DNA from: an uncultured Eubacteriales bacterium
Lineage (GTDB): Bacteria > Bacillota > Clostridia > Lachnospirales > Lachnospiraceae
Assembly (NCBI GenBank): GCA_949294665.1
Contig: CASFID010000003.1
Span: 1 to 64,000 of the forward strand
Length of the DNA: 64,000 nt
Direction of reading: 5' to 3'
In this document: positions 1-64,000 of the stretch, one piece after another
Position numbering within the stretch: position 1 is the stretch's first letter
How the letters are laid out: every line of letters begins with the position of its first letter
Position numbers and translations under genes: made by a program
The notes under the pieces: model-generated
What the model was told of the DNA's origin: nothing
Seen by the model: only the letters and a program-made list of their open reading frames with translations
The model's database searches: none

Positions 1-36
1 CCGCCGCCGGAACTCTTCCTCTGACATTCCTTTCAT
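1..36 (-). CDS. Partial CDS, start of a further early prophage gene
   Basis: Only the first twelve codons are present (Met-Lys-Gly-Met-Ser-Glu-Glu-Glu-Phe then three Arg), running off the left edge. An AGGAGGTG ribosome binding site at about 43-50 lies 6-7 bases before the ATG and immediately follows the stop of the 70-residue gene, so it continues the leftward operon. Function cannot be judged. Confidence 0.5.
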   Translation of the reverse strand, partial: MKGMSEEEFRRR

Positions 37-51
37 CTTCCTCACCTCCTC

Positions 52-264
52 TCAAATCACGCTCGGCAGCATCAGATAGATCGCCACCCACTGTACGATG
101 ATCACTACCGTCTCGATCCCGCTTAAGATCGCCCAGTTACGAATCGCGTGATCTCTCTTTTCCCTGATCGGCCGTGGATCCGTCTTTTCCGTCCGGGCCG
201 CCTCCGGCACTTCTATCACGGCCGGGAGCTGACGCCCGATCGGGATCACATTTAATTCTTCCAT
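52..264 (-). CDS. Small single-pass membrane protein, prophage early operon
   Basis: The 70-residue product has a hydrophilic, charged N-terminal half and one C-terminal hydrophobic segment (about residues 46-67, rich in Ile/Val/Trp), so it is predicted to be tail-anchored with its N-terminus in the cytoplasm. An AAGGAGG site precedes the ATG by about 7 bases. It lies 15 bp after the 83-residue HTH gene and before the next partial gene, in one leftward operon. I do not recognise the family; small proteins of this shape are common in phage early regions. Confidence 0.55.
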   Translation of the reverse strand: MEELNVIPIGRQLPAVIEVPEAARTEKTDPRPIREKRDHAIRNWAILSGIETVVIIVQWVAIYLMLPSVI

Positions 265-279
265 GCTTGTCCTCCTTTT

Positions 280-531
280 TTACATCGCTTCTCTCGCGAG
301 TCGTTCTTTCTCCTCGTCCGAAATTTGTAGAGCTTTGTACAGCCCTCTCAATTCCCGCAGAGTAAACTTAGCCGGATCGCGAATCTTTGCGTACAGTGTA
401 CTTTCCTTCATACCAGCTTTTCTGGCCACTTCTGCAACATTCGTTCGCCTGATCTCTATCTGGTTTTTGATGCTGCCGCGGAAAATGCAGTTCTGCTCTT
501 CTGAAATATTTCTCACCAGTGATCTTGGCAT
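280..531 (-). CDS. Small HTH DNA-binding protein (phage XRE-like)
   Basis: The 83-residue protein has a helix-turn-helix pattern at about residues 30-60 (VAEVARKAGMKESTLY, then a second helix and KFTLRELRGLYKALQ), the arrangement of phage Cro/CI-type and Tn-associated XRE proteins. The start was set at the ATG 7 bases after a strong AAGGAGGTGG site; an upstream in-frame ATG lacks one. The layout resembles the Cro-like protein at 2277-2501, so it may be a second small repressor or activator of the early operon. Its target is unknown. Confidence 0.6.
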   Translation of the reverse strand: MPRSLVRNISEEQNCIFRGSIKNQIEIRRTNVAEVARKAGMKESTLYAKIRDPAKFTLRELRGLYKALQISDEEKERLAREAM

Positions 532-593
532 CCTATACCACCTCCTTCTCCCTGATAAATGTCTCGAACTTAACGCCCAGTGCATTGCAGATA

Positions 594-622
594 TTGTCTT
601 TCTCTCGTAATTTTCCTATAAT
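594..622 (+). promoter_or_regulatory. Sigma-A promoter of the 675-1259 moron-like gene
   Basis: TTGTCT (594-599), a 17-bp spacer and a perfect TATAAT (617-622) lie about 50 bp upstream of the start codon. A small hairpin (GGTTG/CAACC, 631-646) sits in the leader. The promoter points against the leftward early operon, so the gene has its own transcription unit. Confidence 0.65.
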
Positions 623-674
623 TTCTGTACAGGTTGCCCCAACAACCGAGTACGAAAGAAAGGAGAAAAATGTT

Positions 675-1259
675 ATGGAATGTTCCTTAACTCCGTCTGA
701 CGTTATCAATATCATTAGCATTATTGCTTCTACGATTGTTAGTATTGTTGCCATCGTCATTTCCATGAAATCCCTGAAACAGGCTCGAATAACAAACGAG
801 CAAAACAACCGCATGCTTGAAGAATCTACCCGTCCTTACATTACTATCTATCTGGATGCTATTACTATCTGCGAACAGTCTAGTTTTTTCGTGTTAAAAA
901 ACTTCGGCCAGTCACCCGGCAGGATTGTTTTATTTGAGTTTGATCCTGTTTTAAAATCAATCGAGACAAGCCCTCAGCCCGGCAATCAACTGATTAATGA
1001 GCAGTATGACTTCGTTAATGGTCTTACTTTGGCGCCCGGCCAGTCAAAAATGATGCTGTGCAAAGTTACAGAGATTCCAAAGGACACTCTATCTTTTAAA
1101 ATCGGTTATACTGCTCTTGGCAAATATTACGAAGAGTCTGTCGAGCTTAATGTGAAAAACTATGCTCACATCCCTGTTACACGTCCGGGATCACACATCC
1201 GTCCGGGATATGAGCGTCAGGTTCATTCTCTACGAGAGATGATTGATCGGCTCGTATAA
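675..1259 (+). CDS. Membrane-anchored protein of unknown function, moron-like
   Basis: The 194-residue product has one N-terminal transmembrane helix (about residues 9-31), a short charged linker, then a soluble domain beginning with the RPYITIYL stretch and a KNFGQSPGRIVLFEF segment. This beta-rich pattern recurs in many uncharacterised single-TM bacterial proteins. The ATG at 675 follows an AAGGAG site by about 10 bases. The gene runs opposite to the surrounding small genes, has its own promoter, and its 3' end overlaps the convergent 1177-1482 gene by 83 bp. Such inserted, independently transcribed prophage genes often give the lysogen a trait such as superinfection exclusion; that role is inference from layout only. 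Confidence 0.6.
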   Translation: MECSLTPSDVINIISIIASTIVSIVAIVISMKSLKQARITNEQNNRMLEESTRPYITIYLDAITICEQSSFFVLKNFGQSPGRIVLFEFDPVLKSIETSPQPGNQLINEQYDFVNGLTLAPGQSKMMLCKVTEIPKDTLSFKIGYTALGKYYEESVELNVKNYAHIPVTRPGSHIRPGYERQVHSLREMIDRLV

Positions 1260-1482
1260 TTACCCCGTCCACGTTCCTATCTCCGAGAATAGGTTCTTTA
1301 TCAAGGGCTTTTAACGCATCTTCTAATATTTGCTTTGCAGTCATAATGGTTATCTTCTGTTTTGTGAGGATAACCATTATTTCTTCTATGATTTGGTTCA
1401 CCTCCGCTCCCGTTAGTTCATACTGGTTGTAAAGCCAATTCTCTGGCACATGCTTTGGTGCGGATTTCTTTGTATCTTCCAC
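1177..1482 (-). CDS. Small hypothetical protein, prophage early operon (GTG start)
   Basis: The 101-residue acidic protein has an amphipathic helical first half (about residues 20-65) that looks like a small helical bundle, and a polar tail. It starts at GTG directly after the TGA of the 53-residue gene; its AAGGAGGTGG site lies inside the last codons of that gene, so the two are translationally coupled. Its 3' end overlaps the opposite gene 675-1259. No domain was recognised. Confidence 0.5.
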   Translation of the reverse strand: MEDTKKSAPKHVPENWLYNQYELTGAEVNQIIEEIMVILTKQKITIMTAKQILEDALKALDKEPILGDRNVDGVIIRADQSSLVENEPDAHIPDGCVIPDV

Positions 1483-1644
1483 TCACACCACCTCCTTCTC
1501 TGTTTCCTGCTCCCGCTTCTTCTGCTCTGCTGTCTTGAAAGCGATCCCCTCCCCGAACGGCAGGAGTTTTTCTCTTTCGAGTTCTGTCATATCAGGGAGT
1601 ATCTTTTCAAATGTCTTAAGAATCTTCTTCTCTTTTTCGCTCAT
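1483..1644 (-). CDS. 53-residue helical prophage protein
   Basis: This short ORF encodes a highly charged, Lys/Glu-rich peptide with a helical pattern (starts MSEKEKKILKTFEKILP; contains ELEREKLLPFGEGIAFK). Peptides of this style often sit next to XRE repressors in clostridial mobile elements. An AGGGGGTGAT site lies about 7 bases before the ATG, and the stop abuts the GTG of the next gene. Function is unknown; the charge pattern suggests a coiled-coil partner of a regulator. Confidence 0.6.
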   Translation of the reverse strand: MSEKEKKILKTFEKILPDMTELEREKLLPFGEGIAFKTAEQKKREQETEKEVV

Positions 1645-1648
1645 TCTG

Positions 1649-1677
1649 TTATCACCCCCTCTAAAATCTGATATACT
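1649..1677 (+). promoter_or_regulatory. Sigma-A promoter of the 1706-2143 moron-like gene
   Basis: TTATCA (1649-1654), a 17-bp spacer and TATACT (1672-1677) lie 28 bp before the start codon, opposite to the flanking early genes. Confidence 0.55.
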
Positions 1678-1705
1678 ATCCTTAAAAAAGAAAGGAATGA
1701 TTATT

Positions 1706-2143
1706 ATGCAACCTATGGATTGGAGCGCATCTGTAGCTTGGATTGCTTTCGCGGTTTCATTTTCAACTGCAATTATTACCCCCGCTGTAACCCAAGTTCT
1801 CTCTAATCGTCATCAACGTAGTTTGAAGGAGCTTGAGCTGAAAAACCTTAAGGAACAAAACTATTTTTCTTGTTGCAAATCTGCTTACGAAGATTTTGTT
1901 AATCAGGCATCATCTCAGCTATTTTCCATCGGTGGCAATCGAATTGATTATGAGCGATCATATCAAAAACTTTTCCTGTATGTTCCACCGGAGCATTGGC
2001 CCGCTCTCAAGAGACTTAATTCGGATATTTTGTCCCGTCCCTCGAAGTATGAAAATTGCCAATCGTTTGATAAGGTCATAGAAATATTGGGCGCGTTACT
2101 GCAAGAACAGCAAACCAGAATCCAAACAAAAGCGTCAAAATAG
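1706..2143 (+). CDS. Single-TM protein with cytoplasmic helical domain, moron-like
   Basis: The 145-residue protein has an N-terminal transmembrane helix (about residues 7-29) followed by a basic/charged coiled stretch (SLKELELKNLKEQ) and a mostly helical soluble region. ATG 1706 was chosen because the AAAGG motif at 1691-1695 is about 10 bases away; the in-frame ATG at 1697 is too close. It has its own promoter and runs against the early operon, as the 675-1259 gene does, and overlaps the small ORF 2076-2243. The family was not recognised. A helical body behind one TM anchor fits a membrane-tethered sensor or exclusion factor, but nothing catalytic is visible. Confidence 0.6.
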   Translation: MQPMDWSASVAWIAFAVSFSTAIITPAVTQVLSNRHQRSLKELELKNLKEQNYFSCCKSAYEDFVNQASSQLFSIGGNRIDYERSYQKLFLYVPPEHWPALKRLNSDILSRPSKYENCQSFDKVIEILGALLQEQQTRIQTKASK

Positions 2144-2243
2144 CTGTTGCAGCTTTAGATACTTTTAATTCCCCGTATACATATACCATTCCGCACATGC
2201 CAATAATCCCAATATATACGGGTATGATGTTTAATGGGTTCAC
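2076..2243 (-). CDS. Possible 55-residue two-TM membrane peptide (GTG start)
   Basis: This ORF starts at GTG 5 bases after an AGGTGA site. It encodes two hydrophobic segments (about residues 5-23 and 33-52) separated by the short polar turn GELKVSKAA, a convincing small two-helix membrane protein. It overlaps the 3' end of the opposite gene by 68 bp and lies just downstream of the Cro-like gene on the same strand. Size and fold would suit a holin-like or exclusion peptide; this is inference. Confidence 0.4.
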   Translation of the reverse strand: MNPLNIIPVYIGIIGMCGMVYVYGELKVSKAATAILTLLFGFWFAVLAVTRPIFL

Positions 2244-2276
2244 CTTGTCTCACCTCGCTTTAACTATATTTGATAT

Positions 2277-2501
2277 TTATAGTGAATTTAATTCACTATT
2301 TTCTGCAAAAAAAATTCTATCGCGCTGTTCTCTGGAAAGCCTCAAAGTCTTAACAATAGCGCATATTTCCGATAGTTTAAAATCTCCCGTTTTCATGCGA
2401 TTGTACAAGGTTTCCCTGAGTATTCCAGACTTTTCAGCTACTGCTGTAACAGTCATTCCAGAATCATTTATGCACTTTTTTAAAGCTTCAATATCTGTCA
2501 T
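2277..2501 (-). CDS. Cro-like XRE-family repressor
   Basis: The 74-residue protein is a bare helix-turn-helix domain (MTVTAVAEKSGILRETLYNRM at about residues 16-36 is the core) typical of phage Cro. The start was placed at the ATG 6 bases after AAAGGAGG. It is divergent from the S24 repressor gene and transcribed from a strong promoter within the shared switch region. It is expected to bind the TTCAC/GTGAA sites seen there and start the leftward early operon. Its last codons contain a palindrome with the same half-sites. Confidence 0.75.
   Translation of the reverse strand: MTDIEALKKCINDSGMTVTAVAEKSGILRETLYNRMKTGDFKLSEICAIVKTLRLSREQRDRIFFAENSELNSL
2281..2297. promoter_or_regulatory. Candidate repressor operator at the 3' end of the Cro-like gene
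   Basis: AGTGAAT-TTA-ATTCACT is a perfect 7+3+7 palindrome inside the final codons of the Cro-like gene. Its half-site ATTCAC/GTGAAT also occurs, more widely spaced, over the Cro promoter, so it may be a distal operator of the same repressor. Confidence 0.45.
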
Positions 2502-2525
2502 TTTGCGCCTCCTTTGTTGATTTAT

Positions 2526-2558
2526 ATTCACTATATCATTTGTGTGAATGATTGTCAA
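2526..2558 (-). promoter_or_regulatory. Cro promoter overlapped by a repressor-type inverted repeat
   Basis: On the minus strand TTGACA (2553-2558), 17 bp and TATAGT (2530-2535) form a near-consensus promoter for the Cro-like gene. Inverted half-sites ATTCAC (2526-2531) and GTGAAT (2544-2549) overlap its -10 and spacer, and a further TTCAC half-site lies at about 2587-2591 toward the repressor gene. This is the expected genetic switch of the element. Confidence 0.65.
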
Positions 2559-2630
2559 CGTTTTTTAATAATTTTGTTGATTTTCTTTCACACTCATGAT
2601 ACCATATAAATATGGAAGGTGGTGGGTATA

Positions 2631-3251
2631 TTGTTAAAGTTATATTCAAACATTAAGCGTTTGCGAGAAGAACGCGGCTTATCGCAGGATGCTCTTGCAA
2701 AGCTCACTGGATATACAGATCGTTCATCAATCACAAAAATAGAGAAAGGTCTTGTTGATTTGCAGCAATCCAAAATAGAACTTTTTGCAAAAGCTCTTGG
2801 TACTACTGCAAAAGATCTCGTTGGATGGGATGATACGAATGAATCACAGCATCATAAAGGCGTGGTTATCAACGTCTACGGCCGTGTTGCTGCCGGTATC
2901 CCATTGGAGATGATCGAGGATATTATAGATACAGAAGAGATTCCGGAAGAGATGGCAAAGACCGGTGAATTCTTCGGTCTCCAGATCCACGGCGACAGTA
3001 TGGAGCCTAAAATGTCGGATGGCGACGTGGTCATCGTCCGCAAACAAAATGATGCTGAGTCTGGCGAGACCGTAATTGCAACCGTAAACGGTACGGATGC
3101 CACTTGCAAACGCCTAAAGAAGTACACAGATGGCATAGCTCTTATCGCAACTAATCCGGCATATGAGCCAATGTATTTTTCAAACAAAGAAATAGAAAGT
3201 AAACCGGTGCGTATCATCGGACGTGTTATGGAGTTAAGGGCTAAATTTTAG
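2631..3251 (+). CDS. CI/LexA-type repressor: XRE HTH plus S24 autopeptidase (TTG start)
   Basis: The product has an N-terminal XRE helix-turn-helix (about residues 5-60) and a C-terminal S24 peptidase fold. Visible features are an Ala88-Gly89 cleavage site in GRVAAGIP, nucleophile Ser123 in HGDSMEP and general-base Lys160, so RecA-stimulated self-cleavage and SOS induction are expected. TTG 2631 was chosen as start because GGAAGGTGG at 2613-2621 is correctly spaced for it; the longer GTG start at 2619 has no site. It is divergent from the Cro-like gene and heads the rightward lysogeny operon. Confidence 0.85.
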   Translation: MLKLYSNIKRLREERGLSQDALAKLTGYTDRSSITKIEKGLVDLQQSKIELFAKALGTTAKDLVGWDDTNESQHHKGVVINVYGRVAAGIPLEMIEDIIDTEEIPEEMAKTGEFFGLQIHGDSMEPKMSDGDVVIVRKQNDAESGETVIATVNGTDATCKRLKKYTDGIALIATNPAYEPMYFSNKEIESKPVRIIGRVMELRAKF

Positions 3252-3314
3252 ATATAAGCGCGTAAGCGATTATATAATGTGGTGTTTCCGGGTAAAGAAA
3301 GAGAGGGATTGATT

Positions 3315-3527
3315 ATGAAGTGTCCAAAATGTGGAAGTGAAAATATTCAAGTTCAAGCTGTGTCTGAGATGAAGAGCAGGGGATGTTTCACTGTACTGCT
3401 TTATATTATATTGTTATGCATACCTGTTATCGGTTGGATCGCACTATTCATGTTGCTGAAAGGCAGAAAATCTAAAACAGTAACATACGCCGTTTGCCAG
3501 AACTGCGGAAATCGTTGGAAAGCGTAG
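3315..3527 (+). CDS. Zinc-ribbon small membrane protein
   Basis: The 70-residue protein has an N-terminal CPKCG and a C-terminal CQNCGNRW, a split zinc ribbon, flanking one hydrophobic segment (about residues 23-46). It resembles the many short LITAF-like or zinc-ribbon/TM proteins of Bacillota. A GAGGG site precedes the ATG. It is encoded between the lysogenic repressor and the Abi gene on the same strand, so it may be expressed in the lysogen. Function is unknown. Confidence 0.65.
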   Translation: MKCPKCGSENIQVQAVSEMKSRGCFTVLLYIILLCIPVIGWIALFMLLKGRKSKTVTYAVCQNCGNRWKA

Positions 3528-3599
3528 ATAGATATAAGAAAACCGCCCCCGGTGCTCCCAAAGCTCCGGGGCATCCACAAAAGGAAGAAGGTGCGTTTT

Positions 3600-4604
3600 A
3601 TGTCTGATGACAAATTCTTTTTAACATATAATCAGCAAATGAGGAAACTTAGAAATGATAAAGGTATTTTATGCAATGGTTCTGCTCATAAAAAAATATT
3701 AGTTCGCGCTGGATATTTCAACATTGTAAACGGATATAAAACACCTTTTATTAGCGGACAAGATGATACCGGAAATCATTCTTACATAACAGGAACATCT
3801 ATAAATCAACTACAATCTGTGAAGAGTTTTGATGAACACTTACGCTCTTTTTTGTTACGATACATCACTCAGGTCGAAGAAGAAACTCGTACATTAACCG
3901 GCTACCAATTTGACAAGTGTAATGATAATGGAGCAATCCCCTGGTATGATACAAATGCTTATTCGCCAAATAAATCTTTGCAAGAAAAGATGTCTGTTAT
4001 CTCCAAAGCCTATGACGAATTAAGTAAAAGCCAACTTGATTATGTAAAATTTTATATGAATAACCATAAGCAAATTCCGACTTGGATAATGATAAAAGTG
4101 GTTAATTTTTCAACATTCATAGATATTATACGTGTCGGTAAAACAGATATCTCGCATTCGTTATGCAATTTATATGGTCTGCAAGACTTTGACGGACACA
4201 AAAATGTAAAGCTGTTAATTGGAAGTCTTCACTGGATGCGGAAAATCAGAAATTCCTGTGCACACAACGAACGTATCTATTGTTTAACAAGAAATCAAGA
4301 TCCACGGAGGCATACCGGGAGAATTTTAGAAAAATATTTCCGTTCACTATCCCGTGGGTATTCACGAGATTTGGATCAAAAAATATTTGACTTAATAGTA
4401 TATTTTAAATATTATCTTCCCATAAGTGAGTATAAGCAGTTTATTTCTGAATTAAAAGCAATGATAACGGAACTGCAATCTCGAATACACCCTCATGCAT
4501 TTGAATATATTCGCGGGCAAATGGGAATAAAGAATCTCGATGATTTAGATGCTTTAGTTAATCTCCCAAAAGATGATATCGAATACAATAAATTTGATAA
4601 ATAG
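3600..4604 (+). CDS. Abi-family (AbiD/AbiF-like) abortive infection protein with HEPN motif
   Basis: The 334-residue product matches the Abi_2 layout: an N-terminal helical region with the KILVRAGYFNIVNGYKTPF block and a C-terminal core with RNSCAHNERIY. The last gives an R-x4-H motif, the signature of HEPN ribonucleases. Members abort phage infection, probably by RNA cleavage. The start follows an AAGGAAGAAGG site. The gene is distinctly AT-rich and sits in the prophage lysogeny arm next to the integrase, a usual site for defence cargo. Family assignment is firm; activity and trigger are inferred. Confidence 0.85.
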   Translation: MSDDKFFLTYNQQMRKLRNDKGILCNGSAHKKILVRAGYFNIVNGYKTPFISGQDDTGNHSYITGTSINQLQSVKSFDEHLRSFLLRYITQVEEETRTLTGYQFDKCNDNGAIPWYDTNAYSPNKSLQEKMSVISKAYDELSKSQLDYVKFYMNNHKQIPTWIMIKVVNFSTFIDIIRVGKTDISHSLCNLYGLQDFDGHKNVKLLIGSLHWMRKIRNSCAHNERIYCLTRNQDPRRHTGRILEKYFRSLSRGYSRDLDQKIFDLIVYFKYYLPISEYKQFISELKAMITELQSRIHPHAFEYIRGQMGIKNLDDLDALVNLPKDDIEYNKFDK

Positions 4605-4963
4605 CACTATTTAACTCAAAATAAACGCAAATAGTAACAAATACGCGAAAAAAAATCATTAAAATGCAAAAAAAAACCTGTTTTAAACATTGTAATAATT
4701 TTATAAGTGTAGTAGTATACTTGTACAGAGAAAACCATATTGATTATGGTTGAAAGGCACTCGTGCAAGTCATGTACGGGTGTCTTTTACTATATAGTAC
4801 CAAAAACCGCCCGGTACTGCTAATACCGAACGGCTTAATACATACCCGAAGATATGCATATCTGTGACAGGAATATTGTATCATCTTCGGAGCAGCCACA
4901 CAATCCAGAACATCCGTTCAGAGTCTGGCTGTTATTTTTATACCATAAAGGAGATGATAAACC
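4605..4963. other. Gene-free interval between Abi and integrase genes
   Basis: No credible ORF. The left part is very A/T-rich (about 4605-4740) and may hold the integrase promoter or integrase arm sites; a TATACT occurs near 4717 but without a well-spaced -35. A terminator (4756-4788) and a second hairpin (CGGTA 4812-4816 / TACCG 4824-4828) follow. The AACCGCCC-plus-hairpin context of the second also occurs at about 3541-3566 before the Abi gene. Confidence 0.5.
4756..4788 (+). terminator. Rho-independent terminator upstream of the integrase
   Basis: An 11-bp stem (4756-4766 with 4774-4784, several G-U pairs) with a 7-nt loop is followed by TTTT. It lies after the Abi gene and separates it from the integrase. 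Confidence 0.6.
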
Positions 4964-6073
4964 ATGCCAACAGCAAGAAAACTCCCTTCTGGTTCATGGC
5001 GGTGCCTGGTATTCAGCCACAACGAGCCTGTTTTTGACAAGAAGGGCCGGCCGGTCATTGATCCGAAAACCGGAAAACAAAAGGAAAAGCGTATTTACGA
5101 ATCATTCACCTGTGACGATCCAGGACGATCCGGCAAACGCACTGCAGAAGCAATGGCCGCACAGTTCGCGGCAACACGGGAAAAAAGAAATCTCCCTGCA
5201 TCACACCTCACCTTTGGAGAAGCGCTTGACAGATACATAGAAGAACGCAGCCAGATTCTTTCCCCGGCAAGCATTCGGAAATACCGAAGTATGCAGCGCA
5301 ACTGCATGAAGCCGCTGGAGAACTATCGGATGCGCGAAATCACTCAGGACATCATTCAGGCTGAGATCAATGCAGCAGCTCTCAGATTGTCGCCTAAAAC
5401 GATCCGGGATATGAACGGGCTGATCACGGCCGTAATGAACCGTTATTGCCCTGATATTCGTCTGCAGGTTGTCCTGCCGAAGAAACTCCACTCAGACATC
5501 TATGTGCCGACAGAAAAGGAGATCAAACGACTCCTGCAGGAAATATCGGGAACCATCATGGAGGTTCCTGTTCTTCTGGCTGCATTCGGGGCTATGCGCC
5601 GCGGGGAAATCTGTGCACTGGATAAGGAAACCGATTTAACCGGAAATACATTCCATATTTCTCGGACAATGGTGCTCAACGATAAATCAGAGTGGATCGT
5701 AAAGGCTCCGAAGTCATATGCCGGAGATCGGTATGTAACTGTACCTGGCTTTGCAGCAGACAAATTCCGGGCGCTTCCCGGCAATACTGTAGGGCTGACT
5801 CCAAATGATATTACAAACCGGTTCAAAACAGTCCTGAAGCGCGCCGGACTCCCTCATTTCCGCTTTCATGACCTGCGGCACTATAACGCCTCAATCCAGC
5901 ACGCCCTGGGTATTCCTGATGCGTATATCATGCAGTCAGGCGGATGGGGAAATGATTCTGTCTTGAAAGAAGTATACCGGCACGCTCTTCCTGAGGTTCA
6001 GAAAAAGATGGAGAATAAAGCGCTGAAATACTTTGAAAAGATGCAACACGAAATGCAACACGAAACGCTTTAA
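4964..6073 (+). CDS. Tyrosine site-specific recombinase (phage integrase)
   Basis: The 369-residue protein has an arm-DNA-binding N-terminus (about 1-65), a SAM-like core-binding domain (about 80-165) and a catalytic domain. The visible catalytic set is Arg212 (AMRRGE), Lys250, His302 and Arg305 (FHDLRH), Trp328 in the usual His/Trp position (SGGWGN) and nucleophile Tyr338 (EVYRH). An AAAGGAG site lies about 11 bases before the ATG. The gene ends 34 bp before the tRNA-Leu fragment, the standard int-att arrangement, so this enzyme very likely inserted the element into a tRNA-Leu 3' end. Confidence 0.92.
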   Translation: MPTARKLPSGSWRCLVFSHNEPVFDKKGRPVIDPKTGKQKEKRIYESFTCDDPGRSGKRTAEAMAAQFAATREKRNLPASHLTFGEALDRYIEERSQILSPASIRKYRSMQRNCMKPLENYRMREITQDIIQAEINAAALRLSPKTIRDMNGLITAVMNRYCPDIRLQVVLPKKLHSDIYVPTEKEIKRLLQEISGTIMEVPVLLAAFGAMRRGEICALDKETDLTGNTFHISRTMVLNDKSEWIVKAPKSYAGDRYVTVPGFAADKFRALPGNTVGLTPNDITNRFKTVLKRAGLPHFRFHDLRHYNASIQHALGIPDAYIMQSGGWGNDSVLKEVYRHALPEVQKKMENKALKYFEKMQHEMQHETL

Positions 6074-6107
6074 CCGTTGTAAATACGGGATTTATACTGG
6101 AATTTTT

Positions 6108-6132
6108 GAGAGTTCAAGTCTCTTCTTCCGCA
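6108..6132 (+). repeat. Attachment site scar: 3' end of a tRNA-Leu gene
   Basis: GAGAG TTCAAGT CTCTT (6108-6124) forms a T-arm and CTTCCGC plus A (6125-6132) is a 3' acceptor strand whose mate would be GCGGAAG, but no 5' half is present. This is the tRNA fragment left at one end of an element integrated into a tRNA gene. The isotype Leu is judged from the acceptor sequence and is less certain than the fragment itself. Confidence 0.75.
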
Positions 6133-6145
6133 TTAGATGAAGGTC

Positions 6146-6181
6146 AGAGAATCCTTTAGCGATGAAGGATTCTCTGTTTTT
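6146..6181 (+). terminator. Terminator downstream of the tRNA-Leu fragment
   Basis: AGAGAATCCTT (6146-6156) and AAGGATTCTCT (6165-6175) form a perfect 11-bp stem with an 8-nt loop, followed by GTTTTT. It is probably the original tRNA-Leu terminator, now following the integrase. Confidence 0.8.
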
Positions 6182-6185
6182 ATAT

Positions 6186-6213
6186 TTGCATTTTTACTGT
6201 GAAGTGCTATAAT
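6186..6213 (+). promoter_or_regulatory. Promoter of tRNA-Val
   Basis: TTGCAT (6186-6191), a 16-bp spacer and TATAAT (6208-6213) preceded by TG lie 9 bp before the tRNA. Confidence 0.7.
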
Positions 6214-6222
6214 ATTGGATAT

Positions 6223-6296
6223 GGAAGCATAGCTCAGCTGGGATGAGCGTTCGCCTCACACGCGAGAGGTCACGGGTTCGAGCCCCGTTGCTTCCA
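6223..6296 (+). tRNA. tRNA-Val (CAC)
   Basis: Full cloverleaf: acceptor GGAAGCA/TGCTTCC, D-stem GCTC/GAGC, anticodon stem TTCGC/GCGAG with loop CTCACAC (anticodon CAC), T-arm ACGGG TTCGAGC CCCGT, discriminator A. CCA is not encoded. Confidence 0.95.
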
Positions 6297-6325
6297 TTTT
6301 TCGTGTACGGATCTATCTGCTTCCT

Positions 6326-6916
6326 CTACTTTTCACACTCTGTCAATATGCCGGATTTAAGAAGATCCGTCAGAAGCGTCCGCGCCTGCTGCCGGATTTC
6401 TTCCAGAGGCGTGTCCTCCTCATGGCATTCGTTGACAAATCCAAGCATTCCGTAACAGACAAATCCTGCTATCTTTTTCGGCGAATATTTCAGATGCAGT
6501 CGTTTCTTCACATGAAGCGTGTGCATCTCCACCGTCTCCAGGATGATACTGTAAAGGCGCGAGGCAAGATATGGATTTTCCTCCGGGTTTGTATGGCGAA
6601 AAAAGTCGAACCTGTCATAGTACAGTTCAAGTATTGCTTCCAGCATATTCACATAGCCGGCCGCCAGCTTCTTTGCAGGGTTTTTCTCAGCCTGTCTCCG
6701 GCGATAATCCTCGGTCCCGATCTGAAGCATGTCGTCAAAAATCTCATCAAGCAGGGCATACTTATCGCTATAGTGTGTATAGAAAGTAATCCTGCTGATA
6801 TCCGCTTCACGGCATAATTCTGTGATCGTAATATGTTCAAAATCTTTTTTATCCAGCATCTCTGTCATTGCCTTTTTCAGACTGCGCTTTGTTTTTATGA
6901 TCCTCTTATCTTCCAT
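6326..6916 (-). CDS. TetR/AcrR-family transcriptional regulator
   Basis: The 196-residue protein has a TetR N-terminal helix-turn-helix (about residues 10-55; ITITELCREADISRITFYTHY is typical) and a divergent helical ligand domain. It is transcribed away from the DegV gene; between them lie inverted AATTAAC/GTTAATT half-sites overlapping the DegV promoter, so it probably represses that gene and itself. The ligand is unknown; a fatty acid or related lipid would suit DegV but is not shown by sequence. Confidence 0.85.
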   Translation of the reverse strand: MEDKRIIKTKRSLKKAMTEMLDKKDFEHITITELCREADISRITFYTHYSDKYALLDEIFDDMLQIGTEDYRRRQAEKNPAKKLAAGYVNMLEAILELYYDRFDFFRHTNPEENPYLASRLYSIILETVEMHTLHVKKRLHLKYSPKKIAGFVCYGMLGFVNECHEEDTPLEEIRQQARTLLTDLLKSGILTECEK

Positions 6917-6942
6917 TTCCTTACATTTCCCTTATTCTGTAT

Positions 6943-7001
6943 AATTAACTAACATATTCCTTTTTTTGTTAATTGTTATTAGACGGTGATTTTGCTATAA
7001 T
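6943..7001. promoter_or_regulatory. TetR/DegV intergenic operator and DegV promoter
   Basis: TTGTTA (6973-6978), 17 bp and TATAAT (6996-7001) form a plus-strand promoter for DegV. Inverted arms AATTAAC (6943-6949) and GTTAATT (6968-6974), the second overlapping the -35, are a candidate TetR operator. Confidence 0.6.
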
Positions 7002-7071
7002 TTTAACACCTGTTATAATAACGGTCAATCCAGTTAAATGGATAATAAGTTTTCATTTGAGGAGTGATATT

Positions 7072-7944
7072 ATGTCGGGAATCGCGATCATGACAGACAG
7101 TAACTGTGGGATCATGCCCTCAGAGCAGGAGCAGTACGGGATCCATGTTCTCCCCATGCCGATCATTATTGATGGCAGGACATATTTTGAGGGGATCGAT
7201 ATCACTGCGGAAGAATTTTACAGCAGGCAGATCTCCGGTTCTGTTATCACTACTTCACAGCCCTCTCCGGGCGACGTCGCTTCCATGTGGGACAGCCTGC
7301 TTGAGACATACGATGAGATCATTTTCATCCCTATGTCGTCGGGACTCAGCAACACATGCCAGACTGCACTTCTTCTCGCGGATGACGAGCCCTTTCAGGA
7401 CAAAGTCTTCGTTGTAGATAATCACCGGATCTCTGTCACGCAGGCACTTGCGGTACTGGAAGCGAAAACACTGGCAGATTCAGGCCGGTCAGCCCGAGAG
7501 ATAAAAGAAATCCTTGAAAAAGAGGCAATGGACGCCACGATCTATATCGCGGTGGATACTCTGGAATATTTAAAAAGAGGCGGGCGCATTACTGCTGCCG
7601 CCGCCGCTGTAGGAACTGTCCTGAAGCTCAAGCCTGTGCTCACGATCCAGGGCGACAAACTTGACTCCTATGCGAAGGCGAGGGGAATGAAGTCTGCTTT
7701 CCGCATCATGCTCGAAGCTGTGAGATCCGACATCGAGTCCAGGTTCTCTCATCTAAGAGAACAGGGCAATCTGAAACTCGGGATAGCCAACACGATGATG
7801 GATCCTGATAAGCTTGAAGAATTTAAAAAAGAAATGAAAAAGAATTTTCCCGATATGGAACTTGTCTATTTTCCGCTCACCATGAGCATCGGAACCCATG
7901 TAGGACCGGGAGGTCTCGGGATAGGGGCGGTCAGAAGTCTGTAA
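7072..7944 (+). CDS. DegV family fatty-acid-binding protein
   Basis: The 290-residue protein has the DegV hallmarks: MTDSNCGI near the start, TTSQPSPGD at about residue 60, an SSGLSNTCQTA segment, and the YLKRGGRI motif near residue 165. DegV/FakB proteins bind a fatty acid and present it to the kinase FakA; whether this copy serves FakA is not known, as many paralogues occur. The start follows GAGGAGTG. It is controlled from the shared intergenic region with the divergent TetR gene. Confidence 0.88.
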   Translation: MSGIAIMTDSNCGIMPSEQEQYGIHVLPMPIIIDGRTYFEGIDITAEEFYSRQISGSVITTSQPSPGDVASMWDSLLETYDEIIFIPMSSGLSNTCQTALLLADDEPFQDKVFVVDNHRISVTQALAVLEAKTLADSGRSAREIKEILEKEAMDATIYIAVDTLEYLKRGGRITAAAAAVGTVLKLKPVLTIQGDKLDSYAKARGMKSAFRIMLEAVRSDIESRFSHLREQGNLKLGIANTMMDPDKLEEFKKEMKKNFPDMELVYFPLTMSIGTHVGPGGLGIGAVRSL

Positions 7945-7967
7945 GATCCTTTGGGCATGCGCGATAT

Positions 7968-8657
7968 TCAGACATAATATCCGCCCCCATATCCACCGCA
8001 GCACAGCCCGCTTCCGCCACAGCAGAGATTGCACAGGATATTTGCCACGCACAGTTTGGTGCAGCAGCTTGTATCAAACGTACCGGGATAACCGTATGCG
8101 CTCCGATACTGCTGATACCATGTCTCCCCGTTCTGAATACGCTGCAGGAGCATCTGGTACTGGGCATTGCCCGGATCCAGCCTGACGGCTTCCCGCGCCT
8201 GCTCAAGAGCGGTCACATTGTTTCCCAGACCGGAATTGGCGGACGCACTGTAGAAGTACCACAGTGCGCTCCTTTCCGTGATCCCGTCAAGGACATTGAG
8301 CGCCTCTCTGTAATGGCCGCTCCGTATATAATTGGCCGCGGCCCGCAGATGGATGTCTTCCTCCGTCCCGCCGCTTTGTCCGCCGTTACCTCCATATTGT
8401 CCCGCACTGCCGAAAGGATCTCCGCCGAAGCCGCCGAAGGATCCGTATCCTCCGGAACCGAAGCCCCGCTCCCTCTCGTCCATGATCTGACGATAAGCCT
8501 GCTGGACTTCTTTGAACCTGGCTTCGGCTTCTTCTTTGTGGGGGTTGTTAATGTTGGCGTCAGGGTGGTATTTCCTGCTCATTTTCCGATATGCTTTCTT
8601 TATCTCGTCATCCGATGCATTTCTGTCCACCCCCAGTACACTGTATGGATCTGACAT
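7968..8657 (-). CDS. J-domain protein with Gly-rich linker, TPR-like region and Cys-rich tail
   Basis: Residues 1-65 form a J domain with the HPD motif at 31-33, which stimulates DnaK ATPase. A Gly/Phe-rich linker follows (about 70-100), then a helical TPR-like segment (about 105-170) and a tail with many cysteines (CCTKLC, CNLCCGG, CCGGYGG). There is no DnaJ zinc-finger consensus, so it is not the housekeeping DnaJ. The ATG follows GGGAGAG. It is followed on the same strand by a zinc-ribbon membrane protein, suggesting a small membrane-linked chaperone or metal-binding unit. Confidence 0.8.
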
Positions 8658-8682
8658 TTCTTCTCTCCCTTTCACAGTCTGA

Positions 8683-9090
8683 TCAGCTTTTCTTAATAAA
8701 TGTCGTCCCGCATTTCGGGCAGCGCACTTCGATCTTTCCCTTTCCTTTCGGGATACGGATCTTCTGTCTGCAGGACGGACACGTATAGATATGATATACA
8801 CGCCTCTGCTGCCATATATTCTTCTGTTTCTGGAAGAAATTCCTGATCTTATATGTTCTCGTCAAAAATGACTGATTCTCGGCGTACCGTTTTGCCACAT
8901 TGCGGGAAAATACCCGAAAATAACAGTATATCACTAATATCCAGCCCACAAAATAGAGTATGAGCGCGATCGGTCTGCCCCCGAGAAATGAGGACGCGAT
9001 CACGATGATCAACCCTGTGATGGGAAGAAACTTCGAGAGCTGATCGATCCCATATCTACCCTGCATAAAACGTATAAATCTTTCTTTCAT
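8683..9090 (-). CDS. Membrane protein with C-terminal zinc ribbon
   Basis: The 135-residue product has two hydrophobic segments (about residues 18-37 and 39-58) and a C-terminal zinc ribbon, [19 protein letters not shown] then [11 protein letters not shown] 9090 follows AAAGGATGG; a longer frame to 9240 has no clear site. It ends 25 bp before the J-domain gene on the same strand, and probably forms an operon with it. The biochemical role is not known. Confidence 0.7.
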
Positions 9091-9251
9091 TTCCATCCAT
9101 CCTTTTATCATCCATAAGCTGCCCATCCTGCGGCCCCGATCTGTTTTTCCTTCCATTCCGGGAACAGGCAGGCCGTCGTACCTCTCTTGTCTGACGTACG
9201 ATACGGGATATATTTTCCTCTGTTTTCCCTGCAAAGTCAATTAAAATACTA

Positions 9252-10157
9252 TTAAATATTCAGTATATTGTCGCATATTTCTTCGGATATAAGATATACG
9301 ATCCTGGAATCGTTGAGCATCACATAACGGTTCCCGTCTCCGTCTTCTCCTCCTATATAAAGAGTCATCACCTGTTCTTCTTCGTCCTTTGTATAGGTCA
9401 CTTCGACCGTGACACGCGATTTCTCATCCAGACCATATCCGGCCAGGTCTTTATCCTCTACCGAATAATCTGCCGCCTCCGAGAGCGTCACAGCGCCCAG
9501 GCCGCCCGCTATAGCCGCGATGTCCTCCGTCTGGTCTTCCCCGGAACTGTCATAGGTTGTCGTCTCATTGTCCTCTGTGATTTCTACCTTTAGAAGGTTG
9601 CCGCTTCCGATGCTCGGATAGTTGTCTAGCTGCGCCATGTCCTCAAGCGTATAGTTAAAAGAGTTCATGACCGTACCTGCTACTGTATATACGATTCCGG
9701 TATCCCCGACAGTCACATAGTAGTCTTCCCCGGTCGTATCGCCGAACCGGATCTGCGTGACAGCGCCCTCTGTATCCGTATACTCCAGCGTGTATGTCGG
9801 TTCCTCAAGTCCATAGTCCGCCATGGAATCGCCGTCTTCCAGCTGTCTCACCGCCCGGATGCTTCCCGCCGTCTCAGCCATGCCTTCAGGATAGCTCTGC
9901 TGAAGCGGGAAATCTGTGTCCCGGGTGTAATACCATTCGCCATCCTCTTTTTCAAACTCCATCTCGCCGTTTCCCACATCGAATCTGATCGAGACTATAT
10001 CCGAGGCATCTGTGTCCGTCACACAGATCTCTGACGCCGCTTCCTTTTCTTCCGCTTTCTCCTCCCTCTCCCGGTTCCAGGTCCGAAGCCCCAGATAAAC
10101 CGCCAGGAGTACGATCAGGACTGCGGCAAGTGCCAGGATGCCTTTCTTGTTTCTCAT
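9252..10157 (-). CDS. DUF4340 domain protein of a Gld-type ABC system
   Basis: The 301-residue protein has an N-terminal membrane anchor (about residues 6-22) and a repetitive beta-rich extracytoplasmic region (FEKEDGEWYYTRDTDFPLQ and similar), the pattern of DUF4340. Its ATG overlaps the TGA of the GldG-like gene by 4 bp, and an AGGAGG site lies in that gene's end, so the two are coupled. DUF4340 proteins regularly accompany GldF/GldG-type ABC exporters. The substrate is unknown. Confidence 0.8.
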   Translation of the reverse strand: MRNKKGILALAAVLIVLLAVYLGLRTWNREREEKAEEKEAASEICVTDTDASDIVSIRFDVGNGEMEFEKEDGEWYYTRDTDFPLQQSYPEGMAETAGSIRAVRQLEDGDSMADYGLEEPTYTLEYTDTEGAVTQIRFGDTTGEDYYVTVGDTGIVYTVAGTVMNSFNYTLEDMAQLDNYPSIGSGNLLKVEITEDNETTTYDSSGEDQTEDIAAIAGGLGAVTLSEAADYSVEDKDLAGYGLDEKSRVTVEVTYTKDEEEQVMTLYIGGEDGDGNRYVMLNDSRIVYLISEEICDNILNI

Positions 10158-11584
10158 GCCTTTCTCCTCCTGAACCATACCACGAATCCTCCGATAAGTA
10201 TCACTGCAGGGATGCCGAATATCACAAGGAAGCTGAACAGCCCCGCATGCTGTACCGTGTTGTACTCTACCCCAAGGCTCTTCGCTTCTATAGAGAGGTT
10301 CTGCACGCCTTCAAAATTCGCCGTCACAGCATTCATAAAGAGCTGCGTGTTCTCAAGCTGCGGGAATGTATCCGTGATCGTCTGGTCGATAAGACTTCCC
10401 GCCGATATCACAGTCAGCCTGCTCTCCAGCGCATCCTCTGTCTCTTCCTCCGTGCTGATCGTCTCCACGGCCACAGCGCCCAGAGCATAGGACGCCTGTT
10501 CCTGCGTCTCCTCAGTCACCGCGTAAGACTGGTCGGAGGAGGACATAAATGAACTCGTCGAGATCGTGTCTCTCGCAGGATCGACCAGGTTCATGCCCTG
10601 CGCGTATGTCAGCAGCACCATCTGCGATGAGATACCGGAAGCCATATCCCCCGATACGGAAAGCTCGGGGAAAATGTAATAATAATTTCCCTGGTAGCAT
10701 CTTGTCGGATCCGCAATATATCCGTCAGACATCTCCATTCCGTATTCCGCCAGAAGAGAAGTCAGGTTCGGCATATCCGCCGGTTCCGTATCTTTGAACA
10801 GTATCATGACCTTTCCGCCTCCGGCGAGATAATCTCCGAGCATTGCGGCTTCATCCTCTGAGAGATCTGTCGCCGGGGCGTACATGAGCAGAAGATCACA
10901 GTCCTCCGGAATGGACGTCGTCATCAGGAGATTGAGTTCTGCCAGGGTGTAACTGTTCTTCTCCATCAGATCGGTGATCGTATCGGACAGCGTTCCCTCC
11001 CCGTGTCCGCTCGTCTGATATATCGTCCGGTCCACATCGTTTGTCACATAGTTTACGGCGCTTGTGAGCTGTCCTTCTCCGTCAAATTCGGTATAAGACT
11101 CCGTTCCATAGTAATAATAAGAGTATTCATCCATCACAAGGATATCGCTGAAGGAAACTGTCGTTGTCTTTCCGGTATCTTTGCAGGAGATAACAATCGT
11201 ATCTTCACTCGTGTCGTATTCCGTCAGAGCTGACGGATGGAGCACCGGATCGATCCATTCCATATTGATTTTGTCGGACAGAGCATCGTAGCGGCTCAAA
11301 AAGGTTGTGATCCGGTCGTCTGTTTCATCTTTTACGGCAAGCACTGTCATATCGACTTCTTTGTCGAGGTTTGAGAGCAGTTCTTTTGTCGTGTCTGATA
11401 TCTCATAGATCTTTGTACTGCTCACATCCATATTTCTGTAGGCCTCCGGGATCTGTCCCACGATGAGGTTAAAAACGATCACAACGGCGATCACCAGCAC
11501 GGTAAGGCCCACACTGTATACCCCGTGCTTTGTCCCGGAACTGCGAAACAGATTCCTGATATTTATATTTTTTATTTTATTCAC
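10154..11584 (-). CDS. GldG-like ABC-associated substrate-binding membrane protein
   Basis: The 476-residue protein has an N-terminal TM helix (about residues 23-44), a large extracytoplasmic region of the DUF/ABC_transp_aux type (including the TSGHGE segment near residue 193) and a C-terminal TM helix (about 447-470) with a basic tail. This matches GldG, partner of GldF and GldA. It is encoded directly after the permease gene. In Bacteroidota these proteins support gliding; in Bacillota the role is unknown and is probably envelope transport. Confidence 0.82.
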   Translation of the reverse strand: MNKIKNINIRNLFRSSGTKHGVYSVGLTVLVIAVVIVFNLIVGQIPEAYRNMDVSSTKIYEISDTTKELLSNLDKEVDMTVLAVKDETDDRITTFLSRYDALSDKINMEWIDPVLHPSALTEYDTSEDTIVISCKDTGKTTTVSFSDILVMDEYSYYYYGTESYTEFDGEGQLTSAVNYVTNDVDRTIYQTSGHGEGTLSDTITDLMEKNSYTLAELNLLMTTSIPEDCDLLLMYAPATDLSEDEAAMLGDYLAGGGKVMILFKDTEPADMPNLTSLLAEYGMEMSDGYIADPTRCYQGNYYYIFPELSVSGDMASGISSQMVLLTYAQGMNLVDPARDTISTSSFMSSSDQSYAVTEETQEQASYALGAVAVETISTEEETEDALESRLTVISAGSLIDQTITDTFPQLENTQLFMNAVTANFEGVQNLSIEAKSLGVEYNTVQHAGLFSFLVIFGIPAVILIGGFVVWFRRRKA

Positions 11585-11596
11585 GGCATTTCCCTC

Positions 11597-12463
11597 CTAA
11601 CTCCAGCGTCTTTTCTGGATCGACTGTATTGTCAGGAATACAAATACAGCGATGATCGACAGATACAGTGCGATCCCGGTCAGATCGACGATACTGTTGG
11701 AAGTAACGTCTGTAAATACATCCGCAAGCGCCAGTCTGCCCAGGAGATCAGGCAGAAGATTTTCATATACTTCCGGGTCTGCGGCGTACACGATAACAGC
11801 CACAGCGGCTCCGATCGCCTCGATCCCTCCGGAAAGAACTGCATTGCCCGTCATATGCCAGATATAGAAGGCAGCGGCAGTCACCAGGATAAGCACTCCC
11901 ACCAGGCCGCTCAGGGCGGAGGAAGGAAGCATAGTAAGCAGTCCGTCCCACAGGTAAAGTACCAGCAGGATGCCGAACGTGCTGATAAATGCGATAATCT
12001 GGCTCTCTGTCAGCGATGAAAGGAACATCCCGATCGCTGCATAGACACATCCCAGAAGGAAGAACAACCCGATTGAGATATAGTCCACCGTAAGGTATGC
12101 AGTTCCCTGAGACATTATGATAAGTGGAAAGATACAGAAGATCACATTCGGTATAGCGATCACCGTGGCCATTGCAAGATATTTTCCGGCAACAATCTTC
12201 CAGAGACTTACCGGAGCCGTGAACAGGAGCTGGTCCGTCTTATTCTTCCTCTCTTCTGAAAAGCTCCGCATCGTGATGAGCGGTATCCCCACAAGGAATA
12301 CGATCAGAGAACCGGAAAGTGTGTACGAAAAATACGGATACCCCGCCGTCATATTGTAGGCCATAAAATAGATCCCTGTAAATGCAATGAGAAATGCCAC
12401 AAACACGCATCCCACCATCGACTGAAAGTATGACCTGAGTTCTCTCTTATAGACTGCCAGCAT
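11597..12463 (-). CDS. ABC transporter permease (GldF/ABC-2 type)
   Basis: The 288-residue protein has six or seven hydrophobic segments and the ABC-2 features RSFSEERKNKTDQLLFTAPVS (about residues 65-85), as in GldF and NosY-like permeases. The start follows a GAGGAGG site and overlaps the end of the ATPase gene by 17 bp, so the two are translationally coupled. It forms the membrane part of the transporter with the ATPase at 12447-13448. Confidence 0.85.
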   Translation of the reverse strand: MLAVYKRELRSYFQSMVGCVFVAFLIAFTGIYFMAYNMTAGYPYFSYTLSGSLIVFLVGIPLITMRSFSEERKNKTDQLLFTAPVSLWKIVAGKYLAMATVIAIPNVIFCIFPLIIMSQGTAYLTVDYISIGLFFLLGCVYAAIGMFLSSLTESQIIAFISTFGILLVLYLWDGLLTMLPSSALSGLVGVLILVTAAAFYIWHMTGNAVLSGGIEAIGAAVAVIVYAADPEVYENLLPDLLGRLALADVFTDVTSNSIVDLTGIALYLSIIAVFVFLTIQSIQKRRWS

Positions 12464-13448
12464 CGTCTTCAGCCTCCTCCCATTTCGTATTGCCATCTGT
12501 GAGTGGTTCCGGCACAGAATCTTTCTGTGTAAGCTCCATAAACACATCCTCCAGCGTCGTCCCTGTCGCTCTGAGCGTCAGGAGAGGAACCCCCGCGCCG
12601 GCAAATGCCCGAAAAACACGTTCCCTGATATCTTCACCTTGTTTTTCTTTGATCACGGCAGACGTTGTACTGTCATTGGCCGCCCTGGTCTCGATCTTTT
12701 CGATCCCCGGCACGTTCTTGAGTATGAGACGAATCTCTGAGGGCGGCGCATAGGTTTCGATTTCCACCTGCTCGTGTTCGCCCAGCATCCTTTCCAGATT
12801 CTCCGGCGTGTCGCTCGCCACAAGGCGTCCTCTGGAAATGATGAGAATATAGTCGCAGACCTCCCGCACCTCCGCGAGGATGTGCGAACTCAGTATAATC
12901 GTATGTCTCTTCGCCAGTCCGCGTATCAGACTCCTTATCTCTATGATCTGTTTCGGATCAAGGCCCACGGTCGGCTCATCTAAGATGATCGTCTCGGGAA
13001 AACCGAGGACTGCCTGTGCCAGTCCGACTCTCTGTCTGTATCCTTTTGAAAGGTTCCGGATCAGCCTGTGTTCTACATCCTCGATCCTCACCATTTTCTC
13101 CGCCTCTGTAATCTGCTCCTCACGCTTCTGTCTGTCGATTCCTTTCAGCTCCGCGGCAAAATCCAGATATTCACGCACTTTCATATCCATATAGAGCGGC
13201 GGCTGCTCCGGCAGATACCCGATATGCTTCTTTGCCTCTTCAGGCTCTTTCAGGATATCGTGTCCATCTATGAGCACCTCGCCCTCGGTTGCGCCGAGAT
13301 ATCCTGTCATAATGTTCATTGTCGTTGATTTTCCGGCGCCGTTAGGACCTAAAAAGCCATAGATCCTCCCGGATTCAATCTTAAAATCCAGGTGGTCTAT
13401 GGCCAGATGAGTCCCATATTTTTTTACCAGATTCCTCACTTCGATCAA
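12447..13448 (-). CDS. ABC transporter ATP-binding protein (GldA-like)
   Basis: The 333-residue protein has Walker A GPNGAGKST (34-42), an LSKGYRQ signature (133-139) and Walker B IILDEP (154-159), followed by a C-terminal extension of about 110 residues as in GldA/CcmA-type ATPases. It is the first gene of the four-gene unit gldA-gldF-gldG-DUF4340. A 90-bp gap separates it from the selenium-associated genes upstream, so it may share readthrough with them. Confidence 0.88.
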   Translation of the reverse strand: MIEVRNLVKKYGTHLAIDHLDFKIESGRIYGFLGPNGAGKSTTMNIMTGYLGATEGEVLIDGHDILKEPEEAKKHIGYLPEQPPLYMDMKVREYLDFAAELKGIDRQKREEQITEAEKMVRIEDVEHRLIRNLSKGYRQRVGLAQAVLGFPETIILDEPTVGLDPKQIIEIRSLIRGLAKRHTIILSSHILAEVREVCDYILIISRGRLVASDTPENLERMLGEHEQVEIETYAPPSEIRLILKNVPGIEKIETRAANDSTTSAVIKEKQGEDIRERVFRAFAGAGVPLLTLRATGTTLEDVFMELTQKDSVPEPLTDGNTKWEEAEDDAGSL

Positions 13449-13538
13449 AACCTTACCCTCCCAAACGGTTATTTACACGTTTACAAAGGTAACAGGATTC
13501 TGTGACGTTTCTGTGTTGTAAATGTGATAAAGAAATGG

Positions 13539-13775
13539 TCACAGCATACACTCGTGCAGTTCTTCCTGCCGGATGCCGTTCTTTTCCATAACAGAGAGCG
13601 TCTCTTCTCGCGCATCGAGCGGCGCGCACCATGCAAGTCCGCATCCGGCCGAGATTTCTCTCGGCACGGGGATCAGCCTGCCGGGAGCGTTCTGTTCCCG
13701 GCAGGTTTTCTCCATGGCCATGGCGTCTGCCGTTGTATGAAAAGTGACTACAAGTTTTCGTTCCTTTTTTCGCAT
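13539..13775 (-). CDS. DUF3343 protein of the selenium module
   Basis: The 78-residue protein has the DUF3343 pattern: a beta-alpha N-terminus (VVTFHTTADAMAMEKTC), IPVPREISAGCGLAW in the middle and a short C-terminus. The conserved cysteine in AGCGLAW is typical. DUF3343 proteins are recurrent neighbours of selD, yedF and a class V aminotransferase, as here, and are thought to take part in selenium or sulfur handling; no reaction is established. Confidence 0.8.
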   Translation of the reverse strand: MRKKERKLVVTFHTTADAMAMEKTCREQNAPGRLIPVPREISAGCGLAWCAPLDAREETLSVMEKNGIRQEELHECML

Positions 13776-13819
13776 AATATCCTTCTTCTCATTTTATCGC
13801 CACGGCAAAGGCGTCTCTC

Positions 13820-14956
13820 CTATTCCCGTGCCAGTTCTTCCACCGCCCGGATGGCGGTGTTGACTTCTTCTTCCGTGTTGTAATGGGAGAAGCTGAACCT
13901 GACGGCCCCCTGTTCCACAGTCCCGAGCGCTCTGTGCATCAGCGGCGCACAGTGAGCTCCCGGACGTGTCACGATCCCATATTTCACATTCAGCTCATCG
14001 CTGACCTCCGAAGAGTCATAATCCCCGATATTAAACGATACGACCGCCACACGGTTCTGCGTGCTGAAATCCCCATAGACCTTAATACCGGGAATGCCGG
14101 AAATCCCTTCATAAAACCGGTGCATCAGAGAAAGCTCTTTTGAGCGTATCTCATCCAGACCGTTCTCCTCGAGATAGGAGATCGCCGCGCCAAGTCCCGC
14201 GATACCGTGCCCGTTCAGCGTGCCCGCTTCCAGAGCCGCAGGCATCTGAGACGGATGGCGGGGATTGTATGTATCAATCCCGCTCCCTCCCGAGAGAAGC
14301 GGACGGATATGAACGTCGGTCTTCACATACATCCCACCGGTCCCCTGTGGCCCCAGCAGTCCTTTGTGGCCGGTAAAGCAGAGCACGTCTATCCCTGCCT
14401 CCCGCACGTCAATGGGCCAGACGCCTGCTGTCTGGGACGCATCCACGAGAAAGAGCAGCCCGTGCCGCTCTGCGATCTCTCCCACCTTTTTCAGATCGAT
14501 CATATTTCCGGTCAGATTGGACGCATGTGTGCAGACGACAGCTTTTGTATTACTTTTTACAGCGTTCTCCATATCGTCATATGAGATGTTTCCCTTTTCA
14601 TCGCATCCAAGGATTGAAAGCTCTGTCCCAAGCGCCTGACATTCATACAGCGGTCTTAATACAGAATTATGTTCAAGCACTGTGGTGATCACATGGTCTC
14701 CCGGACGGAACAGCCCCTTTATGGCAATATTGAGACTTTCTGTCGAATTTGCCGTAAACACGATCCTTGACGGAGACTCCGCGTGAAACAAACGAGCCAG
14801 CTTCTCCCGCGTTCCATAGATGATCCGCGAAGCGTCCAGAGCAGGCTCTGACGCGCCTCTCCCGGCGTTTCCCATTATATCAAACGCGGCGGCCACAGCA
14901 TCTTTGACAGCATCCGGCTTATGTAACGTCGTAGCCGCATTATCCATGTAGATCAT
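13820..14956 (-). CDS. Class V aminotransferase, cysteine desulfurase/selenocysteine lyase-like
   Basis: The 378-residue PLP enzyme starts with MIYMDNAATT, has the Schiff-base Lys198 in CFTGHKG and the C-terminal RPGAHCAP segment with the candidate persulfide/perselenide cysteine. This is the cysteine desulfurase subfamily that clusters with selD. ATG 14956 follows AAAGGAGAG; the frame extends to 14989, overlapping selD. It lies 29 bp after selD. Its likely job is to release selenium (or sulfur) from cysteine-type donors and pass it to SelD or YedF. Confidence 0.85.
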   Translation of the reverse strand: MIYMDNAATTLHKPDAVKDAVAAAFDIMGNAGRGASEPALDASRIIYGTREKLARLFHAESPSRIVFTANSTESLNIAIKGLFRPGDHVITTVLEHNSVLRPLYECQALGTELSILGCDEKGNISYDDMENAVKSNTKAVVCTHASNLTGNMIDLKKVGEIAERHGLLFLVDASQTAGVWPIDVREAGIDVLCFTGHKGLLGPQGTGGMYVKTDVHIRPLLSGGSGIDTYNPRHPSQMPAALEAGTLNGHGIAGLGAAISYLEENGLDEIRSKELSLMHRFYEGISGIPGIKVYGDFSTQNRVAVVSFNIGDYDSSEVSDELNVKYGIVTRPGAHCAPLMHRALGTVEQGAVRFSFSHYNTEEEVNTAIRAVEELARE

Positions 14957-14985
14957 AGATTTTCTCTCCTTTGGCTGCTTTAGAT

Positions 14986-16050
14986 TCATCTCATCTCCGC
15001 CTTGTCGCGCAGGCAGATCCCCGGCCTGTCCACTCCGCTGTCGGTTACTCTTCCGACCACAGAGACTTTTGTCCCCAGATCCGCGCGTTCAAATGCGCGC
15101 AGCATATCTTCTGCCTCCTCTTCCGGCACGGCAAACAGAAGACCTCCTGACGTCTGCGGATCACTGAGCAGATCAACATAGACCTCATCTACGTCTCCCG
15201 CATCGAGAAGACCGCTTACATGCTCCTGATTTCTGTACGCCCCGCCCGGGATCAGCCCCATCGCGGCATACTCTTTTGCCCCATCCATAAAGGCAATGCC
15301 CTTTACGCCGATCTCTATCCTGGCCCGACTTGCATCTGCCATTTCCGAGCAGTGCCCCAGCAGTCCGAATCCGGTCACATCCGTACACGCATGCACGGTA
15401 AAGCCAGCCGCCGTTTCTTTCGCCTTCCGGTTCAGCGTTGTCATGACACGGATCACTTCTTCCTCCGCCCCGGGCGAGGCCATCTGTGCTTTCACTGCGG
15501 TGTTGACTACGCCGCTTCCAAGCTGCTTTGTAAGGATCAGCACATCGTCTTTCCTGCAGCCGAAATTCTTATATACCCTGTCCGGATGTACGAGCCCCGC
15601 AACAGACAGGCCGTACTTTGGCACATCGTCCTGGATCGAATGTCCGCCCACAAGGACGGCGCCCGCCTCTCTTACCTTGTCCGCACCCCCTCGCAGTATC
15701 TCGCCCAGAATATCCGGATCAAGATCTCCCGGAAAACATACGATATTGAGCGCGATCTTCGGCTCCCCGCCCATTGCATATACGTCGCTTAATGCATTTG
15801 TCGCCGCCACCTGGCCGAACGTATACGGATCGTCCACCACCGGCGTGAAAAAGTCAAGTGTCTGGATCACCGCCACATCGTCTGTGATCTTATATACGGC
15901 TGCGTCATCTGACGTCTCAAATCCGACGATCAGATCGGGATCGCTGAATTTCGGCAGACGTCCGAGTACTCTTGAGAGTGTGTCCGGGCCGATCTTCGCA
16001 GCGCATCCTCCATGTTTGGCAAACTGTGTCAGACGGATCTCATCCTGCAT
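14986..16050 (-). CDS. selD: Selenide, water dikinase
   Basis: The 354-residue protein makes selenophosphate from selenide and ATP. It shows the catalytic pair Cys16 and Lys19 in GGCAAKIG, and the ATP-binding LDFFTPVVDDPYTFGQ and ATNALSDVYAMGG blocks. The active-site residue is Cys, not selenocysteine. The second Cys often found two positions later is Ala. It lies 16 bp after yedF. No selA, selB or selC occurs in the window, so its product may serve a selenium-dependent hydroxylase cofactor rather than selenoproteins. Confidence 0.95.
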   Translation of the reverse strand: MQDEIRLTQFAKHGGCAAKIGPDTLSRVLGRLPKFSDPDLIVGFETSDDAAVYKITDDVAVIQTLDFFTPVVDDPYTFGQVAATNALSDVYAMGGEPKIALNIVCFPGDLDPDILGEILRGGADKVREAGAVLVGGHSIQDDVPKYGLSVAGLVHPDRVYKNFGCRKDDVLILTKQLGSGVVNTAVKAQMASPGAEEEVIRVMTTLNRKAKETAAGFTVHACTDVTGFGLLGHCSEMADASRARIEIGVKGIAFMDGAKEYAAMGLIPGGAYRNQEHVSGLLDAGDVDEVYVDLLSDPQTSGGLLFAVPEEEAEDMLRAFERADLGTKVSVVGRVTDSGVDRPGICLRDKAEMR

Positions 16051-16066
16051 CTTCCTGCACCTCCTG

Positions 16067-16705
16067 TCACGGACGTATCACGCTCATATCGCTCTGCAGC
16101 GTCTCCACGATGCTGTACATATTCGTCACGCTGCCGATCGCGAGCTTGTCTTTAATCCCATAAAAATCCAGGCATGTCCCGCATGTCATGATTTCCACGC
16201 CCTGCTCTTCAAGAACTTTAAGATCCTCGAGGCTTTCCGATCCCTCGACCGTCAGCTTTGCTCCGCCGTTGTAGAAAAGGATTTTATCCGGCAGATCGTC
16301 AAGCTGTGTCAGTGCAAAGAGAAAACTCTTTATAAGGATACGGCCAAGTTCCTCACTCCCCTCGCCCATCCGGTCAGAACCGACTGCGACCACTGTCCCT
16401 GTGCATGTCCTGCAGCCTGTGGCGTCATCCGGCTGAGTCTGCAGCTTTCTGCCTGCGCCTTGTCCGTCCTTAAGCTGCTCTGCCGCCTCTCCAACTGTGA
16501 TCAGCACACGGTACTGCTTTTCGCCGAGCTGTTCTGATTCTGCAGAAGCCCCGGAACTCTTCGCCATCTTCGTCACGTTCTTTACCGCCGTCTCATTATC
16601 CACCAGAACTTCGATCTCTCCCGGACCGTTCAGCTCTCCGAGCGCTTTTTTCGTTTTTACTACCGGAATCGGGCAGATATCGCCCATTGCATTTACTGTG
16701 ATCAT
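16067..16705 (-). CDS. yedF: Selenium metabolism protein YedF (TusA domain plus DsrE-like domain)
   Basis: The 212-residue protein has an N-terminal TusA/SirA-like domain with Cys11 in the CPIPVV motif (carrier of S or Se), and a C-terminal DsrE-like domain ending with the CGTCLDFYGI motif. This two-domain form is the selenium-associated YedF. ATG 16705 is about 10 bases after AAGGAG; a GTG three codons earlier is too close. It is the first gene of the yedF-selD-aminotransferase-DUF3343 unit. Confidence 0.9.
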   Translation of the reverse strand: MITVNAMGDICPIPVVKTKKALGELNGPGEIEVLVDNETAVKNVTKMAKSSGASAESEQLGEKQYRVLITVGEAAEQLKDGQGAGRKLQTQPDDATGCRTCTGTVVAVGSDRMGEGSEELGRILIKSFLFALTQLDDLPDKILFYNGGAKLTVEGSESLEDLKVLEEQGVEIMTCGTCLDFYGIKDKLAIGSVTNMYSIVETLQSDMSVIRP

Positions 16706-16768
16706 TCTTATCACGCTCCTTATCCCTTCGTCCGACTCACGCCGTCAGTTTTTTCAGCTGTTCCATCA

Positions 16769-16827
16769 AGTATATCACATACTTTTCCAGCCGTCCATTG
16801 CCCTTTCTGTCGCATCTGTGCTATAAT
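16769..16827. promoter_or_regulatory. Divergent promoters for yedF and the methyltransferase gene
   Basis: Minus strand: TGGACG (16792-16797), 17 bp, TATACT (16769-16774) for yedF-selD. Plus strand: TTGCCC (16798-16803), 18 bp, TATAAT (16822-16827) for the methyltransferase, leaving a leader of about 80 nt. Confidence 0.5.
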
Positions 16828-16915
16828 CACTTGACGGTTACAGTTTATTTCTGAATATACAGGCAAACTGTATTGCCCGACAAATTTTCATATTTAAGTT
16901 AGAAGGGAAATATTT

Positions 16916-17773
16916 ATGTGGATCGCGGATAACTGGAAAGATTACGAGGTCATAGACTGTTCAAGAGGTGAAAAACTGGAGCGATGGGGGGATTATATCC
17001 TGGTTCGTCCCGATCCTCAGGTCATATGGGACACGCCGAGGGAGGACCGCGGATGGCGTCATATGAACGGACATTATCACCGGAGTAAAAAAGGGGGCGG
17101 AGAATGGGAGTTCTTAAGCCTGCCGAAACAGTGGCAGATCCGCTACGGCTCCCTGACTTTCAATCTGAAACCATTCAGTTTCAAACATACCGGACTTTTT
17201 CCCGAACAGGCGACCAACTGGGACTGGTTCTCTGATAAGATCCGGCGCGCCGGACGCCCGGTCAAAGTCCTGAATCTGTTCGCCTATACCGGAGGTGCCA
17301 CACTGGCAGCCGCAGCGGCGGGAGCGCACGTCACTCATGTAGACGCATCCAAAGGGATGGTGACATGGGCTAAGGAAAACGCGGTTTCTTCCGGGCTGAA
17401 AGAGGCTCCTGTACGTTGGCTGGTAGACGACTGCGTAAAATTCGTCGAACGAGAGATTCGCCGTGGAAACACTTACGATGCCGTCATCATGGATCCCCCC
17501 TCCTACGGGAGAGGTCCTAAGGGTGAGATATGGAAGATAGAGGACATGATCCACCCGCTCATTAAACTGTGTACGAAACTCCTGTCGCAAGACGCCCTGT
17601 TCTTCCTTGTAAATTCATATACTACGGGGCTTGCCCCGTCAGTACTCACGTATATGATCGCGACGGAACTAAGACCGTGGAACGGGCATGTAGAATCGCA
17701 GGAAATCGGACTTCCCGTGACCAGATCCGGACTTGTGCTCCCCTGCGGAGCATCCGGGAGATGGGAACGCTGA
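16916..17773 (+). CDS. Class I SAM-dependent methyltransferase, RlmI/RlmK-like
   Basis: The 285-residue enzyme has SAM motif I VLNLFAYTGGATLAAAAAGA, an acidic VDAS following it, and the NPPY-like DPPSYGRGP motif. This is the arrangement of 23S rRNA cytosine-5 methyltransferases of the RlmI type. There is no N-terminal PUA domain, so the substrate may differ. An AAGGG site precedes the ATG. It is followed by the CmpB-like gene 62 bp on. Confidence 0.8.
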   Translation: MWIADNWKDYEVIDCSRGEKLERWGDYILVRPDPQVIWDTPREDRGWRHMNGHYHRSKKGGGEWEFLSLPKQWQIRYGSLTFNLKPFSFKHTGLFPEQATNWDWFSDKIRRAGRPVKVLNLFAYTGGATLAAAAAGAHVTHVDASKGMVTWAKENAVSSGLKEAPVRWLVDDCVKFVEREIRRGNTYDAVIMDPPSYGRGPKGEIWKIEDMIHPLIKLCTKLLSQDALFFLVNSYTTGLAPSVLTYMIATELRPWNGHVESQEIGLPVTRSGLVLPCGASGRWER

Positions 17774-17835
17774 GAAAAGACGGGAGAAACTGCCGGCATA
17801 TTGACAAAATTACGTAGATTTACAGAGGGAGAAAT

Positions 17836-18381
17836 ATGAATCAGAGCATACGAAGGAATTTCGCAGAATACTATATTTATTTTATGATGTACTCCATCCT
17901 CGGATGGATCTATGAAGTTTTTCTTGAGGTCGTCGTATACCGATGGGGCTTCTCGAACCGCGGCGTTCTTTTCGGTCCGTACTGCATCATATACGGAGTG
18001 GGGGCGCTTATCCTTATCCTGTGTCTCGGAGGGCTTCAGAAGAAGCGCCTGTATCTGGGAAAGATACTGATCACGCCCCTGCTTGTCTTCATCAGCATCG
18101 TGGCCATCACTACCGTGCTGGAGCTTATTGCCAGCTATATCATGGAATTCACACAGGGCGGATGGCTGTGGGATTACACACGCTTTTCCTTTAATTTCCA
18201 GGGACGCATCGCGCTGAATCCGAGTATCCGTTTCGGGATCGGAGGCATGATCTTCCTCTATATTCTTCAGCCGCTGTTTAAAAAGCTGACCGACAGAATG
18301 TCCGACAGGACACTTTACACAGTCAGCCTCTTTCTGCTCGTATTATTTGCCGCAGACGTCATTTATACATACTGTTTCTGA
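17836..18381 (+). CDS. Putative ABC transporter permease, CmpB-type membrane protein
   Basis: The 181-residue protein has four or five hydrophobic helices and the conserved blocks YSILGWIYEVFLE, RGVLFGPYCIIYG and GGWLWDY of the ABC_trans_CmpB family. Despite its name, the family has no proven transport role. GGGAG precedes the ATG. It shares strand and probably transcript with the methyltransferase and converges with the sirtuin gene. Confidence 0.8.
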   Translation: MNQSIRRNFAEYYIYFMMYSILGWIYEVFLEVVVYRWGFSNRGVLFGPYCIIYGVGALILILCLGGLQKKRLYLGKILITPLLVFISIVAITTVLELIASYIMEFTQGGWLWDYTRFSFNFQGRIALNPSIRFGIGGMIFLYILQPLFKKLTDRMSDRTLYTVSLFLLVLFAADVIYTYCF

Positions 18382-18422
18382 TGCAGCCAAAAGCGCCCGC
18401 TGCCTGTCGTCTGCTGCAGCGG

Positions 18423-19151
18423 CTATACCGTGATCCCGCTCATGATCTCCCCGATCGGTGCAGAGATGGAGAGTTCGGCGCGAACGGTTCTCCCAGTGGA
18501 CGATTTATTGATGACGACCAGATGTCTTCCACGGAAATAATCGATAAATCCTGCCGCAGGATATACCACCAGAGATGTTCCTCCTATGATAAGCGTATCG
18601 GCCGATGCGATTGCCTGAACCGCCCCCTGGATCACATTCTGGTCAAGGCCTTCCTCGTAGAGGACGACGTCCGGCTTGATGATCCCGCCGCATTCACAGC
18701 GAGGCACGCCGGCCGCCTCCTTCACATAACGGGCGTCATAGAATTTTCCGCACTCCATGCAGTAGTTTCTGTGAATGCTGCCGTGCAGTTCATAGACAGT
18801 CCTGCTGCCGGCCGCCTGGTGCAGGCCGTCAATGTTCTGCGTCACTACTGCCGTGAGCTTCCCCGCCTTCTCAAGCTCCGCCAGTTTCCTGTGCGCGGGA
18901 TTCGGTTCTGCGTCCAGAGCCATCATCTTTTGCTTATAAAAATCATAAAATACTTCAGGATACCTCATAAAAAAGCTGTGGCTTACTACCTGTTCCGGCG
19001 AATACTTATACTTCTGATGGTAGATGCCGTCCGCACTGCGAAAATCCGGTATCCCGCTCTCCGTGGAGACACCGGCGCCGCCAAAAAACACAATACGGCT
19101 GCTGTCGTCTACAATCTTCTGAAGCTGTCCGATCTCTTTTTCATACATCAC
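18423..19151 (-). CDS. cobB: NAD-dependent protein deacylase (sirtuin)
   Basis: The 242-residue enzyme removes acyl groups from lysines using NAD. It shows GAGVS (25-29), GIPDFRS (33-39), TQNID (104-108), catalytic His123 in ELHGS and a zinc site Cys131/Cys134/Cys152/Cys154. Length and motifs fit CobB/SrtN. It lies 24 bp before the HD-domain gene's stop, on the same strand, so the two may be co-transcribed with the HD gene first. Confidence 0.92.
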   Translation of the reverse strand: MMYEKEIGQLQKIVDDSSRIVFFGGAGVSTESGIPDFRSADGIYHQKYKYSPEQVVSHSFFMRYPEVFYDFYKQKMMALDAEPNPAHRKLAELEKAGKLTAVVTQNIDGLHQAAGSRTVYELHGSIHRNYCMECGKFYDARYVKEAAGVPRCECGGIIKPDVVLYEEGLDQNVIQGAVQAIASADTLIIGGTSLVVYPAAGFIDYFRGRHLVVINKSSTGRTVRAELSISAPIGEIMSGITV

Positions 19152-19175
19152 GCGCTCATCCTTTCCTTTTGTCTG

Positions 19176-19799
19176 TTAATCAGCCTTGAGATGTCCCTTT
19201 TCGATATGTTTGTCCATGATCTCCAGCATCTTATCCCACACGATCCCGGACGTTTCGGGAATCCTCTCATTTCTTCTGCACACCTGGGATCTGTGAACGC
19301 CGTGCTCTGTCCAGCTCCTTCCATCCGAGGCGTCGTTCAGGAGAAGCGGCTGGAAATTATCCAGCAGATGGGCGAACTTCGCGTCCGCAGTTTCGTACTC
19401 CTCAAACTCATCCCAGAGCATGCGAAAATAAGTCCCATGATCATCGGGAAGGAGCCCGAAGATACGGTCAGCGGCTTTTACTTCCCGCTCTCTCTTAGTC
19501 GCTGCGCCCTCGGCATCGTAAGCATAAGTGTCTCCGGCGTCAATCTCCACGAGATCGTGGATCAGGACCATGATCATTACCTTTGTCAGATCCACGTCTT
19601 CATCCATATGCTCTTTCAGGAGCACAGCGGACAACGCCAGATGCCATGAATGCTCGGCGTCATTTTCCTTCCGGTTTCCATCTGCAAGATAAGTCTGCCG
19701 AAAGATATTTTTCACTTTGTCCGCTTCAAGGATAAATCTTATCTGCTGCTCCAGTCTTTCCTTCTGTTTATTACTCCGTTTCTCTTCCATCCCGGCCAT
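19176..19799 (-). CDS. HD domain hydrolase (YfbR/HDDC2-like)
   Basis: The protein of about 207 residues has an HD metal-binding pattern: NDAEHSWHLA, then VLIHDLVEIDAGDTYAYD, as in HDDC2/YfbR nucleotidases that hydrolyse deoxynucleoside monophosphates. The start is ambiguous: ATGs at 19805, 19799 and 19790 are all in frame; AAAGGA is best spaced for 19799. The substrate is inferred from the family. Confidence 0.82.
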   Translation of the reverse strand: MAGMEEKRSNKQKERLEQQIRFILEADKVKNIFRQTYLADGNRKENDAEHSWHLALSAVLLKEHMDEDVDLTKVMIMVLIHDLVEIDAGDTYAYDAEGAATKREREVKAADRIFGLLPDDHGTYFRMLWDEFEEYETADAKFAHLLDNFQPLLLNDASDGRSWTEHGVHRSQVCRRNERIPETSGIVWDKMLEIMDKHIEKGHLKAD

Positions 19800-19875
19800 C
19801 TCCATTTCCTTTTGTCATAAGAGTTATCTGTCTTTTATTGTACCACGTCCGCCAGAAAATTCCCACATGTGGAAA

Positions 19876-19916
19876 ATCCCCTCTGCACGGAGAAATGTCC
19901 ATAATGCAAAGGGGAT
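19876..19916 (-). terminator. Terminator after the histone-like gene
   Basis: A 12-bp stem (19876-19887 with 19905-19916, one G-U pair on the minus strand) with a 17-nt loop is followed on the minus strand by TTTT. The histone-like gene ends just upstream. Confidence 0.55.
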
Positions 19917-19942
19917 CACACATACGCTGTTCTTTTTTTCTG

Positions 19943-20485
19943 TTAGAGTATTACTTTTCCGGTCGTGTTGCCGTTTACAACATAGTATGCTGCGGACTCT
20001 TCCGGTTTCAGGTAGATCTGTACGTCTTTGATATCGTCTACATTGTTGTTCAGATCATATGTCCAGATATCCTTCACTTTCTGGAGGATTTCTTCCTGTG
20101 TATACTCCTTGCCGGAGAACTGCAGGAACATCTCCATCTTGATCTCAGCTTTCTTTGACGTTGCCTTCCTTGTTGTCGTCTTCTTTGTCGTTGTCTTTTT
20201 TGCCGCCGTCTTCTTCGCTGTCGTTGTCTTCTTTGCTGCTGTCTTCTTTGTAGCAGTCGTCTTCTTGTCTTCTGCCGGTGTATCTACTAAAACTGCTGCT
20301 TTTGTCTCAAGCTTCTTCGTTGTGTCTTTCTTCGTCTCGATCGCTTTCGCATTCTCTGTCTTCACAGCCTTGCCAGCCGCTTTTGCCGGCTCTGCTTTGA
20401 CTGTCTTTGTCTCAGTCTTCGCAGGTTCTGCCTTTGCTGTCTTAGCCGTCGTCTTTGCTGTTGAATTCGTCTTCTTTACTGCCAT
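19943..20485 (-). CDS. Histone H1-like Lys/Ala/Thr-rich protein with DUF6465 C-terminus
   Basis: Residues 1-115 consist almost entirely of Lys, Ala and Thr in KKTAAKKTTT-type repeats, like eukaryotic H1 tails and bacterial Hc1-type proteins, and should bind DNA or RNA non-specifically. Residues 116-180 form a compact domain (EMFLQFSGKEYTQEEILQ) of the DUF6465 type. The start follows GGAGGG. It is monocistronic, with its own terminator and a leader hairpin around the ribosome binding site. A nucleoid-organising role is inferred from composition. Confidence 0.8.
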   Translation of the reverse strand: MAVKKTNSTAKTTAKTAKAEPAKTETKTVKAEPAKAAGKAVKTENAKAIETKKDTTKKLETKAAVLVDTPAEDKKTTATKKTAAKKTTTAKKTAAKKTTTKKTTTRKATSKKAEIKMEMFLQFSGKEYTQEEILQKVKDIWTYDLNNNVDDIKDVQIYLKPEESAAYYVVNGNTTGKVIL

Positions 20486-20521
20486 AATACTTGTCCCTCC
20501 TAAAATAACTCACCAAGTATT
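20486..20521 (-). promoter_or_regulatory. Leader hairpin enclosing the ribosome binding site of the histone-like gene
   Basis: Arms AATACTTG (20486-20493) and CAAGTATT (20514-20521) pair on the transcript. One arm ends directly at the ATG and the GGAGGG site lies in the 20-nt loop, so folding could modulate initiation. Confidence 0.45.
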
Positions 20522-20634
20522 TTCGACTGCGGTCCTGGCATGGCCGCGTCCCGAAATATTCAACTCAATCCTCAAGTTCCATAGGGGATTGTACATCATT
20601 TTTTGAAAAAGGTCAAATTTTTTTACTTTTTCCG

Positions 20635-21087
20635 CTAAATCTTTATTTTGTCGTTGTAACCGCGGAAAAATTCTGACAATCCGGCGAGCGTCTTCATCAA
20701 GATCGGAATTTCATTTTCATCAAGCCGGCTGACAACAGCATCTGTCATCTGTCGGTGATAATCTCTGTGATGTTCATATGCTCTTTTGCCTTTCTCCGTC
20801 AGCCGCAGAAATATAACGCGCCTGTCTTCTTCGCTCCTCTGTCTCGTTACATATTTCTTATTGACAAGACTGTTGACCGATGTTGTAAGAGAACCGGCTG
20901 TGATCCCCAGCTTTTTGGCCACCGCTGACATGGTGTTCTCACCGGTCAGCCCGATCGCCTCTATAATGTGCATATCATTATTCGTGATGTCCTTATATTC
21001 ATCCGTAATGATCGCTTCTTCTTCCAGCTTTAATATATCATTGAACAGATTTACGAGGATATCATTAATCGTTTCGTGTGGATCCAT
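20635..21087 (-). CDS. MarR-family regulator, probable FabT of the fatty acid operon
   Basis: The 150-residue protein has a winged helix (NTMSAVAKKLGITAGSLTTSVNSLVNKKYVTRQ, about residues 55-88, is the DNA-reading part) and flanking dimer helices. It is the last gene of the fatty acid operon, 68 bp after the FabK-like gene. FabT, a MarR protein that uses acyl-ACP as co-repressor and binds TTTGA-N3-TCAAA, lies within fab operons of other Bacillota; matching sites occur at the fabH promoter. The FabT role is therefore likely but inferred. Confidence 0.8.
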   Translation of the reverse strand: MDPHETINDILVNLFNDILKLEEEAIITDEYKDITNNDMHIIEAIGLTGENTMSAVAKKLGITAGSLTTSVNSLVNKKYVTRQRSEEDRRVIFLRLTEKGKRAYEHHRDYHRQMTDAVVSRLDENEIPILMKTLAGLSEFFRGYNDKIKI

Positions 21088-21155
21088 CGGATTTCTCCTT
21101 TCTTCCGGTCAGTCGTGCCGTCCATGGAATATCGAGAGTTCTGCGATATTTTCCA

Positions 21156-22208
21156 TCAGGCAAATAATTCCCGGACCGCTTCTCTTACAGTATCGATCTT
21201 CTGTGCCCTCCACGCTTTCGCTCCGCAGAAGAGCAGACCTTCTTCAATGTTTCCCTTCACCGCATGGATCAGTCCGTCCGTAATACAGTACGGAATATCA
21301 GCAGGTCTGCACTTCTCCAGACATCTGTGACATGGACTGTGAGGGATCTTCACCCCGTCCGCCACCCGGCGCATCAGCGGATTCAGTATCGCCCGGCCCG
21401 GCATGCCTACCGGACTTTTCACGATCGCGATATCTTCTCTGGAAGCCTTGATATACGCTTCTTTATATCGGATATCGGCGTCGCACTCTTCTGTTGTTAC
21501 GAAACGTGTCGCCACCTGTACTCCGTCTGCTCCCAGCTCCATGACGCGTTTCACATCGCTGCTGTCGTAGATGCCGCCTGCGACCACGACAGGAATATCA
21601 ACACCATACTTATCGCTGTATTTCTTTACAGTCCGGATGATACGCCGGATTTCCTCGCTGTATGTCTCCTGCGTATATCCTGCAAGTTCCTCTGTCTTAA
21701 AGCCGAGATGTCCGCCCGCCTGAGGGCCCTCGATCACGACAAGATCTGCCGTCCTTTTATATTTTCTGTCCCAATACTTAAGGATCACATTCGCTGATTT
21801 GTCTGTAGATACGATGGGAGCGATCTTTGTATTGCTTCCCTCCGTGAGCGCCGGAAGATCCACCGGCAGTCCTGCGCCCGACACGATGATATCCGCCCCG
21901 GCCTTTACTGCCGCTTTTATATGTGCTGCATGTTCCTTTAATGCAGTCATTACATTATAACCGATGATCCCGTCCGGTGAAATCGAGCGTGCTCTGCGCA
22001 TCTCGGTTCCGATCGCTCTTAAATTGGCTTTGGCCGGATCTTCATCGAAATCCTTTTCTCTGTATCCGATCTGTGCACTGGATATGATCCCGATGCCTCC
22101 CTCTTTTGCAACTGAACCGGCGAGCCTTCCAAGGCTTACGCCGACACCCATACCGCCCTGGATCAGAGGGACACGGGTAAGTTTATTGCCAATCTTCAGA
22201 TTCTTCAT
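21156..22208 (-). CDS. FabK/nitronate monooxygenase-like FMN protein
   Basis: The 350-residue protein is a TIM-barrel flavoprotein with LIQGGMGVGVSLGRLAG near the start, GAGLP and the phosphate-binding GGIYDSSDVKRVMELGADGVQ block, as in nitronate monooxygenases and FabK. Unlike the FabK at 29901-30839 it carries a C-terminal cysteine cluster (C-x2-C-x3-C-x7-C), suggesting an iron-sulfur or zinc site. ATG 22208 follows GAGG at the right distance. Its operon position suggests a second enoyl reductase or a flavin oxidase linked to lipid synthesis; the reaction is uncertain. Confidence 0.75.
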   Translation of the reverse strand: MKNLKIGNKLTRVPLIQGGMGVGVSLGRLAGSVAKEGGIGIISSAQIGYREKDFDEDPAKANLRAIGTEMRRARSISPDGIIGYNVMTALKEHAAHIKAAVKAGADIIVSGAGLPVDLPALTEGSNTKIAPIVSTDKSANVILKYWDRKYKRTADLVVIEGPQAGGHLGFKTEELAGYTQETYSEEIRRIIRTVKKYSDKYGVDIPVVVAGGIYDSSDVKRVMELGADGVQVATRFVTTEECDADIRYKEAYIKASREDIAIVKSPVGMPGRAILNPLMRRVADGVKIPHSPCHRCLEKCRPADIPYCITDGLIHAVKGNIEEGLLFCGAKAWRAQKIDTVREAVRELFA

Positions 22209-22268
22209 AGTCATACCTCATATTTCCGCAGTCCGGCCCGGCCGCCTGCAAAGATGCGTCCGTGCCGT

Positions 22269-24029
22269 TTACATCGCACGGAAACGTCTGTACCGTTTCT
22301 CTGTGAGTTCCTCCGCGCCATATCCCGTATATTCCTGAAGAAATGCCGCGATCCTGCCATCCAGGTCACTGCAGACGGTTCCGATCGTCTCCTCATTGAA
22401 TTCTTCCGGTTCCTCAATAATCTGTTCGATAATGCCAAGACTCTTCAAATCTCCCGCCGTCAGCTTCATGACTTCTGCAGCCTCGCTCGCTCTCTTGCTG
22501 TCTTTCCAGAGGATACTTGCAAATCCCTCCGGTGACAGAACAGAATAGATCGCGTTTTCGAGCATCCATACTTCATCCGCGACCGCCATGGCAAGCGCTC
22601 CGCCGCTCCCTCCTTCACCGATCACAACAGAGAGCACCGGAACTTTCAGCCCGGAGAGTTCATACAGATTTCTCGCGATCGCCTCGCCCTGTCCTCTCTC
22701 TTCCGCTTCAAGTCCGCAGAATGCTCCCGGTGTATCGACAAAACAGATGACCGGGCGACCGAATTTCTCAGCCTGTTTCATGAGACGGAGGGCCTTTCTG
22801 TATCCATCCGGAGACGGCATGGAAAAGTTGCGGTCCAGATTCTCTTTTGTAGTCCTTCCCTTGGCCTGTGCGATCACAGTCACGGGTATCCCGTGAAAAT
22901 ATGCGATCCCTCCGACGATCGCATGATCATCTTTAAAATACCGGTCTCCATGGAACTCCATAAAGTCCGTAAACAGCGCGTCTATATAATCTGTTCCTAC
23001 AGGCCGGTCTTTCTTCCTGGAAATCTGAACACGATCCCAGGCGCTTAGCATCTCTTTGTTATGCGCTGTCCCGTTCTCCCCGGAACGATCCTCATCGTCC
23101 TTCTTTCCGCCATTCACTTCGGAACTCTCTTCAGGCGCGCCGCCATCCCGGAGCGCAGCCTTTACTGACGCAGCGTCAACAAAGTGATGCATCTTAAGGA
23201 TCTGGCAGAGCACATCCTTTAACTCTTCTCTCTCTACAATCCGGTCCACAAAGCCATGATCCAGAAGAAACTCAGACCGCTGAAAGCCTTTCGGCAGCTT
23301 CTGCCCGATGGTCTGCTCAATGACGCGGGGACCTGCGAATCCGACAAGCGCTTTCGGCTCTGCAAGAATGATATCTCCGAGCATGGCAAAGCTTGCCGTC
23401 ACGCCGCCCGTCGTGGGATCTGTAAGCACGGACACATAGAGCTGTCCTGCGTCGCTGTGCTTCTTGAGTGCGGCCGACGTCTTGGCCATCTGCATCAGAG
23501 ACACGATTCCCTCCTGCATACGAGCGCCTCCGGAACATGTAAAGATAATGACGGGGATCTTCTCCTCGGTCGCTCTCTCCACCGCTCTGGCAATCTTCTC
23601 GCCTACGATCCGCCCCATGCTCGCCATCATGAATCTTCCATCACAGACTCCCACTGCCGCGGGCTCTCCGCCGATCAGGACTCTCCCTGTAACTACCGCC
23701 TCATTCAGATTCGTGCGTTCTTTCAGATGTTCCACCTTTTCTTCATATCCTTTGAAATCCAGTGGATTGACAAAATCCATCTCCTTATCCCACTCTTCAA
23801 ATGAGCCTTCATCTGCGATCATCTCGATCCGTCTGTAAGCATGTACCCGGAAATATCCATGGCACTTCGGACAGATATAATAGCCGTTCTTTACGTCCTC
23901 TGCGATGATAGCCGCTCCGCATTTATTGCATTTGCGCAGAAGCCCTGTCGGTACTTCCGGGCGGGAATTCCGCAGAGATATATAATGAGATCTGCCGCTT
24001 GTCTTCTTAAACATATCTTTCAGATTCAT
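22269..24029 (-). CDS. accDA: Acetyl-CoA carboxylase carboxyltransferase, beta-alpha fusion
   Basis: The 586-residue protein joins both carboxyltransferase subunits. Residues 1-294 are AccD, with zinc ribbon cysteines 34, 37, 53 and 56 and [10 protein letters not shown]; about 295-327 is a polar Glu/Asp/Asn linker; the rest is AccA ([36 protein letters not shown]). It transfers the carboxyl group from biotin to acetyl-CoA to give malonyl-CoA. An AGGAGG site precedes the ATG. It follows accC by 79 bp. In most bacteria these are two genes. Confidence 0.93.
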
Positions 24030-24108
24030 CTGAGATTACCTCCTGGTATTGCCTGTCACTCTGACAAGTGGTAACCATTCAGCCCGCGCCATTCGCAAAG
24101 CCGCACTG

Positions 24109-25446
24109 TTACCCCAAATGCTCAATAAACTCAATGTCAATATTTCCCGATATGAAATCCGGGTGATTCAATATCTCATACTGATAGTCCACATTCGTGT
24201 CGATCCCTTCAATGATAACTTCACCGAGGGCGCTTCGCATCTTGCGTATAGCCTCATTTCTGTTCTTCGCATGTACGATCAGTTTCGCCAGCATGGAGTC
24301 ATAGTACGGGGGAACCGTATAGCCGCTGTAGATCGCGGAATCGATGCGGACCCCCTTGCCGCCCGGCAGATACATATCCGTGATCGTCCCCGGGGACGGG
24401 CGGAAATTCTTCGCCGGATTCTCCGCATTGATACGGCATTCAATGGCGTGTCCAGTGATATGGACATCCTCCTGTTTATAACTCAGCGGTCTTCCGTCTG
24501 CGATACGGATCTGTTCTTTGACCAGGTCGATGCCCGTCACCCATTCCGTAACCGGATGTTCTACCTGGATCCTTGTGTTCATCTCCATAAAGTAGAAATT
24601 ATTGTTCTTCTCCAGCAGGAACTCGATCGTCCCCGCATTCGTATAACGGGCTGCTTTCGCTGCCTTCACAGCCGCCTCTCCCATCTTCTCGCGAAGTTCC
24701 GGTGTAAGGGCGACAGACGGAGACTCCTCTATCATCTTCTGATGGTTCCTCTGGATGGAACAGTCGCGCTCTCCCAGATGGATCACATTGCCGTGCTCGT
24801 CGGCAAGGATCTGGAATTCAATATGGCGCGGATGTTCCACAAAGTGCTCGATGTACATCGTATTATCTCCAAATGCCATCTGAGCCTCTTTCTGCGCCGT
24901 GTTGAAACTGTTCTCAAACTCTTCGGGCGTCCGGGCCACGCGCATCCCTTTTCCGCCGCCGCCAAGCGCCGCTTTTACGATAACGGGATAGCCGATTTCA
25001 GCCGCGATCCCCGCCCCTTCCTCTGCATCATAGATGGGATCTGTACTGCCCGGGATAACAGGCACACCTGCGGCGATCATCGTATTTCTTGCCTCGGATT
25101 TATTGCCGAGACTCTGGATGACTCCGGACCTCGGTCCGATAAATGTAATGTTGCACTGTTCGCACAGCTCTGCAAATCTGCTGTTCTCAGAGAGGAACCC
25201 GAATCCCGGATGGATGGCGTCCGCTCCTGAGATCACTGTCGCGCTGATGATATTCTGCATATTCAGATAGCTCTCGGAAGACGGAGCCGGTCCGATACAT
25301 ACAGCTTCATCGGCAAGCTGTGTGTGGAGCGCTTCACGGTCCGCCTCCGAATAGACTGCGACCGTCTCGATCCCCATCTCCCTGCAGGCGCGGATGATGC
25401 GCACAGCGATTTCTCCGCGATTTGCGATCAATACTTTTCCAATCAT
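24109..25446 (-). CDS. accC: Acetyl-CoA carboxylase, biotin carboxylase subunit
   Basis: The 445-residue ATP-grasp enzyme carboxylates biotin on AccB. It shows [16 protein letters not shown] at the start, the glycine loop [30 protein letters not shown] and the catalytic [14 protein letters not shown] segment. Length is normal for the family. It lies 7 bp after fabZ. It is one of four ACC components in the operon. Confidence 0.96.
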
Positions 25447-25453
25447 CTTATTT

Positions 25454-25885
25454 TTACTCTCCTACCATAAACGTCAACTCTGCGCTGACAACTACCTTTC
25501 CGTCTACATATGCCGTCGCCTGACCTACACCGACGGGGCCTTTGTTCTTGATGATCTTCGTCTCAAGTTTCAGCGTATCCCCCGGGAATACCATGCCTTT
25601 GAAACGGCATTTCTGTACGCCTCCGAAAAATGCGATCTTGCCTTTGTTCTCCGGCACGCTTAAAATAGCGACCGCCCCTGTCTGCGCAAGCGCCTCAAGG
25701 ATGAGCACGCCCGGCATCACTGCTTTCTGCGGGAAATGTCCGCGAAAAAAATCTTCCCTGTATGTTACCGCTTTATATCCCACGGCATACTGTCCCGGCT
25801 CATAGTCCTCGATCTTGTCAAGAAGAAGAAACGGGTGTCTGTGGGGGATGATCTCCTGGATCTGTTCTACATTTAAACTGTTCAT
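25454..25885 (-). CDS. fabZ: 3-hydroxyacyl-ACP dehydratase FabZ
   Basis: The 143-residue hot-dog enzyme removes water from 3-hydroxyacyl-ACP. It shows the catalytic [14 protein letters not shown] block (His15/His17) and [20 protein letters not shown] with the catalytic Glu. ATG 25885 follows AAAGGAAGC; the frame extends upstream into an intergenic repeat but without a better start. It lies between accB and accC. Confidence 0.95.
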
Positions 25886-25934
25886 GATTCTGCTTCCTTT
25901 CTGTGCCATATGCCCGCGCATGCTCCGTCCGCTC

Positions 25935-26069
25935 GTCCGCATGCCTACAGCTCGATTTCGCATGCTTCGCCGCTTCATCTCGCTGTGTGGCTATCGCCAT
26001 ATGCCACATCTCAGAACTCTGTCTGCAGGCAAGCCTGCAACAGTGTTCTTCCCTGTGGCGCATGCGGAC
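25935..26069. repeat. Structured intergenic repeat between accB and fabZ
   Basis: Inverted 10-bp arms GTCCGCATGC (25935-25944) and GCATGCGGAC (26060-26069) enclose about 115 bp with two further hairpins (GTGGC/GCCAC around 25990-26010, and TGCAGGC/GCCTGCA around 26026-26041). Parts resemble the gap between fabF and fabG (a shared GATGAAGCG-CGAAGC stretch). No convincing protein is encoded. Confidence 0.55.
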
Positions 26070-26596
26070 TAGCTTATTACAAAGAGTGGCTGGCCGTATT
26101 CTACGCCCTGACCGTTTTCTACGAGGATTGCTTTTATGGTTCCTGTGAAGTCACTTTCGATCTCGTTCATCAGCTTCATTGCCTCTACGATCGCCAGTAC
26201 CTGACCTTCTTTTACGCTGTCCCCTATTTTTACGAAAGGCTCCGCGTCTTCTGCCGGCGCCGCATAGAATGTGCCGACAAGAGGGGATTTCACGATATTA
26301 TCTGCCGGTAGATTGCCGTCTCCTGCCGCCGGTGCAGCTGTGTCTGCTGCGCTGACTGCCGTCGGAGCCTCTGCCCCAGCGGGCGGAACCGGGACAGACG
26401 CTGCGGGTATTGCCGGGGGCGCTGCCGGTACGGGTGGTGCCGGAGGCGCCATCGGTACAGGAGGCGCCGGTACCTGAACGATCTTATCGCTTGTTTTCTT
26501 GAGAGAAAGCTTTACTCCGTCTTCCTCGTATTTAAATTCTGTAAGTTCAGAATCCGAAACAGCTTTTACTAATTCCAATACCTGTTCAACTTTCAT
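26069..26596 (-). CDS. accB: Biotin carboxyl carrier protein of acetyl-CoA carboxylase
   Basis: The 175-residue protein has a helical N-terminus (1-38), a Pro/Ala-rich hinge (about 41-100) and a biotinyl domain with Lys141 in EAMKLMN, the biotin attachment site. The hinge is unusually rich in Pro-Pro-Val/Ala repeats. ATG 26596 follows GAGAGG by 8 bases; the GTG three codons earlier is too close. It lies 12 bp after fabF. Confidence 0.95.
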
Positions 26597-26608
26597 TGCA
26601 CGCACCTC

Positions 26609-27850
26609 TCACCCTTCAAACTTCTTGACCAACAGTGTCGCATTATGACCGCCGAATCCCAGAGAATTCGTCAGCACACAGTTCACATCTTTCTCGACCG
26701 GTGCGCCGACTGTATAGTTCAGGTCGCACTCCGGATCCACATTCTCGGTTCCTACCGTCTGATGGATAAATCCATCCTGGATCGTCTTGACACATGTCAC
26801 GAACTCCACGCCGCCTGCGGCTCCGAGCAGATGCCCGATCATGGACTTGGTAGAGTTGACGGAAACATTTTTCGCCGCATCGCCGAGTGCGAATTTGATC
26901 GCTTTTGTCTCAAACAGATCATTGTGGTGTGTACTTGTTCCATGAGCATTAATGTAATCGATCTGCTCCGGCGCTGCGCCTGCCTCCTCCATAGCAAGTT
27001 TCATAGCCATTCCCGCGCCTTCTCCGTCCTCAGCCGGAGAAGTGATATGATATGCGTCGCCTGTAGCGCCATACCCCGCAAGTTCTGCGTAAATGTGCGC
27101 TCCTCTTGCTTTCGCATGCTCCAGTTCCTCCAGGACAACAATACCCGCACCCTCGCCGAGTACAAATCCATCTCTGTCCTGATCGAACGGACGGGAAGCT
27201 TTCATCGGATCCGGATTTACGGAAAGTGCTGTCAGAGCCGTAAATCCTGCAATGCCTGTGGGACAGATCGCCGCCTCTGTTCCTCCTGCTACCATTACGT
27301 CAGCGTCGCCGTACTGGATCGCACGCAGGGCGTCTCCGATACAATGTGTTCCGGATGCGCATGCTGTCACGACGTTCGTACATTTTCCTTTCAGTCCGAG
27401 CTGGATGGAAATATTTCCCGCCGCCATGTTGGAGATCATCAGCGGAACCATCAGCGGGTGTACTCTGCTCGGCCCTTTTGTGATGATCTTCTCATAGTTC
27501 GTCTCCACACACTGCAGGCTTCCGATACCGGAGCCCACGATCACGCCGACTCTGTACGGATCTTCGTTCTCCATATTGATGCCGGCGTCGTCAAACGCCT
27601 CTTTTGCAGCCGCCACCGCATACTGTGAGAATGGCTCCATTCTCTTGGCAGCCTTCGCGTCCATGCGGTCCTTCGCAACAAAATCCTTTACCTCAGCCGC
27701 GATCTTAACTTTGAAATCAGAAGCATCAAACTTCGTGATCGGTCCGATCCCGACCTTGCCTTCCTTAATACCGGTCCAGAACTCATCCACCGTATTCCCG
27801 ATCGGCGTCACAGCCCCCAGCCCGGTCACTACAACTCTTCTCTTCTCCAT
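26609..27850 (-). CDS. fabF: 3-oxoacyl-ACP synthase II FabF
   Basis: The 413-residue condensing enzyme elongates acyl-ACP with malonyl-ACP. Catalytic Cys164 lies in VTACASGTHC, with the histidines in NAHGTSTHHND and KSMIGHLLGAAGG. The start at MEKRRVVVTG matches family length; an AAAGGG site lies about 12 bases upstream. It is separated from fabG by a 403-bp structured gap. Confidence 0.95.
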   Translation of the reverse strand: MEKRRVVVTGLGAVTPIGNTVDEFWTGIKEGKVGIGPITKFDASDFKVKIAAEVKDFVAKDRMDAKAAKRMEPFSQYAVAAAKEAFDDAGINMENEDPYRVGVIVGSGIGSLQCVETNYEKIITKGPSRVHPLMVPLMISNMAAGNISIQLGLKGKCTNVVTACASGTHCIGDALRAIQYGDADVMVAGGTEAAICPTGIAGFTALTALSVNPDPMKASRPFDQDRDGFVLGEGAGIVVLEELEHAKARGAHIYAELAGYGATGDAYHITSPAEDGEGAGMAMKLAMEEAGAAPEQIDYINAHGTSTHHNDLFETKAIKFALGDAAKNVSVNSTKSMIGHLLGAAGGVEFVTCVKTIQDGFIHQTVGTENVDPECDLNYTVGAPVEKDVNCVLTNSLGFGGHNATLLVKKFEG

Positions 27851-28253
27851 ATCTAAATCTATCCCTTTCCGAGACAGAGAGTTCCATCTGTCTCTTCCAA
27901 AACATACTATCTCACACGATCCTGCTTCCCATAGGATCATGCTCCCCTTTCACATCAACTTCCGCTGAAACCAAGTTCCCTTTTTGCAATAACGCAGCCG
28001 GAACGGTCTGCGTTGTCACTAAGGACCGTAGAGGAACGCCAGCACTTAGGCCGCGTCCTTTGCGGCCTTACGTACCGCTGCGTTCCGGCCCGAGCGAAAG
28101 CGCGTCCGCAGGAACCTGCTCCGACCTGCTCAGTTCGATTCCGCTTCGCTTCATCTCACTGAGGGCATTCGCCCAATATCGCGAGAAAGAAATGATCATT
28201 TGCAGATACCTCTGCATGCTCCTTTCTTTCTCGAGATGCAGGTCTCACTTAAA
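27851..28253. repeat. Gap between fabG and fabF with a structured repeat element
   Basis: This 403-bp interval inside the fatty acid operon holds no confident gene. Arms GCCGGAACG (27998-28006) and CGTTCCGGC (28082-28090) enclose a hairpin AGGCCGC (28049-28055)-GTCCTTT-GCGGCCT (28063-28069) flanked by ACTT and TACGT. The same hairpin frame, with a different but still paired stem, occurs between tRNA genes at 58493-58522. Downstream, about 28136-28165 resembles the accB-fabZ gap. A 49-codon ORF with a ribosome site (from about 28218 leftward) is probably repeat-derived. Confidence 0.6.
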
Positions 28254-28994
28254 TCACATCGCCATGCCGCCGTCTACGCCCAGCACCTGTCCTGTGATAT
28301 ACCTCGCTCCGTCGTCTGCCAGAAATGCCGCTGCATTTGCAATGTCTTCGGTCTCGCCGAATTTCCCCAGCGGGATCTGTACCACAGCGCCCTCTTTTAC
28401 TTTATCTGAAAGCACTTCTGTCATCTCTGTATTGATGAATCCCGGTGCGATCGCGTTTACTGTGATCCCGCGGCTTGCAAGTTCTCTTGCCGCAGACTTT
28501 GTAAGTCCGATCACGCCCGCCTTTGACGCAGAATAGTTTGCCTGTCCTGCATTTCCAAGCACTCCGGATACAGACGCCATATTGATGATGCGTCCGCCGC
28601 GCTGTTTGATCATCTGGCGCGCTACGAAGCGGATGCAGTTAAATGTTCCTTTCAGGTTCGTGTCGAGAACCGCGTCATAATCTTCCTCTGTCATCTTCAT
28701 AAGAAGACCGTCTCTTGTGATACCTGCATTATTTACGAGGATATCCACTCTTCCGAATGTCGCGATGATCTCTTTGAACATCTCTTCGCAGGCATGGAAA
28801 TCAGATACGTTACACTGTCTGATCTCGGCAGTTCCGCCGTTGTCCTCGATCTCTTTTTTCACTTCTTCCGCGCGCTCTTTAGATCCATTGTAGTTGATCA
28901 CTACTGTCGCGCCCTCGGATGCAAGCTTTATGGCGATCGCTCTTCCGATTCCTCTGGAAGCGCCTGTTACTACAGCAACTTTTCCATTTAACAT
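28254..28994 (-). CDS. fabG: 3-oxoacyl-ACP reductase FabG
   Basis: The 246-residue short-chain dehydrogenase reduces 3-oxoacyl-ACP with NADPH. It shows [18 protein letters not shown], the catalytic Ser in MASVSG and YSASK. Its start overlaps the end of fabD by 7 bp. Confidence 0.96.
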
Positions 28995-29908
28995 AATTCA
29001 CTTACCACCTTGTCTACATCTTCCCATGTGCCGACATTGTATACTTTCACGTCACGGCTGATCTTACGCATGAATCCTGCCAGTGTTCTTCCCGGCCCGA
29101 TCTCTACAAATGTATCCACTCCATCGGCGATCATGTTCTCCACACTCTGCTGCCAGCGCACAGATGAGGCCACCTGTTTTGCCAGGAGCGCTTTTGTCTC
29201 GGAAATATCCGTCACGTATTCTGCCGTTACATTTGTCACGTAAGGGATCTCAAGCGGGGAAAGCTGTACGCCTGCGAGCACCTGTCCCAGTTCTCTTCCG
29301 GCTTCTTCCAGCATCGGAGAGTGGAACGGGCCGCTTACGTTCAGCGGCATTACTCTCTTTGCTCCGGCAGCTTTCAATTCCTCCGACGCCTTCTCCACGC
29401 TCTCTTTCCATCCCGTGATAACGATCTGTCCCGGACAATTGTAGTTGGCGATCGTCACGCCGTCGATCGGATCAACGACTTTCTCGATATCCTCACCTTT
29501 CATGCCCAGCACTGCCGCCATTGTTCCTTTTCCGCCCGGCACCGCGTTCTGCATAAGGATGCCGCGCTTTCTCACTGTGGTGATGGCGTCCTCCGTACTC
29601 ATTCCGCCTGCCGATGCGATCGCGCAGTACTCGCCAAGGCTTAATCCTGCCGTCACATCAGCCTTTAAGCCCCGCTCTCTCAATACATGTTCCATTGCCA
29701 GACAGACAGTCACAAGCGCTGCCTGTGTATACTCCGTCTGATCCAGCTTATCATTTTCTTCAAAGCATAATGCTTTCATATCTATGTCCAGCAGTTCCGT
29801 CGCCTTATCGATGACTTTTCTTGCTGTTTCACTCTGTTCATAAAAATCTTTGCCCATTCCGGCTTTCTGTGCTCCCTGTCCCGGGAACATAAATGCGATC
29901 TTACTCAT
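28988..29908 (-). CDS. fabD: Malonyl-CoA:ACP transacylase FabD
   Basis: The 306-residue enzyme loads malonate onto ACP. It shows [13 protein letters not shown], the nucleophile elbow GLSLGEY and the His-containing SGPFHSPML. It overlaps fabK by 8 bp and fabG by 7 bp, so all three are translationally coupled. Confidence 0.96.
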
Positions 29909-30839
29909 AGAAACCTTTGCCTCCGATCAGGTCATCTGTCTCTTTTACAAGTTTCTGGATCAGGTCATGGCATGACATCTTTTCTTTGACCATACCGGCG
30001 ATCTGTCCTGCCATTACGCTTCCCGTCTTCACATCGCCGTCTACAACGGCTTTTCTCAGGCCGCCAAGCGTCAGAAGTTCGAGTTCCTCAAAGGATGCCC
30101 CCGCCTGCTCTTTCTGTAAATACTCTTTTGTCATCTGATTCCTCAGGGCGCGTACCGGATGTCCTGTCGAACGTCCCGTTACTCTTGAGTCGATATCCCT
30201 TGCCTTGATGATCATATCTTTATAATTTTCATGAACCTGAGATTCATTCGTAACCACAAAGTGAGTTCCCATCTGTACGCCCTGGGCTCCCAGCATAAAT
30301 GCCGCCGCGATCCCTCTTCCGTCGGCAATACCGCCCGCAGCGATGGCCGGAACACTCACTGCATCTACGACCTGCGGTACAAGTACCATTGTCGTATTCT
30401 CGCCGATGTGTCCGCCTGCCTCGGTTCCCTCTGCGACGAGTGCATCGGCGCCGCATCTCTCCATACGCTTTGCAAGCGCAACAGATGCGATAACCGGGAT
30501 CACCTTGACTCCGGCTTCTTTCCACATCTTCATATATTTCTCCGGAGAACCTGCGCCTGTCGTAACGACTTTTACGCCTTCCTCCACAATAACTTTTGCC
30601 ACATCGTCCGCATATGGACTCATGAGCATGATATTTACTCCAAATGGCTTGTCAGTGAGTTTCTTTGCCTCTCTGACCTGATCACGCACCCAGTCAGCCG
30701 GCGCACTCGCAGCACCGATCAGTCCCAAGCCGCCGGCTTCGGATACGGCGGCTGCAAGATGATACTCAGCAACCCAGGCCATTCCTCCCTGAATGATCGG
30801 ATATTCAATTCCTAATAGTTCGGTTACTTTTGTTTTCAT
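29901..30839 (-). CDS. fabK: Enoyl-ACP reductase FabK
   Basis: The 312-residue FMN enzyme reduces enoyl-ACP with NAD(P)H, replacing FabI. It shows YPIIQGGMAWVAEYHLAAAVSEAGGLG, EGTEAGGHIGE and the AAGGIADGRGIAAAFMLGAQGVQ phosphate-binding block of FabK. AAAGG precedes the ATG. Its place between acpP and fabD is the common Bacillota order, which supports FabK rather than a nitronate oxidase. Confidence 0.94.
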   Translation of the reverse strand: MKTKVTELLGIEYPIIQGGMAWVAEYHLAAAVSEAGGLGLIGAASAPADWVRDQVREAKKLTDKPFGVNIMLMSPYADDVAKVIVEEGVKVVTTGAGSPEKYMKMWKEAGVKVIPVIASVALAKRMERCGADALVAEGTEAGGHIGENTTMVLVPQVVDAVSVPAIAAGGIADGRGIAAAFMLGAQGVQMGTHFVVTNESQVHENYKDMIIKARDIDSRVTGRSTGHPVRALRNQMTKEYLQKEQAGASFEELELLTLGGLRKAVVDGDVKTGSVMAGQIAGMVKEKMSCHDLIQKLVKETDDLIGGKGFYE

Positions 30840-30876
30840 ACTCTACAACCTTTCTTTCTCTTAAAATGAACCAGTC

Positions 30877-31101
30877 TTATTTGTGTGCCTCAAGATATTT
30901 TACAACATCGCCGATCGTATTGATCTGCTCCAGGTCCTCAGACGGGATCTCAACCTCGAACTCTTCCTCGAATGCCATTACCATTTCAAACAGGTCCAGG
31001 GAATCCGCTCCAAGGTCGTCTTTGAAAGATGTCTCCTCTGTAAGTGTGTCAACGTCTGCGTTTAATGAGTCTGCTACAATTTCTTTGATCTTCTCTAACA
31101 T
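30877..31101 (-). CDS. acpP: Acyl carrier protein
   Basis: The 74-residue acidic protein carries the 4'-phosphopantetheine on Ser34 in the GADSLD motif. An AAAGGAAAAG site precedes the ATG. It lies between fabH and fabK. Confidence 0.97.
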   Translation of the reverse strand: MLEKIKEIVADSLNADVDTLTEETSFKDDLGADSLDLFEMVMAFEEEFEVEIPSEDLEQINTIGDVVKYLEAHK

Positions 31102-31222
31102 GGTTTCTCTTTTCCTTTCTTACTTGAAAATATTTTCCCCTCCCGGGGATTGTGTCGCTCCGCCATGCGGAGAGAATGTATTGTAATCCGGCTTATGCCG
31201 GTGATTACCGTGATCAGTCGGC

Positions 31223-32194
31223 TTACCACTCGAACAGGTTTGCCGCCCAGGTAAGCCCTGCGCCGAATCCGGCCATCACGATCTTCTGTCCTTTTGTAAA
31301 CATTCCTTTACGGTTCATCTCGTCCATGAGGATCGGCACTGTCGCAGCGGAAGTATTCGCATACTCCTCAAGATCCATCGGGAACTTCGAGATATCTGTC
31401 TTCAATCGCTTCGCCACTGCCTCGATGATTCTCCTGTTTGCCTGATGGAGGACAAAATAATCGATCTCTTCAAGTGAATTTCCCGTTTCTTCCAGGACTT
31501 CTTCTATAATTTCAGGCACTTTGCGGACAGCGAACTTGAACACGCCCTGTCCGTCCATATGGATATAAGATTCTTTCACTGCGTCAGGTTCCAGCTCTTT
31601 TTCCCAGTTCTTACGGTGTCTGCTCAGTCCTGTCAAAGCCGGGCCTTTCACACCGTCCGAATGAGCCGCCATGTGCACCGGGCTTCCTTCTTCCGCTCTC
31701 AGAAGAGCCGCCCCTGCGCCGTCTCCGAACAGGATGCACGTACTCCTGTCTGTCCAGTCGATCATATTGCTCATACTGTCGGCGCCGATCACCATCACTG
31801 TCCGGCAAAAGCCTGCGCTTATGTATGCCTGTGCAGTGTTGAAAGCAAGTACAAAACCCGTACAGGCCGCGTTCAGGTCATAGCCCACCGCGTGAGACGC
31901 GCCGATTATTTTCTGCACTTCACATGCAGCGCACGGGAAAACCGTCTCCGATGATGAAGTCGCCACAAGGATCATATCGATCTCCTCCGGATCGATCCCA
32001 CTCTGTTCCACGGCGCGCAGCGCAGCCTGGCCCGCCATGTATGAAGTTGTCTCTTCATCAATAATATGACGCTTTCCGATCCCGGTCCTCTCCCGTATCC
32101 ACTCGTCGTTCGTATCCACGATTTTAGACAGATCGTCATTATCCATCACGCGGGGAGGTACGTAAGAGCCGGTTCCACATATTTTTCCAACCAT
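31223..32194 (-). CDS. fabH: 3-oxoacyl-ACP synthase III FabH
   Basis: The 323-residue condensing enzyme starts chain synthesis from acyl-CoA and malonyl-ACP. The triad is visible: Cys111 in NAACTGF, His in HQANRRI and Asn/Gly in the GFGAGLTW context. GGAG precedes the ATG by about 8 bases. It is the first gene of the operon, about 120 bp downstream of a promoter covered by FabT-like sites. Confidence 0.96.
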   Translation of the reverse strand: MVGKICGTGSYVPPRVMDNDDLSKIVDTNDEWIRERTGIGKRHIIDEETTSYMAGQAALRAVEQSGIDPEEIDMILVATSSSETVFPCAACEVQKIIGASHAVGYDLNAACTGFVLAFNTAQAYISAGFCRTVMVIGADSMSNMIDWTDRSTCILFGDGAGAALLRAEEGSPVHMAAHSDGVKGPALTGLSRHRKNWEKELEPDAVKESYIHMDGQGVFKFAVRKVPEIIEEVLEETGNSLEEIDYFVLHQANRRIIEAVAKRLKTDISKFPMDLEEYANTSAATVPILMDEMNRKGMFTKGQKIVMAGFGAGLTWAANLFEW

Positions 32195-32285
32195 TTCTAT
32201 TCTCCAAATCTCTCAAATTGCGACAGTTCAGTCCACGTCATTCATAAAACCACGTTTTGCGCTTATCTCAGCTGCCGCATCAATT

Positions 32286-32322
32286 TTACTTTGAGTCTTA
32301 AATACTTTGACTTTCAAAGTAT
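32286..32322. promoter_or_regulatory. Tandem FabT-type operators at the fabH promoter
   Basis: A perfect 9+3+9 palindrome spans 32302-32322 (ATACTTTGA, CTT, TCAAAGTAT). A second, imperfect site with TTTGA-GTC-TTAAA is centred at about 32296, 16 bp away. Both fit the FabT pattern TTTGA-N3-TCAAA. The first covers the -10 region, so binding would block transcription. Confidence 0.75.
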
Positions 32323-32345
32323 ATCACACTGCACTTATTTGTCAA
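32318..32345 (-). promoter_or_regulatory. fabH: Promoter of the fatty acid synthesis operon
   Basis: TTGACA (32340-32345), a 16-bp spacer and TATACT (32318-32323) on the minus strand, near-consensus for sigma-A. Confidence 0.75.
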
Positions 32346-32382
32346 CCAGTTTTTTGTAATAAAAATGTAACATTTTTTGTAA

Positions 32383-32427
32383 TAAATAAGGCGCCTGAAA
32401 TGCTCCTGATCGACATCTCAGACACCT
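32383..32427 (-). terminator. Terminator of the BCCT-dehydrogenase-aldolase-kinase operon
   Basis: AGGTGTCTGA and TCAGGCGCCT (minus strand; 32418-32427 with 32389-32398) pair with G-U pairs, followed by TTATTTATT. It lies just after the BCCT gene stop. Confidence 0.6.
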
Positions 32428-32453
32428 AATACACTTATCAGATAAACGTTCTT

Positions 32454-33953
32454 TTATTTTCGGTCTTTCACCATTCTCCTAAGAGCATACAGAACCAGGA
32501 AACATATAAATATCATCGGCAGTCCCGTCAGAACGCTTGCAGTCTGCATTGTTTCCAGCCCTCCGATCCTTGTCAGGGAAAGGGCGAATACTACAAATAC
32601 GACGGACCACACTACCCGGTTCCATCTGGCCGGCTCCTGGTCTCCTCTTAAATTCCTGCTCGTCACAGAAGCAAGGATAAATGCAGAAGAGTCGATCGTT
32701 GTCGCCATGAAGATGATCGCGACGACACAGAACAGCAGAGACAGTATATCTGTAAACGGAAGCGTCTCCAGAATCGCCATCACCGCAGCCTCATTCCCCT
32801 GCGTTTGCAAAATGCCGACCAGATCTGCCTTCCCGCTCATCTGCAGATCCAGCGCATAGCAGCCTAATACAGAGAAACTGAGGATACAGCCAAGCGAACC
32901 GTATCCGATCATACCGAAGATCACCTGGCGTATTGTTCTTCCGCGTGATATCCTGGCTGTGAACAATCCCATGATCGGAATATAAGACAGCCACCAGCCC
33001 CAGTAGAAGATCGTCCACTGCTGAGGAAATCCACTTTTCCCGAAAGGATCCGTGTACGTACTCATCCGGAAGAATTCGTCCACATAAAGGCCGATGCTGT
33101 TAAGCTCCACATCAATCACCCTTCCCGGGCCGGTAAGCAGCATGATGACGACGATAAACAGGATCGCAATATAAATATTGATATCGCTGAGTATCTTTAT
33201 CCCTTTATCCAGCCCTCTCCACACACTTGTCGTAAAGATGGCGAACCAGAGGAGGAACACCGCGGTCAGGAGTCTCTCGTCATTTGGGATATGAAACACT
33301 TTGCTTATGATCCTGCAGATCAATGGGGCGGAAATTCCCATGGATGTGCCGATCCCGCCGAGCACTGCAAACACGGTAAAAATATCGATTACCTTTGACA
33401 GCCATCCTTTTTTCTTTTTCGTCAGTGTGCAGATATCTCCAAGGCGCACGGATTCCCGTCTCTTCACATGCATCTGATATGCGATCGCCACCGCCGCCGG
33501 AGCATAGAAAAGCCACGCGCTCGGGCCCCAGTGAAACTGACCGTACATATGCGCATACTCATATGCCTGGATCGACTGAGGTTCCACGCCAAAGGGCGTG
33601 CTTGTCAGATAAGATATCGGCTCGATAAATGAAAAGATCATCAGCGAGCTCGCGATCCCGGTGCAAAACATCATAGCCATCCAGCTGAAATCATTATATT
33701 CCGGCTTTTCTCCGGCGTCTCCCAGCACGATCTTCCCATAGCGGCTGAAAGACAGCCACACGAGAAATGCTACAAGCACCACATATACGATCACATATAG
33801 AAACCCGAGATCATACTCCATAAAATGAAGCATCTGATCTACGATAACTTTGCTCTGATCCGGCGCCAGAAACAGGACCAGAATGATGATAATGCTGACT
33901 GCGATCGAAATCAAAAAAACTGGTTTATCAATCCCATTAAGGATTTTTTTCAA
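32454..33953 (-). CDS. BCCT-family transporter
   Basis: The 499-residue protein has about twelve hydrophobic helices and the BCCT signature WTIFYWGWWLSYIPIMGLF followed by ARISRGRT, plus an aromatic TM region. The family carries betaine, choline, carnitine or related zwitterions with Na+ or H+, or by exchange. It is the last gene after aldolase, kinase and dehydrogenase genes, so here it likely imports the substrate of that pathway. The substrate is not readable from sequence, and this neighbourhood is unusual for a BCCT protein. Confidence 0.9.
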   Translation of the reverse strand: MKKILNGIDKPVFLISIAVSIIIILVLFLAPDQSKVIVDQMLHFMEYDLGFLYVIVYVVLVAFLVWLSFSRYGKIVLGDAGEKPEYNDFSWMAMMFCTGIASSLMIFSFIEPISYLTSTPFGVEPQSIQAYEYAHMYGQFHWGPSAWLFYAPAAVAIAYQMHVKRRESVRLGDICTLTKKKKGWLSKVIDIFTVFAVLGGIGTSMGISAPLICRIISKVFHIPNDERLLTAVFLLWFAIFTTSVWRGLDKGIKILSDINIYIAILFIVVIMLLTGPGRVIDVELNSIGLYVDEFFRMSTYTDPFGKSGFPQQWTIFYWGWWLSYIPIMGLFTARISRGRTIRQVIFGMIGYGSLGCILSFSVLGCYALDLQMSGKADLVGILQTQGNEAAVMAILETLPFTDILSLLFCVVAIIFMATTIDSSAFILASVTSRNLRGDQEPARWNRVVWSVVFVVFALSLTRIGGLETMQTASVLTGLPMIFICFLVLYALRRMVKDRK

Positions 33954-33966
33954 ATTCTCTCCTCCT

Positions 33967-35130
33967 TTACCGGTAGGATTTATGTAAAATCTCCATTACC
34001 CGCTCTTTTGTCAGAGGCCGGGGTTCAATCTCAAACAACTCTCCCGCGTATTCCATGGCATTTGTGCAGAAGACTTCCAGTTCGCTTTCTCTGATGCCGT
34101 AATCTGACATCCTGAGTTCATTCACCCCGCAGGCCTTTTCCATCTCTTTCAGACGCGTCAGGAGCGCATTCTCATCAGCGTCCGGATCGCCGGTCAGGGC
34201 CCGCGCCATATCTCTGTACCTTTCCGGTATCACGTCGACAAAGCTCGCAAAATACTCGTCGGCTATCATCAAAAGCGCCGCTCCGTGCGGCAGATCGTCG
34301 TGATACGCCCCCATGGCCTGCCCGATCGAATGATTGGATGTACAGTTTGAGATCGCTTCAACGATCCCTGAATAGGAACTCGCCATAGCCACTTTTTCAC
34401 GGGCATCCAGGTCTTTTCCGTCTTGTACGACCTTGATCAGGTTCTCACCCAGAAGCGATATACTCTTCAGAGCAAACATATCGCTGATCGGAGTCGCCAC
34501 ATTGGCAATATACCCTTCCATCGCATGAAACAGAGCGTCAAACCCCTGAAATGCCGTGAGCGTCCTGGGAACGGATACCATCAGTTCCGCATCAACGAAC
34601 GCCATCGACGCAAATAATTCTTCCGATCCGAATCCAAGTTTCTCATTCGTCTCTTCTTTTGTGATGACTACCCACGGGTTTACTTCACTTCCCGTACCGG
34701 CAGTAGTCGGTATCGCTATGATGGGAAGCGGTCTGTTCTTGATCTTGTTTCCTCTTCCGGATCCTGTCACAACATAATCCCAGAGATCGCCTTCATTTGT
34801 GCTGACCAGGGCGATCGACTTGGCAGAATCTATACTGCTGCCTCCTCCAAATCCGATGACCATATCGCACTGTTCCCTGCGGCACAGTTCCGCCGCCTCC
34901 GTGACCTGTCGCTTTCCGGGATTCGGATGTACTTTATCGTAGAGCATACTGTCCGCGCCGTTCTTCCTGAGAAGCTCCTGTATTCTGTCTACATATCCAC
35001 CCTCTTTGATCCATGCATCCGGTGTGGTCACGATCATGGCCTTCTTCCCCGGCAGCTCCACTGTGCCTAATTTTTCCAGGCATCCTGCGCCAAAATACAT
35101 TTTTGTAGGAATATAAAATTCGTGTCTCAT
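33967..35130 (-). CDS. Iron-containing alcohol dehydrogenase
   Basis: The 387-residue enzyme has the group III ADH fold: GGGSSIDSAKSIAL (NAD binding), AIPTTAGTGSEV, FDALFHAMEGY and the metal-binding LPHG segment. It interconverts an alcohol and an aldehyde or ketone with NAD(P). It lies 21 bp after the aldolase gene. In this pathway it could reduce the aldehyde released by the aldolase or oxidise an imported polyol; the sequence does not decide. Confidence 0.9.
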   Translation of the reverse strand: MRHEFYIPTKMYFGAGCLEKLGTVELPGKKAMIVTTPDAWIKEGGYVDRIQELLRKNGADSMLYDKVHPNPGKRQVTEAAELCRREQCDMVIGFGGGSSIDSAKSIALVSTNEGDLWDYVVTGSGRGNKIKNRPLPIIAIPTTAGTGSEVNPWVVITKEETNEKLGFGSEELFASMAFVDAELMVSVPRTLTAFQGFDALFHAMEGYIANVATPISDMFALKSISLLGENLIKVVQDGKDLDAREKVAMASSYSGIVEAISNCTSNHSIGQAMGAYHDDLPHGAALLMIADEYFASFVDVIPERYRDMARALTGDPDADENALLTRLKEMEKACGVNELRMSDYGIRESELEVFCTNAMEYAGELFEIEPRPLTKERVMEILHKSYR

Positions 35131-35151
35131 AGTTCTCCTTCCATACGCTGC

Positions 35152-36003
35152 TCATGCCTTATCCGCAGAGCCGCATACTCTGATCAGTTTTTCTATTTCA
35201 TCCGCCAGAACTTTCGTGGCGTTTCCCATGCACTCTTCCATCGTGCAGTCCGAATATTGTTTCACACATTCCATATATACATTATAGAGCTGGGTGTAAT
35301 AATTGATCTTACATATCCCCAGGGATACCGCGGTATGTATGTCGCCGTCCGGTATCCCTGACGCGCCGTGCAGTACGAGAGGAATGTCGCAGGCGTCGCG
35401 CAGCCGTTCGAGCAGTCCGAAATCAAGTTCCGGTATCTGTTTTTCTACTCCGTGACAGCCGTGGATATTCCCTATGGACACGGCGATCGCGTCCACACCG
35501 GTATTTCTTACAAAAGTTTCCAGCTGTGCGGGATCGCTTTTTACGATATGGTATTCTCCTCCGGGAGATCCGCCTTCTTCCCCGCCAACTTTCCCGACCT
35601 CGGCCTCTACCGTGCGCTTTTCACCCGCCGCTTTTTTCAGTCTTTTTGTAATTTCCATATTTTCTTCAAACAGCAGGGATGAGCCGTCGAACATGACCGA
35701 TGGAAAAGTTCCGTCCAGAGCATCCATACATTCCCGCTCGCTCATCCCATGATCGAGATGGATCGCATATGGTACTTTGGGATATTTTTCTCCCAATACC
35801 CTGATCATTCCCGCAAGTTCTCTGCAGCCTATCATCTGCGGCTCCATTTCCGAATATGCCGACTGAATGATGATCGGTGAGTCTGCCCTGTCCGCCGCGA
35901 TAAAACAGGCCAGTACGGACTCCATATTACTGACGCAGATCGCCGGAATTGCATATTTCCCGTCGCGGGCTTTCAAAAGCAGTTCCGCCATTACATATTC
36001 CAT
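35152..36003 (-). CDS. Class II ketose-bisphosphate aldolase (tagatose/fructose type)
   Basis: The protein of about 283 residues has the zinc-aldolase features: IHLDHG (metal His and catalytic Asp region), VEAEVGKVGG, a NIHGCH segment and VLHGASGI. It should split a ketose phosphate into DHAP and an aldehyde. ATG 36003 follows AAAGGAAAA at about 10 bases. Its start overlaps the end of the DhaK gene by a few codons depending on the start. It is divergent from the aldolase at 48379, so the two pathways probably act on different substrates. Confidence 0.88.
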   Translation of the reverse strand: MEYVMAELLLKARDGKYAIPAICVSNMESVLACFIAADRADSPIIIQSAYSEMEPQMIGCRELAGMIRVLGEKYPKVPYAIHLDHGMSERECMDALDGTFPSVMFDGSSLLFEENMEITKRLKKAAGEKRTVEAEVGKVGGEEGGSPGGEYHIVKSDPAQLETFVRNTGVDAIAVSIGNIHGCHGVEKQIPELDFGLLERLRDACDIPLVLHGASGIPDGDIHTAVSLGICKINYYTQLYNVYMECVKQYSDCTMEECMGNATKVLADEIEKLIRVCGSADKA

Positions 36004-36020
36004 AATCAGATTTTCCTTTC

Positions 36021-37025
36021 TTATAATGTTGGAAATGCCGTTGCATCTGTCGGCAGCATCCATGTCTTTTTCATGTCTTCATTTGCCATTCTGCACACGT
36101 CCAGAACGATTCCCGAACTCTCCTGGATAGTGGAAAGGGTGCCGACGATCGGTTTAAAGATCTTGTATCCTTTCTCCTCGAGGATCTTCCACACGTCATT
36201 ATAAAAGATGAGGAGTTCCATCATCGTAGTCCCGCCTGTCCCGTTCACGATAAAACTCAGTTCCTCTCCCGGCACGAACGGTTTGTCGTTCAGGATCATC
36301 TCCAGCACCTGAGATGCCAGCTCGTGGGACGAACACATGGGGATATTGCTGGCCCCCGCTTCTCCGTGTCCTCCTGCTCCCAGAGTAAGTTCGTCATCTG
36401 CCAGTTCATACATCACGTCTCCGGTCGACGGGGAGGTCCCCGGCCTGATTCCTATCGTGATCGCCCGTACATTGTCTATCACCTGATCTCCGAACTCGAT
36501 CACTTCATCTATGGAATGTCCAAGTCCCGCGTAGCCTGAGATCATCTTTGTTTCAAAAAGAGCGACGCCCATACGTCTGTCGATCCTTTTCCCGGTATCC
36601 GGATCCGCCACATTGGTTCCGCCAAGGAGAATACCTTTTGCATTGATCCCGTCTTCCTCACACATTTCAAGGGCCATTTTTGCATTCAATATATCTCCTG
36701 CGCAGTTGCTGATCAGGATCAGAGAACCTGCTCCTGTATCGGCCCGTTTGAGCGCCTCATAGATCGGATCCGGACCCGGGGCCGCAAACAGTCCTCCGAT
36801 CGCCTGCGCGTCCATATAGTTCTTCCCCATATATCCTATCGCGTCCGGCTCGTGACCTGCTCCATATCCCATTACGATCCCCACTTTCCCCTGATCCAGT
36901 TCATTTCTTACAATGACTTGCGTCCCGGGGATCTGATGGAGACGGTGCTGCTGAAATTTCATGTACCCTTCTATCGTTTCCTGTACGATGTTCTCCTGTG
37001 CGTTTATAATCTTCTTTGCTTTCAT
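36021..37025 (-). CDS. dhaK: DhaK-like ketose kinase substrate subunit (cluster 1)
   Basis: The 334-residue protein has the DhaK fold: GYGAGHEPDAIGYMGK near residue 60 and GAGGHGEAGASN, whose His forms the covalent hemiaminal with the ketone substrate. The glycine motif departs from the usual GGGSGHEP, suggesting a substrate other than dihydroxyacetone. ATG 37025 follows GAGGAG and lies 14 bp after the DhaL gene. It forms the kinase with DhaL. No DhaM is nearby, so the phosphate donor is uncertain (ATP or PTS). Confidence 0.85.
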   Translation of the reverse strand: MKAKKIINAQENIVQETIEGYMKFQQHRLHQIPGTQVIVRNELDQGKVGIVMGYGAGHEPDAIGYMGKNYMDAQAIGGLFAAPGPDPIYEALKRADTGAGSLILISNCAGDILNAKMALEMCEEDGINAKGILLGGTNVADPDTGKRIDRRMGVALFETKMISGYAGLGHSIDEVIEFGDQVIDNVRAITIGIRPGTSPSTGDVMYELADDELTLGAGGHGEAGASNIPMCSSHELASQVLEMILNDKPFVPGEELSFIVNGTGGTTMMELLIFYNDVWKILEEKGYKIFKPIVGTLSTIQESSGIVLDVCRMANEDMKKTWMLPTDATAFPTL

Positions 37026-37039
37026 ATTTCTTTCTCCTC

Positions 37040-37675
37040 TCAATGATTCTCTTTTGCAAACTGGTGGATCGTGCGGAGCATATAATAGAGAGATGTAGCT
37101 CCTGCGTCCTGATGTCCGACTGATTTTTCCCGCAGGAAATGGGACCGTCCCATCTTCGCCTGCATGTCGATCGTGCTTTCCACTCCTTTCTTTGCGGCTT
37201 CTTCTGCTGCTCCCGCGGCTGCCTCCAGTCCGCTGCTGCGATTATCGTCTGCGGCTTTGGCAGCGGGCGCCAGAGCGTCCACAAGAGTTTTATCGCCTAC
37301 AGAGGCTCCTCCCAGATCCATCACTTTTGCCGCAGCGTTCTTGAGTCCGTCCGCATACTCTGCAGAATCAATCTGTCCGGAATCTTTCGCCGCCTTTCCA
37401 ATCTCGTTTACAACAGTTGAAAAAATAGGGCCTATCGCGCCGCCGATCGTAGCTCTCATCGCCCTGCCGTACAGCTTGAAATAGTCCGCTACACCCGTAT
37501 CCTCCGGCAAGTCACTGACAGCCTCATAACCGGCCCGGCTTCCTCTTGCCATGCTCTCACCATGATCTCCGTCGCCGATCGCACGGTCGTATCCGCAAAG
37601 TTCTTCCTTTTTGTCTTCAAACATATCGGTAATACATTTTAACAGTTCCTTTACATTTTCCTGTGTTATAACCAT
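37040..37675 (-). CDS. dhaL: DhaL-like kinase nucleotide-binding subunit (cluster 1)
   Basis: The 211-residue protein has the DhaL metal/nucleotide motif AIGDGDHGESMARG, the GGAIGPIF segment and GDKTLVDALAPA, all typical of DhaL. It is the first gene of the leftward cluster dhaL-dhaK-aldolase-ADH-BCCT, divergent from the MerR regulator with an 80-bp gap. A pseudo-symmetrical ATTATT/AATAAT pair in the gap could be a MerR site for this operon, weakly supported. Confidence 0.88.
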   Translation of the reverse strand: MVITQENVKELLKCITDMFEDKKEELCGYDRAIGDGDHGESMARGSRAGYEAVSDLPEDTGVADYFKLYGRAMRATIGGAIGPIFSTVVNEIGKAAKDSGQIDSAEYADGLKNAAAKVMDLGGASVGDKTLVDALAPAAKAADDNRSSGLEAAAGAAEEAAKKGVESTIDMQAKMGRSHFLREKSVGHQDAGATSLYYMLRTIHQFAKENH

Positions 37676-37700
37676 TCCACATCTTTCCTTTCCTGTTTGT

Positions 37701-37729
37701 TTGAAATATAAATTATTGTCTGCTATAAT
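37701..37729 (+). promoter_or_regulatory. Promoter of the MerR regulator gene
   Basis: TTGAAA (37701-37706), 17 bp and TATAAT (37724-37729), 26 bp before the start codon. Confidence 0.7.
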
Positions 37730-37755
37730 AATCCAAAAACGGCAGGTGGATCATT

Positions 37756-38610
37756 ATGCAGGACTTATCTAAAAAACTCACAATCGGACAGTTTGCACAT
37801 TTCAACAATATCTCTGAGCAGACGCTTCGCTATTATGATCAGATCGGGCTTTTACATCCTGCCGAACAAAATGAGAAAACCGGATACCGCTACTATAAAA
37901 TAACCCAGTGCGCTATTCTGGATATTATCTCGCACATGAAATCTCTCGGCATTCCGCTCAAGGATATCCATACCTATCTCAAAACCAACGACCAGAACTG
38001 GATGACAGAAACTCTGAGGCAGAAGTATGATATCAATGCCCGTGAGATCGCCCTCCTCCAGGAGACACAGGCCGTTATCAGGAAAAAAATCTCCGATTAC
38101 ACGAGCTATTCTAAATTGCCCAAAGCAGGCATCCCATATATCGAGATGATGCCTGAAAGGATCATCTACAAATACGATACCAAAATAAACTATTATTATA
38201 CGGAAGACTCTGCCGCCAACTACGAATACATGCTCCGCTCATTCAAAGATAATCTGACAGGGCAGGATCTTCCGTCCGTCTATTTCTATAATGTCAGCAG
38301 TATTATGCGCCGTGAAAATTTTGTCGCACACAATTTTATAACTACAGAGCTTTTCGTTTTTATCAACGAAAACGACCGGGAGCGTTTCACTGTTACAGAA
38401 CCGGTAAAAGGCGGCGCCTTTCTCTGTATGATCTGCAAAGACTCCAATTATGAAGTTTTTTACATAAACCGCCTGCTCGAGGAAATCCACGACAAAGGTT
38501 ACACAGTATCCGGTGATTATATCTGCGAAGTTGTGAGCGAATTTATATCCTCCTCTGATGACAGAAGAGATATGATCCTGAAACTTCAGGTGCCCATCGA
38601 ATTTGCTTAA
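37756..38610 (+). CDS. MerR-family regulator with GyrI-like effector domain (BmrR/BltR type)
   Basis: The 284-residue protein has an N-terminal MerR winged helix (TIGQFAHFNNISEQTLRYYDQIGLL, RYYK), a coiled dimerisation helix (about residues 75-115) and a C-terminal GyrI-like ligand domain ending EVVSEF and LKLQVPIEF. Such regulators sense small hydrophobic or cationic ligands and activate promoters with 19-bp spacers. It is divergent from the dhaL operon and convergent (4-bp overlap) with the MFS gene, whose promoter has exactly such a site. Confidence 0.85.
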   Translation: MQDLSKKLTIGQFAHFNNISEQTLRYYDQIGLLHPAEQNEKTGYRYYKITQCAILDIISHMKSLGIPLKDIHTYLKTNDQNWMTETLRQKYDINAREIALLQETQAVIRKKISDYTSYSKLPKAGIPYIEMMPERIIYKYDTKINYYYTEDSAANYEYMLRSFKDNLTGQDLPSVYFYNVSSIMRRENFVAHNFITTELFVFINENDRERFTVTEPVKGGAFLCMICKDSNYEVFYINRLLEEIHDKGYTVSGDYICEVVSEFISSSDDRRDMILKLQVPIEFA

Positions 38611-39932
38611 GCTGATCTCTGCTGACTCTGCATCTTCTTCTGGCGCAGGACAAGCGCGATACCGCTTATGAACATCAGCGCGCAGCCGCCCAGTGCAAGA
38701 TACCATACTCTGTTATAGGCGTCTATCGGCGCCAGCGTCTCCTGCCACCGTCCTATGACCGTGTAGATCCATGTATCTGATGAATACCCCAGAAACGACA
38801 CGACTCCTGTCATGGTTCCGAAAATCTTCGGATCTACGCCGGTCTCATCCGTACAGGCAAAGTTCTGTGCTTTTGCAAGAAGCGCTATAAAACTCAGGAT
38901 GATAGCAAGCCCCATGACTATGAGCAGGAAATCCGGCTTGATCGGCATCAGAAGCGTGACTGCCAGCCCGATCGCGCTTAATACGGATGTCGCGATACAA
39001 AGTCTTGTAGGCGAGTTTTTCAGGATTGCGATCGACATGATAACGATAGACAGCGGGCCCGCGATGATCTTCATCATCTGATTACGCACAATGCTGAAAT
39101 AAGATGCCGTAGTCATATCCATTCCATAAATATCGCACAGATAAGACTGTGTATAAGTGAGACAGGAATAGATAATGTATGATCCAAGTACGATGAACGC
39201 TGCGATATACGTCATAGGGTTCTTGAGCACTTTCAGGAGTACGCCCTTATTCTCTTTTCTCTTTTCTGCCCGCTTTTCAGATTTGTCCTCCGAACTCTCC
39301 AGCTGTTTCTGCGCTTCCTTTTTCTCCAGTGTCTTCTCCGGAATAACGAGATGAGAAATAATCGCAAGTATGATTCCGAATGCCGCATAGCCGATCCACA
39401 CGAAGCGGAAGCTGTCATGATTAGACTCGGCTCCCAGCATTCCAAAAATAAATGTACAGCAGAATGTTGTAACAAGAGCTCCAACACCCTCAAAAGAACT
39501 GAGCATAGGGAATATCTTTCCCTGCTCTTCTTTGCTTCCCAGCGCCCCCGCTACTTTCGCAGTAGGCGACCACAGCAGACCGATCGTTGTGACTACCCAG
39601 AGCAGTTCCACAAGAAGAGCTACCCAGAACGGCGGATAAAACGCCATGATAACGCATCCCGCCGCTGTACCTGTCAAAGAAATAACAATAAGTTTACGAC
39701 ATGAAAACTTATCTGCACTTACTCCTCCGACCACATAAAACAACAGCGCAAGCGTACCATATGCGCTTAACATAAGACCTAACTGTGTGTCTGTATATCC
39801 ACAGACAGTTGTCAGCTGCTCATGATATGTATAACGGATATACGGAGGTTCATAGGAAAATCCAAAATTGAACCCCAGGAACATAATGATCAGCCAACGA
39901 TTGATTTTAATTTTTGCTGATGACAAATCCAT
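38607..39932 (-). CDS. Major facilitator superfamily transporter
   Basis: The 441-residue protein has about twelve hydrophobic helices, the MFS loop GGVSADKFSCRKL between helices 2 and 3, and a long charged central loop (about residues 200-230). No substrate signature is visible. ATG 39932 follows GGAGGG by 9 bases. Its 3' end overlaps the convergent MerR gene by 4 bp. The promoter at 40026-40056 has a MerR-type layout, so this gene is the probable target of that regulator. Confidence 0.85.
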   Translation of the reverse strand: MDLSSAKIKINRWLIIMFLGFNFGFSYEPPYIRYTYHEQLTTVCGYTDTQLGLMLSAYGTLALLFYVVGGVSADKFSCRKLIVISLTGTAAGCVIMAFYPPFWVALLVELLWVVTTIGLLWSPTAKVAGALGSKEEQGKIFPMLSSFEGVGALVTTFCCTFIFGMLGAESNHDSFRFVWIGYAAFGIILAIISHLVIPEKTLEKKEAQKQLESSEDKSEKRAEKRKENKGVLLKVLKNPMTYIAAFIVLGSYIIYSCLTYTQSYLCDIYGMDMTTASYFSIVRNQMMKIIAGPLSIVIMSIAILKNSPTRLCIATSVLSAIGLAVTLLMPIKPDFLLIVMGLAIILSFIALLAKAQNFACTDETGVDPKIFGTMTGVVSFLGYSSDTWIYTVIGRWQETLAPIDAYNRVWYLALGGCALMFISGIALVLRQKKMQSQQRSA

Positions 39933-40025
39933 TGTTGTTTTCCCTCCATTCTCTTTCACAGTATTTCCCCCTGAGCCGCACTGTAATTTCCCCCTCCTTT
40001 TTGCTCTGTCTCGGGTGCTGGTTAT

Positions 40026-40056
40026 ATCATAGCCCTTATAGTTACTATAAGGTCAA
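40026..40056 (-). promoter_or_regulatory. MerR-type promoter with 19-bp spacer and spacer palindrome
   Basis: Minus strand TTGACC (40051-40056), a 19-bp spacer and TATGAT (40026-40031). The spacer holds a perfect 8+3+8 palindrome, CCTTATAG (40034-40041), TTA, CTATAAGG (40045-40052). This over-long spacer with a dyad is the hallmark of MerR-activated promoters. It drives the MFS gene. Confidence 0.8.
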
Positions 40057-40240
40057 ATTTAGAGGGCCTGTTTTTCATTGGTAATTGTTAACAAAAAATC
40101 AAAGTATATTTTTTATTTATACTGTTCCCGCGGGATTATCTGTGAGAATAAGAAGACCTTCATACGCATCCGGCACAATGATATTATCCTGTTTCCTGCA
40201 ACCTTGCTGTATACTATAATGTTCCTTTCAGGCGCGCAAA

Positions 40241-40269
40241 GGCCGTGCAGGAATCTCTCCCGCACGGCC
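40241..40269 (-). terminator. Terminator of the PTS/DhaK/RpiB operon
   Basis: GGCCGTGC and GCACGGCC (40241-40248, 40262-40269) form a perfect 8-bp stem with a 13-nt loop, followed on the minus strand by TTTG. It lies 27 bp after the RpiB-like stop. Confidence 0.65.
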
Positions 40270-40295
40270 TTCCGTCGCTGTTTCCGGTATTGAAA

Positions 40296-40733
40296 TTAAT
40301 GTTGTTCCTCATACTCCAGGATCCGGTCGACTTTTTTCCCGGAGCGCTCGTTATACACATATTCATGTGAAAGGTATTCTGTGATGATCATTTCCGCATT
40401 CTTGATGCCCGTAACCTGAGCTCCCAGCGTAATGATATTACAGTTGTTGCTCAGACACGCTCTCTGTGCGGAATACACATCTCCCACCACAGCCGCATAG
40501 GCGCCTTTTACCTTGTTTGCAGCCAGCATCACACCGATGCCTGTCCCGCAGAAGAGAATGCCCCTGTCGTATTCTCCGGCCGCCACGGCTTCCGCTGCTT
40601 TGATCGCGACATTTGCATAAATCGGATCCTCGCTTCCGAAATCTGTCACCTCATGCCCGAGCCCTTCGATCACAGGAATAAGAGCTCTCTTAAATTCCCC
40701 GGCATTCGGATCACATCCTACTGCAATCTTCAA
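40296..40733 (-). CDS. RpiB/LacA/LacB-family sugar-phosphate isomerase (TTG start)
   Basis: The 145-residue protein has GCD near the start, the catalytic cysteine Cys62 in FCGTGIG, and YSAQ. Where E. coli RpiB has ring-opening His99 (HND) this protein has Ser95 (SNN), and the phosphate-site His of GCDH is Pro9. Loss of the ring-opening His fits an open-chain tetrose phosphate substrate, as in the EryI-type D-erythrulose-4-phosphate isomerases. TTG 40733 follows AAGGAGG by 8 bases. It is the last gene of the operon. Confidence 0.85.
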   Translation of the reverse strand: MKIAVGCDPNAGEFKRALIPVIEGLGHEVTDFGSEDPIYANVAIKAAEAVAAGEYDRGILFCGTGIGVMLAANKVKGAYAAVVGDVYSAQRACLSNNCNIITLGAQVTGIKNAEMIITEYLSHEYVYNERSGKKVDRILEYEEQH

Positions 40734-40779
40734 TGTCCCTTCCTCCTTAATCTTTCCGGCCCCTCTTGTCAGGCCGGTC

Positions 40780-41421
40780 TTATGTAAGAATCTCTGTGAT
40801 CCCGTCGGCCATAGCCTGCAGTATGATACAGCAGGACACGCTTCCGGCATCCAGCACGCCTCTTGAGCGCTCACCAAGACGGCTGGAACGCCCGAACTTC
40901 GCCACCAGTTCCTTCGTGGACTCCATGCCGGCCTGCGCCGCCTCTTTCATCTTCTTAAGCGCCGGAGCCAGATCCGTTCCTTTCTCCGCTTCGCTCTTCA
41001 GTGTGTCGACCGCCGGAGAGAGTGTATCTACCAGAGTTTTATCTCCTACCTTTGCTTCCACGATCTCCTGAAGTCCTGCCAGTCCTGCCGCCAGCATGTC
41101 CGCCAGTTCTGCGGTTGAGATCGTCTCCAGCTCTTCTCCGGCCTCCGCCGTATCCATGAAGATCGTTCCATAGATCGGGCCCATGGAACCGCCGATCTGG
41201 GAGAAGAGAATATTTCCCAGATTATCCAGACCTTCTGTGAAGGTGAACTCTTTGTCCTGATACTCTTTTTCAAAAAGCGAAAAGCCTTTGTTCATATTCA
41301 TGCCATGATCGCCGTCTCCGATCAGACCGTCCACTTCGCCAAGATATGCTTTGTTATCCTGAATCGCTTTTACCATCTTCATCAGGACATGTTTTCCGTT
41401 TTTGTTATAAAATACGCTCAT
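40780..41421 (-). CDS. dhaL: DhaL-like kinase nucleotide-binding subunit (cluster 2)
   Basis: The 213-residue protein has LIGDGDHGMNMNKG, the GGSMGPIYG segment and GDKTLVDTLSPA, the DhaL hallmarks. It follows the DhaK gene by 19 bp. It differs clearly from the DhaL at 37040-37675, so the two are old paralogues rather than a recent copy. It should supply the nucleotide site for phosphorylation of a ketose bound by DhaK. Confidence 0.88.
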   Translation of the reverse strand: MSVFYNKNGKHVLMKMVKAIQDNKAYLGEVDGLIGDGDHGMNMNKGFSLFEKEYQDKEFTFTEGLDNLGNILFSQIGGSMGPIYGTIFMDTAEAGEELETISTAELADMLAAGLAGLQEIVEAKVGDKTLVDTLSPAVDTLKSEAEKGTDLAPALKKMKEAAQAGMESTKELVAKFGRSSRLGERSRGVLDAGSVSCCIILQAMADGITEILT

Positions 41422-41440
41422 AACTGTCCTTCTTTCTCTC

Positions 41441-42433
41441 TTACTGCTTCATCCCCATACTGTATGCAGGCATGTCGATCAGCTCTTTTAACTCATCGTC
41501 CAGTTTCATGATCGTGAGCGTTGCGCCCATCATTTCCAGAGATGTAAAATAGTTGCCCACATACGCTTTATGCGTGCGGATCCCTTTCGCCTGCAGAAGC
41601 TGATCGATCTCATCGTACAGAACATACAGCTCCATCACCGGCGTCGCTCCCAGACCGGATACAAGAACGACCACCTCGTCGCCCTCAACGAACGGATAAT
41701 CCGGGAGAACGATGTCCACCATGCGTTTCGCCATGTGATGCGCGTCTTCCAGTTCGCACACCTCGATGCCCGGCTCCCCGTGATGGCCGATACCTACCTC
41801 CATCGTGCCTTCTTTGATCTCAAAGTTCGGGTGGCCTACTGCCGGGAGCGTACACGGCGTCAGACCGATCCCAACGCTTCTCGTATTGTCGATCGCCTTC
41901 TGTGCGGCAGCGATCACTTCTTCAAGGCTTCCGCCTTTCGCAGCCTTTGCCCCTCCTACTTTCCACATCAGGACCTCTCCCGCCACACCGCGGCGCTTCT
42001 CTTTCTGGTCCTTTGGTGCGGATGCGACGTCGTCATTTGCAACGACGGTCTTTACGGTGATCCCTTCTCTCTTTGCCATTTTCGCCGCCATTTTCACGTT
42101 CATGTTATCTCCGGAATAGTTTCCGTACAGACATGCAACGCCCTGTCCCTGATCTGCAGCCTTGAATGCGTCGAGAAATGCCGCCGCAGTCGGTGAGGAA
42201 CAGATCTCGCCAACCGCTGCCGCGTCGCACATGTTCTTGCCGACATAGCCGATAAATGCCGGTTTATGTCCCGAACCGCCGCCCGTCACAACGCCCGTCT
42301 TTCCTTTTGGGATATCTTTCGCTTTTACCACTCGCGGATTCTCTGTCGCTTCTACGATGTCAGAATGCGCTTTCAAAAAGCCTTTGAGCATTTCGTCGAC
42401 AATGTCATCCGGATTGTTCATGATTCTCTGCAT
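41441..42433 (-). CDS. dhaK: DhaK-like ketose kinase substrate subunit (cluster 2)
   Basis: The 330-residue protein has TGGGSGHKPAFIGYVGK and GIGHHGEPGIE, whose His holds the ketone covalently. The motif GHKP replaces GHEP of classical DhaK. ATG 42433 follows AAAGGAGGAG. It is flanked by the TIM-barrel isomerase and DhaL genes. DhaK-family kinases for erythrulose are known from tetritol pathways, and the downstream isomerases fit that reading here; dihydroxyacetone or another ketose remains possible. Confidence 0.87.
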   Translation of the reverse strand: MQRIMNNPDDIVDEMLKGFLKAHSDIVEATENPRVVKAKDIPKGKTGVVTGGGSGHKPAFIGYVGKNMCDAAAVGEICSSPTAAAFLDAFKAADQGQGVACLYGNYSGDNMNVKMAAKMAKREGITVKTVVANDDVASAPKDQKEKRRGVAGEVLMWKVGGAKAAKGGSLEEVIAAAQKAIDNTRSVGIGLTPCTLPAVGHPNFEIKEGTMEVGIGHHGEPGIEVCELEDAHHMAKRMVDIVLPDYPFVEGDEVVVLVSGLGATPVMELYVLYDEIDQLLQAKGIRTHKAYVGNYFTSLEMMGATLTIMKLDDELKELIDMPAYSMGMKQ

Positions 42434-42446
42434 AACTGCTCCTCCT

Positions 42447-43304
42447 TTACATCTGACCGGCAATTTTCTTCAGATTTGCAAGTCCCTGTATCGCCAGATC
42501 TTCTCCGCTGTCCGCCAGTTTTCTCCAGATCGCACAGTTTCCCGCAAGTTCTTCAAATTTCGGATCGAAAGACTCGATCACAAGCGGGCCGTCGTATCCC
42601 ACCTCGTGAACTGCACGGAAGAATTCCTCGAACGGCACAAGGCCCGTTCCCGGGATACCGCGGTCGTTCTCGTTGACATGGATGTAGCCCAGATACTCTT
42701 TGCCGCACGTCTTAACCGCGCCTGAGAAGCTCTTCTCCTCGCGGATCATGTGGAAGCAGTCCAGATGGACTTTCATGTTGCCTGTTCCCACATCCTTACA
42801 GAACTTCACCGCGTCTTCCGCAATATTCAGAAAGTGTGTCTCGAAACGATTTACGCACTCCACGCAGATCGTGACGTTTCCGGTCTCTTTTGCATACTCT
42901 GCCGCCTCTCTCATGCAGGTGACTCCCCACTCCCATTCCTGCTCCGTGCGGGGGCGTTTTGTCAGATATCCCCAGCCTGCATAGTTCACTCCTCCGAGGA
43001 TCGGGGACCCCATCTCGTTGCAGATATCGATCGCTTTTTTCATAGCCGCAACCGCCGCTTTTCTTATCTCCGGATCCGGGGAGATCGGGTTTGTCTCTGC
43101 TGTCAGTGTCGTTGTGCACACGCACTCAAGCCCCACGCGGTCTAATTCTGCTTTCGCTGCGGCAGTCGGAAACTTGTATGGATCGGAGATCGCAAAGTCA
43201 ACGACTTCAAATCCGATCTCCTTTGCCTTTTCGATCACCCAGAGATCTTTCTCGGAAAAGTTTTCCGACCATATAAATGTATCTACGCCAAATTTAAAAT
43301 ACAT
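42447..43304 (-). CDS. TIM-barrel sugar(-phosphate) isomerase/epimerase
   Basis: The 285-residue protein belongs to the xylose-isomerase-like TIM barrels close to ketose 3-epimerases and erythrulose-phosphate isomerases. Metal ligands are visible in CVECVNRFETHFLN, VHLDCFHM, the HVNENDRG segment and LVIESF. It lies 13 bp before dhaK and shares the unit with RpiB. A likely role is conversion of L-erythrulose-1-phosphate to D-erythrulose-4-phosphate (LerI/EryH-like), inferred from family and context. Confidence 0.82.
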   Translation of the reverse strand: MYFKFGVDTFIWSENFSEKDLWVIEKAKEIGFEVVDFAISDPYKFPTAAAKAELDRVGLECVCTTTLTAETNPISPDPEIRKAAVAAMKKAIDICNEMGSPILGGVNYAGWGYLTKRPRTEQEWEWGVTCMREAAEYAKETGNVTICVECVNRFETHFLNIAEDAVKFCKDVGTGNMKVHLDCFHMIREEKSFSGAVKTCGKEYLGYIHVNENDRGIPGTGLVPFEEFFRAVHEVGYDGPLVIESFDPKFEELAGNCAIWRKLADSGEDLAIQGLANLKKIAGQM

Positions 43305-43332
43305 AGCCATTTCCTCGCTTTCATATTTTACA

Positions 43333-43363
43333 AAAGCCCGAAATACTAAATATTTCAGGCTTT
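43333..43363 (-). terminator. Intraoperonic hairpin between bicupin and isomerase genes
   Basis: Arms 43333-43345 and 43351-43363 form a 13-bp stem with one G-U pair on the minus strand and a 5-nt loop, followed by TTTTG. It lies within a 93-bp gap and should attenuate transcription into the isomerase-kinase genes. Confidence 0.55.
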
Positions 43364-43397
43364 CACTTTTACCATTCGGCAGAACCCGGACGTATTC

Positions 43398-44312
43398 TTA
43401 CAGTTCTGTGACCGCAAATACGACTTTGATCGGTTTCGCCTCAAAGTTTACCAACTGATATTTCGTTCCGGCAGGAAGGAAGAATGTGTCTTCCGGCTCC
43501 AGAACAAAGCTCTCCTGAAGGTCTACAAGATTGACTGTGACCGGTCCGTCAACACAGTACAGCGCGCCGTCGCCTGCATGGCAGTCAGGATCCGAGCATC
43601 TTGGTCCATATCCGCCGGCCGGCAGGATCATCTCTCCGAAGTGACCGTAGTCATTGCTCGTGATGAACCTTAAAAGCATGGGATGCGTCGTTCCATGTAC
43701 GTTGTTCAGTTTCTCAAAATCACGCACTGCATATACCGCTCCTGTTTCTCTCGCCTCTGCAGCGTCTACCGGCCAGTGTCCGATATCGTCCGTGCAGCCC
43801 TGACGGGAGATGTCTTTGATCGCTCCTCTCATGTCCGGAAGCTGGCTGTTATTCGGCCCTTTATAGAACTTCGTCTCTTCCTCAGTCGGGATCACTGCCG
43901 GAGGAATAGACTCGCTCCATGCCTTCGGTGTGATGAAATAAAGGATCCTTGCCTTCTTGTCCGAGAAGTTGTGACAGCAGTGCCATGCGCCCTCCGGCAT
44001 GAACAGGCCCTCTCCTGTCTCAAGGTAGGCAAACTGTCCGTTGCCGCTGCGCTGTACGACCGGACCGCTCAGGATATAATAAGATTCATCTCCGGGATGG
44101 ATATCCAGCGGAGCAAACACTCCGCCCGGTCCCAGTTCATAAATTCCGAGCATAAACGTATCCGTTGTGATCATTGTAAATGTATTGTCCGATGTGAACG
44201 CATTGTTCGGCGGATATAAAGCCGTTGAATAGTCCTGCTTGCGGATCAGCATTGGTTTTTTCTGATCCGGTTCAAACGGAAATTTCCCCATGATATCAAA
44301 TAATTTTGCCAT
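43398..44312 (-). CDS. Bicupin protein of unknown function
   Basis: The 304-residue protein has two cupin barrels. The first (about residues 45-130) has HPGDESYYILSG and EGAWHCCHNF; the second (about 215-300) has ILPAGGYGPRCSDPDCHAGDG and EDTFFLPAGTKYQ. His and Glu residues of the first barrel could bind a metal; in the second the usual His is partly replaced by Cys/Asp. GAGGAG precedes the ATG. It lies between ptsI and the isomerase, so it is probably a sugar or sugar-phosphate isomerase or epimerase, or a sensor. Not assigned. Confidence 0.75.
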   Translation of the reverse strand: MAKLFDIMGKFPFEPDQKKPMLIRKQDYSTALYPPNNAFTSDNTFTMITTDTFMLGIYELGPGGVFAPLDIHPGDESYYILSGPVVQRSGNGQFAYLETGEGLFMPEGAWHCCHNFSDKKARILYFITPKAWSESIPPAVIPTEEETKFYKGPNNSQLPDMRGAIKDISRQGCTDDIGHWPVDAAEARETGAVYAVRDFEKLNNVHGTTHPMLLRFITSNDYGHFGEMILPAGGYGPRCSDPDCHAGDGALYCVDGPVTVNLVDLQESFVLEPEDTFFLPAGTKYQLVNFEAKPIKVVFAVTEL

Positions 44313-44352
44313 TTTCTTGTTCTCCTCTCTGATTTCATTTTCCGGCTGCTGC

Positions 44353-46038
44353 TCATTTTTCCAGCAGCTCTTTTATCTCTTTTAGAGTTGCCTTTCCGAC
44401 CGCCTGTCCGGCAAGGCCGCAGGCTTCTTCATAGTTTATATTCCGAAGCCTGTATTTCACATCTTTGATCGAACCCGCCGACATACTGAACTCGTCAAGC
44501 CCCATTCCCAAAAGGAGCTCCGAAGCCTGGACATTGCCCGCAAATTCTCCGCACATACCGGCTTTGATCCCATGTGCATGGGCGCAGTCTATCACATGCT
44601 TCACCGCGCGCAGCACCGCCGGATGGAAGGAATCGTACAGGGAGGAAATATTCTGATTTCCTCTGTCCACGGCGAGCAGATACTGTGTCAGATCATTGGT
44701 TCCGATACTGAAAAAGTCCACTCTCTGAGCAAAATCGTCTGCCATCACAACAGAAGACGGCGTCTCGATCATCATTCCGACTTCAATGTCTTCCCGGAAT
44801 GAGATTCCCTGCTCTTTCAGTTCAGCCTTGCATTCTGCAAGCAGTCCGTTGGCCTGCTCCAGTTCTTCTACCGAGATCAGCATCGGATACATAATCCTGA
44901 TATTTCCATATATACTCGCGCGAAGGAGCGCCTTGAGCTGTGTCTTAAACATATCCGGCATATCCAGGCAGAGCCGGATCGCCCGGCAGCCGAGGAAGGG
45001 ATTCTCTTCTTTCGGAAACTCAAAATAATCAAGCCCCTTGTCTCCGCCAATGTCCAGCGTGCGGATCGTAAGTTCCTTTTCTCCTGCGAGAAGAGCCGCC
45101 TCTTTATAGATCTCAAACTGCTCTTCTTCTGTAGGAAAGCCGTCTTTTTTCATCATATAGACGAACTCGCTTCGGAATAATCCGATACCTTCCATCTGGC
45201 TTTCCAGAGCATCTTTAATGTCCTCAATGTTCCCCACATTTGCGCACAGCATGAATCCGTGTCCGTCTTTTGTAACGGAAGGATTTCTGCTCTCTTCCTC
45301 CATGATGCGCTCCTGTTCTTCAAATTGCTGTTTCTTTTGTGTATATTCTTCGATCACGGACTCCGTCGGGTCCAGATAGATATCTCCTGTTCCTGCATCC
45401 ATCACGACCGTCATGCCTTTTTCTGTCTGGGCGCAGATATCCTTTACTCCGATCAGGCAGGGAATGCCTTTCCCTTTCGCAATGATCGAGACATGACTCG
45501 TAACTGAGCCTTCTTCTGTCAGGAAACCAAGGACTTTGCCAAAGTCCATATCCGCGGTGTCCGAAGGCGTCAGTTCCTCCGCGACGATGACCGACGGAGC
45601 ATCCAGCCCGGCGAAGGGATTTTCCTCCACGCCGGCCAGCGCGTACAGCAGGCGCTTCTTGACGTCTTTTAAATCATCGCTGCGGGCTCTCATATATTCA
45701 TCATCCATGCTTCCGAATATCACGATGAACTCGTCGGCCGTATCTTCAACTGCCGCCTCTGCGTTATTGCCTTCTTTGATCTTCTCAGTGACTCCTTCGA
45801 TGAGCGCCACATCCCGCACAAGCTGGATGTGCGCCTCAAAGATCTCCGAGTCTTTCGCGAACTTCTCAAGCTGTGCCGCAGCAGTTTCCACTGCCGCCTG
45901 ATAGCGTCCGATCTCCGTTTCTACTTCTTCCGGCCGGATCTGCCTTCTGTTCACGACGAACGGCCTGCGGATCACCGGATAGACCGGACCGATGGCATAC
46001 CCCTTGGAGGCCGCTGTAGGTACTGATATTTTTTTCAT
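44353..46038 (-). CDS. ptsI: PTS Enzyme I
   Basis: The 561-residue protein transfers phosphate from PEP to HPr. It has the phosphorylated His182 in SVTSHVSIIAKG (family normal GGxTSH), the PEP-binding barrel with GIGLFRSEF and IGTNDLTQY, and the catalytic Cys in GMCGEFAG. It is slightly shorter than E. coli Enzyme I (575). It lies 21 bp after ptsH inside a sugar-specific operon, unlike the usual stand-alone ptsHI. Confidence 0.94.
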   Translation of the reverse strand: MKKISVPTAASKGYAIGPVYPVIRRPFVVNRRQIRPEEVETEIGRYQAAVETAAAQLEKFAKDSEIFEAHIQLVRDVALIEGVTEKIKEGNNAEAAVEDTADEFIVIFGSMDDEYMRARSDDLKDVKKRLLYALAGVEENPFAGLDAPSVIVAEELTPSDTADMDFGKVLGFLTEEGSVTSHVSIIAKGKGIPCLIGVKDICAQTEKGMTVVMDAGTGDIYLDPTESVIEEYTQKKQQFEEQERIMEEESRNPSVTKDGHGFMLCANVGNIEDIKDALESQMEGIGLFRSEFVYMMKKDGFPTEEEQFEIYKEAALLAGEKELTIRTLDIGGDKGLDYFEFPKEENPFLGCRAIRLCLDMPDMFKTQLKALLRASIYGNIRIMYPMLISVEELEQANGLLAECKAELKEQGISFREDIEVGMMIETPSSVVMADDFAQRVDFFSIGTNDLTQYLLAVDRGNQNISSLYDSFHPAVLRAVKHVIDCAHAHGIKAGMCGEFAGNVQASELLLGMGLDEFSMSAGSIKDVKYRLRNINYEEACGLAGQAVGKATLKEIKELLEK

Positions 46039-46059
46039 AGTTTTCTTCCTTTTCGGATA

Positions 46060-46332
46060 TTAGTCGGTTTCTTCTCCGAAGCCGCCTTCGATCGCCTCGA
46101 CCAGGTTCCTGAGATCTTCCTCTTCATTTTCACCCTCACAGACGATTTCTATTTCCGTTCCTTTCACAAGACCGGCGCTCATTAAGACCAGTACGCTTTT
46201 GGGGTTCACTCTCTTCTCCCCTGCTATGATCGTAATGTGCGACGACATCTTTGCCGCTAATTTGGACAATTCCGCCGCCGGCCGTAAATGAAGTCCAGAT
46301 TTGTTAACAACAGTGGTTTTCTGGCTGACCAT
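46060..46332 (-). CDS. ptsH: Phosphocarrier protein HPr
   Basis: The 90-residue protein has His15 in KSGLHLRPAA (phosphorylated by Enzyme I) and Ser46 in NPKSVLVLMS, the HPr-kinase site. The segment around Ser46 differs from the usual LKSIMGVMSLG, so CcpA co-regulator function may be weak. It precedes ptsI and follows the EIIA gene across a strong hairpin. Confidence 0.93.
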   Translation of the reverse strand: MVSQKTTVVNKSGLHLRPAAELSKLAAKMSSHITIIAGEKRVNPKSVLVLMSAGLVKGTEIEIVCEGENEEEDLRNLVEAIEGGFGEETD

Positions 46333-46363
46333 AATACTATCTCCTTACAATCATCTTATTTTA

Positions 46364-46398
46364 GAAAAGGAAGCCGATCATCCACCGGCTTCCTTTTC
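46364..46398. terminator. Bidirectional terminator-like hairpin between EIIA and ptsH
   Basis: GAAAAGGAAGCCG (46364-46376) and CGGCTTCCTTTTC (46386-46398) form a perfect 13-bp stem with a 9-nt loop, flanked by A-rich and T-rich ends. It should stop most transcripts between the PTS permease genes and ptsH. No clear new promoter was seen downstream. Confidence 0.7.
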
Positions 46399-46448
46399 TA
46401 CAGAAATTATTCTCTGCCATTATCTGAGTCGGCACATCAACTGCGTCA

Positions 46449-46931
46449 TTATTCCAAAGACTCCTGTGTCTTTCGGATCGCATCGATCAGTTCATCGTAA
46501 TCCTTCACTTCTCCCAGCATCTCCAGAAACTCATCGTGTGCCAGAAGCTGTGCCAGCGCCGCAAGGATCCTCAGATGCTGCGTCTTTCCATCCTCGCCAC
46601 AGACAGCCATCGTGAAGATGTATTTTACCTCTCCTTCTTCATCGTGAGATCGGTAGAGAAACGGCGTCTTAACCCTGCAGAATCCCACTCCCGGATGTAC
46701 TACTTCGTCGCATATGCCATGGGGCATTGCGAGAAAATTTCCAAGGTATGTAGAGCCTTCTTCCTCTCTGGCATACAGCGCCTCCGTGAATTTTAAAGCG
46801 TCGGTAACGATTCCGTTTTCTGCAAATTTCCCGGACATATATGTAAACAACTCGTCTTTGTCCGCGAATGTGTCTTTATCAAGTATTGTCAATTCTGGAA
46901 GCAATACTTCCAATACGTTTACTGTTTCCAT
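46449..46931 (-). CDS. PTS fructose-family EIIA component
   Basis: The 160-residue protein has the phosphorylated His71 in FLAMPHGICDEV, typical of EIIA-Fru/Mtl. ATG 46931 follows AAGG by 8 bases; the GTG three codons earlier is too close. It receives phosphate from HPr and passes it to the EIIB at 48044. It lies 27 bp after the EIIC gene. Confidence 0.9.
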   Translation of the reverse strand: METVNVLEVLLPELTILDKDTFADKDELFTYMSGKFAENGIVTDALKFTEALYAREEEGSTYLGNFLAMPHGICDEVVHPGVGFCRVKTPFLYRSHDEEGEVKYIFTMAVCGEDGKTQHLRILAALAQLLAHDEFLEMLGEVKDYDELIDAIRKTQESLE

Positions 46932-46958
46932 TGTCTGCACCTTACAAATCTTATAGAA

Positions 46959-48014
46959 TTATGCCTCTTCTTCAACGACATCAGGATCTTTTCTCATCAC
47001 GAGCAGCAGAAGCGCCGCAGTAACGGCCGCGCCGATCACGCTGCAAAGAATGAAGATCAGCGGGTTGCTCATTGTGAAGAATACAAATAATCCGCCGTGT
47101 GGAGCCTGGATCGAAAGGCCGAGCGCGTAAGAAAGCGCACATCCTACCGCAGATCCGGCCATCAGGCACGGGATAACTTTAAGCGGGTGTTTCGCCGCGA
47201 ACGGGATCGCAAACTCTGTGATCATACCGATCGCACCTACGAACAGGCCGGGAACCGCACTTCTCTCTGTTGCAGTCCATTTCTTTCTGGAGAGAAGGAC
47301 GCAGATCGCAAGGCCAAGCGGAGGCGTGATACTTCCGACGAAGTTAGCGCCCATCGGAAGGTAGTTGCCTGTTTCCAGAGCCGCAAGAGCAAATGCGTAG
47401 GCAACTTTATTACACGGACCGCCCATGTCAAATGCGAGCATACATCCCTGTACGATACCCAGAATGATCATGTTCCCGGTTCCAAGGCCATTGAGCATAT
47501 CTGTCAGAACTCCTACAAGGAGACCAAGCGGTGTTCCTATGATATAGCGCATGATCAGACAGATAGAGCCGCAGCCGACCAGCGGGATGATCATTGTCGG
47601 AAGGATGGATTTCATGCTTGCCGGCAGCGGGATCTTCTTCAGAAGTCTTACAATGTAACCTGCAAGGATACCGGCGATAAGAGCTCCGAGGAATCCCGAC
47701 GGATTCCCTGCCGTCCCCCACGGATCCAGCGCCATGTAGCCGCCGAACAGTCCGGGAGCGATGCCCGGTCTGTCAGCCAGCGAGTAAGCTACATATGCAC
47801 CCAGTACAGGACACATAAAAGTATCAAGACCGATCTTGCCGCTCCAGAAAATACTGGATGCAAAAGTTTCACCCTGCGCTACGTCATTCGGCACATTATA
47901 TCCCCCAAGCAAAAAGCCTAATGCAACCAGAATACCGCCCGCGACAACGACAGGAATCATATAAGACACGCCCGTCATCAATGCCTGCTGAATATCTTTT
48001 AACGTTGATTTCAT
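46959..48014 (-). CDS. PTS fructose-family EIIC permease
   Basis: The 351-residue protein has about nine hydrophobic segments and the EIIC-Fru features SYMIPVVVAGGILVALGFLLGG and the GPCNKVAYAFALAAL segment. It carries the sugar across the membrane during phosphorylation. It lies 29 bp after the EIIB gene. The substrate is not readable; a short ketose or polyol is suggested by the neighbouring enzymes. Confidence 0.92.
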   Translation of the reverse strand: MKSTLKDIQQALMTGVSYMIPVVVAGGILVALGFLLGGYNVPNDVAQGETFASSIFWSGKIGLDTFMCPVLGAYVAYSLADRPGIAPGLFGGYMALDPWGTAGNPSGFLGALIAGILAGYIVRLLKKIPLPASMKSILPTMIIPLVGCGSICLIMRYIIGTPLGLLVGVLTDMLNGLGTGNMIILGIVQGCMLAFDMGGPCNKVAYAFALAALETGNYLPMGANFVGSITPPLGLAICVLLSRKKWTATERSAVPGLFVGAIGMITEFAIPFAAKHPLKVIPCLMAGSAVGCALSYALGLSIQAPHGGLFVFFTMSNPLIFILCSVIGAAVTAALLLLVMRKDPDVVEEEA

Positions 48015-48043
48015 TTTCTCTCCTCCTTAATTTGGTATTGCGC

Positions 48044-48343
48044 TTACTTTTTCTCAAAAATAAGATCCGGGTTTTTAATTACATCATGCGGTTTTGTCTG
48101 AAGCACTTTCTCTTTGTAAGGCTCGAATCTTTCCGGATTGATAAGCCCCACGTCGTTTGCAAAAACGATCAGATCCGCCTCTTCGATATCTTTCGCCTTC
48201 AGCTCGTCTTCAATTCCCAGAGCGCCCTGCTTCTCTACCTTGCACTTATGCCCGTTTGCCTTGCAGACTTTCTGGATTGCTTCCGCAGCCATGTAGGTAT
48301 GCGCGATTCCCGTCGCACACGAGGTAATAGCAACGACCTTCAT
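48044..48343 (-). CDS. PTS fructose-family EIIB component
   Basis: The 99-residue protein has phosphorylated Cys9 in ITSCATGIAHTYMAAEA, the EIIB-Fru signature. It passes phosphate from EIIA to the incoming sugar. It follows the aldolase gene and precedes EIIC, all as separate polypeptides. Confidence 0.93.
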   Translation of the reverse strand: MKVVAITSCATGIAHTYMAAEAIQKVCKANGHKCKVEKQGALGIEDELKAKDIEEADLIVFANDVGLINPERFEPYKEKVLQTKPHDVIKNPDLIFEKK

Positions 48344-48378
48344 TTTTCCACCTTCTTTCTTACTTATATTCGGGAAAT

Positions 48379-49263
48379 TTATTTTCCGTTTCTAAACGCG
48401 GACATTACATTTTTCGCATATCCCCGCATATGCTCGAACGCTGCTTCAGTAAGTTCGTGATATGCGATCGTCCCGTTCGTTTCAGCAATTTTATCCGCAC
48501 AGAACTGTGTCGTGCTCTTTGCCATGTAAGAATAATAGTTGATCTTGGAGCATCCTGCTTCGATCGCTTTCTGTACCTGTGAAAACTCAACGCCCGACGC
48601 GCCGTGCATAACGATCCTGCAGTCGTCTTTCACCGCGCTTCTGATCGCTTTTACTCTGTCGATATCCAGGACCGGATCTTCAGCATAAATGCCGTGCATT
48701 GTTCCAAAGCATACTGCAAGAGCGTCGCAGTTTGTTCTCTCTGCGAATTCCGCAGCCTCTTCCGGTTTTGTAAAGAATTTACGGATATCCGCGTTTGTCA
48801 GAACTCTCTTCTCTGCGTCTTCGCCTCCGTGGGTATCTTCTTCTGTCGACGCCATCACGCCAAGCTCGGCCTCTACCGTTATCCCCCGCGCATGTGCAAA
48901 GTCGACAAATTCTTTTACCTTTGTGACATTTTCTTCAAACGGAAGATCGCTGCAGTCAAACATGATAGACGGGAATCCGGCCTCCAGAGCTTTCATCAGG
49001 AACGTATAACTTTTGCCGTGATCCAGATGAACGCACACCGGAACCTTCGCCTCTTTCGCAGCTTTTACCATCAGCGGGCCCATACGCTCGATCGGTATCA
49101 ATGAGTTGTGTACCTCCGCATGATCGATGATGATCGGCGTGTCCAGATCCTCCGCCGCTGCGATCACAGCTCTGAGAGTATCCATATTGGGAGTATTGAT
49201 ACAGGGAATCCCATATTTTTTACTCTCAGCCTCTGCAAGAATTTCTTTTAAATTTACTAACAT
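48379..49263 (-). CDS. Class II ketose-bisphosphate aldolase (cluster 2)
   Basis: The 294-residue protein has the zinc-aldolase features VHLDHGKSYT, VEAELGVMASTEEDTHGGED, a GTMHGIY segment and VMHGASGVE. It should cleave a ketose phosphate made by the PTS or by DhaK/DhaL into DHAP and an aldehyde. It differs clearly from the aldolase at 35152. It lies between the PRD regulator and EIIB genes. Confidence 0.9.
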   Translation of the reverse strand: MLVNLKEILAEAESKKYGIPCINTPNMDTLRAVIAAAEDLDTPIIIDHAEVHNSLIPIERMGPLMVKAAKEAKVPVCVHLDHGKSYTFLMKALEAGFPSIMFDCSDLPFEENVTKVKEFVDFAHARGITVEAELGVMASTEEDTHGGEDAEKRVLTNADIRKFFTKPEEAAEFAERTNCDALAVCFGTMHGIYAEDPVLDIDRVKAIRSAVKDDCRIVMHGASGVEFSQVQKAIEAGCSKINYYSYMAKSTTQFCADKIAETNGTIAYHELTEAAFEHMRGYAKNVMSAFRNGK

Positions 49264-49316
49264 CGTTTTTTCCTCCTGTTATGTTTATCTATAACTGTTA
49301 ATCCGTGCGCACGTAA

Positions 49317-51242
49317 TCAACAATCATTTAACAATAGTGACAGTATTTCGGCTCTGTCTTCCGCAGCCCGGATACTGTTGATCAGCTCCTCGTTTTTCAA
49401 AATCTGATACATGTGTTTGAAGATTTCTCTGATATCCCTGGCGGACTCATCGCTGATCGCAAAACAGAATATGATGTCCGCCCAGTCGTTTTCCGACCAT
49501 TTCACCTTGTTTTTCAGCCGGGCGACTGCAACGCCGCTTTTCTTTACGTTCTTAATGTAAACGTGCGGGATGGCCAGCCCTTTCCCGATCACTGTCGGGT
49601 AGTTGTCCTCGCGTTTCATGATCTCTTCATAAAACCCGTTTTCAGTGTATCCGCATTTTTCCATATGCCCTGCGATCTTGAGCAGCGCGTCTTCTTTATC
49701 GATCGCAGCCAGATCTATGATAAGCTGCTCCTGATATATCCTGGAAATGATATCTTCATCTTTATCGATCTGGACCAGCCGGTTCCGGATCGTCTCGATA
49801 TCTTTTTCGGATACGTGTTTTGTGATGCGAATGAGGTTCTTCCTCTCGTCTTTTATATTTACACTGGAAATAATCAGTATATTGCTGTAGTTCTCAATAT
49901 GAAAGTCCTTGTAATATATACATTCACAGAAATCAAGATAAGGAAATTTTTCTTTCAGCTTATTCAGATAATAATTGCTCTGCTCTGTTGTAGAGGCGGT
50001 CACAAATACTGCTTTCTTTTTATGGCTCTGCATATGGCTGACCAGATTCAGAACAAGGATCGCGATATCATCCTTCTGGAACTCCAGCCCCGTCTCCCCT
50101 TCCAGGAGACTTATATGCAGCATACACAGCGCGTATAAGCTCGTATATCTCCTGCGGACTTCATGGCTGATATCCAGCCAGTCGTAAATTCTGTAATTCG
50201 TCCGGTATCTGATCGTATTGATCAGATCTGCCAGCCTGTCGATCAACTCCGAGTCAAATTCAAAAGTTGCGTCAACTGAATTTCTGATCTCATCCAGGAA
50301 AGTCCTGGCCACCCTTCTGTCGGTGGGTTCGATCCTTTTGTTTCCGTCCACCGTCAGCGCCACGTAAAGCCTGGCCGCAAGATACACTCTTTCGTGTCTC
50401 CAGTATTCTTTCTGCGGATATGCGAAAACCGGTTTGAAGAAGTCGGCGGCCTCCAGATATTTCTCTTCAATTCCAAGCCGTTCGCCCGGCAGATCGTCTT
50501 TTATATATTTCCCGCGCCTGATCCTCTTCTGAGTGATCAGGATATATTCCAGGAGTCTCCCGTATGCAATATCCATAAAGTTTGTATCCAGATATCTCTC
50601 AGCCTTCTCAATACGCCGCTGTATCGCTACGATATTGGAGACGTCCTGTGCGTAATACTCTGTAATAAAGGTCCATGCCCTGTCGCTGAGTCTTGGATCG
50701 ATCTCGCGGGGCGCCTTTAAATAATCTGTTTTGAACAACCTTTTGTTCTGAAAAAATGTGATCGCCTGACGGATCTCAAACTCATTTCCGTCGATCACGA
50801 TCCCCTTGTTCTTTTTAACAAGGAACTTGATATGAAATCTTTCAAGAAGCTCGTTCAGATTGTCAAGATCATTCAATATCACACTTCTGCTCACATACAG
50901 TTCATCTACAAACAATCTGACCGAATAGTTTTTTTCATAATTCAGAAGCGTATCCAGAATATAATTTTTGCGGCACTCGGAAGTCCCCGGATCGTTCGCC
51001 ATAAAATCCCTTAACCGGATCGTATTTTCTTCAAAATCACCTGAAATACTGTTTATGACAAACCCTTCTGATGGTATGCTCCTGATCCCCAGACCGAATC
51101 TTTTCAATTCATCTCTGGCAAAATTTATATTATGTTTTATATTGCTTTCTGACGTTCCTATCCTTTCTGCTAATTTGCCTGCTGTCAAACCCTTGCGCGC
51201 ATTAACAAGTTCAATAATAATTTTTTCGACTATTAATTTCAT
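49317..51242 (-). CDS. BglG/MtlR-type PRD transcriptional regulator with EIIA domain
   Basis: The 641-residue protein has N-terminal HTH domains (LTAGKLAERIGTSESNIKHN and a second Mga-like segment), two PRD domains (about residues 185-400), an EIIB-like segment and a C-terminal EIIA domain with LAIPHVYIKNV as phosphorylation site. Such activators respond to PTS flux through histidine phosphorylation. As the first gene of the PTS operon, it probably activates its own transcription when the sugar is present. Confidence 0.9.
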   Translation of the reverse strand: MKLIVEKIIIELVNARKGLTAGKLAERIGTSESNIKHNINFARDELKRFGLGIRSIPSEGFVINSISGDFEENTIRLRDFMANDPGTSECRKNYILDTLLNYEKNYSVRLFVDELYVSRSVILNDLDNLNELLERFHIKFLVKKNKGIVIDGNEFEIRQAITFFQNKRLFKTDYLKAPREIDPRLSDRAWTFITEYYAQDVSNIVAIQRRIEKAERYLDTNFMDIAYGRLLEYILITQKRIRRGKYIKDDLPGERLGIEEKYLEAADFFKPVFAYPQKEYWRHERVYLAARLYVALTVDGNKRIEPTDRRVARTFLDEIRNSVDATFEFDSELIDRLADLINTIRYRTNYRIYDWLDISHEVRRRYTSLYALCMLHISLLEGETGLEFQKDDIAILVLNLVSHMQSHKKKAVFVTASTTEQSNYYLNKLKEKFPYLDFCECIYYKDFHIENYSNILIISSVNIKDERKNLIRITKHVSEKDIETIRNRLVQIDKDEDIISRIYQEQLIIDLAAIDKEDALLKIAGHMEKCGYTENGFYEEIMKREDNYPTVIGKGLAIPHVYIKNVKKSGVAVARLKNKVKWSENDWADIIFCFAISDESARDIREIFKHMYQILKNEELINSIRAAEDRAEILSLLLNDC

Positions 51243-51427
51243 ATGGCCCGTTTTCTGATCAAATCATTATTTATCATTGGCTACTTATTAGTTTACATAT
51301 GTTCATTTTACAATTCCACGCCCCATAAAGTTGAATTTTGCATTTTTCGCCCTGTCTTGTGCAAATATTCCTAATTATGATGTATTTTTCTCATTTTCTA
51401 TACTTTATTCACAATTCTTTTCCCCGG

Positions 51428-52081
51428 TCATCTGCATATATATTCCAAAATTTCTCCGGGATTATGCACAACTTTTGTAGCATTATACTTACGCAGCTCC
51501 TCCTCGTCCCGAAATCCCCACGTCACGCCGATCGTATCCATTCCGGCGTTTTCTCCCGTAAGCATATCTGTTTTGGAATCTCCGATATAGACGATCTCTG
51601 CCGGCGCAAGTCCCATTCGCGACGCGATCTCAAGCGCCGCCGCCGGATCAGGTTTCTTCGGATACTCTCTACAGTTTCCGATCACCGCAACGAAAGCTGT
51701 CTCAGGGAAAAATTTTCGCACGAGCGCCTGCGTATAGTCCGTTCTCTTATTTGAATTCACACCCAGTCTGATCCCTTTTTCCGCAAGCTGTCTGACGAGC
51801 TCCTCGATCCCGTCATACGGCGCCGTCCGGTTTATGTAGTTTCTGTCATAGACAGATAAGAATTCTTCCAGGACCTTTTCAATGATCTCCCCGCTGCGCG
51901 CTTCTTTTGGTAGACTTCTCTCGATCAGATTATAGAAACCGCCGCCGATCATTTTCTTATACTCCTCAGAAGAATGCCCGCTATAACCATACGTTTCCAG
52001 CGCCTGGTTTACGCTGTCCGACAGATCGTACAGTGTATTCAGCAAAGTTCCGTCCAGATCAAATACAACTCCTTGATACAT
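51428..52081 (-). CDS. HAD-family phosphatase (phosphoglycolate phosphatase-like)
   Basis: The 217-residue protein has HAD motif I FDLDGTLLNT, motif II VNSNK and motif IV IGDSKTDMLTGENAGM, with a helical cap (about residues 20-85), as in Gph/PGMase-type enzymes. ATG 52081 follows AAAGGAG. It is monocistronic. The physiological substrate is not known. Confidence 0.88.
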   Translation of the reverse strand: MYQGVVFDLDGTLLNTLYDLSDSVNQALETYGYSGHSSEEYKKMIGGGFYNLIERSLPKEARSGEIIEKVLEEFLSVYDRNYINRTAPYDGIEELVRQLAEKGIRLGVNSNKRTDYTQALVRKFFPETAFVAVIGNCREYPKKPDPAAALEIASRMGLAPAEIVYIGDSKTDMLTGENAGMDTIGVTWGFRDEEELRKYNATKVVHNPGEILEYICR

Positions 52082-52259
52082 TGTCTTTTCTCCTTTCACC
52101 ACAAAAAACCACTTTTCAAGTATTTCTTATAATTTATCGGGTTACCTCTTTTAAGTCCATATATCATAAATGCGATATTTGCACTATCACCAAAATCCAC
52201 GATATTTATGTTGATTTTTTTCAGTCTTTTTTAAACATGCTCTGTATAAAAACAAAAAA

Positions 52260-52305
52260 CAGATACAAATCTGCTTGAAATCGAACAGATTCGTATCTGC
52301 TTTTT
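52260..52305. terminator. Bidirectional terminator after the O-antigen-ligase-like gene
   Basis: CAGATACAAATCTG (52260-52273) and CAGATTCGTATCTG (52286-52299) form a 14-bp stem with one mismatch, flanked by T runs on both strands. Confidence 0.7.
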
Positions 52306-52330
52306 ACAGCGTTCTGCACAATATATCAAC

Positions 52331-54127
52331 TCAACGTTTTCGATCCAGGCTCAACGCCATACTCGCTCCAAACAACAGCCAAAAACCCGCCGAAGACGCC
52401 ACACAGCTGTTGTTGACAATTCCTGTGATCTGGTATGCGATCAGACCAAAAAAGAGCGCGCCGCCTGCACTCATACCGGTCGTCCAATATTTTCTGCCGC
52501 CCCGGAACATATGTAAAAGAAACAGCGCAGTCATGCACATGAGCGCAGCCACACCTCCGTTCACCGCCGTCTGGAGATACCAGCTGTGAGCGATCTCTAT
52601 ACAATAGTCCGCACTCCCATGGGTATTGAGCATGCCCGCAACTTCTGACTGGGGAAAACAAAACGGAAATGCTCCCACTCCTTTTCCGAGAAAGAGACAG
52701 TCCGACAGGATCGGAAGACTGGATATCCAGATATATCCTCTCCCCGTAAACAACGGATAGAACCGCTCCATGCCACTGATCTGCGGCTGAGGAATACTGT
52801 CCTGAAAACTCCCGTTAAAATCAATGTATCTCAGCTTCCCCTCATAACAGTAAAACTCAAGAGGGTCATTGTATCCCAGATCCAGGCCCAGCGTCCGGTC
52901 CAGCATCGACGCCGTAACGCCATCGTATGGTTTCTCGAGTCTCAGACCGTCCACCGTCAGCTCTCCGCCGATCGCCTCTCCTTTTTCATCTGTAAAGAGC
53001 AGCTCCTCAGCAGCGCCCGTCTCCCCACCGCCAGTCATACTCACATGTAACGTCTGCTCTCCGGATACGATCGTCAGCGCCCCGTGTTCAAGCGTGATCT
53101 TATCCACCGGGAATCGTACCTGTTCCCCGGTGTACTGCCTGTTTTCCACCAGGCGGTCCAGACGTTCCCCATTCGTTTCCGAGGACATGATCCGGCTTCC
53201 GCCCATCAAAAGGATAAGCCCCATGCCGATGGCCGCTGTCATCGGTATGAACAGGAGACACTTTTTTAGCTTCCCCCCATGTACCAGAAATACTGTTTCA
53301 GCCAGGACAGTGATCAGCACTGCGTACAGCGCTCCCGACGAGCCGGACATGATCACGCAGAAAAACAGCCCTCCCGCCAGTGCCCCGTCAAATAGGCGGA
53401 GCAGCCTTTTCCCTCCGCTCACCGCCATTCCATACAAGACCGGAAGAATCATGGCGCAGAACCCGCCGAAGTATCCCGGATTGGAAAAAGTCAGCGATAC
53501 GCTCCCCTGATAGTCCAGATAAACATTTTCCAGAAGATGCTCATAGCTGTCCGGCGTCAGCGCCCTCGCCACCGTCCCGATGTTAAAAAACGGTCCCATC
53601 GCACATTCCAGACACGCTCCTGCTATCAGCAGCACGGCTATAACTCTTATGCTGATCAGAGCAGAACTCACTCCTTTTTCATTCCCAAGAAGAATATAGC
53701 CGCCGATAAACAGCACCACATATCCCGTGATCGCGGCCATGCCCTCATAGTCGAGGCTCAGGCCGAGAAATGCATATTCCGGCCATTTGCCAAATACGCA
53801 GGACAGGATATGTAAAATCAAAAATCCGCCCATAAGAAGAAGCACATAAGGCCTGATCCGGTATCTGTCGGGCAGCCTTTCTTCACTGATGAAAGAAAGC
53901 GCCGCTCCAAGGATCAACAGGACGAGAAGAACAACCGCAAAACCAATCAGTACAAGCTCCTTGTAATACTGAAAAATATCCACCATGTATCCCGACTCTT
54001 TCGCGAAATAAGTCCTGGCCGCCCCGGACAGTTCCTCCACATGAAACCCTGTAATAAACGGATAGCATATCAGAAATACACAGAGTGCGATACGTAATAC
54101 ATTTTCATATCTTCTTACAGCAGTCAT
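52331..54127 (-). CDS. O-antigen ligase/polymerase-like (Wzy_C) membrane protein
   Basis: The 598-residue protein has about twelve hydrophobic helices and a large extracytoplasmic region (about residues 320-460, rich in beta strands). The Wzy_C features RGYIWISSLPIL and HSWYLQTAVNGG are visible. The family ligates or polymerises glycans on membrane carriers. ATG 54127 follows GGAGAATCG. The large loop is longer than usual. Next to LCP and sortase genes it may act in attaching or building a surface glycan. Confidence 0.78.
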   Translation of the reverse strand: MTAVRRYENVLRIALCVFLICYPFITGFHVEELSGAARTYFAKESGYMVDIFQYYKELVLIGFAVVLLVLLILGAALSFISEERLPDRYRIRPYVLLLMGGFLILHILSCVFGKWPEYAFLGLSLDYEGMAAITGYVVLFIGGYILLGNEKGVSSALISIRVIAVLLIAGACLECAMGPFFNIGTVARALTPDSYEHLLENVYLDYQGSVSLTFSNPGYFGGFCAMILPVLYGMAVSGGKRLLRLFDGALAGGLFFCVIMSGSSGALYAVLITVLAETVFLVHGGKLKKCLLFIPMTAAIGMGLILLMGGSRIMSSETNGERLDRLVENRQYTGEQVRFPVDKITLEHGALTIVSGEQTLHVSMTGGGETGAAEELLFTDEKGEAIGGELTVDGLRLEKPYDGVTASMLDRTLGLDLGYNDPLEFYCYEGKLRYIDFNGSFQDSIPQPQISGMERFYPLFTGRGYIWISSLPILSDCLFLGKGVGAFPFCFPQSEVAGMLNTHGSADYCIEIAHSWYLQTAVNGGVAALMCMTALFLLHMFRGGRKYWTTGMSAGGALFFGLIAYQITGIVNNSCVASSAGFWLLFGASMALSLDRKR

Positions 54128-54171
54128 CGATTCTCCTTCCACCCACAAATGGATTCTCTTTCCGAAAAAAG

Positions 54172-54213
54172 GCAAAAACCCATCTGCTCATTCCGTGCAA
54201 AATGGGTTTTTGC
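54172..54213. terminator. Terminator between the secreted-protein and ligase genes
   Basis: GCAAAAACCCAT (54172-54183) and ATGGGTTTTTGC (54202-54213), perfect 12-bp arms with an 18-nt loop. Confidence 0.65.
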
Positions 54214-54282
54214 TATCACACAAAATTAACACTCAGGTTTTTCTAATTTTAATCATATGCCGGCATATTGCCAGACCACATC

Positions 54283-55080
54283 CTACCACTCTCCGGTCTT
54301 GGGAGAAGTCTTGGTCGTCACTTCTGTTGTAGTAACTTTGCCTGAAGCAGAAGAATTCACAGGATCAACCTGAGTTACTTTTGTCTCAGCCTTGTCAAGT
54401 ACAACAACTTCACCATTGGACATAACTTTAATGAATGCAACCGGCGAGAAGCCTGTCATCGCAACTTTAACGTTGACTGTTTTCCAGTCCCCATCATTTT
54501 CAACTACAGCTACGCCCTCAAGAACTTCCCATGTACCGTCGGCAGTCTGGTGGAGCACATAGATCACATCGCCGTTTTTAATATCTTTTACAGAATCCCA
54601 GTTATATCCCGCAACTGTATCACTGCCGCTGCCAAGCCAGAATGACATTTCTGTGCCTGGTTCAAAAGTTTCACCCGGGTAGAGCTTAAAATCTCCTGCT
54701 CCTATAACTACAGCCTTCTGATCGTTGGTCACTTTATACCCTGCCTCTGTCAGGATATTTTTTACGGCCTTCTCATCGGAAAGAATCTCTTCAACTTCCT
54801 TTGAGACTCCTGCTGAATAAACCGTCACTTTGTTTCCGTTTTTATCCGTGCCTTGTCCCACTGTAGACAGGATCGGAATTTTGCTCTGCTCTGCTGTACC
54901 TGCATCTCCCGGAGTCGTTGTATCTTCCGGAATCGTTGTGTCTTCCGGTGTTGTTGTATCTTCCGGGATCACAGGATCCGTTACACTCGGATTTTCTGCT
55001 GCCAGAACTGTCGCGCTCACGCCGAGGCAGAGCACCGCCGAAACGATCAGCGCAACAGCTTTTTTCATTTTCTTATTCAT
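54283..55080 (-). CDS. Secreted protein with Thr/Pro/Asp repeats, ending at an SPKTG motif
   Basis: The 265-residue protein has a signal peptide (Lys-rich start, hydrophobic 8-25, cleavage near VLAAE), a repeat region (PEDTTTPEDTTIPEDTT, about 37-58), a folded central domain, and stops two residues after SPKTG. The C-terminal TM helix and basic tail of a normal sortase substrate are missing, and no frame downstream restores them. It lies between sortase and ligase genes. Either it is released, anchored by an unusual mechanism, or it is a shortened cell-wall protein. Confidence 0.75.
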   Translation of the reverse strand: MNKKMKKAVALIVSAVLCLGVSATVLAAENPSVTDPVIPEDTTTPEDTTIPEDTTTPGDAGTAEQSKIPILSTVGQGTDKNGNKVTVYSAGVSKEVEEILSDEKAVKNILTEAGYKVTNDQKAVVIGAGDFKLYPGETFEPGTEMSFWLGSGSDTVAGYNWDSVKDIKNGDVIYVLHQTADGTWEVLEGVAVVENDGDWKTVNVKVAMTGFSPVAFIKVMSNGEVVVLDKAETKVTQVDPVNSSASGKVTTTEVTTKTSPKTGEW

Positions 55081-55182
55081 TTCTTTCTCCTTCCCTTCTT
55101 GTCTATTTTGCGTGATATATATTAAAGCTCCCTCTGATATAAGAGAACCTTAATACCGCTTTCATCAATTCCGCCCGTCCGC

Positions 55183-55995
55183 TTACTGTCCTACCTCAGC
55201 CACTCCGTCGACGATCGTAGCGTTCACCAGCCAGCGCTGGTCAGGATATTCGCTGATACATGTGGACAGTGTGAGGATCGTCGTATCCTGCGCCACATGC
55301 ACCTCGGGATTTACATTCCCGTCAATGGAGCTGCGCAGTTCGTCCAGATACCTCTGGAAATCCACAGGATCCTGGAAGTTGTATTCTCCCAGTATATACC
55401 GGTCATCAAAGGACACCGCCGCAAAGATCTGATATTTCAGCGTATAATCCGGATGATAAATGTAAAGATACGGATTCTCGTCAAAAAACTCTTTATCCTC
55501 ATATTTGTGCAGTTCTGTAAACATCGTTCCATTCTTCATATTGTGTCCGTACATCACCGTTACAGGATCTGCAAAAGAAGTAGAATTGTACTTTTGGGTG
55601 TAGATCGCCCCGGGATATCCCTGTTTCCCGTCTATCGTCGTATTCAGATAGTAGTCGTCCTCTTTCGTCGCGCTCTGCAGCACAGGATAATCGATATTTG
55701 TTCCCGGTATCCAGATCCATGCATACACATCAGGATTGATCTCCTGAAGAGCTTCAAAATCTATCTTTCTCATCAGCGGATCGTCATCGTCGGTCACCAC
55801 CTCCGCCTGCATTTTCTCGTAATCCTCCTGCGCCGCGTCGGGATCTGCCTCTTCTGCCGCAGATGCCGCGGACGTCTTATCTCCAAAGTAAAACCATGCG
55901 CCTGTGCCCGCGCCTGCAAGAACAACAACCGCAATAACAATAGCGATAATAGCCTTTGTCTTTTTCGTCATTTTCCCTTTTCTCCTATGTGTCAT
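55183..55995 (-). CDS. Class B sortase
   Basis: The 270-residue protein has a basic N-terminus, a TM helix (about residues 15-32), and a sortase domain with catalytic His in MYGHNM, Cys in TLSTC and Arg in QRWLV. The order and spacing fit class B. Start choice is ambiguous: ATG 55995 lies directly after the LCP stop with GGGAG upstream; ATG 55971 also has a site. It anchors surface proteins; its substrate here may be the neighbouring SPKTG protein. Confidence 0.88.
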   Translation of the reverse strand: MTHRRKGKMTKKTKAIIAIVIAVVVLAGAGTGAWFYFGDKTSAASAAEEADPDAAQEDYEKMQAEVVTDDDDPLMRKIDFEALQEINPDVYAWIWIPGTNIDYPVLQSATKEDDYYLNTTIDGKQGYPGAIYTQKYNSTSFADPVTVMYGHNMKNGTMFTELHKYEDKEFFDENPYLYIYHPDYTLKYQIFAAVSFDDRYILGEYNFQDPVDFQRYLDELRSSIDGNVNPEVHVAQDTTILTLSTCISEYPDQRWLVNATIVDGVAEVGQ

Positions 55996-55996
55996 C

Positions 55997-57007
55997 TTAC
56001 TCTTCTCCCTCTGCTTCCTCATAGAAATATCCGATCACCAGCTCCTTGAGAGCTTCCTGATCGACATGAAATTCTTCATTTTTCCCCGGCTGTGTCACCT
56101 CACCCTGTATCTCGGGATTATCCTCTTCAAGCGTACAGTCCAGAAGCTCCGGGATCAGATATGTAAGATCCTCCACTGTGATATTGGTGCACATATTCCC
56201 CTCCAGCTCCTGGAATACCTCGACCGGAAGGGACGGGTTATCACGGACCGATTCCTTTGCCTGGTGGAAATAGTTTCTCATGTACTGTTTCTGTCTCTCC
56301 AGACGCCCCATGCTCGTCCTCGACACGTGCGTGTCACGCTCCTGGATATAGTCGAGAGCCGCATATCCTTCCAGATGCACCGTCTCGCCCGCCGTCAGTT
56401 TACAGTGATCCCCATCGATATCCTCAAGCACTTTGACATCCACGCCGCCCACCGCATCATTCAGGACCGGTACGGCCAGAAGATTGAGCGAACAGTATCT
56501 GTGGATAGGAAGCTGATACAAAAGATTTGACACAGAGTCGCACATCAGCTCGCAGCTCTGCTGCGCAGTCTGCCCATAGGCATACTGGAGCGTGATCTGT
56601 CCGTTTTCACTGCCGACAAGATTACCGGAGGTGTCCAGTATTTTAACCGGCACGATAGTATCTCTCGGTATTCCGAGGATTCTCACGCTTTTATCTTCCA
56701 GATTGATACTGACAAGAAGCACAGCGTCTGAAAGTCCTTCGCTTCCCGAACTCCGCTTTTCCTCGATCGGAAGTTCCTTGTCCACTCCCAGACACAGGAT
56801 ATTTATGATATTGTCGTTGTATTTGTATCTCTTTCCGTTATAGGTCACATAAGACTCATCACTGTTGTCCCCGGAGCCGGATACTAACTGTTCTTTTAAT
56901 TCACGCTCGCCCTTTTCCCTCAAATAAAAAAATCCTCCGGCTGCCGCCAACAGCACAGCGAGGAAAATACATAAAAAGACAAGCAGCATCTTTTTCACTC
57001 TGTTCAT
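55997..57007 (-). CDS. LytR-CpsA-Psr (LCP) family glycopolymer transferase
   Basis: The 336-residue protein has a TM helix (about residues 5-26) and an LCP domain with conserved acidic/arginine positions (LGVDK, GIPRDTIVPV, NDAVGGVDV, YIQERDTHVSRTSMGRLERQ). LCP proteins move anionic glycopolymers from lipid carriers onto peptidoglycan. ATG 57007 follows AGGGG. It is directly followed by the sortase gene in one unit. Confidence 0.88.
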   Translation of the reverse strand: MNRVKKMLLVFLCIFLAVLLAAAGGFFYLREKGERELKEQLVSGSGDNSDESYVTYNGKRYKYNDNIINILCLGVDKELPIEEKRSSGSEGLSDAVLLVSINLEDKSVRILGIPRDTIVPVKILDTSGNLVGSENGQITLQYAYGQTAQQSCELMCDSVSNLLYQLPIHRYCSLNLLAVPVLNDAVGGVDVKVLEDIDGDHCKLTAGETVHLEGYAALDYIQERDTHVSRTSMGRLERQKQYMRNYFHQAKESVRDNPSLPVEVFQELEGNMCTNITVEDLTYLIPELLDCTLEEDNPEIQGEVTQPGKNEEFHVDQEALKELVIGYFYEEAEGEE

Positions 57008-57127
57008 CTGCATCCCCTGATCTTCTGTGTGACTGACTGAATGCGTATCTATAATACCCCCCCCATTTATTTCGTCAAGAGTTTTCAACACTTTTTGATG
57101 TTTTTAATAACTTTTCCACAAGCACAC

Positions 57128-57161
57128 AAAAGGGAAGTCTTCTGGATAAGACTTCCCTTTT
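57128..57161. terminator. Strong bidirectional terminator
   Basis: AAAAGGGAAGTCTT (57128-57141) and AAGACTTCCCTTTT (57148-57161) form a perfect 14-bp stem with a 6-nt loop. It follows the HAD gene at 57180 on the minus strand. Confidence 0.85.
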
Positions 57162-57179
57162 ATTTTCTCTTTTAAAATA

Positions 57180-57899
57180 TTAATTTTCTATAGTATCAAT
57201 AAATTTATACAGGTCGTCAAGCGTCCCTTTATATTCTGCCTCTACGGGCAGATTCTTCCTGTTCTCCATTGTGCCGGTCACAAGATATGTCTTCACGCCC
57301 AGCGCTCTGACCGAAAGATCTTCCTCGACATCGTTTCCGACCATCAGGCACTCCGCCGGATCCAGCCCGAACTTATCAAGGATCCCTCTGTAATACTCAA
57401 GATTCGGCTTACAGTACATACAAGTCTCATATGTTGTGATCACCTTGAAATCATCCGCATCAAGCCCGGCCCAGCGGATGCGGTTCCGTGTAGCGCACTG
57501 CGGGAAAACGGGATTTGTCGCGAGATACGTCTCAAAACCTCTTTCTTTCGCACGCTTTACGATACGGTCAGATACAGGAGTCGGATTCGTCGTGCATATC
57601 GCCTGGTTAAATTCATTTTCATAGAATTCCAGCGCGATATCCTCCGACTTCCCAGGCGAAATCGGAAGTTCCGGTTCCATATAACTCCAGAAAGCCTCCC
57701 TGTTCGTACGACTCCCGTCATTCTTCACCATCGCCTCATATCCCGCCCATACCACTCCGATAAATTTCTTCGGATCGATCGATACGCCCGCGTTCATGTA
57801 TGATCTTGCAAGCAGCGGCATATAGAACTTTACAAACTCATCCTGAACCATCGGAAGAAGTGTGCCGTCCAGGTCAAACAAAATATGCTTAATGCTCAT
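57180..57899 (-). CDS. HAD-superfamily hydrolase
   Basis: The 239-residue protein has motif I FDLDGTLLPM, motif II TNPVFP, and motif IV MVGNDVEEDLSVRALG, with a cap of about 90 residues, as in YjjG-type nucleotidases and related HAD enzymes. It lies 10 bp after the BFD-like gene, so they are probably co-transcribed. Substrate unknown. Confidence 0.85.
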   Translation of the reverse strand: MSIKHILFDLDGTLLPMVQDEFVKFYMPLLARSYMNAGVSIDPKKFIGVVWAGYEAMVKNDGSRTNREAFWSYMEPELPISPGKSEDIALEFYENEFNQAICTTNPTPVSDRIVKRAKERGFETYLATNPVFPQCATRNRIRWAGLDADDFKVITTYETCMYCKPNLEYYRGILDKFGLDPAECLMVGNDVEEDLSVRALGVKTYLVTGTMENRKNLPVEAEYKGTLDDLYKFIDTIEN

Positions 57900-57909
57900 A
57901 GCCTTACTG

Positions 57910-58104
57910 CTATCCCATCATGATCTCAGAGATAGCGTCCATGATCTTATCATGGCATCCGCCGCATCCCGTAGAACATTTCGTAACTTTCTGCACCTCA
58001 TCAAATGCTGAGAGAACGTCGTCAAACTTCGTCATCTGATGGAGCGCATTCTCTACGTCCGCATAGGACACCTGCTTGCAGTTGCATATCATTCCAGTAC
58101 TCAT
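57910..58104 (-). CDS. Small BFD-like [2Fe-2S] protein
   Basis: The 64-residue protein has the BFD pattern of four cysteines: CNC near residue 7 and CSTGCGGC near residue 43-50, which ligate a [2Fe-2S] cluster. Stand-alone proteins of this type act in iron or electron transfer. It precedes the HAD gene in a two-gene unit. Confidence 0.82.
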   Translation of the reverse strand: MSTGMICNCKQVSYADVENALHQMTKFDDVLSAFDEVQKVTKCSTGCGGCHDKIMDAISEIMMG

Positions 58105-58273
58105 ATTATCTGTCTCCTTTCATAATCCATATTCTTTTCGTAGTTTAACCACAAATATATAATATACCAAAAAGACCAAAAAAGCAATTTACCTGTTCTC
58201 CCGACTCCGGTTCGCTGTAAATATAAAAAGCCCCAGACCTCTTTCCATGAGAATCTGAAGCGCTTTGTTACAA

Positions 58274-58359
58274 TGCCGCAGGCCGGGATCGAACCGGCAC
58301 GGGTATCACTACCCACGGGATTTTAAGTCCCGGGCGTCTGCCAATTCCGCCACTGCGGC
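58274..58359 (-). tRNA. tRNA-Leu (TAA)
   Basis: Acceptor GCCGCAG/CTGCGGC, anticodon stem CGGGA/TCCCG with loop CTTAAAA (anticodon TAA), a long variable arm, T-arm with TTCGATC, discriminator A. 86 nt; no CCA. Confidence 0.95.
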
Positions 58360-58407
58360 AGCTGTAAAATTAATATTCTCTTACCAGAGATATACTGATA
58401 AGAGAAA

Positions 58408-58481
58408 CGACCCAGAAGAGACTCGAACTCTCGACCTCCGCCGTGACAGGGCGGCGCTCTAACCAACTGAGCCACTGGGCC
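58408..58481 (-). tRNA. tRNA-Asp (GTC)
   Basis: Acceptor GGCCCAG/CTGGGTC, anticodon stem CCGCC/GGCGG with loop CTGTCAC, T-arm GAGAG TTCGAGT CTCTT, discriminator G. 74 nt. Confidence 0.95.
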
Positions 58482-58482
58482 T

Positions 58483-58612
58483 CGTTATGAGCACTTAGCG
58501 TCTGTCCTTTAGACGCTTACGTGCGATACATGCCGACGCCCTTAGTGAGCGTCTCCACGCGAACTTAGCAGTCGGCGCGTTATGAGCACTTAGCGTCTGT
58601 TTTTCAGACGCT
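58483..58612. repeat. Structured intergenic repeats between tRNA-Asp and tRNA-Met
   Basis: A 23-bp direct repeat (58483-58505 and 58578-58600) contains the 5' half of a hairpin: AGCGTCT-GTCCTTT-AGACGCT (58497-58517) and AGCGTCT-GTTTTTC-AGACGCT (58592-58612), each preceded by ACTT. Between them, GCCGAC (58532-58537) and GTCGGC (58571-58576) form an outer stem. The first hairpin shares its loop GTCCTTT and flanks ACTT/TACGT with 28045-28073 in the fatty acid operon. Confidence 0.7.
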
Positions 58613-58621
58613 TAGGTGGAA

Positions 58622-58695
58622 TGGACCTTCGGGGACTCGAACCCAGGACCGACCGGTTATGAGCCGGTTGCTCTAACCAACTGAGCTAAAGGTCC
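58622..58695 (-). tRNA. tRNA-Met (CAT)
   Basis: Acceptor GGACCTT/AAGGTCC, anticodon stem ACCGG/CCGGT with loop CTCATAA, discriminator A, 74 nt. The overall sequence is that of elongator Met rather than initiator. The T-stem CTGGG/CCCCG has one T-C mismatch. Confidence 0.9.
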
Positions 58696-58724
58696 ACAAT
58701 TGATCATTGTTCCCTGCGGAACAA

Positions 58725-58797
58725 AGCCGATGATCGGACTCGAACCGATAACCTGCTGATTACAAATCAGCTGCTCTGCCAATTGAGCCACATCGGC
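58725..58797 (-). tRNA. tRNA-Thr (TGT)
   Basis: Acceptor GCCGATG/CATCGGC, anticodon stem GCTGA/TCAGC with loop TTTGTAA (anticodon TGT), T-arm with TTCGAGT, 73 nt. Discriminator reads T. Confidence 0.92.
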
Positions 58798-58808
58798 ATA
58801 TTTACTTC

Positions 58809-58883
58809 CGGGCAGCTGATTTGTAATCAGCGCTCTGCCTGCGATTGACATGGTCAATCTTAATGAATTGAGCCGCATCAGCA
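58809..58883 (-). pseudogene. Rearranged tRNA-Thr relic
   Basis: On the minus strand GCTGATGCGGCTCAATT resembles the 5' end of the neighbouring tRNA-Thr (two differences). It is followed by an insertion with a perfect hairpin (GATTGAC-CAT-GTCAATC), then GGCAGAGC and GCTGATTACAAATCAGC, which is the tRNA-Thr anticodon arm in inverted orientation. The T-arm and 3' acceptor are missing. It cannot fold as a tRNA and sits between intact tRNA-Thr and tRNA-Glu. Confidence 0.7.
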
Positions 58884-58889
58884 CGCTAC

Positions 58890-58961
58890 TGACCCCGACG
58901 GGAATCGAACCCGTGTTACCGCCGTGAAAGGGCGATGTCTTAACCGCTTGACCACGGGGCC
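58890..58961 (-). tRNA. tRNA-Glu (TTC)
   Basis: Acceptor GGCCCCG/CGGGGTC, anticodon loop CTTTCAC (anticodon TTC) on stem TCGCC/GGCGG, T-arm ACGGG TTCGATT CCCGT, 72 nt. It is the promoter-proximal gene of the cluster. Confidence 0.94.
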
Positions 58962-59008
58962 ATAATTATAGAAAGCAATATATTCTGCCACTTCTAACAG
59001 CGCCTTAT

Positions 59009-59037
59009 ATCATAGCATAAGAACTGTGATTTTGCAA
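59009..59037 (-). promoter_or_regulatory. Promoter of the tRNA cluster
   Basis: Minus strand TTGCAA (59032-59037), 17 bp, TATGAT (59009-59014), about 48 bp before tRNA-Glu. Confidence 0.65.
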
Positions 59038-59163
59038 GCACAATTTCACTTCTGCTCTAAACGCGGGTAATCCCCTCCAAAGAGGATTTTAAAAAGGATC
59101 TCAAAAAATGAGCAGATTTTCATAAAATAATGAAATTTCCTGCTCATTTATATGTTCTATAAC

Positions 59164-59949
59164 TTAGCAAAGAGCGTCCATTCCGCCGTCAAGACGGATT
59201 CCGGATCCCATGATGTGAGATGACACGTCTGACGCCAGATAGAGCGCCAGATTCGCCACTTCATCCGGTCTGCAGTAACGTTTATCAAGATACTGAGCGC
59301 CAAAAACCTGCTCTGCCTCTTTGTGTGTTTTCGTATCTCCGAATGTATTTTTCTCGATCCGCCCGATCATCGGTGTGTCCACACCGCCAGGGCAGATATA
59401 ATTGCAGTGTATTCCATGCGGTCCAAGCTCCAGCGCCACTGTTTTTGCCAGTCCTGCGACCGCATGTTTGGAAGAGCAGTACGCGCTCATTCCCGTGGAA
59501 GTCGTATAGCTTCCGTTAGATGCGATAGTAATGATCGCACCGTTTCCGTTTTTGATCAGATAGGGAGCTGCATACTTCATAACAAACATTACACTGAACA
59601 CATTGATCTGATATACTTTCATATATTCTTCTATGGTACAGTCCTGAATCTCCTGATACTTTCCTTCATACCCTGCATTCGGGATAACAATATCTATCTT
59701 TCCGAAGCGCTCATACGCACTGTCGATCCACGCTTTCACCTGGGCTTCTTCCGTCACGTCCACTACCGATGTAAATAATTTGTCCTCGGGAATCCCCAGC
59801 GTCGGCACAAAAGCATCCAGCTTTGCCTGACTGGTAGACGAAATCGCAAGCTTACAGCCCTCTCCTGCAAATGCGCGGCAAAGAGCCTGGCCGATTCCAC
59901 CCGTTGAGCCGTTGATCAATACAACTTTGTCAGTTAATCTGTAATCCAT
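59164..59949 (-). CDS. Short-chain dehydrogenase/reductase
   Basis: The 261-residue protein has the Rossmann motif NGSTGGIGQALC, PNAG, a catalytic Ser in TIASNGS and YCSSK, and PGGVDTPM. It reduces or oxidises a carbonyl/alcohol with NAD(P). It is a single gene with its own promoter (59995-60023). The substrate is not evident; hydroxysteroid or sugar substrates are both compatible with the family. Confidence 0.9.
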   Translation of the reverse strand: MDYRLTDKVVLINGSTGGIGQALCRAFAGEGCKLAISSTSQAKLDAFVPTLGIPEDKLFTSVVDVTEEAQVKAWIDSAYERFGKIDIVIPNAGYEGKYQEIQDCTIEEYMKVYQINVFSVMFVMKYAAPYLIKNGNGAIITIASNGSYTTSTGMSAYCSSKHAVAGLAKTVALELGPHGIHCNYICPGGVDTPMIGRIEKNTFGDTKTHKEAEQVFGAQYLDKRYCRPDEVANLALYLASDVSSHIMGSGIRLDGGMDALC

Positions 59950-59994
59950 ATAGCATCCATCCTTTCTTTGAAATTAGTCACACCTAACGTCTTT

Positions 59995-60023
59995 AGTATA
60001 TCATTGACTGGATTATGTGTAAA
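59995..60023 (-). promoter_or_regulatory. Promoter of the SDR gene
   Basis: Minus strand TTTACA (60018-60023), 17 bp, TATACT (59995-60000). Confidence 0.6.
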
Positions 60024-60123
60024 GCACGTCTTCCTTTGAGTTGCCGCAAAATGATCCCGGCCAGATAAATCCTCTTTGTTCCGTTATCCGAAGCTTTCAG
60101 AAAACGGACAGATCAAAACCGGT

Positions 60124-60495
60124 CTATATTTCATTTTTTTCAACGTTTTTCGTGGCGACAATATCGATGCCTGTCCCCGCCGCATCCGTAACGATCACAT
60201 CCCCGATGTGCACCGGTGCTTCTATTTGCACATCTTTGAGCACTCTCATACAGTCAGATATTTTTTCTTTGGGAATGCCCTCCTTTGTCTTAACTGATAC
60301 CATATCTGCTTTCCCACCCGCTACTTTCACCGTGGACGTTACAATCCGTGTCGGAGCCGTGACTTCTTTCCTGGCATATATATCTCCTCTTTTGCATGTA
60401 TTTCCTGTCACACTTATAATTTCTTCCCCATCCATCTCCACAGTGATCTGACACCCCAGTGGGCAGCTGATACACGTCAAACTCCTGTTCGCCAT
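60124..60495 (-). CDS. DUF1667 protein, third member of a glycerol-3-phosphate-dehydrogenase-like operon
   Basis: The 123-residue protein has cysteines at CISCPLGC near the start and GNTCKRG near residue 33, the DUF1667 pattern, which may ligate an iron-sulfur cluster. In Bacillota it regularly follows two FAD-dependent oxidoreductases as here. It ends the operon, 2 bp after the second flavoprotein gene. It probably acts as an electron-transfer subunit. Confidence 0.85.
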   Translation of the reverse strand: MANRSLTCISCPLGCQITVEMDGEEIISVTGNTCKRGDIYARKEVTAPTRIVTSTVKVAGGKADMVSVKTKEGIPKEKISDCMRVLKDVQIEAPVHIGDVIVTDAAGTGIDIVATKNVEKNEI

Positions 60496-60497
60496 TC

Positions 60498-61763
60498 CTA
60501 TGTCTCCTCTATCTTCACTATGATCTTTTCCAGGTCGGGATATTTTAAAAGCTGTTCCTTAGTCAGCCGGATTTCCTCCATCTCTCCCGGAGCCATGATC
60601 CGGCGTTTTCTGTGAACCACTCTTTCGCCGTCAAAACAGACTGCCACATAACAGTCTCTGAACACCGCGCCGACACGAAAACGCACAGTCAGTTCCCCGC
60701 TCATGCGCACAGTGCTGATCGACGTCGGAACTGTATAGCGGACGCCGTCCGCCGCGTTCAGACGAATCTCGCGTCCTCTCCCGGTACTGCGTTCCCCTTT
60801 AACATAAACGGCCGCATTCTTTCCCGCTGTTTCCGCCTCCTCGGAAACAAAGTCTACAAGGTCATGCACATGAAGTACATTTCCGCAGGCAAATACACCT
60901 TCAATATTTGTTTCCAGACTCTCGTTCACTTCCGGTCCCGCCGTTACCCCGCTCAGCTTCACGCCCATGCCGGAGGATAGTTCATTCTCCGGGATCAGTC
61001 CCACCGAAAGAAGCAGCGTGTCGCAGACATATTCTTCTGCGGTTCCCGGTATCGGTCTCCCTGCTGCATCGACCTCAGCCAATGTCACGCCCTCTACCCG
61101 TTCTTTTCCTTTGATATCCACAACCGTGTGACTGAGTTTGAGCGGTATCCCATAATCATCCAGACACTGGACGATATTTCTCTTAAGGCCTCCGGAATAT
61201 GGCATCAGCTCGGCCACCGCCTTGACCTTTGCCCCCTCCAGCGTCATCCGCCTCGCCATGATCAGTCCGATATCGCCGGAGCCCAGGATCACGACCTCCC
61301 GTCCCGGCATAAGCCCTTCCATATTTACAAGTCTCTGCGCCGTCCCCGCAGAGTAGATCCCCGCCGGGCGGTAACCCGGAATATTCAGGGCGCCTCTGGC
61401 GCGCTCCCGACACCCCATGGCGAGGATGACCGCCTTCGCCCGGATTTCAAAAAGCCCGTCAGTCCGGTTCATGGCAGTGACCATTTTCTCATGACTGATA
61501 TCCATGACCATTGTGTTCAGACAGTATTCTATCTCAAGCGCGTTCACCTGATCAATAAATCTCTGTGCATATTCCGGTCCGGTCAGCTCTTCTTTAAAGG
61601 TATGGAGCCCGAACCCGTTATGGATGCACTGATTCAGGATGCCGCCCAGTTCCTTATCCCGTTCAAGGATGAGGATACTGTCGATCCCGTTCTTTTTTGC
61701 CGAGACCGCAGCCGCAAGGCCTGCCGGACCTCCGCCGATGATGACAATATCATAATTTTTCAT
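60498..61763 (-). CDS. FAD-dependent pyridine nucleotide-disulfide-type oxidoreductase (GlpB-like partner)
   Basis: The 421-residue protein has IIGGGPAGLAAAVSAKK, the second dinucleotide motif EVVILGSGDIGLIMARR and an FACGNVLHVHDLVD segment for FAD. It is encoded 17 bp after the GlpA-like gene and just before the DUF1667 gene. The set corresponds to an anaerobic glycerol-3-phosphate (or related 2-hydroxy acid) dehydrogenase complex that passes electrons on. Confidence 0.87.
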   Translation of the reverse strand: MKNYDIVIIGGGPAGLAAAVSAKKNGIDSILILERDKELGGILNQCIHNGFGLHTFKEELTGPEYAQRFIDQVNALEIEYCLNTMVMDISHEKMVTAMNRTDGLFEIRAKAVILAMGCRERARGALNIPGYRPAGIYSAGTAQRLVNMEGLMPGREVVILGSGDIGLIMARRMTLEGAKVKAVAELMPYSGGLKRNIVQCLDDYGIPLKLSHTVVDIKGKERVEGVTLAEVDAAGRPIPGTAEEYVCDTLLLSVGLIPENELSSGMGVKLSGVTAGPEVNESLETNIEGVFACGNVLHVHDLVDFVSEEAETAGKNAAVYVKGERSTGRGREIRLNAADGVRYTVPTSISTVRMSGELTVRFRVGAVFRDCYVAVCFDGERVVHRKRRIMAPGEMEEIRLTKEQLLKYPDLEKIIVKIEET

Positions 61764-61780
61764 GTCCGAAGCCTTCCTCT

Positions 61781-63217
61781 CTACAGCGTGTCTTTATTTG
61801 TGCCGACAACCAGCCTGGAATTTCCGCCTGATTTTGTTATATCCGACATGCTCACATTCCACTCACGTGCCAGGAGTTCCATCGTCCTGGGGGAACAAAA
61901 TCCTGACTGGCATCGTCCCATACCGGCCCTGGTCCTTCGTTTTATACCGTCCAGAGTTCTTGCCCCCAGCGGACGCCGGATCGCATCCAGGATTTCTCCC
62001 TCTGTTATCATTTCACAGCGGCAGATGATATTGCCATAGGCGGGTTCTGTCCGAATCAATTCGGCCCGCTCCTCTTTTGACATTGTGTTCGGATCCAGGA
62101 TTCCTCTTCTTGCAGGGATAAACTCTTCTTTTTCCTCTAGTCCCAGTTTCTCTTTTAATATTCCCGCCACCATCTCACCGATCGCCGGGCAGCTTGTAAG
62201 TCCCGGCGATTCGATCCCGGCACAGTCGATAAAGCCTTCCGCATCTTCTATTTCTCTAATGATAAACTCTGATCCGTCCTCGTGGGCGCGCAGTCCCGCG
62301 AAAGAGGTAATGACCTGGCGCATGGGAAGATCTTTTACGCTCTGTCCCGCTTTCACGATCACAGTATCGAGTCCCTCTCTGGTCGTGTTTGTCCCTTCTT
62401 TATCCTCAATGTCGACAGCCGTCGGCCCGATCAGAAGATTGCCGTGTATGGTAGGAGTGACCAGCACTCCTTTCCCGTATTTAGATGGGAGCGAGAAAAT
62501 CGTCCTGCTCACATGACCACCCGCAGTTTTATCCAGCAGGCAGTATTCGCCGCGCCTGGGAGTGATATGGATCTTCTGTCTGCTCACCATATTATGGAAT
62601 TTATCTGCATAGACGCCCGCCGCATTGACCACACATTTCGTATGAAATACCCCCTGGTCCGTACGGATCTCATATCCTGCTTCTGTTTTCCGGATATACT
62701 GCACCTCTGTATTGAATCTGAATTCCACACCGTTCATATAAGCATTTTCGGCAAATGCAATGTTCATACCGAACGGACATACGATTCCGGCGGACGGCGC
62801 GTACAGAGCGGCATAGACCTTGTCGGTAATATTCGGCTCCATTGCAAGGACTTCCTCACGGTTCAGGATCTTAAGTCCTCTGACGCCGTTTGCGATCCCC
62901 CTGTCATAAAGTTTCTGCAGACCGGGCATCTCTTCTTCGCCCAGACAGATAACAAGAGAGCCGGTCCTCCTGAACGGGAAATCCAGCTCTTTGGCAAGAC
63001 GCTCCATCTTCTTATTTCCCTTCACATTCAGTTCTGCTTTCAGAGAACCCGGAACCGCGTCATAACCGGCATGCACGATCCCGCTGTTCGCTTTGGAAGT
63101 TCCGCAGCATACATCCTCCTCTTTCTCCAGTACACATATTCTGCCTTTATAGCGGGACAATTCCCGCGCGGATGCCGTACCGGACACTCCAGCTCCGATT
63201 ATGATCACGTCGTACAT
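61781..63217 (-). CDS. GlpA-like FAD-dependent dehydrogenase with C-terminal BFD-like domain
   Basis: The 478-residue protein has DVIIIGAGVSGTASARELSR (FAD), a DAO-type catalytic region, and a C-terminal BFD-like [2Fe-2S] domain (about residues 395-455) with ICRCE and CQSGFC. It oxidises a hydroxy substrate such as glycerol-3-phosphate. AGGGGGAAG precedes the ATG. It is the first gene of a three-gene unit. The substrate is inferred; 2-hydroxyglutarate-type substrates are an alternative. Confidence 0.87.
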   Translation of the reverse strand: MYDVIIIGAGVSGTASARELSRYKGRICVLEKEEDVCCGTSKANSGIVHAGYDAVPGSLKAELNVKGNKKMERLAKELDFPFRRTGSLVICLGEEEMPGLQKLYDRGIANGVRGLKILNREEVLAMEPNITDKVYAALYAPSAGIVCPFGMNIAFAENAYMNGVEFRFNTEVQYIRKTEAGYEIRTDQGVFHTKCVVNAAGVYADKFHNMVSRQKIHITPRRGEYCLLDKTAGGHVSRTIFSLPSKYGKGVLVTPTIHGNLLIGPTAVDIEDKEGTNTTREGLDTVIVKAGQSVKDLPMRQVITSFAGLRAHEDGSEFIIREIEDAEGFIDCAGIESPGLTSCPAIGEMVAGILKEKLGLEEKEEFIPARRGILDPNTMSKEERAELIRTEPAYGNIICRCEMITEGEILDAIRRPLGARTLDGIKRRTRAGMGRCQSGFCSPRTMELLAREWNVSMSDITKSGGNSRLVVGTNKDTL

Positions 63218-63311
63218 GTCAGCTTCCCCCTTAACATATGTCCTGTCAATGCATTTCCAGTATCCTTTTCTTCATTCTATCATATATATGGCGATTTTTT
63301 TATAGAAAAAA

Positions 63312-63333
63312 CCTGCAGAACTACATCTGCAGG
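63312..63333 (-). terminator. Terminator of the flavodoxin-like gene
   Basis: CCTGCAG (63312-63318) and CTGCAGG (63327-63333), perfect stem with an 8-nt loop, followed on the minus strand by TTTTTT. Confidence 0.7.
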
Positions 63334-63434
63334 CTTCTATTTAGGTATTTCTCCGGGAGCCGGCGCGGATGTTTTTGCTCCGCGCTTTACTCTTACTGAT
63401 TTCCACTTTATCATATCCAATAAGAATCCCTGAA

Positions 63435-63986
63435 TTACTCGATCGACTTTCCCAGTTCATAGGCTTCTTTCAGTTCCGGTTTCCCTTCGATGTCTCCCAC
63501 ATCTCCGTTTCCTCCGGCAAGGACATGGCCGAGGTTCCTCCATCTCAGATGTTCCATCAGATGGTCATAATAGAGCAGGACGTCGTCAAATCCGTTTCCC
63601 TCCGCGACCATCAGAAGTGCGGAAGACCTGTCGTGTCCTCTTAAGAGATTACCGTCGCCCTCCTCCAGCGCAAACAGCCGATCGATCGCTGTCCGGATCT
63701 GTCCGCTCATATTCCAGTAGTAAAGCGGTGTGGCAAGAATCACCACATCGGACTCTTTCACTGCCGGATAGATCTGATCCATGTCATCCTTCTGGACACA
63801 GGGACATTCTCTGCTGCTGTGTCCTCCGAAGCATCCTTTGCATCCGTGGATATCCATATCATCCAGGAAAAATTCTGTCACAGTATTCCCCGAGCTTTCC
63901 GCTCCTTCTGTAAATGATTTTACAAGCGCTGATGTATTCCCCTTTTTTCTGGGACTTCCGTTTAATATTACGATTTTCTTAGCCAT
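63435..63986 (-). CDS. Flavodoxin-fold NAD(P)H-dependent oxidoreductase
   Basis: The 183-residue protein has the FMN phosphate loop NGSPRKKGNTSALV, a cysteine-bearing CKGCFGGHSSRECPC region and ATPLYYWNMSG, as in NADPH-dependent FMN reductases and iron-sulfur flavoproteins. AAAGGAG precedes the ATG. It is a single gene with its own terminator. It may serve as a quinone, azo or nitro reductase; the substrate is unknown. Confidence 0.88.
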   Translation of the reverse strand: MAKKIVILNGSPRKKGNTSALVKSFTEGAESSGNTVTEFFLDDMDIHGCKGCFGGHSSRECPCVQKDDMDQIYPAVKESDVVILATPLYYWNMSGQIRTAIDRLFALEEGDGNLLRGHDRSSALLMVAEGNGFDDVLLYYDHLMEHLRWRNLGHVLAGGNGDVGDIEGKPELKEAYELGKSIE

Positions 63987-64000
63987 ACCGGTTCTCCTTT

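Follow-up and report, generated by a model that had tools for sequence, protein, structure and literature searches.

An operon in an uncultured Lachnospiraceae bacterium combines a sugar phosphotransferase system (PTS) with an aldolase, a bicupin, a DhaK/DhaL-family kinase and an RpiB-like isomerase, and in this study we asked which sugar such a set of enzymes would degrade. The operon lies in the window, by which we mean the whole stretch of 64,000 nucleotides that was analysed. Enzymes of tetritol and erythrulose routes have been described as EryA-EryB-EryC-EryH-EryI in Brucella and Rhizobium and as EltD/LerK/LerI/DerI in Mycolicibacterium (excerpts of PMC10733421), and a 2025 paper describes how tetroses are taken up and phosphorylated as 'enigmatic'.

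Results

Twelve genes, all on the minus strand, occupy positions 40296-51242 of the window (Table 1), and every gene named in the first-pass annotation was present there. Intergenic gaps measure 13-116 nt, with the RpiB-like gene measured to 40727, and a promoter and terminator scan gave counts at the level of shuffled sequence. The true start of DhaK is probably the ATG at 42433, the listed TTG at 42463 being 10 codons too early. By Pfam, the PRD activator joins Mga/HTH and PRD domains to an EIIA-2 domain of its own.

Table 1. Genes of the operon and the adjoining HAD gene, in positions of the window.
Feature	Position	Strand	Basis
PRD-type transcriptional activator, probable regulator	49317..51242	-	PF05043, PF08279, PF00874, PF00359
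Class II (zinc) aldolase, DHAP type	48379..49263	-	PF01116; zinc and GxSG motifs
PTS EIIB, fructose family	48044..48343	-	TIGR00829 86.8 bits, cut-off 76.85; SCATG cysteine motif
PTS EIIC, fructose family	46959..48014	-	TIGR01427 294.6 bits, cut-off 157.55
PTS EIIA, fructose/mannitol family	46449..46940	-	PF00359; TIGR00848 91.8 bits, below cut-off 103.5; His in LAMPHG
HPr	46060..46332	-	TIGR01003 76.3 bits, cut-off 47.9; His in SGLHLRP
PTS Enzyme I (EI)	44353..46038	-	TIGR01417 611 bits, cut-off 341.7; His in GSVTSHVSII
Bicupin	43398..44312	-	Cupin_2
D-tagatose/psicose 3-epimerase-type TIM barrel	42447..43310	-	PF01261
DhaK, putative erythrulose kinase sugar-binding subunit	41441..42433	-	PF02733
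DhaL, putative erythrulose kinase nucleotide-binding subunit	40780..41421	-	PF02734
EryI-type RpiB relative	40296..40733	-	PF02502; TTG start
HAD phosphatase of phosphoglycolate-phosphatase type; possible accessory gene immediately upstream	51428..52102	-	below curated cut-offs of phosphoglycolate phosphatase models

All five PTS parts (EI, HPr, EIIA, EIIB and EIIC) are encoded in the operon with their phosphorylation residues, the motifs in EI, HPr, EIIA and EIIB being those that we take to be PTS phosphorylation sites. The earlier description of the locus as having its own complete PTS holds for 9 of 41 loci, the window included; in the remainder, neither EI nor HPr turned up within the locus stretches covered. 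The operon EI is the sole EI detected in this assembly; since another EI, 38-57% identical, occurs in all 30 other genomes of the genus that were searched, a second EI is likely missing through an assembly gap, and we dropped the idea that the operon supplies the organism's only EI. A second PEP-utilizers_C match lies at a contig edge and was taken as the end of PPDK. The EIIC family does not reveal the sugar or the position of the phosphate.

Relatives of the bicupin, 74-97% identical over the best segment, were found on 39 contigs from Lachnospiraceae, Erysipelotrichaceae, Propionispora, Pectinatus, Bacilli and Coriobacteria, giving, with L019, 40 related loci, some of them on short contigs. 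A class II aldolase occurs in 38 of the 40 loci, EIIC in 35, DhaK and DhaL in 34 each, the TIM barrel and a PRD-type regulator in 27 each, RpiB in 26, the HAD gene in 14, and EI and HPr in 8 each. Since bicupin, aldolase, PTS and kinase genes recur across these loci, the grouping is no chance assembly; it is a rare set that turns up sporadically in other bacteria from gut and food. The bicupin-aldolase pair is the most constant element, while transporter, kinase and isomerase are exchanged: the PTS is replaced in L051-L053 by an ABC transporter and an FGGY or PfkB kinase, and L042, a locus without DhaKL, has a class I DeoC/LacD-type aldolase (the one class I case among the 40) instead of class II, with the bicupin adjoining the aldolase in either arrangement. 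Because the pair is kept both with a PTS and with an ABC transporter plus sugar kinase, it would act on a phosphorylated ketose of greater length, with cleavage as the first step. The PTS-aldolase-bicupin half of the window operon is closest to L023 (bicupin 97%, EI 78%), a locus of the type with a triose-phosphate isomerase (TPI) relative, and the TIM-DhaKL half resembles TIM-type loci such as L026 (82%, 71%). The window operon is therefore a mosaic, with one front end that seems to work with two different tetrulose modules.

DhaK and DhaL are 85% and 77% identical to counterparts on contig C44 of the same genome, where an operon (L022) encodes a dehydrogenase, DhaK, DhaL, an EryI-type RpiB and a ribose-type ABC transporter and probably handles free tetritol. 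The two operons share this kinase and an RpiB with the same signature, whereas L022 has no adjoining PTS, aldolase, bicupin or epimerase. DhaM, the subunit of the PTS-dependent dihydroxyacetone kinase DhaKLM, was not found among the proteins of the window operon. The shared RpiB signature is a Ser in place of the ring-opening His (His99-equivalent), with the catalytic Cys kept; it is present in all 27 bicupin-locus copies read (the window and 26 other locus copies, L057 included) and in 7/7 comparison proteins from erythritol, tetritol-type or apionate-type loci, EryI of L069 and L070 among them. Ordinary RpiB controls all keep His (Ser in 0/29), these being the RpiB loci with the highest scores in other genomes of the order, a choice that favours ordinary RpiB. 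As a tetrose-4-phosphate cannot form a furanose ring, loss of the His fits a four-carbon substrate. The best solved match of the RpiB-like protein is 5ifz, which we take to be a Brucella protein; against the NCBIfam model for D-erythrulose-4-phosphate isomerase it scores 120.7 bits, below the cut-off of 240, as does the C44 copy at 168. We infer that the RpiB-like protein is a D-erythrulose-4-phosphate isomerase of the EryI type and that DhaK/DhaL are an erythrulose kinase. An exit in which DhaK/DhaL would form D-erythrulose-4-phosphate and RpiB would convert it to D-erythrose-4-phosphate is well supported by sequence, and the first-pass assignment of kinase and isomerase to a tetrulose-phosphate route stands on the Ser signature and on the kinship of DhaK with the C44 operon.

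In the 10 bicupin genomes searched the Ser-type RpiB was present in 8/8 of the PTS type, five of them carrying it outside the locus only, and was not found in 2/2 of the ABC type. Since the latter, the genomes of L051 and L052, show no Ser-type RpiB, the aldolase-bicupin pair can work without an erythrose-4-phosphate exit. A further 38 genomes of the order were searched; 37 of these had an RpiB-family match and four a Ser-type protein, a count that covers the RpiB matches read and leaves out 11 weak ones; because those four gave no full-length bicupin, the Ser-type RpiB is not specific to the bicupin system.

The TIM barrel matches the D-tagatose 3-epimerase 7erm (E 2.5e-45). It shares with D-tagatose/D-psicose 3-epimerases the metal ligands, the catalytic set E, D, H, E (kept in 27/27 copies read, the incomplete L029 copy being left out) and the RGxPGxG motif, and differs from them in its operon context, tetrulose metabolism, and in its score of 175 bits against the D-psicose 3-epimerase model NF051856 (cut-off 300), so that it is not that equivalog. 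Rhizobial relatives are 31-35% identical. The first-pass annotation had counted it as one of two isomerases of the erythrulose route, which is not borne out, as it is of the epimerase type; EryC was rejected as its identity, the match to EryC of L069 being 26% over 69 aa with different motifs. Nor does it resemble the PF01261 proteins encoded in tetritol-type loci of Klebsiella and Pasteurella. Because of its family, it may be a tetrulose 3-epimerase. Five of the 40 related loci carry an EryH-clade TPI relative, and none has both this and the TIM barrel (hypergeometric 0.002, a rough guide that ignores kinship); in the tree, the TPIs included group with EryH with moderate support (86/82), apart from ordinary TPIs (96/91). 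Two loci with neither gene belong to genomes with an EryH-type TPI elsewhere (84-85%). In the window genome, 95.9% complete, the one TPI found falls in the ordinary clade, and no EryH/LerI-type paralogue was found. The TIM and TPI versions are both compatible with a route through L-erythrulose.

In a rival scheme, a ketohexose such as allulose, tagatose or sorbose would be imported as its 1-phosphate and cleaved to DHAP and glyceraldehyde, from which the bicupin would make dihydroxyacetone for phosphorylation by DhaK/DhaL. The fructose-type EII, the DHAP-type aldolase and DhaK/DhaL are all present as this requires, the TIM barrel is psicose-epimerase-like, and L038 and L058 have DhaKL with neither RpiB nor TIM in the locus. 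We nevertheless consider a ketohexose unlikely: the EryI-type RpiB would be idle in 26/40 loci, the L038 genome carries a Ser-type RpiB outside the locus, and the kinase with which DhaK shares 85% identity is encoded beside an EryI-type RpiB.

The aldolase keeps its zinc ligands and the DHAP-binding GxSG and KxN..S/T motifs, and its closest solved sequence is the YdjI aldolase 6ofu. It would cleave a ketose-1-phosphate to DHAP and an aldose. Class II aldolase pathways for ketose-1-phosphates or ketose-bisphosphates include GatY/KbaY, YdjI and IolJ, in which, as here, the aldolase follows a PTS or sugar kinase and DHAP is one product; unlike in those pathways, the other half here would be no triose phosphate but a free tetrose, which bicupin and kinase would salvage. 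Every enzyme would also have a job if the phosphate were placed at the far end, with the PTS yielding an aldose- or ketose-7-phosphate, the bicupin acting as a phospho-sugar isomerase, the aldolase releasing dihydroxyacetone and tetrose-4-phosphate, DhaK/DhaL being a dihydroxyacetone kinase proper, and the tetrose phosphate being adjusted by RpiB and TIM. Cupin phospho-sugar isomerases exist and DhaK owes its family name to dihydroxyacetone, yet DHAP is the usual substrate of class II aldolases and the motifs for it are kept here, the TIM barrel resembles epimerases of free ketoses, and the closest relative of DhaK that we saw sits in a tetritol-type operon, which makes this arrangement distinctly improbable.

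Within the bicupin, D70, H72, E76 and H111 as well as D243, H245 and D248 are invariant in 30 aligned copies. Structure prediction gave a bicupin fold (mean pLDDT 75; 46 residues poorly modelled), and the nearest solved folds were mixed bicupins, namely quercetinases, ureidoglycine aminohydrolase-type and BacB proteins. These neighbours of the predicted fold give no hint of a sugar isomerase and count against the role as an aldotetrose-to-tetrulose isomerase that we propose. A sequence look-up against solved structures gave weak matches only, and when mid-distance bicupins were sought by profile in 398 genomes of the phylum, the only ones to match were the own genome and G312, whose match seemingly is the same contig as L039.

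Discussion

We propose that the PTS imports a ketose with a chain longer than four carbons, leaving the phosphate on C1, and that the class II aldolase would split this to DHAP and an aldose that carries no phosphate, most probably an aldotetrose, which the bicupin would convert to erythrulose. The TIM barrel may then adjust the configuration at C3, DhaK/DhaL would phosphorylate erythrulose to D-erythrulose-4-phosphate, and the EryI-type RpiB would yield D-erythrose-4-phosphate. We give this overall reading, degradation of such a ketose by way of DHAP and a tetrose, a probability of roughly 40%. Counted against it are L050, which has neither TIM nor an EryH-type TPI, L047, where TIM in the locus is accompanied by an EryH-clade TPI in another part of the genome, L051 and L052, for which no Ser-type RpiB was found in the genome, L042, whose locus lacks DhaKL, and the occurrence of Ser-type RpiB beyond bicupin genomes.

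The lower half of the operon resembles the Ery and EltD/LerK/LerI/DerI routes in pairing a putative DhaK/DhaL-family tetrulose kinase with an EryI/DerI-type RpiB that would end in D-erythrose-4-phosphate, and five sister loci also carry the EryH/LerI-clade TPI. In contrast to those routes, the window operon has no dehydrogenase, polyol kinase or EryC, the sole TPI found is of the ordinary clade, and a PTS, a DHAP-type aldolase, a bicupin and a tagatose-epimerase-type protein are added. Family searches found no polyol dehydrogenase or polyol kinase among the operon proteins. As the dehydrogenase is missing and the TIM barrel is neither EryC nor EryH, the incoming substrate is probably no tetritol, and the four-carbon polyol suggested earlier is unlikely given also that L022, the separate tetritol-type operon, has a dehydrogenase. 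That tetrulose or tetritol is itself the PTS substrate, as first supposed, would suit the tetrulose-phosphate route of the lower half; phosphorylation by the PTS would make the kinase redundant, however, and would leave idle the aldolase and bicupin, the most constant pair (38/40 loci), so, as no dehydrogenase was found in the operon and L022 forms a separate tetritol-type operon, we regard it as quite unlikely. Least probable is a branched sugar of the apiose/apulose type, another earlier suggestion: the known apulose route does use a DhaK-type kinase, but formaldehyde would be set free if apulose were cut by a retro-aldol reaction, and neither a formaldehyde enzyme nor a transketolase was found among the operon proteins.

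If the products are DHAP and a tetrose, as in the reading we prefer, a heptulose (C7 ketose) is the simplest substrate. The common D-heptuloses sedoheptulose and mannoheptulose would give D-erythrose and D-erythrulose, for which no epimerase is needed, so that the alternation of TIM and TPI is hard to reconcile with any sugar but one of L configuration at C6. The fullest form of the proposal, in which the bicupin founds a new aldotetrose isomerase family and the operon is the first dedicated heptulose pathway, from PTS import through the split into DHAP and tetrose to D-erythrose-4-phosphate, with a heptulose that is possibly L at C6, for example the ketose of L-glycero-D-manno-heptose, is tentative and, taken whole, rather doubtful.

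The first-pass view that the gene combination may be new agrees with the literature as seen in titles and abstract openings on erythrulose and PTS, heptulose, allulose PTS, tetritol enzymes and cupin/DhaK clusters, where no published description of it was found. The operon represents a concrete candidate enzyme set for a free tetrose made inside the cell, and the bicupin, as a highly conserved family, has a role that is directly testable. If the substrate is a heptulose, the operon would explain the use of C7 sugars by some gut and food bacteria. If confirmed, this would be a new sugar-catabolic pathway in which an unusual sugar is cut in two and its four-carbon half is turned into a central metabolite.

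Composition of the operon

Every gene family that the first-pass annotation had named for this locus was found on the minus strand of the window, in a single array running from 51242 to 40296 in the order PRD activator, class II aldolase, EIIB, EIIC, EIIA, HPr, Enzyme I (EI), bicupin, TIM barrel, DhaK, DhaL and an RpiB-like protein, with intergenic gaps of 13-116 nt. EIIB, EIIC, EI and HPr pass the cut-offs of curated family models, EIIA narrowly misses that of the fructose EIIA model and, by motif reading, EI, HPr, EIIA and EIIB carry phosphorylation residues at what we take to be the known sites. That this EI stands alone in its assembly is probably due to an assembly gap, since all 30 other genomes of the genus that were searched have a different EI. 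One HAD gene adjoins the operon, and HAD genes were also found in 14 of the 40 related loci; speculatively, the phosphatase could remove by-products, 4-phosphoerythronate for example. The neighbouring aldolase-DhaK-DhaL set, whose class II aldolase is 35% identical to that of the operon, is perhaps another ketose kinase-aldolase route.

Features of the window and of related loci
Feature	Locus	Coordinates	Strand	Remarks
Second aldolase-DhaK-DhaL set	window	35152-39959		class II aldolase, DhaK, DhaL, divergent MerR regulator, MFS transporter
Enzyme I	window	44353-46038	-	sole EI found in its assembly, despite four further EIIC genes of PF02378
HAD phosphatase	window	51428-52102		phosphoglycolate-phosphatase type
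Possible surface proteins	window	54283-57091		translations read by eye: secreted protein with possible cell-wall anchor motif, sortase-like protein, LytR-type protein
Tetritol-type operon, contig C44	L022 (own genome)	5136-8394		dehydrogenase, DhaK, DhaL, EryI-type RpiB, ribose-type ABC transporter
Genes downstream of bicupin	L053	9695-14655		xylulokinase-like genes, S-type RpiB, 3-hexulose-6-phosphate synthase, ribulose-phosphate epimerase
Split two-gene bicupins	L062, L063 (rhizobial plasmids)	10489-18939		M20 dipeptidases and sugar ABC transporters adjacent; ribulokinase and AraD also present
Split two-gene bicupin	L020	7393-11249		beside M20 dipeptidase and sugar ABC transporter

With the bicupin as bait, 39 contigs and locus L019 gave 40 related loci, the window not counted. 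The aldolase is present in 38, EIIB and EIIC in 35 each, EIIA in 33, EI and HPr in eight each, DhaK and DhaL in 34 each (including L053, although its matches sit apart from the bicupin), the PRD regulator in 27 and RpiB in 26; these are lower bounds, as some contigs stop within the locus (e.g. L029, L039, L046, L049). DhaK and DhaL are fused, judging by length, in at least seven loci (L024, L025, L040, L055, L060, L061 and L023, which is cut).

The aldolase-bicupin front end

Aldolase and bicupin remain paired across loci while other parts are exchanged. The PTS is replaced by a ribose-type ABC transporter with an FGGY kinase in L051 and L053, the latter having a xylulokinase-like gene between bicupin and an S-type RpiB, and by an ABC transporter with a PfkB kinase in L052; in L042 (Oceanobacillus) a class I aldolase of the DeoC/LacD type adjoins the bicupin. 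The class II aldolases retain their zinc and DHAP motifs, with one change in L053 and a cut copy in L039. The simplest reading of this front end is that a phosphorylated ketose would be cleaved to DHAP and a free aldose, which the bicupin would convert to a ketose for phosphorylation by a ketose kinase.

Split relatives of the bicupin, 40-44% identical, occur on rhizobial plasmids. In the two such loci examined they share the locus with ribulokinase, AraD and a ribose-type ABC transporter; the gene tables of these two loci, which are incomplete, annotate no arabinose isomerase. This grouping fits an aldose isomerase role for the bicupin. An M20 dipeptidase also adjoins the split genes in both and sits outside that reading. 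The predicted bicupin model (mean pLDDT 75, poor at residues 131-176) has general bicupins as its fold neighbours, and the fold leaves the reaction undecided.

Gene content, conservation, signatures and kinship are observed directly; the enzyme activities assigned here are putative, as are the C7 substrate, its phosphate at C1 and the tetrose released from it. By stereochemistry derived by hand, a plain D-heptulose would yield D-erythrose and make the epimerase unnecessary, and L-glycero-heptulose would need it. This mismatch between the epimerase and plain D-heptulose is the weakest point.

The kinase and two versions of the tetrulose module

DhaK1, the kinase subunit of the window operon, is probably an erythrulose kinase, because it is 85% identical to the DhaK of the C44 operon (DhaL1, 77%), whose gene content matches the D-threitol route that has been reported in Mycolicibacterium. 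There DhaK and DhaL are flanked by an EryI-type RpiB and a zinc alcohol dehydrogenase of the threonine-dehydrogenase-like family. The closest DhaK from a bicupin locus (L047, 78%) falls below the C44 copy. Enzymes for L-threitol and erythritol, related to the D-threitol route, are described in PMC10733421, as is an E. coli strain without either transketolase, which is auxotrophic for erythrose-4-phosphate.

The TIM barrel groups with D-tagatose/psicose 3-epimerases, and their catalytic set is present in all 27 copies read (24 plus 3); EryC, by contrast, lacks this set, as do the Klebsiella and Pasteurella proteins with PF01261. The TIM barrel occurs in 27/40 loci and an EryH-type TPI paralogue in five, never together, a mutual exclusion with a chance probability of 0.002 if loci are independent. 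For all nine PTS loci without a TIM barrel, we searched locus and remaining genome for the paralogue: it lies within the locus in L023, L024, L025, L040 and L060, and elsewhere in the genomes of L038 (85%) and L058 (84%). No paralogue was found for L050, whose only TPI is an ordinary-looking 37% match, and the sole match in the L042 genome is a divergent TPI (31%); it belongs to a separate locus, L174, whose genes, read by eye, run DhaM-DhaK-DhaL-TPI-RpiB. When four genomes with the TIM barrel were checked (L026, L030, L047 and the window), only that of L047 had the paralogue as well, at a different locus. A tree of 25 TPIs places the five in-locus paralogues and the copies from the L038 and L047 genomes with EryH at moderate support (86/82), and sets the ordinary TPIs apart from this group (96/91).

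EryH/LerI converts L-erythrulose-1-phosphate to D-erythrulose-4-phosphate (PMC10733421). A 3-epimerase acting on the free ketose, followed by a D-erythrulose 4-kinase, would also lead from L-erythrulose to D-erythrulose-4-phosphate. The two versions thus seem to solve one and the same problem, and we infer that L-erythrulose is their common intermediate.

The window operon itself is a mosaic. It resembles the TPI-type locus L023 in bicupin (97%), aldolase (86%), HPr (83%), EI (78%) and EIIA (77%), and its RpiB resembles those of TPI-type L024 and L025 (61%), whereas against the TIM-type locus L026 identity is 82% for the TIM barrel, 71% for DhaK and 41% for RpiB. One front end thus appears to have been joined to either tetrulose module.

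The probable exit to D-erythrose-4-phosphate

In RpiB, the HN-motif histidine opens the furanose ring of ribose-5-phosphate, a ring that a tetrose-4-phosphate cannot form. This residue is serine, with the CGTG cysteine retained, in all 27 copies read from bicupin loci, the window included (26 plus L057), and the Asp-His of the N-terminal region is missing in 25 of 26 copies compared (exception, L050). The same serine is found in 7/7 comparison copies: EryI of two rhizobial erythritol loci (L069, L070), tetritol-type loci of Klebsiella (L072), Listeria (L073) and Pasteurella (L068), an apionate-type locus (L071) and the C44 operon. Among solved structures, the best sequence match to the window RpiB, 5ifz, carries SNN, as do 3qd5 and 3sdw; 3he8 and 3ph3 have histidine, which is also retained in the 29 highest-scoring RpiB loci from other genomes of the order (28 plus L098).

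Ten bicupin genomes were searched for this S-type RpiB: all eight of PTS type have it, and it was not found in the two of ABC type (L051, L052). In five of the eight it lies only outside the locus (L038, L042, L044, L047, L048); these are the five that the search covered of the 11 PTS-type loci lacking a local RpiB (L046 being cut). RpiB-family matches occur in 37 of 38 other genomes of the order searched. The signature is uncommon yet shared with genomes outside the bicupin system, since four of the 38 carry an S-type copy (G093, G111, G125, G126; matches read, 11 weak ones excluded); among these four, DhaK/DhaL near the copy were detectable by tblastn in G125 only.

These signatures point to the tetrulose-phosphate route as the exit. 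The first-pass proposal of a tetrulose system stands in part, for the lower half, which matches that route. The operon is no member of the erythritol/threitol pathway, as tests for EryC and the dehydrogenase among its proteins and for EryH in the assembly were negative; it would work like the lower half of that pathway and differs in being fed by a new front end.

Distribution

Bicupin matches occur in 14 of 146 genomes, the own genome among them; the only other full-length copy is in G132 (84% identical), G083 has a split relative (32-39%) and 11 further genomes have weak matches only. Phylum-wide, two of 398 genomes match, one being the own genome. The system is rare and patchy. Among its named carriers are the strains Anaerostipes butyraticus JCM 17466, Longicatena caecimuris DSM 29481 and Breznakia pachnodae DSM 16784. 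It was found in Anaerostipes, Longicatena, Breznakia, Absicoccus, Faecalicatena, Propionispora, Pectinatus, Tetragenococcus, Oceanobacillus and Coriobacteriales, among others, a range that suggests horizontal spread of the set.
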